From a virus: 24,730 nucleotides of DNA. The translations under genes were made by a program, and so were the position numbers. How positions within the stretch are numbered: the first letter of the stretch is position 1; each line of letters starts with the position of its first letter. This document shows, in pieces, positions 1 through 24,730 of this stretch. Below the pieces are notes generated by a model. It was not told where the DNA came from and searched no databases. It worked only from the letters and a program-made list of their open reading frames with translations. Location: IMG/VR virus record IMGVR_UViG_3300030098_003980, positions 1 through 24,730 of that record; one strand, given 5' to 3'.

Positions 1-106
1 TTTGGCTTACGCCATGGTCAGCGACAGGGACATCTTCATATCCAAGTCCTTCATTTTCAAAACCAGTATCTTCTAATGCTTGTCCTTCTTGATTGATTTC
101 ACTCAT
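1..106 (-). CDS. Partial acidic protein, probable scaffolding protein N-terminus
   Basis: Only the first 35 codons lie in the window; the gene runs off its left edge. The start at 106 is set by an AAGGAGAT ribosome binding site directly upstream. The visible peptide begins MSEINQEGQALEDTG and is rich in Glu and Asp with a single basic-type residue (one His). In P22-like and T7-like phages the gene after the portal usually encodes the scaffolding protein, which often has an acidic N-terminus. The scaffold call is inferred from position and charge only, since no domain is visible. Confidence 0.45.
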   Translation of the reverse strand, partial: MSEINQEGQALEDTGFENEGLGYEDVPVADHGVSQ

Positions 107-127
107 AATTATCTCCTTGCGATATCC

Positions 128-2161
128 TTAAACTTCGGGAACAGAACCGAGACCTTCTCCAAATTCTTCAATTTGTGGTTTCAATTTTTCCATTTCAAGC
201 TGTACCGCGTTATTGAGTTTATTTGATTGTATTCGCCTATCGGCTTTCGCGTCAGACTGCACCCCGGAAAGTTTGGATTTAAATTTCTCAACTTCAACCC
301 GTTTCCTATCAGATACAGACTCTCTTTGCGCTGTTTGCAAGTCTCCTTGCAGTTTTTTGTTTTGGTCAGTTAATTGCTCTACTTGAGACTGCAATTGCTG
401 AATCTCACCCATTCTTTGGATAAGACCTTCCTTATCAAAAATCTCTGGATTCTTCTTAATTACTTCTACCCTATCTATCAATCCCATTTGATATGCTTCT
501 GCATATACTTGATATTCAGTCCATTTGCTCGTAGGTAATGTAGAACCCGGTTCAATACTAACATCATGCTGTCCAATATTATGTCTATCTTTTTGTATAT
601 CCATGACAGTTTCACTATAATCATCATAGTAATTAGCCATTACCTCATTAATATTGTTATTAGCTTGAGCTAGCCTAAAAATCTTTTTAAATGTATAATG
701 TCCTTTTGACATTCCGTATATAACTTGACCAAGTTTACGTATACTTAATTCAATATCACGTAATTTAGACTTAGGTCTTTCCGCTCCCTGAGCTAACATT
801 CTTTCTGTACCACGTACAGTATCAGGAGCTTTATCAGCGAATCCATGCATTAATTCTGGTAATCCAAATGTGAAATCTATATAGAACTCACATGACTGTA
901 TAAGTTTATAGAACTCTCCAGCTAGAGGAGTAGGAGCTGGAAAATGTGGCTCTCCTTGAGAACTATCAACTTCTATAACAGCATTAGGATTAGACCAATC
1001 CTGTTCCAGTTGACTAATATCATCAACACTGCCAATAGGAACAATTAATTTCAGACCCGCAGAAGCCTGAGCATGAGACAAAGCTAAAGACCAGAGTTTA
1101 TTCAGTAATCTTTGCATAGGTCTCGCCCTAGATATATCAGACCTCGGATACGGAGTACCACTATAAATATTAGGAAGTGGTATAATAGGATATATATCAG
1201 TATTGAGAACAGATTCGTATAACACAATCTCCCCAACAGAACACACTACCGCAATGCGGGTCTGTAAAATTTCTTGAAATTGAACTAAACCACGTTCAAA
1301 TACACCCGGATTCTCATCAAGGAACTTTTGAAATTCCTCTTCATTTAAAATCATTTCTTCCTGATTATTGACATCTATTATCTGATAAAAAGGAACTTTT
1401 GCTTTATAAAATCTTTCTAAGACCTGATATTTTTCCTGATAAGTGGTCTCTAAATCCTTTGATTCTGATGGAGTCCATGTCTTTTGTTGATTACTTTGTT
1501 GTGTAGAGGGATAGTCCTCATCGTCACTATATGACGAAATACTCTCTATTAGTCCCTCTTCCATCTCTCCAGTTTCAGGATTTTCTTGTGGCCCAAGTTC
1601 AGGGTATATATTTAATATTTGTTCCCCAGTAAGAATAGTAGATAGTATAAGATTGTCAGCATCGCTGAAATATCTATCACGACTTGATGATGGAACATAT
1701 ATGCGAAATGGATTAACGCTTGTGAATTTTACTTCACCTTTTCCAAAATCAGCATCAGGTTCTATATATGCATATAAATAACCAAGCCCAGAGGTACTAT
1801 GGTCATGTATAGCTTCTTTTAATTGAGCATTGCCATCTGATATTTCCCAAATATAACTCATAACAACACGCCACATCTTGGCAATCTTTGTATCTGAGTC
1901 TTCTCTTGGTATAACAGTAAAGGCTGGAGAATTAGAGGTTAGCATAGCTTTAAGCTTCTCAACAGCAGGGCCAACCCTATCCATTGGAACAGCAGCTTGA
2001 TTCCTGCTTTCTAATTCATCTATCTCATTATCATTGAAATGATTACCATAAAAGAAATCAATATCTTTACGCGCTTCAGTATCCCATTCTGAACGGGCAT
2101 CACGATAGCGCCGATATAATTCTCTGGTAGTCTTAGCTCTGGGGTCTTCTTGTATTTGCAT
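128..2161 (-). CDS. Portal protein (head-tail connector, P22/podovirus-like)
   Basis: At 677 residues this is close to the size of P22-type portals. Portals form the dodecameric ring at one capsid vertex through which DNA enters and leaves and on which the terminase motor docks. The N-terminus has the family pattern of a helical segment with a charged DFFYG motif near residue 35, then a conserved region (about 55-90, with PMDRVGPAVEKLKAML), then mixed alpha/beta core. Roughly residues 585-655 are rich in Gln, Lys and Glu with heptad-like spacing and look like a coiled coil. It follows TerL in the same leftward operon, the usual order. The family call rests on recognition of the N-terminal pattern plus the TerS-TerL-portal synteny. 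Confidence 0.85.
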   Translation of the reverse strand: MQIQEDPRAKTTRELYRRYRDARSEWDTEARKDIDFFYGNHFNDNEIDELESRNQAAVPMDRVGPAVEKLKAMLTSNSPAFTVIPREDSDTKIAKMWRVVMSYIWEISDGNAQLKEAIHDHSTSGLGYLYAYIEPDADFGKGEVKFTSVNPFRIYVPSSSRDRYFSDADNLILSTILTGEQILNIYPELGPQENPETGEMEEGLIESISSYSDDEDYPSTQQSNQQKTWTPSESKDLETTYQEKYQVLERFYKAKVPFYQIIDVNNQEEMILNEEEFQKFLDENPGVFERGLVQFQEILQTRIAVVCSVGEIVLYESVLNTDIYPIIPLPNIYSGTPYPRSDISRARPMQRLLNKLWSLALSHAQASAGLKLIVPIGSVDDISQLEQDWSNPNAVIEVDSSQGEPHFPAPTPLAGEFYKLIQSCEFYIDFTFGLPELMHGFADKAPDTVRGTERMLAQGAERPKSKLRDIELSIRKLGQVIYGMSKGHYTFKKIFRLAQANNNINEVMANYYDDYSETVMDIQKDRHNIGQHDVSIEPGSTLPTSKWTEYQVYAEAYQMGLIDRVEVIKKNPEIFDKEGLIQRMGEIQQLQSQVEQLTDQNKKLQGDLQTAQRESVSDRKRVEVEKFKSKLSGVQSDAKADRRIQSNKLNNAVQLEMEKLKPQIEEFGEGLGSVPEV

Positions 2162-2221
2162 AGATACTTTATAAGTTAATTAATAAATATAACGCTTGTC
2201 AATAAAAAAAAGCAACTTTTT
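2162..2221 (-). promoter_or_regulatory. TerL-portal spacer with A/T hairpin and TTGACA box
   Basis: On the minus strand the end of terL runs into A7-G, loop TTG, C-T7 (2205-2223), followed by one more T. This could be a weak intrinsic terminator, although the stem has only one G-C pair. Immediately downstream lies a perfect -35-like TTGACA (2197-2202, minus strand). The hexamer 17 bases further on is TTAACT, a poor -10. This may be a terminator plus a reinitiating promoter for the portal-scaffold transcript. No strong ribosome binding site is visible before the portal ATG. Confidence 0.3.
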
Positions 2222-3826
2222 TTAGCTAACTCTTGCACCAGTAAACCAGTTGTATTTTTTGCCTTTATTTGACTTGCTAGCTCTTGTATCAACCTCTTTC
2301 TTATCAACTTTACCGCTTAATGGTGGTTTAGCATAATAATCAGCATAGTATAATCCATCCATAAGGTCATCATGTTTAGCGAAAGGATGTTCAAAGAACT
2401 CATCAATTATTTCTGTCATAGTATTACGAATATATAGTTTTTTTGAATTTACTATAGGGCCAAGAGATGTTTCTAACCTATCTTCTTTCTTTATTCCAGC
2501 TGGGGGCCTTACTCCCTTGAATATACCGGGTATCAATCTTCTATCGCTTGTAGCTATCCTTGTTACCATATCTCTTACCATTTCCTGAGCAGCTACTGTT
2601 TCTATGGTCACTCTTTTCACAGGAGCGTATTTTCTAGCTAATTCTATTATTTTTTCTGGAATATCGAATGTAGGTATCCTTTCATGGAAATATTCCAATA
2701 CATACCTATTCTTATCTTTGTCTATACCAATTACCAATATCACTTGAAAATCCGATTTCTTTGTAGCTGTAGCAGCAACATCAACTCCTATATACACATT
2801 AATTGGAATAAAGTTCCCATCATTATCTTCAAGATATGCAAATTTATCTTTTGATAGGAATGTATGATTATGTTTTTGTATCCTGTCAATCTTAAAAGCT
2901 GCGTCAGATATATCCCTAGCGTCATTCATATACTCCTGAGCAAACTTATTGACCATACCAGCTTCAATGAACTCTTTCTTCTTAGTATCAAGCTTTGTTA
3001 ATGGGAATTGTTCTGGCCATAATGGCTTTCCATCTTCTATAGCTTTATGGAATGTAACATCCCAAGGATACTTTCTTCCTTCTTCCTTAGCTTGTTTTAC
3101 ACCATCAACAATCATTTGTAAGAAAGAGTCATAATGAACAATAGTACCAGCAAGCCATATCCATCCTTCTCTACCCGGAGATTCTTCAAGAGCAGGATAT
3201 ACAGTAGATACAATCCATTTCTTTATTTCATCTCTTCTTTCAGGAGTTTTAGTATTCAATTCAGATTCAAAGTCATCAAGTATAATACCAGTATAACGTA
3301 CATCAATCTCAGTACGACCACGTAATCTCTGACTTGTACCCTTTGCTATTATCCTATCTCCCTTAGCAGATACAATATCTTTTTCAGTCCATCTATTCCC
3401 TACAGCGTCTCCAGCTAGATTGCCAAAATAATACTTTATCTTATCATTATATTCAAAATGGGATTTAACATACTTGATATGGTCAATGGCCTGACCTTGT
3501 TCTTCAGCTACCCAAGCAATGAATAATCTTTCCCCTTGGGGAGAAAATAACATTTTATGTACAATAGCAGCTTTAGAAAGAATTGATTTACCAAAACCAC
3601 GTGGTAGTATATTACATATACGAGCTGCTGGCTTAGTACTTAAAAGTTTTTCAGCTACTGCATAATGGAATAATGGAGAAGCACTCTTATTTAAAAAATC
3701 TTTTGGTAGAAAAGCCCTTCCAAAGTATATAAGGTCTGTAAGTGACTTTTGAAGTATTTCATCATTTATTTTAGATTCAGATGGAGGTGGTACTATATTA
3801 AAATCAGGCTTTTTTGTTTCTTTCAT
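2222..3826 (-). CDS. terL: Terminase large subunit (DNA packaging ATPase/nuclease)
   Basis: TerL powers DNA translocation into the prohead and cuts the concatemer. The ATPase half has a Walker A-type motif LPRGFGKS at residues 74-81, Walker B IILDDFE at 181-187 and a coupling motif LAGT at 225-228, with RGRTE at 169-173 before Walker B. The C-terminal RNase H-like nuclease shows its acidic residues in GVDVAAT (D349), IETVAAQ (E409) and HDDLMDG (486-490). The 534-residue length is normal. Its ATG overlaps the TGA of the preceding basic gene (ATGA), so the two are probably translationally coupled. TerS lies two small genes upstream and the portal directly downstream. Confidence 0.95.
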   Translation of the reverse strand: MKETKKPDFNIVPPPSESKINDEILQKSLTDLIYFGRAFLPKDFLNKSASPLFHYAVAEKLLSTKPAARICNILPRGFGKSILSKAAIVHKMLFSPQGERLFIAWVAEEQGQAIDHIKYVKSHFEYNDKIKYYFGNLAGDAVGNRWTEKDIVSAKGDRIIAKGTSQRLRGRTEIDVRYTGIILDDFESELNTKTPERRDEIKKWIVSTVYPALEESPGREGWIWLAGTIVHYDSFLQMIVDGVKQAKEEGRKYPWDVTFHKAIEDGKPLWPEQFPLTKLDTKKKEFIEAGMVNKFAQEYMNDARDISDAAFKIDRIQKHNHTFLSKDKFAYLEDNDGNFIPINVYIGVDVAATATKKSDFQVILVIGIDKDKNRYVLEYFHERIPTFDIPEKIIELARKYAPVKRVTIETVAAQEMVRDMVTRIATSDRRLIPGIFKGVRPPAGIKKEDRLETSLGPIVNSKKLYIRNTMTEIIDEFFEHPFAKHDDLMDGLYYADYYAKPPLSGKVDKKEVDTRASKSNKGKKYNWFTGARVS

Positions 3827-4038
3827 CTTCTTTTTCTTGCAATGTTTTTACCATTTGTTTTGCGTGAAAATCGCTTACGGTTGTCATTATTGCCTCCCAT
3901 CTGTTGTTCTTTAGATTTCTTTGAAAAACTTTTTTTCCTACGGTTTTGTATCTCATATTCCTTCTCCATTTGTTTTTCGGCCCAAGAATCTATATCAAGA
4001 TAGGATTCAAAGAAATCATCAAAATTAGGTTTCGCCAT
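3823..4038 (-). CDS. Small highly basic protein between TerS and TerL
   Basis: This 71-residue protein begins MAKPNFDDFFES. I prefer the ATG at 4038 over an in-frame upstream one at 4065 because AAGGTGG sits at the right distance. The N-terminal third is acidic and aromatic; the remainder is dense in Lys and Arg (KKSFSKKSKEQQ, RKRFSRKTNGK, IARKRR) and probably disordered and nucleic-acid binding. It overlaps the zinc-ribbon gene by 14 bases and terL by 4, so it belongs to the packaging unit. No family is recognised. A packaging accessory role is an inference from position and charge. Confidence 0.65.
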   Translation of the reverse strand: MAKPNFDDFFESYLDIDSWAEKQMEKEYEIQNRRKKSFSKKSKEQQMGGNNDNRKRFSRKTNGKNIARKRR

Positions 4039-4267
4039 ATATATCCACCTTATCAGGATTACCAAGCGTCATTAATAAATCATCCTCTCCATATACAGAA
4101 TTACAATATTTACAACTAAATCCTATAGGTAGATAAAATTCATTGAACACTACCATTTTTTTATGACTGTCAATAGATTTGCCACAGACCTTACATTTCT
4201 TTATTGTGCTATTATAAACAGGCATAATATATAATGATATATCGCTATGTGATATCTTTTTCTGCAT
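4025..4267 (-). CDS. Small zinc-ribbon protein
   Basis: The 80-residue protein has two CxxC knuckles, CKVC at 25-28 and CKYC at 52-55, about 23 residues apart, a standard treble-clef or zinc-ribbon spacing. The start is uncertain. The ATG at 4267 lies inside the end of terS with AGGAC too close upstream, and an alternative ATG at 4225 begins MPVYNSTIKK; both keep the zinc site. It lies between terS and the basic gene with overlaps on both sides. Function is unknown; such proteins often bind DNA, RNA or a protein partner. Confidence 0.65.
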   Translation of the reverse strand: MQKKISHSDISLYIMPVYNSTIKKCKVCGKSIDSHKKMVVFNEFYLPIGFSCKYCNSVYGEDDLLMTLGNPDKVDIYGET

Positions 4268-4982
4268 GTCCTATAGCTTTTACGTCAGCGTTATTAAGCT
4301 GCTGAAGCTGTTCTCTTGTGAACCCTTGAAATACAGTAAGAGATTCTGTCTTTTTATCATTAGGGAACATACCAGCTATCTTCATCATCATTTCAAGAGC
4401 TCTTAGTTTATCGGAATCCCTAGCGTCATAATTATCAATAATGTCTTTTGTTTTGGAAAGTAGATATTCTTCATCAATACCAACTTCTCCTAATATCTTC
4501 TTAGTTTCTTCGCTAATCAATTTCTTTACCCTTTTAGTTTTTAATAATGATGTAGATGCTGTTTTTGAGTAATTAGCATCATTTGTTTTAAATACTCTAA
4601 GATATGCTTGTTCAGGTGGCATACCATTAGCAACGTATTTAGCGAAAACAATCTCCCTGCCATTGGGATTCTTTTCGTCTATCCTTTTATGTCTTGGTTT
4701 TGTTGATTTAGTGAATCTATATACATCATCTGCTATATCTCCCGTTATTTGTATAGAATCCCTTACTGGATAAGAACCAAGAATAGTACGGACATATTCT
4801 TTTCCATTGTCAAATGCTCCACGATGTAGTATCTTGCATACCTGACCATCGTCAGTAAGTATCCAATCACCTGTAGTGGATTCACGCCAATCATCAACAA
4901 GTTCATCATCACAGTTATCAAAAAACTCATCTTTATTATCGTACAAGTATTCAAGCTTTCGCTTTACTAATTTGGTATGCAT
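4245..4982 (-). CDS. terS: Terminase small subunit (DNA recognition)
   Basis: Residues about 108-160 (REIVFAKYVANGMPPEQAYLRVF followed by a second helical block, LLKTKRVKKLI) match the helix-turn-helix of terminase small subunits. Residues 165-205 (EEYLLSKTKDIIDN, SDKLRALEMMMKIAGMF) match the oligomerisation helices of that family. An extra N-terminal region of about 100 residues, with an acidic start and an SH3-like or beta pattern, is unusual. TerS rings select the packaging site and load TerL, which lies two small genes downstream. The start codon lies in the 3' strand of an 8-bp stem that may limit its translation (see 4979-5040). Confidence 0.8.
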   Translation of the reverse strand: MHTKLVKRKLEYLYDNKDEFFDNCDDELVDDWRESTTGDWILTDDGQVCKILHRGAFDNGKEYVRTILGSYPVRDSIQITGDIADDVYRFTKSTKPRHKRIDEKNPNGREIVFAKYVANGMPPEQAYLRVFKTNDANYSKTASTSLLKTKRVKKLISEETKKILGEVGIDEEYLLSKTKDIIDNYDARDSDKLRALEMMMKIAGMFPNDKKTESLTVFQGFTREQLQQLNNADVKAIGHAEKDIT

Positions 4983-5040
4983 AGAGCCACTCCCAACCTA
5001 TATTACTTGATAGCCCTTGCCATCCCTCCGGACTCTATGC
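4979..5040 (-). promoter_or_regulatory. Intercistronic RNA structure sequestering the terS start
   Basis: GCATAGAG (4979-4986) and CTCTATGC (5033-5040) form a perfect 8-bp closing stem around a 46-base interior. In minus-strand RNA the 5' strand contains the UAG stop of the phosphoesterase gene and the 3' strand contains the AUG of terS. Inside is a 6-bp hairpin, GATGGC, loop AAGG, GCTATC (one G-U). The terS ribosome binding site (GGGAGTGG) lies within the closed domain. This looks like a translational coupling switch: ribosomes finishing the phosphoesterase would open the stem. The function is an inference. Confidence 0.5.
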
Positions 5041-5811
5041 GTTTCCATCTACTAGCTTTCCCCATACGTATGTCTTACCTTTATGTATGTCAATTACATC
5101 AATTCTAAAATTATTATCATCAAACCAATCAATAATGCCAAAAGCATGGCACCAGTTAGTATGCCTCCCCCTTAGCCATTGGTTCTTTTCTTTGGACATA
5201 TCCTTTAAACAACCTAGCGTCCAAGCATGATGGGCCCCATCTACATGGGTAACTCCCTGCCTTTGAACATCATGTGTATGTCCATATACAATATTCTTGC
5301 CAAGATTCTGCACATGCTGTCTTGTATGATTAACAGTACTGTAATGGCCCCCATGATAAAAGAACAATTTGCCTATTTGCATCAAATGGCCATATGGATA
5401 GTACTTATATCCCCTTTCTTTTAGATTCATTACATTCTTGAATTTGTACTCAGGCAGATAAGGAAATTCATCTACAAAGGAATTTAGCCAATCATCATGA
5501 TTTCCCTCTATCATATGCTTGTTCGTACATCCAACTGCTCTTAAGGCATTGTCAAACAGGTCTAGTCCATCATTGACAGCAGCAGCTTCAACCTTTAATT
5601 CTTCTAAAGTATACTCTAATGGAGGTCTTTTACGCCTTTTGTACCTCCAAGGCGATACTGATTTCCATTCTCCTAAGTCGCCAAGACAAACAAAAATGTT
5701 AGGTTTTACCATCTTTATAGCCTTTAATACAACATTCACAGCGGCATCGTCCTGTATAGGAAAATGCACATCAGGAATGACTATAGCTCTTCTATGTTCT
5801 TTTTTAGCCAT
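5035..5811 (-). CDS. Calcineurin-like metallophosphoesterase
   Basis: All metal-ligand motifs of the family appear in order: DVH (14-16), GDLGE (44-48), GNHD (103-106), a His in FYHGGH (153-156) and GHTH (177-180). Enzymes of this fold use two metal ions to cleave phosphoesters; the substrate (nucleotide, nucleic acid or protein phosphate) cannot be read from sequence. At 258 residues it is a single domain with no signal peptide. It sits directly upstream of terS in the packaging operon and its start is one base beyond the stop of the 65-residue gene. Related phosphoesterases recur in phage genomes. A nucleic-acid role in packaging or end processing is possible but unproven. Confidence 0.85.
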   Translation of the reverse strand: MAKKEHRRAIVIPDVHFPIQDDAAVNVVLKAIKMVKPNIFVCLGDLGEWKSVSPWRYKRRKRPPLEYTLEELKVEAAAVNDGLDLFDNALRAVGCTNKHMIEGNHDDWLNSFVDEFPYLPEYKFKNVMNLKERGYKYYPYGHLMQIGKLFFYHGGHYSTVNHTRQHVQNLGKNIVYGHTHDVQRQGVTHVDGAHHAWTLGCLKDMSKEKNQWLRGRHTNWCHAFGIIDWFDDNNFRIDVIDIHKGKTYVWGKLVDGNA

Positions 5812-5812
5812 A

Positions 5813-6010
5813 TCAAGCTTGGTAGCTATTCTGTGCTAATTCAAACGAATCCACTCTTTGTACCTCAAGAGCCTTGATTCTAGCCATAATCTCTGATATC
5901 ATTTCTATTTGTTCTGCATGGCCATCCAATATACTGGATATATCCAACTTATCACATAGTTCTTTTAATCTTTCTATGGTATCGACCAAATCAATGTATT
6001 CAAATTCCAT
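5813..6010 (-). CDS. Small helical protein of unknown function
   Basis: The 65-residue product starts MEFEYIDLVDTIERLKELCDK and is predicted all-helical, with heptad-like hydrophobic spacing through DTIERLKELCDKLDISSIL and EMISEIMARIKAL, suggesting a short helical hairpin or coiled-coil oligomer. It overlaps the cysteine-rich gene upstream by 11 bases and abuts the phosphoesterase. No family is recognised. Its coding status rests on tight packing in the operon. Confidence 0.6.
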   Translation of the reverse strand: MEFEYIDLVDTIERLKELCDKLDISSILDGHAEQIEMISEIMARIKALEVQRVDSFELAQNSYQA

Positions 6011-6227
6011 TTTTTATTCCCGGTGTTACTATATTATCAAAATATCTACATTTCTTGTCAACCTGACATGATTTATTGGCAAATTTACTAGATATTCTAA
6101 AAATAAGCTTATTATTGTCAGTTCTCATCATGCAACCAATACAATTACCATTGTCCCAGTTAGCACAATACTGTCTAGCCATCCCCAAAAGCTTAACTTT
6201 GTTACTTGGTTTATCAATTACCACCAT
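6000..6227 (-). CDS. Small cysteine-rich protein
   Basis: The 75-residue product carries C21, C29, C32, C54 and C60 in the pattern C-x7-C-x2-C-x21-C-x5-C, followed by RYFDNIVTPGI. This arrangement, including a tyrosine-phenylalanine pair after the last cysteine, resembles small metal-binding phage proteins of unknown role. Its ATG lies inside the last codons of the upstream cationic-peptide gene (ATGGTGGTAA), so translation is probably coupled. An alternative internal start is ATG at residue 16. Confidence 0.65.
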   Translation of the reverse strand: MVVIDKPSNKVKLLGMARQYCANWDNGNCIGCMMRTDNNKLIFRISSKFANKSCQVDKKCRYFDNIVTPGIKNGI

Positions 6228-6337
6228 TTCTTTAGCTTGAATGGCAATTTAAAAGGCTTTTTTAAGGCTTTCATTATGGGGCTTAACTTACTGCTTTTTC
6301 TTTTTCTTGGCTTTTTAGCTTTTTTAGCTGTTGGCAT
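6218..6337 (-). CDS. 39-residue cationic, tryptophan-ended peptide
   Basis: This short reading frame has a good ribosome binding site (GGAGAT, 7 bases before the ATG at 6337) and is the first gene of the leftward operon. The peptide begins MPTAKKAKKPRKRKSSK and ends with PFKLPFKLKKWW. It has 14 Lys, 2 Arg and no acidic residue. The N-terminal half resembles a nucleic-acid-binding tail; the C-terminal half has alternating hydrophobic and Lys residues and two terminal Trp, as in membrane-active peptides. Its stop overlaps the next gene. Function is unknown: DNA condensation, lysis or host interference are all possible. Confidence 0.6.
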   Translation of the reverse strand: MPTAKKAKKPRKRKSSKLSPIMKALKKPFKLPFKLKKWW

Positions 6338-6370
6338 ATTTTATATCTCCAGTTTTTTTCTCATATGGCT

Positions 6371-6400
6371 AATATACTAGGTTTTTTAGTAAAGATACAA
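6371..6400 (-). promoter_or_regulatory. Candidate leftward promoter
   Basis: On the minus strand TTGTAT (6395-6400) and TATATT (6371-6376) are 18 bases apart and point at the cationic-peptide gene starting at 6337. The -10 matches consensus at 5 of 6 positions, the -35 only at TTG. AT richness makes chance matches likely. Confidence 0.3.
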
Positions 6401-6452
6401 GTAACAAATTATTTTTTTACGGCTATAGCTATTATATAAATATAATAAAGCA

Positions 6453-6496
6453 TATATAATATATATATATAATGCTATATAATATATATATATAAT
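6453..6496. repeat. Two exact 21-base AT direct repeats
   Basis: The unit is TATATAAT, then five AT steps, then AAT. It occurs at 6453-6473 and 6476-6496, so the period is 23 bases with GC in the two-base spacer. The repeats form an easily melted block inside the divergent region and could be a DNA unwinding element or a tandem operator. Confidence 0.7.
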
Positions 6497-6512
6497 ATAT
6501 AAGCTAAATAAA

Positions 6513-6542
6513 GGAAAAATTGTGTGGAAATTGGAAAAATTG
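6513..6542. repeat. Iteron-like repeats with DnaA-box-like site
   Basis: GGAAAAATTG occurs at 6513-6522 and again at 6533-6542, 20 bases apart. Between them is TGTGGAAAT (6523-6531), whose complement ATTTCCACA differs at one position from the DnaA-box consensus TTWTNCACA. The block directly adjoins the AT repeats, the arrangement seen in many iteron origins. Confidence 0.5.
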
Positions 6543-6626
6543 GTGTACTATGTGTGCATCTCTTTTACCCCTCCCCCGTTACGGTCTTTTTTCGGGTTAG
6601 AATAGGAATTTTAGTTGAGATTTTTT

Positions 6627-6655
6627 TTGAATATATATTACACATAATATATATT
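6627..6655 (+). promoter_or_regulatory. Candidate rightward promoter
   Basis: TTGAAT (6627-6632) and TATATT (6650-6655) are separated by exactly 17 bases; matches to consensus are 4 of 6 and 5 of 6. Transcription would start near 6662 and leave a leader of about 120 bases before the first rightward gene. Confidence 0.35.
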
Positions 6656-6780
6656 AAGTATTATTTATAATATTTTTTTGAAAGTGGTATTAAATACAAT
6701 TAAGAATGATTGTTTGATTTCATTCTAGTTTATATCCTCTATCCTTAGTATATTCCATACATGAAAAGGAAAGGAATACA

Positions 6781-7323
6781 ATGAATAAGGACATAAAACC
6801 AACAAGTCCTATTACTGTTGATACCTTACCAACACTACCTACCGAGATAACATCAACAACTTGGTATCAGAACTCAGTTAACAACACCGAACTAACAAAC
6901 GTCGGTGGTGATAATTGGAAGATGACGTTGTTTGAATGTTACAACCAAAAGAAAGGTGTGTACGAGATTGAACTTGTTAAAACTAAAATAGATTTATTAA
7001 CACAGTTCGGTAAACGTCCACCTAAATCTGAAGGTGTCGGTGGGAAAGGTGAAGATTACTCTCAACACATGTCCGAAACTGTCAATGACATTAATATACT
7101 TGTTAATAAGAAAACAGGTACGTTAGTACAAACTGACAAGGACGGAAAAGAAACTGGTGTTGTATTAGGTGACGATGTGTTTACGGGTAAATCTGGTAAA
7201 TATTACAAGTTACATAAATTCTTTAGAGAATATGTACTTGTTAACGGTAAACTGACTATGTTGACAACACTAAAGAAAGGTAAACGTTACAAGGACGGAA
7301 CGGGTAAACAGTTCACTAAATAA
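6781..7323 (+). CDS. Unknown protein, first rightward (probably early) gene
   Basis: A strong ribosome binding site (AAAGGAAAGGAA) precedes the ATG. The 180-residue product has a low-complexity Thr/Pro-rich start (PTSPITVDTLPTLPT) and then a mixed, Lys- and Gly-rich body with short charged motifs such as DKDGKETG. There is no signal peptide, membrane segment or recognised domain. It is followed by its own terminator, so it is likely expressed as a separate abundant early transcript. Arg and Thr codons lean to CGT and ACG more than in many later genes, which may mean a separate origin. An early host-takeover or inhibitor role would fit the position, but nothing in the sequence shows it. Confidence 0.65.
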   Translation: MNKDIKPTSPITVDTLPTLPTEITSTTWYQNSVNNTELTNVGGDNWKMTLFECYNQKKGVYEIELVKTKIDLLTQFGKRPPKSEGVGGKGEDYSQHMSETVNDINILVNKKTGTLVQTDKDGKETGVVLGDDVFTGKSGKYYKLHKFFREYVLVNGKLTMLTTLKKGKRYKDGTGKQFTK

Positions 7324-7348
7324 CGTACCTATTCCACATACAGTAAGA

Positions 7349-7383
7349 AAAGGGAACATATATTTAACTTGTTCCCTTTTTTT
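7349..7383 (+). terminator. Rho-independent terminator
   Basis: AAAGGGAACA (7349-7358) pairs perfectly with TGTTCCCTTT (7370-7379) around an 11-base loop, and the T-run continues to 7383. It lies 25 bases after the stop of the first rightward gene and is the clearest intrinsic terminator in the window. Confidence 0.85.
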
Positions 7384-7447
7384 ACAACGTATTTTAGATA
7401 CACACACTTAAAACACTAACAACTAAAAAAAACATGATAAATAAAAT

Positions 7448-7864
7448 ATGTTAACAGTAATAATTGACAACAACAATAAATTGACGTTTGAATATCTTGG
7501 TGATACTGTTATTAAATATATACCAACGAATGACCAACGTCGCTATGTAAATGAATTCTTTACAAGATATAAATTGATGTGTATTGATGAGGACGGCAAC
7601 GAACAAAACTATCCAGTCGTAATTCATAACAACGTAAATAAAACGACAACAACATTAAACACAGAACAACTAGATTATGTTGATTTATATCGTGGCGTAC
7701 CAAATAGTACACGCTACAGACCAAATAAATTGATGACGTTTGAGAAAGACCGCGAGGAATGGTTGCTACAACGAATGAAACGTCACTTTAAAGATTTTGA
7801 TAACGGTAAGATAACCGAGCAACAGTATAAAACTGAAATAAGGACATTGATAGGCAATGGATAA
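7448..7864 (+). CDS. Unknown hydrophilic protein
   Basis: The 138-residue product begins MLTVIIDNNNKLTFEYLGD. The first half looks beta-rich (a repeated strand-turn pattern through GNEQNYPVVIHNNV), and the last 50 residues are helical and charged (EEWLLQRMKRHFKDF). No motif or family is recognised. There is no clear ribosome binding site, and a five-codon mini-frame ends just over the start (ATGATAAATAAAATATGTTAA). Arg codons are mostly CGT or CGC. It overlaps the following small membrane gene. Confidence 0.6.
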   Translation: MLTVIIDNNNKLTFEYLGDTVIKYIPTNDQRRYVNEFFTRYKLMCIDEDGNEQNYPVVIHNNVNKTTTTLNTEQLDYVDLYRGVPNSTRYRPNKLMTFEKDREEWLLQRMKRHFKDFDNGKITEQQYKTEIRTLIGNG

Positions 7865-7970
7865 AATATTTAACTATCTAGACTCGATGCCAATAGAATA
7901 TTACTTGCTAATGTATGGAATATTCTTCTTAATTGTGTATCTTGCTGGAAATAAATACAATAATAAATAA
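7857..7970 (+). CDS. 37-residue single-span membrane protein
   Basis: The ATG lies within the last codons of the preceding gene (ATGGATAA overlap). The product, starting MDKIFNYLDSMPIEYY, has one hydrophobic span at residues 15-30 (YYLLMYGIFFLIVYLA) and a polar Asn/Lys tail. Overlap, length and the clean membrane span support a real gene. Function is unknown. Confidence 0.55.
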   Translation: MDKIFNYLDSMPIEYYLLMYGIFFLIVYLAGNKYNNK

Positions 7971-7983
7971 ATAAGAGCTAAAC

Positions 7984-8241
7984 ATGAAAAAGAACGTAAG
8001 ATATTACGTTGATGACATAGTTGTTGACGCTAAAGATGATAACTTACCAAAATATCTTGATGTTTATGATAATAAAGGCAAGATGGTCACATCTGTACAA
8101 TTACATTTCGATTGCTATGAAGATGAATATGGCAATATAATAAGTTATAGTGATGATGATGATACTAACGCTTTATTACATGAAGAAGAAGATAATAACA
8201 TTTGCCCTAGTGATTGCAGTTGCCATGAAGAGGAAAAATAA
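7984..8241 (+). CDS. Small acidic protein with Cys-rich tail
   Basis: The 85-residue product has a basic start (MKKNVRYYVDD), a beta-like middle (KYLDVYDNKGKMVTSVQLHF), a run of four Asp, and a tail ending CPSDCSCHEEEK in which three Cys and one His could bind a metal. It is strongly acidic overall, which is typical of small inhibitors that mimic DNA, but no family is recognised. It starts 13 bases after the preceding stop with AAGAGC upstream. Confidence 0.55.
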   Translation: MKKNVRYYVDDIVVDAKDDNLPKYLDVYDNKGKMVTSVQLHFDCYEDEYGNIISYSDDDDTNALLHEEEDNNICPSDCSCHEEEK

Positions 8242-8243
8242 CA

Positions 8244-8372
8244 ATGAATAGAATAGAACGCTATTTTATAGACAAAGCAGAGAAAGTAGTTGACTTTATA
8301 AGTGCTGATAGTACTGGTAATGTCATCATATTTCTAGTATTGCTAGGTCTATTGTTCCAAGTTATAAGATAA
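8244..8372 (+). CDS. 42-residue C-terminal-anchored membrane protein
   Basis: AGAGGAAA lies 7 bases before the ATG. The product starts MNRIERYFIDKAEKVVDFI (amphipathic helix) and ends in one membrane span, VIIFLVLLGLLFQV, with a final Arg. The stop overlaps the next ATG as TAATG. Topology suggests a cytoplasmic N-terminus. Function is unknown. Confidence 0.6.
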   Translation: MNRIERYFIDKAEKVVDFISADSTGNVIIFLVLLGLLFQVIR

Positions 8373-8608
8373 TGCCAACGCTTGAAGATTTATATAAAGC
8401 AGAGGATTTTCCGTGGGTTGGCAAAGTAAAATGGGGCTTAATCAAAAAATTAACGCTAAAACAATTTCAAGATTTGTATAATCCCAATGCAAGATACATG
8501 AAGATAAAGCATAAGTCGATAGGCAATATAGTCTATTTTAGCATACTTCTTCAAATACATGAAGATAAATTATGTGTAGATTGTAATTGGTGCGCCCTGA
8601 AGGTTTAG
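8372..8608 (+). CDS. Small protein with C-terminal Cys cluster
   Basis: The 78-residue product (MPTLEDLYKAEDFPWVG at the start) ends with CVDCNWC, a compact metal-binding-like motif. A near-duplicated DNA word, ATACATGAAGATAAA, occurs twice (about 8494 and 8555), encoding the KIKHK and HEDK regions. Translation probably depends on reinitiation after the TAATG overlap, as no ribosome binding site is seen. No family is recognised. Confidence 0.5.
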   Translation: MPTLEDLYKAEDFPWVGKVKWGLIKKLTLKQFQDLYNPNARYMKIKHKSIGNIVYFSILLQIHEDKLCVDCNWCALKV

Positions 8609-8627
8609 TCATGTTTTCCTTTGGGGC
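8594..8627 (+). promoter_or_regulatory. 10-bp hairpin over a stop codon
   Basis: GCCCTGAAGG (8594-8603) pairs with CCTTTGGGGC (8618-8627), including two G-U pairs, around a 14-base loop that holds the TAG stop of the preceding gene (8606-8608). No T-run follows, so it does not look like an intrinsic terminator. It could stabilise or mark an RNA end. Confidence 0.45.
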
Positions 8628-8652
8628 AAAGATTTTAAAAAGAGGTATATAA

Positions 8653-8865
8653 ATGAACGAACAAGAACAAAAAGCTTTAGATTCATTGATAGCTGTAAGT
8701 ATATCTATGGGTGAGTTTATGAAAGCTATTATAAAGTTGACTACCAACAAGCAAACAAAAGAATATCTACTCGCTTTACAAAGTGTAGAAAGAGATGTAG
8801 CTCGTATTGTTGAAAGTATAGTATCTTTGAAAATGAAGCTAACAAATATATTTATAAATAAGTAA
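8653..8865 (+). CDS. Small all-helical protein
   Basis: AGAGG lies at a proper distance before the ATG. The 70-residue product begins MNEQEQKALDSLIAVSISMG and shows hydrophobic heptad spacing to its end (VERDVARIVESIVSLKMKL), consistent with a helical bundle or dimer. No catalytic or metal motif is seen and no family is recognised. It is followed by a structured noncoding stretch. Confidence 0.6.
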   Translation: MNEQEQKALDSLIAVSISMGEFMKAIIKLTTNKQTKEYLLALQSVERDVARIVESIVSLKMKLTNIFINK

Positions 8866-8873
8866 AGATTTAA

Positions 8874-8967
8874 TTGGGGTTGAAGCAAGCACATAATAAA
8901 ACCGAGTGCGTGAGGTCGTATCATTATCTCCTTTGTTAATAGCGACTGACAAAGCCGGACACCCCAA
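8874..8967 (+). ncRNA. Structured noncoding island before the AAA+ gene
   Basis: TTGGGGT (8874-8880) pairs perfectly with ACCCCAA (8961-8967). Within it, GCAC can pair with GTGC (about 8887-8908), and GGTCGT (about 8913-8918) with GCGACT (about 8942-8947, with wobbles). Together these give a three-way junction of about 94 bases. CCGGAC lies directly inside the 3' closing strand. The island fills most of the 150-base gap before the AAA+ gene. It could be a 5' regulatory leader or a stable small RNA. No known RNA family was recognised and it is not a tRNA (no T-arm). Confidence 0.4.
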
Positions 8968-9015
8968 AGATTTGTGCTCGACATAAAGTTGGGCCATTAA
9001 TAAAAAAGGAAGCGT

Positions 9016-11148
9016 ATGGCGGAAACTATCACATATTCCGTACCAGAGCAAGACGATATAAATACTGTTATAGGTCTACATGCAGCGTTGAATGATGAAG
9101 GTTACATTTGTGACGAATCATTTGCGTCTAAAATAATGACATCTATAAACACGAAGCCCATTAGTGGTGCATTTTTATATGGTATGGCTGGTACTGGAAA
9201 GAGTTACCTACCAATGGTACTTGCTAAAGTGTTAGAACGCCAGCTTTTCGTACATCAATGTACTCAAGGCACTCGTGAGGAAGATTTACTCGTGAAAATA
9301 ATGCCATCTGAAGATACAGCTTCAGGTGTCAAAGTTGGACATGGTAAAATATTCCAAGCAGCCATTGAGTCTCGCAAAAGACCAGTTATGTTGATGCTGG
9401 ATGAATGGGACAAAACAAGACCTAGCGTAGATGGATTCTTTTTGGATTTTCTACAATATGGTCGTTTATCGTTGCCCGGTGTTGAAGATGGTGATGTTCA
9501 AGCTAATTTGGACAATTTGACCGTATTTATCACTGCTAATGATGAACGTGAATTTCATGAAGCTCTACTACGTAGATTTCCAATGATTCATGTTAATCCT
9601 ATTGAACCTGCTGATGTTGTATCTGCTCTTAAGTTGACTCATGATGACAATGAATACATTCCAGCTATGTTAGACCTGTATACACGCAGTATAAAAGCAA
9701 ATTTGCCAAAACCTGCTACTATACAAGAATTACGTCAGTTGATGGATGCTATTGATTGTTTAGATGGCGATGGTGACTGGGATGCGTTGGTGTATCAGTA
9801 CATAACAAAAACACCAGAAAATCATATTCTTCTTGCTGACCAAGATAAGGTAGAAGATTTTGATATGCCTAGCTTGAACAAAAAAGTGGATGCTGATGAA
9901 TATGGTGTTGATGTTGTGCCAGAACGTATTAGCAATGAAAAAGGATATATGCCTGACCTAAGAGATTTAAGTCGATTCAACGAATCCTTTGAAGAAGCTA
10001 AATTATCGCGTGTTCCTGAAAATACATCAGTTGTTCTTGCGAGAAACCCTGAAGATTCAGTTGTTATAGATGATTTTATGATGACTGAAGACCTAGATAG
10101 CTCCGAACCTGAATTGGCAGCAATGCCTAGTTGGGGTGTTATCACAGAGAATGTTGCATATATAACTAATGTAGTATTTACGAGTGCTCACGCTCACTAT
10201 TTAGACAGAGCGAGATTTTTCCGTGATAAACAAGGAGAAATTCGTATTGTTGACAAATATGCGACGCGAGAAGAAGTAAACAGGATGCTACAAGGTAAAT
10301 GGTTCGTACATAAAAGAGATAAGGAAGAAGTAATAGCTAGATTAATAGGTTCAACCAAGACAGACTTGCGTTACACAAAAGAAGGCGGTCTTGAAATCAT
10401 TACTTCAACCAGTCAGAAATTGCTTAGGCTATTCAGACTAAACTGTAAAGATAATCTTGCTTATATTCATTCACTTGAAGAAATAAGTCAAGATTCTTTA
10501 AACGCTTTATCTTATCGTACAACACCATCAAATCTGGCTGTACGTGATTTGTATCGCACAATTACACAAGGTACAATTAGTGTAGGCAATAGCGTAATAA
10601 AATCAATGAGCGAACATGATGGTTATTGCAGGGGATTATTTGTAAGGTCTCCGTATAATGGACGCGAAAGATGTCACATGGCAGACATTCCATTCATAGA
10701 CACATTACTTGATGGTGCTGGTAAAGACTACAAAGTGAAATCTATGCAAGATGGTTTTGTTATAGTAGCCAAGAACATTGATTTTATCGTTACCAAAATC
10801 GGTGCTGAAGACCATGGCTTGATGAAGATGAATATTGATGGATATGTGACACCAAAGGTTATGGCAGTTATCGTTAATTGGCTATCTGATATACCATTGT
10901 ATAAATGTTTTCAGCATGACGGTACAATAAGAGAAAAGCTGGAAAAGACCGGCTGGCGTATATCTGTTGGCAATGTTAATGTCTTATATAAGAATGGAAT
11001 ATATGCTTATATAGTTTATGACTATGTAATGTTTTGTTGTTTCATTAATGAGCATAGCAGTCACGATAACGAAAGCCTTTCGCTAGACATGAAATCTAAA
11101 ATAAACAGGATGAGAGCTCTTGAAAAAGCACATAGACCGACTACATAG
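9016..11148 (+). CDS. MoxR-type AAA+ ATPase (CobS-like)
   Basis: The 710-residue protein has an N-terminal AAA+ module: Walker A GMAGTGKS at 56-63, Walker B LMLDE at 126-130 followed by WDK, sensor 1 in FITAND (N175) and an LLRRF arginine-finger motif at 184-188. The loops between these resemble MoxR and CobS rather than DnaA or ClpX. Residues about 300-710 are an additional region with no recognised domain, much longer than in usual MoxR proteins. MoxR ATPases act as chaperone-like remodellers with a VWA-domain partner, and that partner is encoded next with a 29-base overlap. The ribosome binding site is AAGGAAG. The phage role is unknown. Confidence 0.85.
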   Translation: MAETITYSVPEQDDINTVIGLHAALNDEGYICDESFASKIMTSINTKPISGAFLYGMAGTGKSYLPMVLAKVLERQLFVHQCTQGTREEDLLVKIMPSEDTASGVKVGHGKIFQAAIESRKRPVMLMLDEWDKTRPSVDGFFLDFLQYGRLSLPGVEDGDVQANLDNLTVFITANDEREFHEALLRRFPMIHVNPIEPADVVSALKLTHDDNEYIPAMLDLYTRSIKANLPKPATIQELRQLMDAIDCLDGDGDWDALVYQYITKTPENHILLADQDKVEDFDMPSLNKKVDADEYGVDVVPERISNEKGYMPDLRDLSRFNESFEEAKLSRVPENTSVVLARNPEDSVVIDDFMMTEDLDSSEPELAAMPSWGVITENVAYITNVVFTSAHAHYLDRARFFRDKQGEIRIVDKYATREEVNRMLQGKWFVHKRDKEEVIARLIGSTKTDLRYTKEGGLEIITSTSQKLLRLFRLNCKDNLAYIHSLEEISQDSLNALSYRTTPSNLAVRDLYRTITQGTISVGNSVIKSMSEHDGYCRGLFVRSPYNGRERCHMADIPFIDTLLDGAGKDYKVKSMQDGFVIVAKNIDFIVTKIGAEDHGLMKMNIDGYVTPKVMAVIVNWLSDIPLYKCFQHDGTIREKLEKTGWRISVGNVNVLYKNGIYAYIVYDYVMFCCFINEHSSHDNESLSLDMKSKINRMRALEKAHRPTT

Positions 11149-12193
11149 AGATTGGCGTAAGTTCGATACCGTAGACAAACCAAAGGAGGACAATATAAAA
11201 GTAGATGCTCCTATTGTCAATGATGTCAAACCGACAGACACGGCAATCAATGCACAGCAGCTGAATAAAGGTAGGTTTATAAATCCTGAGTTAAGTGTCA
11301 AGAAAGCGAACAATCTGGGGGGCGTCAAGCCCCTCGGATTGGGCAAGTTAAAAGGAAATTCAAACGCCCTTTCAGAAAGATTTAATAACAATATAAAAGC
11401 AAATTCAAAGTCTCTTAAAACAGTCAATAATAGGCATGATGAATATGAAGAATACGAAAAAATGCTGGATGTTTTAACAAGAGCTCAAAAACGTAGCGTA
11501 AATGACTTTCAAGAAGCTATTGATTATGATGGAATGAGTGAATATCCAGCTCCAGCAAGTAATTTAACGCGAGATGGAGTTAAAAATAGGAGATTAGCAG
11601 TAGAATTATCTAGAGTTATCAGTAAATTAGCTGAAGACCACGTGGGGGCCACAACAGAGGGTGATGATTTTTGGGATTGCGATAGATTAGTAAGACGGCA
11701 ATTCAACAAAGAATCAATATATAACTGTCGTAACTCGCGTGAAAAACAAAATATTGTCATTATGTTGGACAGCAGTCCATCATGTGAAAAAGAATCTCAA
11801 TTTTATAGCGATATAGCTACTCAAATATGCAGATTTGGAGATGTTGAATTATATAACGCTCCCAATGGTAGGCTAGTTAAGATATATAGCACCAAAGAAA
11901 AAAGATTTGTTCCATTTTTAACAATGGAAGATGTAATTAAAGATATACATAAATTATCAGCGTTTAAAAATAGAGTGATAATATTTTTTGGCGATTGTGA
12001 TGGATTTAGAATTATGGCCGAAGCGTCAGTAAATAATATAGTATATTATTTTAATTCTTCGCATATAGATGATATTGATTATTATATAAGTCAATATGGC
12101 GATAGATTTAATGGAAAACGAAGTAATTTTAATGTTATGCCAGACATAATAAATATTAAATCATTTATGGAGGCGTGCAAAAAACTTAAATAA
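11120..12193 (+). CDS. VWA-domain protein, partner of the AAA+ ATPase (CobT-like)
   Basis: The start is most likely TTG at 11120, inside the end of the AAA+ gene, with AGGA 9 bases upstream; the next in-frame Met is near residue 115. Residues 1-110 are polar and Asn-rich and probably disordered. A helical region follows with WDCDRLVRRQF (185-195), as seen before VWA domains of CobT-like proteins. The VWA begins at about 211, with a MIDAS-like DSSPS at 217-221 and further strands VIIFFGDCDG and NNIVYYF. MIDAS metal sites let such proteins bind clients for the cognate MoxR ATPase. The pair resembles the CobS/CobT-like pairs annotated in large phages. Confidence 0.75.
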   Translation: MKKHIDRLHRDWRKFDTVDKPKEDNIKVDAPIVNDVKPTDTAINAQQLNKGRFINPELSVKKANNLGGVKPLGLGKLKGNSNALSERFNNNIKANSKSLKTVNNRHDEYEEYEKMLDVLTRAQKRSVNDFQEAIDYDGMSEYPAPASNLTRDGVKNRRLAVELSRVISKLAEDHVGATTEGDDFWDCDRLVRRQFNKESIYNCRNSREKQNIVIMLDSSPSCEKESQFYSDIATQICRFGDVELYNAPNGRLVKIYSTKEKRFVPFLTMEDVIKDIHKLSAFKNRVIIFFGDCDGFRIMAEASVNNIVYYFNSSHIDDIDYYISQYGDRFNGKRSNFNVMPDIINIKSFMEACKKLK

Positions 12194-12220
12194 CAACAAC
12201 ATAAAAAGGAGCTAATAACA

Positions 12221-12862
12221 ATGGCTAAGAATAAAATAAAGTTCTTGGTAAAAAAGAAAGATAAGCTTTATTCCGGAACTCCCGGCAGTAAAGAAGAAAG
12301 TGATAATTATCATGATGTAGCTTTAAAACTATCATTAGATATGTATGAGCTTACTAACAGATTACCAAGACATGAATATCTTTCAGCTATGGCCAAGTAC
12401 TTTAAAAAGAGACCGGGCGTTATAGATGCAGAAGCTGGAAGTTATAAACCACATCAAAGTATGGCTATCAAAATGTATTTGATGAGCGATATTGTTAAGG
12501 TTCTTAACACAGTTTCTGAACAAGCTAACGTTAAACCAGATGATATGAATATCAACTTAGAGTTCGTTGATAAATATAGGCATGGTAAAGGACAACCAAT
12601 AGCTATTAGTGTTGGGATTCATAAAAGGTTAGATAAAAGTAAAGCTGAAGTAGTTCATAGGCTATGCATGATACATATGCAAGAACTTTTACGTAGCTTT
12701 CATGAAGAATATCCCGGCATCGCTATATCAGATGATGAAGGACGAGATATCTTGACTGGTGCGAGTACTTTCAAAAGAGATAAAGATGTAGAAATTGATG
12801 ATGAGACCGCTAAAGCCTTAGAGCGGTTAGATTGGGATAGAACATCTAGGGGTGAGGCATAA
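12221..12862 (+). CDS. Unknown protein, third member of the AAA+/VWA cassette
   Basis: AAAAGGAG precedes the ATG, and the gene follows the VWA gene after 27 bases. The 213-residue product begins MAKNKIKFLVKKKDKLYSG. It is mostly helical with a charged tail (DRTSRGEA) and includes HRLCMIHMQELLRSFHEEY around residue 150. No domain is recognised. Because it is co-oriented and ends at a strong structured island, I infer it acts with the ATPase and VWA proteins, for example as client, adaptor or regulator. This is not shown by sequence motifs. Confidence 0.65.
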   Translation: MAKNKIKFLVKKKDKLYSGTPGSKEESDNYHDVALKLSLDMYELTNRLPRHEYLSAMAKYFKKRPGVIDAEAGSYKPHQSMAIKMYLMSDIVKVLNTVSEQANVKPDDMNINLEFVDKYRHGKGQPIAISVGIHKRLDKSKAEVVHRLCMIHMQELLRSFHEEYPGIAISDDEGRDILTGASTFKRDKDVEIDDETAKALERLDWDRTSRGEA

Positions 12863-12873
12863 TAATAGAATGC

Positions 12874-12999
12874 TATATAAGAGTCTCTGAGTTAAATCAA
12901 TCTACGTGACGAAATAGCTGAGTGAAAAGTCACGCTCTTATATACTCTCTATTAGGATAAAAGAGAGCATAGGTTTTTATATTTTCCCCTATGCTCTCT
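12874..12999 (+). promoter_or_regulatory. Structured island with two competing hairpins (attenuator-like)
   Basis: TATATAAGAG (12874-12883) pairs perfectly with CTCTTATATA (12935-12944). Inside, CGTGAC (12905-12910) pairs with GTCACG (12929-12934), and its 3' strand directly abuts the outer stem, so the helices can stack. Next, AGAGAG (12962-12967) can pair either upstream with CTCTCT (12945-12950) or, as part of the 12-bp AGAGAGCATAGG (12962-12973), with CCTATGCTCTCT (12988-12999). A run of nine T lies at 13012-13020, 12 bases after that stem. The mutually exclusive pairing resembles attenuation, but the T-run is farther away than in normal terminators. Confidence 0.5.
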
Positions 13000-13045
13000 A
13001 CCCTTCGCTAATTTTTTTTTAACTATAAATAAAGGAAACAAATAA

Positions 13046-13366
13046 ATGGGAAACCTAGAAGATTCCTTGCTAGAATATGGCATTATCAAAACAATAAACG
13101 CAGGTAGTAATGTTTGTTGTGATGGATGTAATGGCCCTTATCCAGAGCAAGGTGATGAAATAAATGGAGGTGTTATCATTGGCGGTAGTGCTTATTGTCA
13201 AGCTTGTTCAGATAGATATGGATGGGAAGCAGAAGACTATGAATACGCTGATGAAATAACTGAAATTATGGATAAAAACAAGACATTTAAGCAAAATGTT
13301 CTTGATTACAGAAAGAAAATGACTGGTTCTACTGACGCAATTACAAGGATATATAGCATTAAATAA
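13046..13366 (+). CDS. Small zinc-binding protein
   Basis: AAAGGAAA lies before the ATG. The 106-residue product has Cys at 24, 25, 28 (CCDGC) and 51, 54 (CQAC), a two-knuckle zinc site spanning a Gly-rich loop, then an acidic helix (EYADEITEIMDKN) and a basic tail. No family can be named. It is the first gene after the attenuator-like island and is followed by the AT-rich palindromic spacer, so it may be an individually controlled unit. Confidence 0.65.
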   Translation: MGNLEDSLLEYGIIKTINAGSNVCCDGCNGPYPEQGDEINGGVIIGGSAYCQACSDRYGWEAEDYEYADEITEIMDKNKTFKQNVLDYRKKMTGSTDAITRIYSIK

Positions 13367-13541
13367 TATATTATTATTATTTTTTTTAGCTATTATGCTA
13401 AATATTATAAATATATTATATATAGCTATAGCTAATATATATATATTATATAAATAAATAAAAGTGAAATCATGTTTTTTTGAAAACATTGGTAATTAAC
13501 TTGATAACTTTGTAATTTCAGTCATGGAAAGGTTAAGAAAT
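13367..13541. repeat. AT-rich palindromic spacer
   Basis: This gap is almost pure A/T to about 13460. It contains the palindrome TAGCTATAGCTA (13423-13434) and an inverted pair TTAGCTAT (13386-13393) and ATAGCTAA (13428-13435). The GCTATAGCTA word followed by TTATATAAATA also occurs in the divergent control region at 6422. It may be a regulator binding site, a promoter for the recombination genes or a second melting region. The last 80 bases hold only AT-rich sequence and the upstream ATG rejected for the next gene. Confidence 0.5.
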
Positions 13542-13745
13542 ATGGAAAACATCAAACAATGCTCATTCAGGTGTCCTGAGTCTATTTGGAAGCGATTTAA
13601 ATTGTATTGTACTTACAACAATATCGCTTGTCAAGACCAGCTTACCACATTGATTGAGCAATTCATTAACAACGAAGAATCAGAAATAAGGAAAAATGCA
13701 GGAAAGGAACTTAAAAAGCATTTACAGTCAGTACCTCGAGCATAA
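13542..13745 (+). CDS. Ribbon-helix-helix-like DNA-binding protein
   Basis: I chose the ATG at 13542, not the one at 13524, because AAAGG lies 9 bases before it and none precedes the other. The 67-residue product begins MENIKQCSFRCPESIWKRF: a beta strand followed by helix WKRFKLYCTYNN and a second helix CQDQLTTLIEQFINN, the layout of RHH (CopG/Arc-like) dimers. It likely binds DNA near its own gene, where the palindromic spacer lies. It overlaps the nuclease gene by 50 bases. Confidence 0.55.
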   Translation: MENIKQCSFRCPESIWKRFKLYCTYNNIACQDQLTTLIEQFINNEESEIRKNAGKELKKHLQSVPRA

Positions 13746-14433
13746 GAACGACCAACATACCGCTGTAAGATATCGTGATAAATCATGGTTTCATAGCAGT
13801 TCATCAGGGTTGTGTGCTAGAAAGCATTTTTACTCCTCTGTTCAACAAGTCGAAGGTACGCCTGTGAATGATAATACACAGCGTATCTTCCGGCTTGGTA
13901 ATCTAGTGCATGAAGATATACAAGATGCACTCACTTGGTATGCTCAGAAACATGGGTTGCCATTACTTATAGAAAAAGAAATTTATTTAGAAGATTTAAA
14001 TGTACGTGGCTACATTGATTTAGCCTTGCTTGATACAGAAGGCAATAACCATGTACTATACGATATAAAAACCTGCAACGAATGGAAGTGGAAAGGTTTG
14101 TTTGGCAGATTCGGAGATGGAGAGCCATCAATGAATTACCAATTACAACTTGCTACATATGGATTGTGGGCCAAAAGATACTATGAGTTAGATAGTGTCA
14201 AAATGAAATTATGCTACTACAACAAGAACACAAGTATGATGCGAGAAATTGACGTATCTGAAGAGTACATTGATGAAGCTCAAGAGTACTGGAGTAGGGT
14301 TAATTTGCTCGTGGCGGACAAAACTGTACCTGATGTGAATCTAGGTATAGCCCCAGTATATAAATGGGAATGCAACGAAAAATACTGTCAGTTCTATGAT
14401 GTATGTGGCGGAGGTTTAAATGCTATTAATTGA
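13696..14433 (+). CDS. Cas4-like PD-(D/E)XK exonuclease with Fe-S cysteines
   Basis: The 245-residue protein has the RecB/Cas4 nuclease motifs: LVHEDIQ (H72), RGYIDLALL (D108), LYDIKTC (D123, K125) and the QLQLATYGLW motif (Q149/Q151, Y155). One N-terminal Cys (C40, LCARK) and three C-terminal Cys (C226, C231, C237) fit the 4Fe-4S cluster of Cas4, AddB and Dna2-type enzymes. Such enzymes resect DNA ends to make single strands, the substrate for the annealing protein encoded downstream. There are no cas1, cas2 or repeats nearby, so this is a phage recombination enzyme and not a CRISPR gene. AAGGA lies 4 bases before the ATG. Confidence 0.85.
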   Translation: MQERNLKSIYSQYLEHKNDQHTAVRYRDKSWFHSSSSGLCARKHFYSSVQQVEGTPVNDNTQRIFRLGNLVHEDIQDALTWYAQKHGLPLLIEKEIYLEDLNVRGYIDLALLDTEGNNHVLYDIKTCNEWKWKGLFGRFGDGEPSMNYQLQLATYGLWAKRYYELDSVKMKLCYYNKNTSMMREIDVSEEYIDEAQEYWSRVNLLVADKTVPDVNLGIAPVYKWECNEKYCQFYDVCGGGLNAIN

Positions 14434-14440
14434 AAGGTCA

Positions 14441-14588
14441 GACACCGTTAAAAACAGGATGACGAGTGTCGGGTTGAGCGAATATATGGTGGAGACTACC
14501 ATGATTAATAGCATGATTTCGGGGATTGATTGCTCTGTTTTTTTCCTTTTTTCTTGCAGACAGCGAATCAACGCCAACGTCAATCCCC
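14441..14588 (+). ncRNA. Structured noncoding island before the membrane-protein cluster
   Basis: This 185-base gap has no plausible gene but several stems. GACACCGT (14441-14448) pairs with ACGAGTGTC (14462-14470, one bulge). ATGGTG (14486-14491) pairs with TACCAT (14497-14502) around a 5-base loop. GGGGATTGA (14521-14529) pairs perfectly with TCAATCCCC (14580-14588), enclosing a U-rich stretch (14538-14554). GAGC..AAT (14476-14483) could also pair with ATTGCTC (14529-14535) just before the U-run, which would make a terminator-like form. It may be a regulatory leader or a small RNA; no known family was recognised. Confidence 0.45.
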
Positions 14589-14618
14589 AAGCTTTAAATA
14601 AAAGAAAAGGAATAGGAA

Positions 14619-14777
14619 ATGTATATGGTAATACTATCAATATCAGAATGGATAGCTAATCTATTCATATTCTCAATATCATTATGTTTAATAAGTGTAG
14701 GTACGCTTTTATTAGCAACAATCACAAGCATATCTACAGAATGGATAAAAAGAAAAGTAGAGGAGTCTAAAAAATGA
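14619..14777 (+). CDS. 52-residue small membrane protein
   Basis: AAAAGGAATAGGAA precedes the ATG. The product starts MYMVILSISEWIANLFIF and is hydrophobic from residue 3 to about 38 (one long or two short spans, including SLCLISVGTLLLATI), then ends with a basic-acidic tail (EWIKRKVEESKK). The stop overlaps the next gene as ATGA. With the following genes it forms a run of small membrane proteins. A holin-like or host-membrane role is possible but unproven. Confidence 0.65.
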   Translation: MYMVILSISEWIANLFIFSISLCLISVGTLLLATITSISTEWIKRKVEESKK

Positions 14778-14965
14778 TACATTGGTTACAATCACTATCA
14801 GAGAATGGCTTTGATGTATTTATAGTAGTATATCTAGCTGTTTTATTACTAGCATATCATTATTTAATGAGATGGTATCTTAATATAAGGTTAGATGATA
14901 TATCAAAAAACCTAGATGAAACTCATACATTGCTTCATCATATAATTGATGAGGTAGAAGAATGA
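14774..14965 (+). CDS. 63-residue single-span membrane protein with helical tail
   Basis: GAGGAG lies before the ATG. One membrane span covers residues about 13-34 (DVFIVVYLAVLLLAYHYLM), followed by RWY as a cytoplasmic anchor and a charged amphipathic helix (DDISKNLDETHTLLHHIID). The layout suits a bitopic membrane protein that oligomerises through its tail. It is translationally coupled on both sides. No family is recognised. Confidence 0.65.
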   Translation: MIHWLQSLSENGFDVFIVVYLAVLLLAYHYLMRWYLNIRLDDISKNLDETHTLLHHIIDEVEE

Positions 14966-15162
14966 TTGACCTATCAAGGGTAAGCGATATTGAATTCTCA
15001 GGCATAGATAATGCTGACTACCCTGATTATAGCGATGCATTTATAGAGTCAGCCACATACAGAGGTCGTGAAATGACGCAAAGAGAAATAGATGAATTGA
15101 TGGACAACTATCGTGATTTTGTATATCAAAAGCTAATGGAATTTGAGCCTTTTACTGAATGA
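14962..15162 (+). CDS. Small acidic conserved-type phage protein
   Basis: The 66-residue product has an acidic N-terminal half (DIEFSGIDNADYPDYSDAFI) and a helical half, YRGREMTQREIDELMDNY, then DFVYQKLMEFEPF. This arrangement (acidic N-terminus, R-E-M-T-x-x-E-I-D-E-L) reminds me of small uncharacterised phage proteins, but I cannot name a family. It has a GAGG site and ATGA coupling to the gene before. Confidence 0.6.
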   Translation: MIDLSRVSDIEFSGIDNADYPDYSDAFIESATYRGREMTQREIDELMDNYRDFVYQKLMEFEPFTE

Positions 15163-15260
15163 TTCAGGTATTGGTATTATTGTGCGTATTTCTTATGGCA
15201 CTAAGAGAATTAATTGATAAAATAAATCAAAAAGGAGTCGTTAATGGCAAAGACGAATAG
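15159..15260 (+). CDS. 33-residue membrane peptide
   Basis: The ATG overlaps the preceding TGA, and the stop lies 17 bases inside the next gene. The product begins MIQVLVLLCVFLMALRELI and consists of one short hydrophobic helix plus a polar tail (DKINQKGVVNGKDE). The coupled arrangement supports expression; the short length makes the call tentative. Confidence 0.45.
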   Translation: MIQVLVLLCVFLMALRELIDKINQKGVVNGKDE

Positions 15261-15852
15261 TAATATGGAACTTTGGCAATCTGTTGAAACAACAGACCCA
15301 AATTACACAAAGAAAGTAAACCAAAGAGGTGGTTTTACAGCGATTGGTGCTCAATACCAATTAATGAGAGCTACTGAAACTTTTGGCCCAATGGGTAAGG
15401 GCTGGGGTGTAAAAGCAGAACATATCCAAAAATGGGAAGATGTAGGACTAGCTGTATATGAAGCTACATTATGGTACGTGGTTAAAGATAAAGAATACTA
15501 TATACCTATACACTCATCAATCAAATACCACACTAGCGGTAGAGTAGATGATGACTTTTATAAAAAGGTAGCTACTGACGCTTTAACTAAGGGTCTGAGT
15601 AAACTTGGATTCAACGCTGATGTATTTATGGGTAAGTTTGACGATAATAAGTATGTTAACCAACTTAAAAAGAACAACAACAAAACCCCAGAAATTGATT
15701 ATACATCTCTGATATCAAAAGCTGCTGATGGATTGAGCGAAGAAGACAAGAAAACAGTTATGTCAAACATAGACAAGGTAAATTCTCTCAACGTCAAAGC
15801 GATATTGAAAAGAATTGATGAGATGAAAGCCTCAAACGAGGATAAGTCATAG
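15244..15852 (+). CDS. Rad52-like single-strand annealing protein (candidate)
   Basis: AAAAAGGAG precedes the ATG. The 202-residue protein has a conserved block, GFTAIGAQYQLMRATETFGP (31-50) then GWGVKAEH, and a second block, KVATDALTKGLSKLGF (108-123), ending in DVFMGKFDDNKYV. These match a phage family usually grouped with Rad52/Sak-type annealing proteins (Thr-Asp-Ala-x-x-K-x-Leu-Ser-x-Leu-Gly-Phe motif). Residues 140-202 are a charged linker and helical tail. It would anneal complementary single strands made by the Cas4-like nuclease encoded upstream. The family assignment is by motif memory, not alignment. Confidence 0.6.
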   Translation: MAKTNSNMELWQSVETTDPNYTKKVNQRGGFTAIGAQYQLMRATETFGPMGKGWGVKAEHIQKWEDVGLAVYEATLWYVVKDKEYYIPIHSSIKYHTSGRVDDDFYKKVATDALTKGLSKLGFNADVFMGKFDDNKYVNQLKKNNNKTPEIDYTSLISKAADGLSEEDKKTVMSNIDKVNSLNVKAILKRIDEMKASNEDKS

Positions 15853-16337
15853 TGGCGGATGTAGATGATGTCATGAAAGATATTGAATCTGATGATGTCT
15901 ATTACGAAGAAGAAGCAGAACAAAAACAAATAGAGAAAGGTACTTACGAAGCTGAAATAGTAGCTTTAAGGCGTAAGCTTAATTTTAAAACAAAGTATGG
16001 ACATATCTGTGACATATATTGGCCCAGATATAAAATAGTAAGCGATTCGCCAAAGTACCCTAATAGGTTAGTACGTGACGCTGGTCAATGGAGATATCGT
16101 TCTGCCAATGCTAGAAAAAGGAATATATATTACAAAAAATTCCTTGATAAAATAGGAATTAGCTTGTCTAAAAGAGAGGTAGATGGTAATATTAGGTACT
16201 CTCTTCCCTCAATATCTGAGGACATGATTAAAGGAAAGAAAGTTCTTATTAACGTATACAAGGAAGAGTGGAGCGACTCCAGAGGATACCATAACGAACC
16301 AGTTGCTAAACTGATAAAAGTTATTGAGGATGTTTAG
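15852..16337 (+). CDS. Possible ssDNA-binding protein (OB-fold, DUF669-like)
   Basis: The start is GTG at 15852, overlapping the last base of the annealing gene, with GAGG about 9 bases upstream; the first ATG is seven codons later. The 161-residue product has an acidic start, then GTYEAEIVALRRKLNFKTKYG and later VLINVYKEEWSDSRGY and EPVAKLIKV, a strand-rich pattern as in small phage OB-fold proteins that accompany annealing proteins. The central YRSANARKRNIYYKKFLD is basic and aromatic and could contact DNA. The ssDNA-binding call is inferred from pattern and neighbours. Confidence 0.5.
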   Translation: MADVDDVMKDIESDDVYYEEEAEQKQIEKGTYEAEIVALRRKLNFKTKYGHICDIYWPRYKIVSDSPKYPNRLVRDAGQWRYRSANARKRNIYYKKFLDKIGISLSKREVDGNIRYSLPSISEDMIKGKKVLINVYKEEWSDSRGYHNEPVAKLIKVIEDV

Positions 16338-16548
16338 CGTTGATTGGCTATGCTTTGAAAAGATAATAGAACTTATGGAAAAAGAATTTAACGGATATAT
16401 GACATATAGAGATGCTGTATTTTTTGCAGGTCTACCAAGACATTATAGAGGCAATGTTTATTTTCCTGAGTTTTTAAAACATAAAGTTATAGTGATGTTA
16501 CCCGAAGGAGAAGATGAGCAATTATACATTTTAAGGAAAGATAGATGA
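16330..16548 (+). CDS. Small protein of unknown function upstream of the helicase
   Basis: I prefer ATG at 16330 over the in-frame TTG at 16324. The 72-residue product begins MFSVDWLCFEKIIELMEKEF and is compact and mixed, with YFPEFLKHKVIVMLPEGEDE in its second half. It overlaps the genes on both sides (ATGA with the helicase). Its position directly before a DnaB-type helicase suggests a replication accessory such as a loader or inhibitor, but no motif shows this. Confidence 0.5.
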   Translation: MFSVDWLCFEKIIELMEKEFNGYMTYRDAVFFAGLPRHYRGNVYFPEFLKHKVIVMLPEGEDEQLYILRKDR

Positions 16549-17873
16549 ATAAAACATACCCACATAGCATAGAAGCAGAAAGAGTTATATTGGGTCAAGC
16601 TATGGTTGACAACTCTGTCATTGACCAAATATCACAATACATACCTGAAGAGCAAGTGTTCTATAATTCAGGACATCAAGAAATTTGGAAATGCATACTG
16701 TCATTACACAGAGAAGGAGCTTCTGTTATAGACCCTATTACTGTGAATACGCAGATGCCAAAGAATACAAATCTTGAATCACCAGCTTATTACCTTACAG
16801 GTCTTATAGATGAGGTTGTTACTACAGGCAATGCCGAACATTATGCGAAATTAGTATATGAGAAATGGTTATTAAGAAAGGTGATACAAAAATCAAAGAA
16901 GATAGAAGGCGTCATGGATTTAGATGGCGATGGTGCTTATCAATCTTTACAAAGACTTAACAGAGAGATAGAAGATATACTTAATCTTAGAATACGAGAA
17001 GACTTTAGCCTTGATAGTCTGTTAACAGAAACAGTAAAGCATATGACAGTAACAGATAACATAGTGCCTTTTGGATTCAAGCCACTTGATGATTTAACAG
17101 GTGGTATGACAAAGGGAGAGATTACTGTTGTAGCTGGTAGACCCGGACATTTTAAATCTACAATGACAATCAATGTCGTTAGTAATCTATTGAATAGAGG
17201 TATGAAGGTACTTGTATTCAATAGAGAGATGTCTAATGTTGAGATGATGAAAAAACTGATGATAATAGAGAGTGAATCATTATCATATCATACAATGAGA
17301 ATGGGAGACTTTAGCGAGTCTGATAAGAAAGAATTGGAACTAGCGAAAAACAAGATAAAAGATAAGTATAAGAATCTTATCATGTATGATGATGTATTTG
17401 ACATAGACAGAGCAATGAGAGAGATTAGAAAGAACAGACCCGATGTCGTTGTAGATGATTATATAGGTCTTATAGACGTTATTGGAGTCGAGGACAACAG
17501 ATTAAGAATTGATAACATCATGAAACAATATAAAAGAGCAGCTAAGACATATAATATGTCCGCTCTATTAGTATCTCAGTTAAATCGAGCTTGTGAAGAT
17601 AGGTCTAATAAACGTCCTATATTACGTGACTTACGTGATTCCGGTTCTATTGAACAAGACGCTGAAATGATATTGTTTATGTACTATGATTGGAGATATA
17701 ATTATCAAGACTCTTTGGTAGGAGAACATGGAATTGAAGTTGTTCTAGGTAAGAATAGATATGGTAAAACAGGCAGTCAAGTACTTGGAGTTGTTGGAGA
17801 TAGATGTAAGATACTCAATAGCCCTGAGGATTCAATGTTGGAAATGAAACGATTAAAAGGTGGTAATTCATAA
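16545..17873 (+). CDS. DnaB-family replicative helicase
   Basis: The 442-residue protein has both DnaB domains. The N-terminal helical domain (residues 1-110) has PHSIEAERVILGQAM and VIDQI; the C-terminal RecA-like motor starts near 175 (PFGFKPLDDLTGGMTKGE). The P-loop is GRPGHFKS (198-205), Walker B is VVVDDYIGL (301-309), the sensor is VSQLNR (343-348) and the arginine-finger region is RDLRDSGSIEQDAE (361-374) with KNRYGKTG at 403-410. DnaB rings unwind DNA ahead of the fork. The usual Gly before the P-loop Lys is Phe here, which is unusual. No primase is fused to it. AAGGA precedes the ATG. Confidence 0.9.
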   Translation: MNKTYPHSIEAERVILGQAMVDNSVIDQISQYIPEEQVFYNSGHQEIWKCILSLHREGASVIDPITVNTQMPKNTNLESPAYYLTGLIDEVVTTGNAEHYAKLVYEKWLLRKVIQKSKKIEGVMDLDGDGAYQSLQRLNREIEDILNLRIREDFSLDSLLTETVKHMTVTDNIVPFGFKPLDDLTGGMTKGEITVVAGRPGHFKSTMTINVVSNLLNRGMKVLVFNREMSNVEMMKKLMIIESESLSYHTMRMGDFSESDKKELELAKNKIKDKYKNLIMYDDVFDIDRAMREIRKNRPDVVVDDYIGLIDVIGVEDNRLRIDNIMKQYKRAAKTYNMSALLVSQLNRACEDRSNKRPILRDLRDSGSIEQDAEMILFMYYDWRYNYQDSLVGEHGIEVVLGKNRYGKTGSQVLGVVGDRCKILNSPEDSMLEMKRLKGGNS

Positions 17874-18148
17874 TTATTGACAATCCAGAAAACCACACCT
17901 TAACCAAATGCTGTTATAATAATATATATAAAGAGATTGGTAAAAATACAGCAAAATGTGTTAATTGTGGCAATATTGTAAGTAAGCAATTAATGGATGC
18001 CCATGACAATAACTCTTACAGTACAAAAGTATGCTATGGCAAAACAAAGAACATATACGGAAATAACAACCTAGACTTAATAGATGACTTTTACGATGGA
18101 TATGGATATTGGGATTACTGTATGTATTTAAAAGACCATAAAGAGTAG
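17870..18148 (+). CDS. Zinc-ribbon protein with non-canonical start codon
   Basis: An open frame follows the helicase with clear coding character but no ATG, GTG or TTG before its zinc motif. In-frame candidates after the upstream stop (TAA at 17864) are ATA 17870, ATT 17873 and ATT 17876, placed 6-12 bases after AAAGGTGG. With ATA the start overlaps the helicase stop as ATAA. The 92-residue product begins IIDNPENHTLTKCC and has KCVNCGN (Cys knuckle) plus a CC pair 17 residues upstream, then a Tyr- and Asp-rich tail (FYDGYGYWDYCMYL). An internal ATG at 17992 would remove the zinc site. Function is unknown. Confidence 0.5.
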   Translation: MIIDNPENHTLTKCCYNNIYKEIGKNTAKCVNCGNIVSKQLMDAHDNNSYSTKVCYGKTKNIYGNNNLDLIDDFYDGYGYWDYCMYLKDHKE

Positions 18149-18185
18149 GATATGATGTGGATAATAAATCTAATAAGGAGTAAAA

Positions 18186-18425
18186 ATGGAAGCTAAGATT
18201 GGCAAATATGGAATATGGATATCTGATGAGGAGATGCGAATAATACAGAACGCCTTAGAATGGTTAGAGAATAGTTGTTGTAATGAAATTCCAAAAATAG
18301 GTGACGTAAAAAATCTGCGAAATGACCTTGAAAAAATCAAGAAAAACGGAATGCAAATACCAAAAAAGGTTGAGATTCCTAATGAGGAAGACGTATTTAA
18401 TATACAATGTAAGGAATGTGACTAA
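18186..18425 (+). CDS. Small helical protein with terminal CKEC
   Basis: AAGGAG lies before the ATG. The 79-residue product begins MEAKIGKYGIWISDEEMRII, has a helical centre with two adjacent Cys (ENSCCNEIPK), a basic region (IKKNGMQIPKKVEIP) and ends QCKECD, so a CC/CxxC metal site is possible. The stop overlaps the next ATG (TAATG). No family is recognised. Confidence 0.6.
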   Translation: MEAKIGKYGIWISDEEMRIIQNALEWLENSCCNEIPKIGDVKNLRNDLEKIKKNGMQIPKKVEIPNEEDVFNIQCKECD

Positions 18426-18760
18426 TGTCAAAGAGAAAACAAAAGAGACCTACTACAAGGGAACTTAAAAGAGATATTGGTGTGATTGTTAAAGAGGTAG
18501 TAACACTACAAAAATATGTGAATGAAGTGTTAGCTCCACTTGTAAAAACCAATATGAATTTGCTTGAGAAATATCTTGAGCACAAAGGAGAGTTGAATAC
18601 CTTTGTTGAATACTTAGAAAAGGATGCAGAAAATGCGAAAGAAATTATCAACGAAAGCTCAAAAAAGAGGTCGGAGAAACCGCCAAAGAGGAGCGGAACT
18701 CCAAAGACAAGCGGTAAAGATGGCAAAGGAGATGGAACTGGAGGCGTACAACAGAGATAG
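18425..18760 (+). CDS. Coiled-coil protein with disordered basic tail
   Basis: The 111-residue product begins with a basic stretch (MSKRKQKRPTTRELKRD), then helices with heptad spacing (VIVKEVVTLQKYVNEVL, NMNLLEKYLEHKGEL, FVEYLEKDAENAKEI), and ends in a low-complexity Lys/Gly/Ser tail. The last 128 bases also encode the N-terminus of the Hjc-like nuclease in another frame, which probably explains the odd tail composition. No family is recognised. Confidence 0.6.
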   Translation: MSKRKQKRPTTRELKRDIGVIVKEVVTLQKYVNEVLAPLVKTNMNLLEKYLEHKGELNTFVEYLEKDAENAKEIINESSKKRSEKPPKRSGTPKTSGKDGKGDGTGGVQQR

Positions 18761-19004
18761 AGGTGGAGCTCAGCATGAAAAAGGAGATGTTGAGATTGAA
18801 GGACTTTATTATGGTTGCAAAAGACGAAAGGTTGTACCATCATGGGTCTTACCTGAAAAAGAAGAAAGTGGAGTTGTGTTTAGAGCTGATAGAATGGAGC
18901 CTTATATTTCTATTCCTCTGGAACGTTATTTATTACTAGTCGCAGCTTTAAACGATTTAACTAATTTGGGTATACAACCAGAACCATCTAAAGATTTAGT
19001 GTAG
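18633..19004 (+). CDS. Hjc-like Holliday junction resolvase / PD-(D/E)XK nuclease
   Basis: I take ATG 18633 as start because AAGGA lies 8 bases before it; an ATG at 18624 is also in frame. The 123-residue protein has RRNRQRGAELQRQA near the N-terminus, then NRDRGGAQHEKGDVEIEGL and YYGCKRRK, then FRADRMEPYISIPL, the order of phage Hjc-like resolvases (Arg-Gly-x-x-x-x-Arg, GDV, x-x-K-R-R, RADR-x-P). The residue before the catalytic Lys is Cys rather than Glu, which is odd. It would cut branched recombination or replication intermediates before packaging. The first 128 bases overlap the coiled-coil gene in a different frame. Confidence 0.6.
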   Translation: MRKKLSTKAQKRGRRNRQRGAELQRQAVKMAKEMELEAYNRDRGGAQHEKGDVEIEGLYYGCKRRKVVPSWVLPEKEESGVVFRADRMEPYISIPLERYLLLVAALNDLTNLGIQPEPSKDLV

Positions 19005-19018
19005 TATAGTGTAGTATA
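18999..19018. repeat. Two tandem copies of GTGTAGTATA
   Basis: An exact 10-base tandem duplication spans the stop codon of the Hjc-like gene. It probably arose by slippage and places TAG triplets in several frames. No function is evident. Confidence 0.6.
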
Positions 19019-19026
19019 GAACATAA

Positions 19027-19083
19027 GAGGCCATCGTGTGGGGTTATGCCTCCTTTCCTCCCCGCGTCCGGAACGATGGCTTT
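19027..19083 (+). promoter_or_regulatory. Long stacked hairpin after the Hjc-like gene
   Basis: GCCATCGT (19030-19037) pairs perfectly with ACGATGGC (19073-19080), extended by three weaker pairs at the base. The next six bases, GTGGGG (19038-19043), pair with CCCCGC (19060-19065, one G-U), so the 5' strand is continuous, with a 16-base pyrimidine-rich loop and a GTCCGGA bulge. TTTCTTG follows on the plus strand, a poor T-run. It could be a terminator, a processing site or a regulatory leader for the next operon segment. Confidence 0.5.
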
Positions 19084-19101
19084 CTTGCCTAAGGAAAGAT
19101 A

Positions 19102-19485
19102 ATGGGAAATTTTGATATTGATTTAGATTTTGGACTTGTCCATGAGGACAAAGTACGCAACATATTTGAGGGTAAAGGCTCAATAGAAGTAAAAACAGAA
19201 CGTGACATATGGACAAGCACAGGCAATATGGTCATAGAAATTGCTTGTAGAAACAAACCATCTGGCATTAGTATAACTGAAGCTGAGTGGTGGTGTCATT
19301 TGTTCACAATAGATGGCGAAATAAAATTTATCGTCATGATGAAGGTTAAGGAACTAAAGGAAAGGATAAAGGAATTGGCAAGAACAACAAATTTAATTAA
19401 GAAAGTTAATGGTGGAGATGATAACGCATCAGAAATGCTACTCATACCAGTCAAGCATTTAGTAGGTTACTCATGGAAGAAATAA
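19102..19485 (+). CDS. Possible PD-(D/E)XK endonuclease-like protein
   Basis: AAGGAAAG precedes the ATG. The 127-residue product begins MGNFDIDLDFGLVHEDKV, with IEVKTERDIWTSTGNMVIE at about residues 28-47: an acidic cluster, then E-V-K, then a second strand with Glu, as in small restriction-like folds. SGISITEAEWWCHLF follows, a pattern seen in phage Hjc-related proteins. Catalytic activity is not certain. It overlaps the methyltransferase by 13 bases. A nuclease beside a methyltransferase invites a restriction-modification reading, but the recombination context is the better fit. Confidence 0.45.
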   Translation: MGNFDIDLDFGLVHEDKVRNIFEGKGSIEVKTERDIWTSTGNMVIEIACRNKPSGISITEAEWWCHLFTIDGEIKFIVMMKVKELKERIKELARTTNLIKKVNGGDDNASEMLLIPVKHLVGYSWKK

Positions 19486-20336
19486 GCAGAATGCTACAAG
19501 AAATAGACAATCATATCTTTGTTGGCGATAGCAGAGAGGTACTCAAAGCTTTCCCTGATGCTATTGTTAATACTACAGTTACGTCACCGCCATATTATAA
19601 TCTTCGTGATTATGGAGAGGAAAATCAAATAGGATTAGAAGAGTCTTTAGATGATTATATAGAACAACTGTGTATTGTATTTGATGAGGTTCATAGAGTA
19701 ACAAAAGATGATGGCACATTCTGGCTTAACATAGGAGATTGCTATGCTAACAAAGGAGAGATACCCTCAGATGGTAGGAAAGGATTCTCCCGTACTAGTG
19801 GTATGGGTATTGCTGACAAAACAATAGAAGGACTAACTACAAAAGATTTGATTGGAGTTCCTTGGCGTGTTGCATTTGCATTACAGAAAAGAGGATGGAT
19901 ATTACGTAGCGATATTATATGGGCCAAAAAGAATCCAATACCTGAGTCTGTTAAAGACAGACCAACCTCATCACATGAGCACATATTTTTATTTTCAAAG
20001 CAACCAAAGTATTATTTTGATTCTGAATCAATAAAGGAAAAGATTGAGAATCTTGATAACAATGGCGGTTATGAACACCGCAACAAAAGAGATGTATGGA
20101 GTGTCAGAGTAGCATCCTATCCGGGGTCGCACTGCGCAACATTCCCAATGGAATTAATCACTCCATGCATAAAAGCTGGCAGTCCTGAAGGTGGACTTGT
20201 ACTAGACCCATTCATGGGTACAGGTACAGTTGCTGAAGCGGCTAAAAAGCTAAGTAGAAAATATACAGGATGTGAATTGAATCTTGAATATTGGAAAATC
20301 ATACAAAATCGTTTAAAACAACAGGAGTTATTCTAA
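19473..20336 (+). CDS. DNA methyltransferase (beta-class, N4-cytosine/N6-adenine)
   Basis: The 287-residue protein has catalytic motif IV TSPPYYNLRDYG at residues 37-48 and, near the C-terminus, the cofactor motif DPFMGTGT at 245-252 followed by GCEL. Motif IV before motif I is the beta-class order. SPPY is typical of N4-cytosine enzymes but also occurs in some adenine enzymes. The target-recognition region lies between (about 60-230). It uses S-adenosylmethionine to modify phage DNA, protecting it or marking it. No classical cognate restriction gene is evident. It is translationally coupled to both neighbours. Confidence 0.85.
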   Translation: MEEISRMLQEIDNHIFVGDSREVLKAFPDAIVNTTVTSPPYYNLRDYGEENQIGLEESLDDYIEQLCIVFDEVHRVTKDDGTFWLNIGDCYANKGEIPSDGRKGFSRTSGMGIADKTIEGLTTKDLIGVPWRVAFALQKRGWILRSDIIWAKKNPIPESVKDRPTSSHEHIFLFSKQPKYYFDSESIKEKIENLDNNGGYEHRNKRDVWSVRVASYPGSHCATFPMELITPCIKAGSPEGGLVLDPFMGTGTVAEAAKKLSRKYTGCELNLEYWKIIQNRLKQQELF

Positions 20337-20578
20337 TGTCTGAATACGATAACACAAATAGGGGAGCTTTGTTTCCCAATTCATATAAAGAGGATGGCGA
20401 CAAAAAGCCTGACTACTTAGGTAATGTAAACGTAGATGGAGAGGAGTGGAGGCTCGCAGCTTGGGCTAATACTTCTAAAAACGGAAAGGATTATTTAAGT
20501 ATAACTGTATCTGAGCCACAAGAAAAAGCTGAACCTAATGGCAAATCTGCAGTAGATGAAGATGACGTTCCATTCTAA
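20336..20578 (+). CDS. DUF736/SSB-like protein with DDVPF tail
   Basis: I start at MSEYDN (20336) because CAGGAG lies just upstream and it overlaps the methyltransferase stop as TAATG. The 80-residue product has the DUF736-like pattern GALFPNSYK, PDYLGNVNVDGEEWRLAAW and SKNGKDYLSITV, a small beta barrel. It ends VDEDDVPF, matching the acidic tip of bacterial SSB (DDDIPF), which recruits replication and repair proteins. It may therefore act as a mini-SSB or decoy for host partners of SSB. The similarity of the tail is seen; the role is inferred. Confidence 0.6.
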   Translation: MSEYDNTNRGALFPNSYKEDGDKKPDYLGNVNVDGEEWRLAAWANTSKNGKDYLSITVSEPQEKAEPNGKSAVDEDDVPF

Positions 20579-20886
20579 TGAATAAAAGTTGTTGGGGGTG
20601 CTACTATGAGAATAAGCGTTTGTGCCATTGGTTCAAACTATTTCAGAAGAGTGCCCCTAAACAAATACCTAATGATATACTAAACAAAGGATGTTCAAAG
20701 TATAGTAATAAGGTATCTATTGGATATAAAGCAGGTAACAAGTTAATAGATAAGGTAATAGAAGTATTTGATGGAGAGATAATAGGGGATAAGTACAAGC
20801 CTCCATTTAAATATTACCCGAAAAGAAAGAAACGTAAGTATGTTAAAAGCCCCCATAACTACGCTTACAGAAAGGACGCACAATAA
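20578..20886 (+). CDS. Small Cys-rich, basic protein
   Basis: The start overlaps the preceding TAA (TAATG). The 102-residue product begins MNKSCWGCYYENKRLCHWF with Cys at 5, 8, 16 and 39 (LNKGCSKY), a plausible four-Cys zinc or Fe-S site. The tail, KYYPKRKKRKYVKSPHNYAY, is strongly basic and aromatic, suggesting nucleic-acid binding. No family is recognised. It ends one base before the following ATG. Confidence 0.65.
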   Translation: MNKSCWGCYYENKRLCHWFKLFQKSAPKQIPNDILNKGCSKYSNKVSIGYKAGNKLIDKVIEVFDGEIIGDKYKPPFKYYPKRKKRKYVKSPHNYAYRKDAQ

Positions 20887-20887
20887 T

Positions 20888-21205
20888 ATGTCAAATTTCT
20901 TTGAAGATGATGGTTCTGTACTAGCTCATGTAATGCTAGGAATAAAAAATAGTACACCGCCTAAAAAACATAAAGAGTATGCTAGAAAGGATGGCAAAGT
21001 AGCTGATAATAGAATATATGTATGCCCTAAATGCGAAAGAGGATGGGAGCATTTGATATGTAGTACAGGAGCTGAAAGAATAAAGGATACTATATTATAT
21101 TCTACTAATATAGTAAAGTATAAAAAACAACGTAAAATATGTAAAAATTGTTTACCTAAGGTTAGTATCGAAAAAAGAATAAAAGTCCCGTATTCGGGAG
21201 ATTAG
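20888..21205 (+). CDS. Small zinc-ribbon protein, last rightward gene
   Basis: I start at MSNFFEDDGS (20888), preceded by AAAGGA; an in-frame upstream ATG (20840) lies inside the previous gene. The 105-residue product has CPKC (46-49) and CKNC (85-88), with an extra Cys at 58, a zinc ribbon with a long central loop (ERIKDTILYSTNIVKY). Its last codons contain the hairpin of the opposing terminator. Function is unknown. Confidence 0.65.
   Translation: MSNFFEDDGSVLAHVMLGIKNSTPPKKHKEYARKDGKVADNRIYVCPKCERGWEHLICSTGAERIKDTILYSTNIVKYKKQRKICKNCLPKVSIEKRIKVPYSGD
21171..21199 (-). terminator. Terminator-like hairpin for the leftward transcript
   Basis: TCCCG (21186-21190) pairs with CGGGA (21195-21199) around TATT. 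On the minus strand the stem is followed by CTTTTATTCTTTTTT, a T-rich tail, so it should end leftward transcription just past the 194-residue gene. It lies within the end of the opposing zinc-ribbon gene, marking the convergence point. Confidence 0.6.
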
Positions 21206-21210
21206 ACCCC

Positions 21211-21795
21211 TTAAAATGGATTCTGCTCTAATATCTTCTGTATCCATTTGGTAGTTAGATACTCTTTACCAGCTTTATCAGCTCCGCCAGCATCAAGTTT
21301 AGGGCCAAATTTTCTAGCAGCATCTTCCATCACTTCATATTTTTTCTTTTCTCTGTCCGCCACTTTCCTTAAAGCTTTTATCATCTTTGGATAATCTTTA
21401 GTTTTTTTCAATAATCTCATAGCCCCTCCTATTGGAATTAAATCTTCTGGCATAATCAATGGCTCAAATGGCTCATCTGGTATTCCCATTGTATACTGAG
21501 GTGGTTGGCTTAAAGCTTCCATAAGTAAATTTCTATGAGCTTGAGCTTTATTTTTTTGCTGAGGTTTTCCTACAAAACTTGTAGAAGCTATTGAACCATC
21601 CTTATTATAGTTTTTTCTTATCCATCTTTGAGGATTGTCTGGGTTGCCTTGTTCTCCCATTAACTGAACTCTTGAATGAGAAGGTTGATTATTAATTTCA
21701 TCTTCCAATAGCAATCTATCTATTGAACTATGAGCTGTGTTGTCAGCTACCGCTGATTGTAAATATCCTAGTATTGGCGGTCTATTATTTGCCAT
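21211..21795 (-). CDS. Unknown protein downstream of the large virion protein
   Basis: AAAAGGGAT precedes the ATG. The 194-residue product begins MANNRPPILGYLQSAVADN. It is polar and Gln/Pro-rich to about residue 100 (QPPQYTMGIPDEPFEPLI), then has a short hydrophobic stretch (LIPIGGAMRLL) and a Lys-rich helical region (KTKDYPKMIKALRKVADREKKKYEVM). It is separated from the large protein gene by two bases and shares its transcript, so a virion or ejection role is inferred. No domain is recognised. Confidence 0.6.
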   Translation of the reverse strand: MANNRPPILGYLQSAVADNTAHSSIDRLLLEDEINNQPSHSRVQLMGEQGNPDNPQRWIRKNYNKDGSIASTSFVGKPQQKNKAQAHRNLLMEALSQPPQYTMGIPDEPFEPLIMPEDLIPIGGAMRLLKKTKDYPKMIKALRKVADREKKKYEVMEDAARKFGPKLDAGGADKAGKEYLTTKWIQKILEQNPF

Positions 21796-21797
21796 TG

Positions 21798-24730
21798 TTA
21801 TCCCTTTTTGTAATATATATTTCTGTATTTAGCAATTGCTTGATAAAAATTTAATTGTTTTTCTCTGTATGTATTCATTATGCTATTTTCTTCATCTCTA
21901 TCTTCAGGGCTTAAAGAATCAAAATACTCCATATATCTCGATTTCCCAGTACGACCCATAGTTTTCATCCAGCTTTTTGGCAATGGCTGAAGACTTGAAA
22001 TTGTTCTTTTTAATCTTTCACGAGCATCTTTTTCAGCTAGAAGATAATTTGTGATACCTTTTTCACTCATGATTCTATGAGTTAAAAATGCTAAAGATGT
22101 ATAATATGTTTTAGCTATTATAGCTGGGTCATCATGCCAAAATACATCTCTTAATGCTCTGTAGTGAGGAGTTTTAGCATTGATACCATCTTCATAATCA
22201 AGATTAATTTGGTCTTTAGGATAATATGTATCTAAAAATTTATATTGTCTCCTCTTTGAATCATCATATCTTTTTATATCTTTTTCAGTACGATTTTTTA
22301 TAGCTCTTTCAGTAGCACCATACAATGCTACAATCTCTTTCATCCCATCTCCAAATGCAGTGCTTCCAAACTTTTTACCTTGAACAAAATCCCATAAATT
22401 ATCCCATACTGTTTCTACATTTCTTAGTGGTACTGGATAATAAGCTTCTTCCCATCCACCATATTCATTAGAAGCATTGCTAAACAAAGCAAGTCCTTCA
22501 GCTTTTATAAAATAATCAAACCATTGAGATGGAGTATCTTTAAATTTATTTACCCGTTCTTCATCAAATACAAAATCATAAGCTGCGTAAAGAGCTTTAC
22601 CAGACAATGTTGATAAAGCAATATATTTCATAGCTGGCACCATATTACCATCAACGACAACAGGCTTAACAACATTCTTTGCAACTGTATCTGTTATTCT
22701 GTAAGCAACTCTGTAGAATAGAGTTAGTGGTTTAGCCCATCCTTTACCCATCCAATAAGGAATATATGGTAAGTCTCCACTACCCTGAGTAATAATATGA
22801 GCTTGTTGGCTAGCCTGTCTTCTTTCAATTTCATTTAACCTGAACTTATAAGCTTTGCCATTATCATTATAATGTTTGATATGAGCTTGCCTTTCAGTCC
22901 TATATCTTTGTATCATGCTATTAACTTGTTCTGGAGTAAACTCTAATACATCTCTAAGTATACGTCTACTATCATTTATACTAACACCTTTAGTAGCTGG
23001 ATTTTTTTTCATTGCCATATTAGCTATATGTATTTCAGCAGAAAAAGGGCCAATGGATTGAGCGACTGTACGATTAAGTATTTCAGTAGTCCTCATAAGT
23101 CCAAGATTTGGTAGCCATCTTTTCATAAATCCAGAAAGAGGGCTTGTTGTTAAATGCAAATCAAAACTAGATTGATATGTAGCTCCTGTTTGCTCTGCGT
23201 ATTCTTTTGCACTTGACCATTTTCTAAAGAACTCACCTCTTGGATTTAGCAATCCATAGTCTCTTGATAAATATGATTGCCATAATTCCCTACCAGTAAA
23301 CACAGTTGCATTTTGAACATTACCTAAAAATAAATTCTTAAGACCACTAAGAGGAGAAGAAAGTCCAGATATAGCAGACCACCTAGAAATAGGATTCATT
23401 ACTTTACTAAATATAGATTGCTTTTCTCCGTAAATCTGACTTTCCATTATCTTTTTAGACCAATCTTTATAGTATGGGTCTTCTGTTTGTCTAGCTAATC
23501 CATCAGATATTCTATCTATTGTTGCATTTATTCGTCCTTTGCCATCTCCCCAAGCATAATATGAAGATGTTGAGTGAGCTAATCCACTACTATAATTATC
23601 AATAACATTAACATAGTCAGTATCGTAAACCTTTATTCTTTTGCCAATCTTATATTGATTGTCTCCTACAATCATTGTCTCACCAACTTGATAAGGTTTG
23701 CCATTTTCTTTAAATGCCATATTTTTATCCATTGGTATTATATCTCCAAATCCACCTTTGCCTCTGGAAATATATATATATGCTGGTAGGTCAGCTATCC
23801 TAGTATATTGTTGACCATAAATATTTTTCTTACTATGTACTTTTTGAATATCTTTTATTAATTGTTTAGCTCTAGCAAACCCTTCATCAAACCCTAATAG
23901 TTTTAATTCTTTATCATTTCTAGCCATATACGCCGCAGCTTTATCTAAAGCATCTCCCGGCCCATTAATAAAATCAAAGAACTCCTGAGTAACTTGCTTC
24001 CTTGAATAGTCTTTTATATAATGATGTTTAGATTTTTTTGTATCTATAGCTACTCTTTCGCCAAATTCATTTATAACAACAGGCTTACCTTTAAAAGCTT
24101 GTTTGCTAATTATAGCTTCTCCTCTCATCCATTTAAGAATGCTATTGATTTGGGCGTTATGCAATTCAAAATCTTTATTTATGTCAACAAGTTTTATTTT
24201 ATTACCTTGAATATCATATACCTCTACAAATGGAACTCTTTTTAATGTTCGAGTAGACGTATCTCTTATATAAGAATTAGAACTTATTTGAGCTATGGCA
24301 GCTTCATCATAATATTTTCTATATCTACTTATCACAGCATCTAATCCATTTACTTCCCTACCTTCACTATCTTGTATTTTTATTTTTTGTAATTTTTCAG
24401 CAAAGGCTTTACTTTCTTTTGAATTTCTCATACCAGCAAATGTTTCATCAAGGTAAGCTTGTATATGGTCATTTACCTGTCTTAATGTTACCCCAGTACC
24501 TTTTAAGTCACGCTTTAGTGAATTATGTAAATTAACTGTAAGACCCATAAATGTATTTCTAAATCTTGAAGCTTGTTTTTGTCTAAAACTTTGTTCAGCC
24601 CCATAACCACCAAGAGCTTCTCCTATTGCCCCAGTACCAAGTATTGTTTCTTTTATTTTAGTACCTGCCATTTTTAACATCTTGGCATATTTATTTGAAG
24701 TTATTTTACCAACAAAATTTTCAGGAGGAA
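21798..24730 (-). CDS. Large virion-type protein (5' end outside window)
   Basis: The frame stays open to the window edge: upstream of the first internal Met (24680) it reads PPENFVGKITSNKYAK, so the true start is probably beyond 24730 and at least 977 residues are present. The sequence is long, helical and repeat-free, with basic and aromatic segments, for example GLSSPLSGLKNLFLGNVQNA, WLPNLGLMRTTEIL and YIPYWMGKGWAKPLTLFYRV. Such stretches resemble ejection-type or large polyvalent-associated proteins of phages. Some hydrophobic stretches (KYIALSTLSGKALYAAYDFV) could touch membranes. Its leftward orientation matches the head operon, consistent with late expression. The ejection role is an inference. 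Confidence 0.6.
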   Translation of the reverse strand, partial: PPENFVGKITSNKYAKMLKMAGTKIKETILGTGAIGEALGGYGAEQSFRQKQASRFRNTFMGLTVNLHNSLKRDLKGTGVTLRQVNDHIQAYLDETFAGMRNSKESKAFAEKLQKIKIQDSEGREVNGLDAVISRYRKYYDEAAIAQISSNSYIRDTSTRTLKRVPFVEVYDIQGNKIKLVDINKDFELHNAQINSILKWMRGEAIISKQAFKGKPVVINEFGERVAIDTKKSKHHYIKDYSRKQVTQEFFDFINGPGDALDKAAAYMARNDKELKLLGFDEGFARAKQLIKDIQKVHSKKNIYGQQYTRIADLPAYIYISRGKGGFGDIIPMDKNMAFKENGKPYQVGETMIVGDNQYKIGKRIKVYDTDYVNVIDNYSSGLAHSTSSYYAWGDGKGRINATIDRISDGLARQTEDPYYKDWSKKIMESQIYGEKQSIFSKVMNPISRWSAISGLSSPLSGLKNLFLGNVQNATVFTGRELWQSYLSRDYGLLNPRGEFFRKWSSAKEYAEQTGATYQSSFDLHLTTSPLSGFMKRWLPNLGLMRTTEILNRTVAQSIGPFSAEIHIANMAMKKNPATKGVSINDSRRILRDVLEFTPEQVNSMIQRYRTERQAHIKHYNDNGKAYKFRLNEIERRQASQQAHIITQGSGDLPYIPYWMGKGWAKPLTLFYRVAYRITDTVAKNVVKPVVVDGNMVPAMKYIALSTLSGKALYAAYDFVFDEERVNKFKDTPSQWFDYFIKAEGLALFSNASNEYGGWEEAYYPVPLRNVETVWDNLWDFVQGKKFGSTAFGDGMKEIVALYGATERAIKNRTEKDIKRYDDSKRRQYKFLDTYYPKDQINLDYEDGINAKTPHYRALRDVFWHDDPAIIAKTYYTSLAFLTHRIMSEKGITNYLLAEKDARERLKRTISSLQPLPKSWMKTMGRTGKSRYMEYFDSLSPEDRDEENSIMNTYREKQLNFYQAIAKYRNIYYKKG

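Follow-up and report, generated by a model that had tools for sequence, protein, structure and literature searches.

A phage gene trio pairing a MoxR-type ATPase and a VWA protein with a third small protein: a candidate protein-remodelling machine

Three tandem genes on the + strand at positions 9016-12862 of IMGVR_UViG_3300030098_003980 (the window, i.e., the whole virus record of 24,730 bases) encode a MoxR-type AAA+ ATPase with a long C-terminal extension, a VWA protein and a small third protein. Our preferred reading, to which we give a probability of about 0.45, is that the trio forms a single machine, driven by ATP, that remodels proteins early in infection, with the ATPase as ring, the VWA protein as plug and the third protein as adaptor or anchor. 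The first-pass annotation had proposed a MoxR-VWA couple with an accompanying third gene, and the open reading frames, an AAA_5 match and VWA_CoxE matches among relatives of the VWA protein confirm it. The trio accounts for 27% of the + strand block 6781-21205, and the features discussed here are as follows.

8976..8994, + strand, small leader hairpin GCTCGAC..GTTGGGC, 5' of the ATPase ribosome-binding site, aligned in six phages
9016..11148, + strand, MoxR-type AAA+ ATPase, 710 aa, placed by AAA_5, its motifs and Foldseek matches to NorQ/CbbQ
11120..12193, + strand, VWA co-chaperone, 357 aa, TTG start, placed by VWA_CoxE in its family, its invariants and an AF2 model
12221..12862, + strand, third protein, 213 aa, helices and a beta-hairpin, placed by position, tail and AF2 model
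12962..12999, + strand, terminator-like hairpin AGAGAGCATAGG...CCTATGCTCTCT, a strong fold seen again in relatives

The ATPase matches Pfam AAA_5 above the cut-off (7.9e-12), and its Walker A (G56xAGxGK62), Walker B (L128DEWDK), sensor 1 (N175), R186R187 and sensor-2-like R240 are invariant or nearly so in an alignment of 12 relatives, which bears out the claim that Walker A, Walker B, sensor 1 and Arg-finger motifs are intact. The AAA+ module occupies approximately residues 20-270 and is followed by an extension of about 440 aa (the annotation had put it at about 400), divisible with approximate borders into CTD1 (about 300-480) and CTD2 (about 490-710); its length is kept, and it is mostly alignable, in seven viral clades. 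As had been anticipated, no known extension was recognised in it, there being no convincing match to the C-terminus in Pfam, PHROG, NCBIfam or PDB-sequence families. With regard to the RavA LARA domain, no Pfam match outside the AAA+ core is significant and RavA is absent from the top 50 folds. The long C-terminus was one of the two parts put forward as novel; it and the pair recur, however, in several viral clades, and there are two-gene relatives in cells.

A PDB sequence search with the ATPase returned no MoxR match. Its AF2 model places the fold with MoxR members, resembling NorQ and CbbQ; these were among the best solved structures found by Foldseek (6e-5 to 1.3e-4), LONP1 being first. 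The model is of modest confidence (mean pLDDT 66.7), best at the C-terminus and poor in a large part of the AAA+ module, and region 84-109, where the helix-2 insert beta-hairpin is expected, is conserved yet mostly below pLDDT 50. No convincing match in the top PDB and BFVD fold lists covers the AAA+ module and extension together, and fold matches to giant viruses were set aside at very low identity. Secondary-structure order is alike at 380-473 and 600-706, but profile self-comparison did not support an internal repeat. The AAA+ core has its best NCBIfam match in a MadB family AAA-type ATPase (NF047784, 5.5e-12), membership of which was rejected, its 45.5 bits falling well short of the cut-off, 475; in PADLOC the ATPase gave weak AAA-core matches to a candidate system alone (PDC-M37B, 7.6e-5).

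The VWA gene begins 29 bp inside the end of the ATPase gene, an overlap that had been noted before, and W12, an N-terminal residue invariant in 32/32 relatives, supports its TTG start. The window protein has no VWA match in Pfam, but of the 12 family members aligned, five do match VWA_CoxE (best 4.5e-5). The predicted MIDAS-like site reads D217-S219-S221C ... D292xD294, and both D217xS219xS221 and D292 are invariant in all 32 relatives, as the DxSxS claim required; a complete DxSxS-T-D is absent, the Thr not being conserved at the expected place among these relatives. In its AF2 model strands alternate with helices in a VWA-like fold. The protein stops where the VWA domain ends, with no effector domain C-terminal to it; the terminus is KKLK in the window and basic in nearly all relatives. 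PADLOC gave no match for the VWA protein.

Pfam, PHROG, NCBIfam and PADLOC all lack a match to the third protein, which remains, as first described, without a recognised family. That the gene is real is indicated by its order being kept in relatives and by dN/dS values of 0.08-0.41 in related pairs. It ends in a conserved tail, WDRTSRGEA, of low model confidence (the last eight residues in the window) and probably disordered, judging from the model. When the VWA and third proteins were modelled as one AF2 chain, with the intervening TAA read as a residue purely for modelling (pLDDT 66.0), the top solved match was NorD in the NorQD complex, at an E-value (0.037) not significant alone; OsmC/Ohr-like matches were discarded (E 0.07 at best).

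The trio had also been described as lying between two structured noncoding islands, and this is true in part. The downstream region 12863-13030 folds with a z-score of -4.4, none of 200 shuffles being as stable, whereas the 150 nt upstream are not unusually stable (z -0.64), though they contain the conserved leader hairpin. The last hairpin of the downstream region, which would close the unit, is followed by a T-run at about 13012-13020 and was judged terminator-like by eye; the terminator scan, which considered loops of 3-8 only, did not list it. For the leader hairpin, 97.6% of cells are paired in the six phages against 17-43% in slid controls, and two pairs are changed on both sides, a degree of covariation that 89/500 column shuffles reach. 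An Rfam search of 8600-13600 yielded no hit that came close to a gathering score.

The closest structural precedents are NorQ-NorD and CbbQ-CbbO, which likewise combine a MoxR-type AAA+ fold with an adjacent VWA protein bearing a DxSxS MIDAS-like site and a conserved VWA C-terminus. The phage set differs in its ATPase extension, its third protein and its non-conserved MIDAS Thr, and no NOR or Rubisco gene occurs among its annotated neighbours. By analogy, the ATPase would build a ring, presumably a hexamer, which the VWA protein plugs, handing motor force to a client. Engagement could be NorD-like, with the beta-hairpin formed by VWA residues 254-265 as the candidate 'finger' in the pore and the conserved basic C-terminus resting on the ring. 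The MIDAS is the presumed binding site for the client (PMC13036017; PMC9976466); here it may bind an acidic residue, possibly in the third protein's GEA tail. The third protein would serve as a dedicated adaptor or anchor, choosing the client jointly with the long C-terminal domains of the ATPase. Early use is suggested by gene position, and we would expect the client to come from the host, as a protein or a complex, and not to be one of the conserved phage proteins.

The viral relatives of the pair are uncultivated. The ATPase and VWA proteins had no tblastn match in 50,697 isolate-phage records, and scanning IMG/VR with an alignment of the ATPase gave 56 loci, of which some are distant or truncated at the end of a contig. 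The best resolved were sorted by hand and tree into seven clades with a long ATPase (A-G, the window belonging to A) and one with a short ATPase of 469-536 aa (X). In 29/29 representative viral loci the VWA gene directly follows the ATPase gene. Wherever loci cover them, terminase and portal lie on the strand opposite the trio; downstream on its own strand, where reached, are RHH, Cas4-type exonuclease, g202, g161 and DnaB, not each of them detected in each locus. In one locus (L055) the pair and a methyltransferase alone are visible. Among isolate phages the nearest TerL shares about 26% identity and the Cas4-type exonuclease has no match; together with the neighbourhood, this places the trio in the replication-side block of a lineage to which no isolate in the collection is close.

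With the exception of the AAA+ module, the trio changes faster than neighbouring phage genes. Between the window and the related locus L003, TerL is 93% identical, portal 91% and DnaB 88%, with terminase small subunit and metallophosphoesterase within the same 88-93% range; the AAA+ module is at 84%, against 49% for CTD1, 42% for CTD2, 48% for VWA and 38% for the third protein; the early small genes g180 (55%) and g138 (49%) are also variable. Five pairs of loci were usable for dN/dS (L018/L031, L018/L050, L045/L048, L061/L066 and L028/L044, the last with saturated synonymous change), and gave 0.13-0.20 for ATPase, 0.15-0.40 for VWA and 0.19-0.41 for the third gene, compared with 0.08-0.11 for MPase, 0.10-0.15 for g202, 0.09-0.11 for g161, 0.07-0.12 for TerL and 0.03-0.14 for Cas4exo. 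L060/L062 and L010/L011 are near-copies, and in the former VWA (0.07) and the third gene (0.08) do not outpace Cas4exo (0.06); in clade G, moreover, fast change extends to the adjacent CDGCN gene. Since all values are below 1, the trio consists of real genes under purifying selection.

This combination of a stable motor with fast-changing, target-facing parts hints at action on something in the host cell, although the faster change of the CTDs, VWA and third protein could be relaxed constraint. Evolutionary pattern and synteny together favour an early, host-facing client over virion assembly. The earlier guess of host takeover or anti-defence gains indirect support from the rates, though it is still a conjecture, and the bolder proposal, that this is a hallmark host-facing machine of an uncultivated phage family, its third protein an exchangeable adaptor, reshaping or dismantling a host complex (e.g., defence or host-machinery assembly) early in infection, may be correct but is somewhat unlikely.

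The synteny also suits a client of the phage's own, namely a replication or recombination complex (DnaB helicase, g202 or the Cas4-type exonuclease) that the machine would load or disassemble. The trio lies just upstream of RHH, Cas4exo, g202, g161 and, in loci that extend to it, DnaB, and the AAA+ core matches a clamp-loader PHROG, with DnaC-like PHROGs matched in single members. However, these clamp-loader matches are confined to the generic AAA+ core, and the putative partners are 73-88% identical between the window and L003, where VWA, the CTDs and the third protein are only 38-49% so; we regard a replicative role as unlikely.

A different objection is that the ATPase and VWA proteins cooperate by themselves, and that the small third gene is an unconnected accessory adjoining them by chance. 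The earlier annotation would have been refuted by a third gene not conserved with the pair in related phages; the order is in fact kept in such phages, although the gene is not universal. It lies directly after the VWA stop in clades A-E, and wherever that place can be read in a long-ATPase virus the pair has some small ORF behind it; in clades F and G, however, these ORFs are unrelated, and neither the short-ATPase viruses of clade X nor the cellular cousins have a homologue there. The unrelated replacements mean that the third gene may be an exchangeable neighbour and not a subunit. Even within clades A-E, the third genes appear to form one weakly linked family in clades A, D and E and another in B and C (hhalign: A-D 1.1e-4, A-E 1.6e-3, B-C 6e-4), and we make no claim of homology between the clade B and clade A proteins (E=0.12 and 0.096). 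In the AAA+ tree the long and short forms are separated by one change, so that the co-occurrence of CTD2 and the third gene counts as a single event. Against chance adjacency stand the constant position in clades A-E and the tail, where WD[KR]xxxGEA is the densest invariant run of the clade A protein (five of the last nine residues, p about 3e-4), and we judge an unconnected third gene to be decidedly unlikely.

Viral MoxR-VWA pairs have been described before, and virion or tail assembly was proposed both for those of group 2.2 jumbo phages (PMC7824862) and for p618/p892 of ATV (PMC4124505), where p618 has further protein partners (PMC4124505). These chaperone pairs resemble ours and are set apart here by description, not by sequence; the jumbo-phage vWA has a metallopeptidase domain. 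Despite such precedents, there seems little prospect that the present trio is a virion-assembly chaperone, given that it lies on the strand opposite terminase and portal where covered, inside the replication block and with its own downstream hairpin, and that packaging proteins are conserved where the trio is not. N4 gp24 and gp25, which have matches in 821 and 669 isolate phage records respectively, offer another parallel: a phage AAA+ gene with a VWA gene close behind, located between RNA-polymerase and replication genes. But gp24 (352 aa) has no such extension, and gp25 bears HExxH metallopeptidase and GGTS motifs that are both absent from the window VWA family. Membership of the gp24/gp25 family was rejected because tblastn found no match in isolate phages and hhalign no significant alignment (one comparison reached 25% probability, confined to 33 columns that lie outside the AAA+ core, and the other 0.3%). 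VMAP/iSTAND ternary conflict systems (PMC7159879) similarly unite MoxR, vWA and a third component, but the phage third protein has only 213 aa and no Pfam match, and the VWA protein has no C-terminal effector; the sequences give no sign of a VMAP-type ternary system, the third component being judged by a general Pfam search. The phage trio is a further form of the known viral MoxR-VWA couples, distinct in sequence from N4 gp24/gp25.

Cellular relatives of the pair were found in metagenome-assembled genomes (MAGs) of SAR324, of Bacteroidia and of another bacterium. Counting the starting genome in each case, the VWA profile matches 6/52 sampled genomes of the SAR324 locus's phylum, 4/297 for the Bacteroidia locus and 1/198 for the third MAG. 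Some cellular ATPases are long as well, reaching 712 aa, but past about residue 455 they mostly cannot be aligned. Three genomes of the Bacteroidia locus's phylum have a succinate dehydrogenase/fumarate reductase flavoprotein gene near the pair, and two of these also have a DAO-type FAD oxidoreductase; in the third (L096) the ORF checked for this gave no Pfam match. A DAO-type gene adjoins the pair in L081. Neighbours of this kind, and the fold likeness to NorQ/CbbQ, might suggest an enzyme-maturation couple inserting a metal or cofactor, retained from a cellular ancestor, but this is very improbable, there being no metalloenzyme client near the viral genes, other neighbours around cousins L082, L083, L098 and L099, and fast divergence of the viral CTDs and third gene. 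The metal insertion suggested earlier amounts to an analogy with NorQD, and the phage neighbourhood does not bear it out, holding no pointer to a metalloenzyme client.

Viral MoxR-VWA couples are common, and the functions given to them in the papers cited here are proposed rather than settled. Here, such a couple makes up a core block in a phage lineage that has no close isolate in the searched collection, and what is new in this family is the ATPase C-terminal extension and the third component. The viral long form with its third gene, the viral short form without it and the two-gene cellular cousins provide a ready comparison set, and a stable motor coupled to a changing target side turns a host target into a proposal that can be tested.

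Both C203 (window 11726-11728) and C222 (11783-11785) of the VWA protein are invariant across its aligned relatives (32/32), and they are positioned around the first strand of the MIDAS-like site. In the AF2 model of the MoxR-type ATPase, residues 380-473 (window 10153-10434) and 600-706 (10813-11133) share a similar order of secondary-structure elements; the tandem C-terminal domain that this suggested was rejected, as profile self-comparison gave it no support.

Among cellular cousins of the ATPase-VWA pair, a succinate dehydrogenase/fumarate reductase flavoprotein gene lies nearby at all three loci L095, L096 and L097, and a DAO-type FAD oxidoreductase is close to the pair in L095 and L097.

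Outside the trio that the pair forms with a third protein, the window's genes include:

13046-13366, after the trio: CDGCN, a CxxC-rich protein of 106 aa
19473-20336: DNA methylase gene (N6_N4_Mtase match, 9.2e-53)
21798-24680, minus strand: 960-aa protein

The CDGCN gene is found in many of the viral relatives, and searches of Pfam and PHROG returned no match in either for the 960-aa protein.

The trio-bearing region lies between two AT-rich islands (6406-6518 and 13389-13469), which are 64-76% similar in sequence and are possibly regulatory or origin elements.
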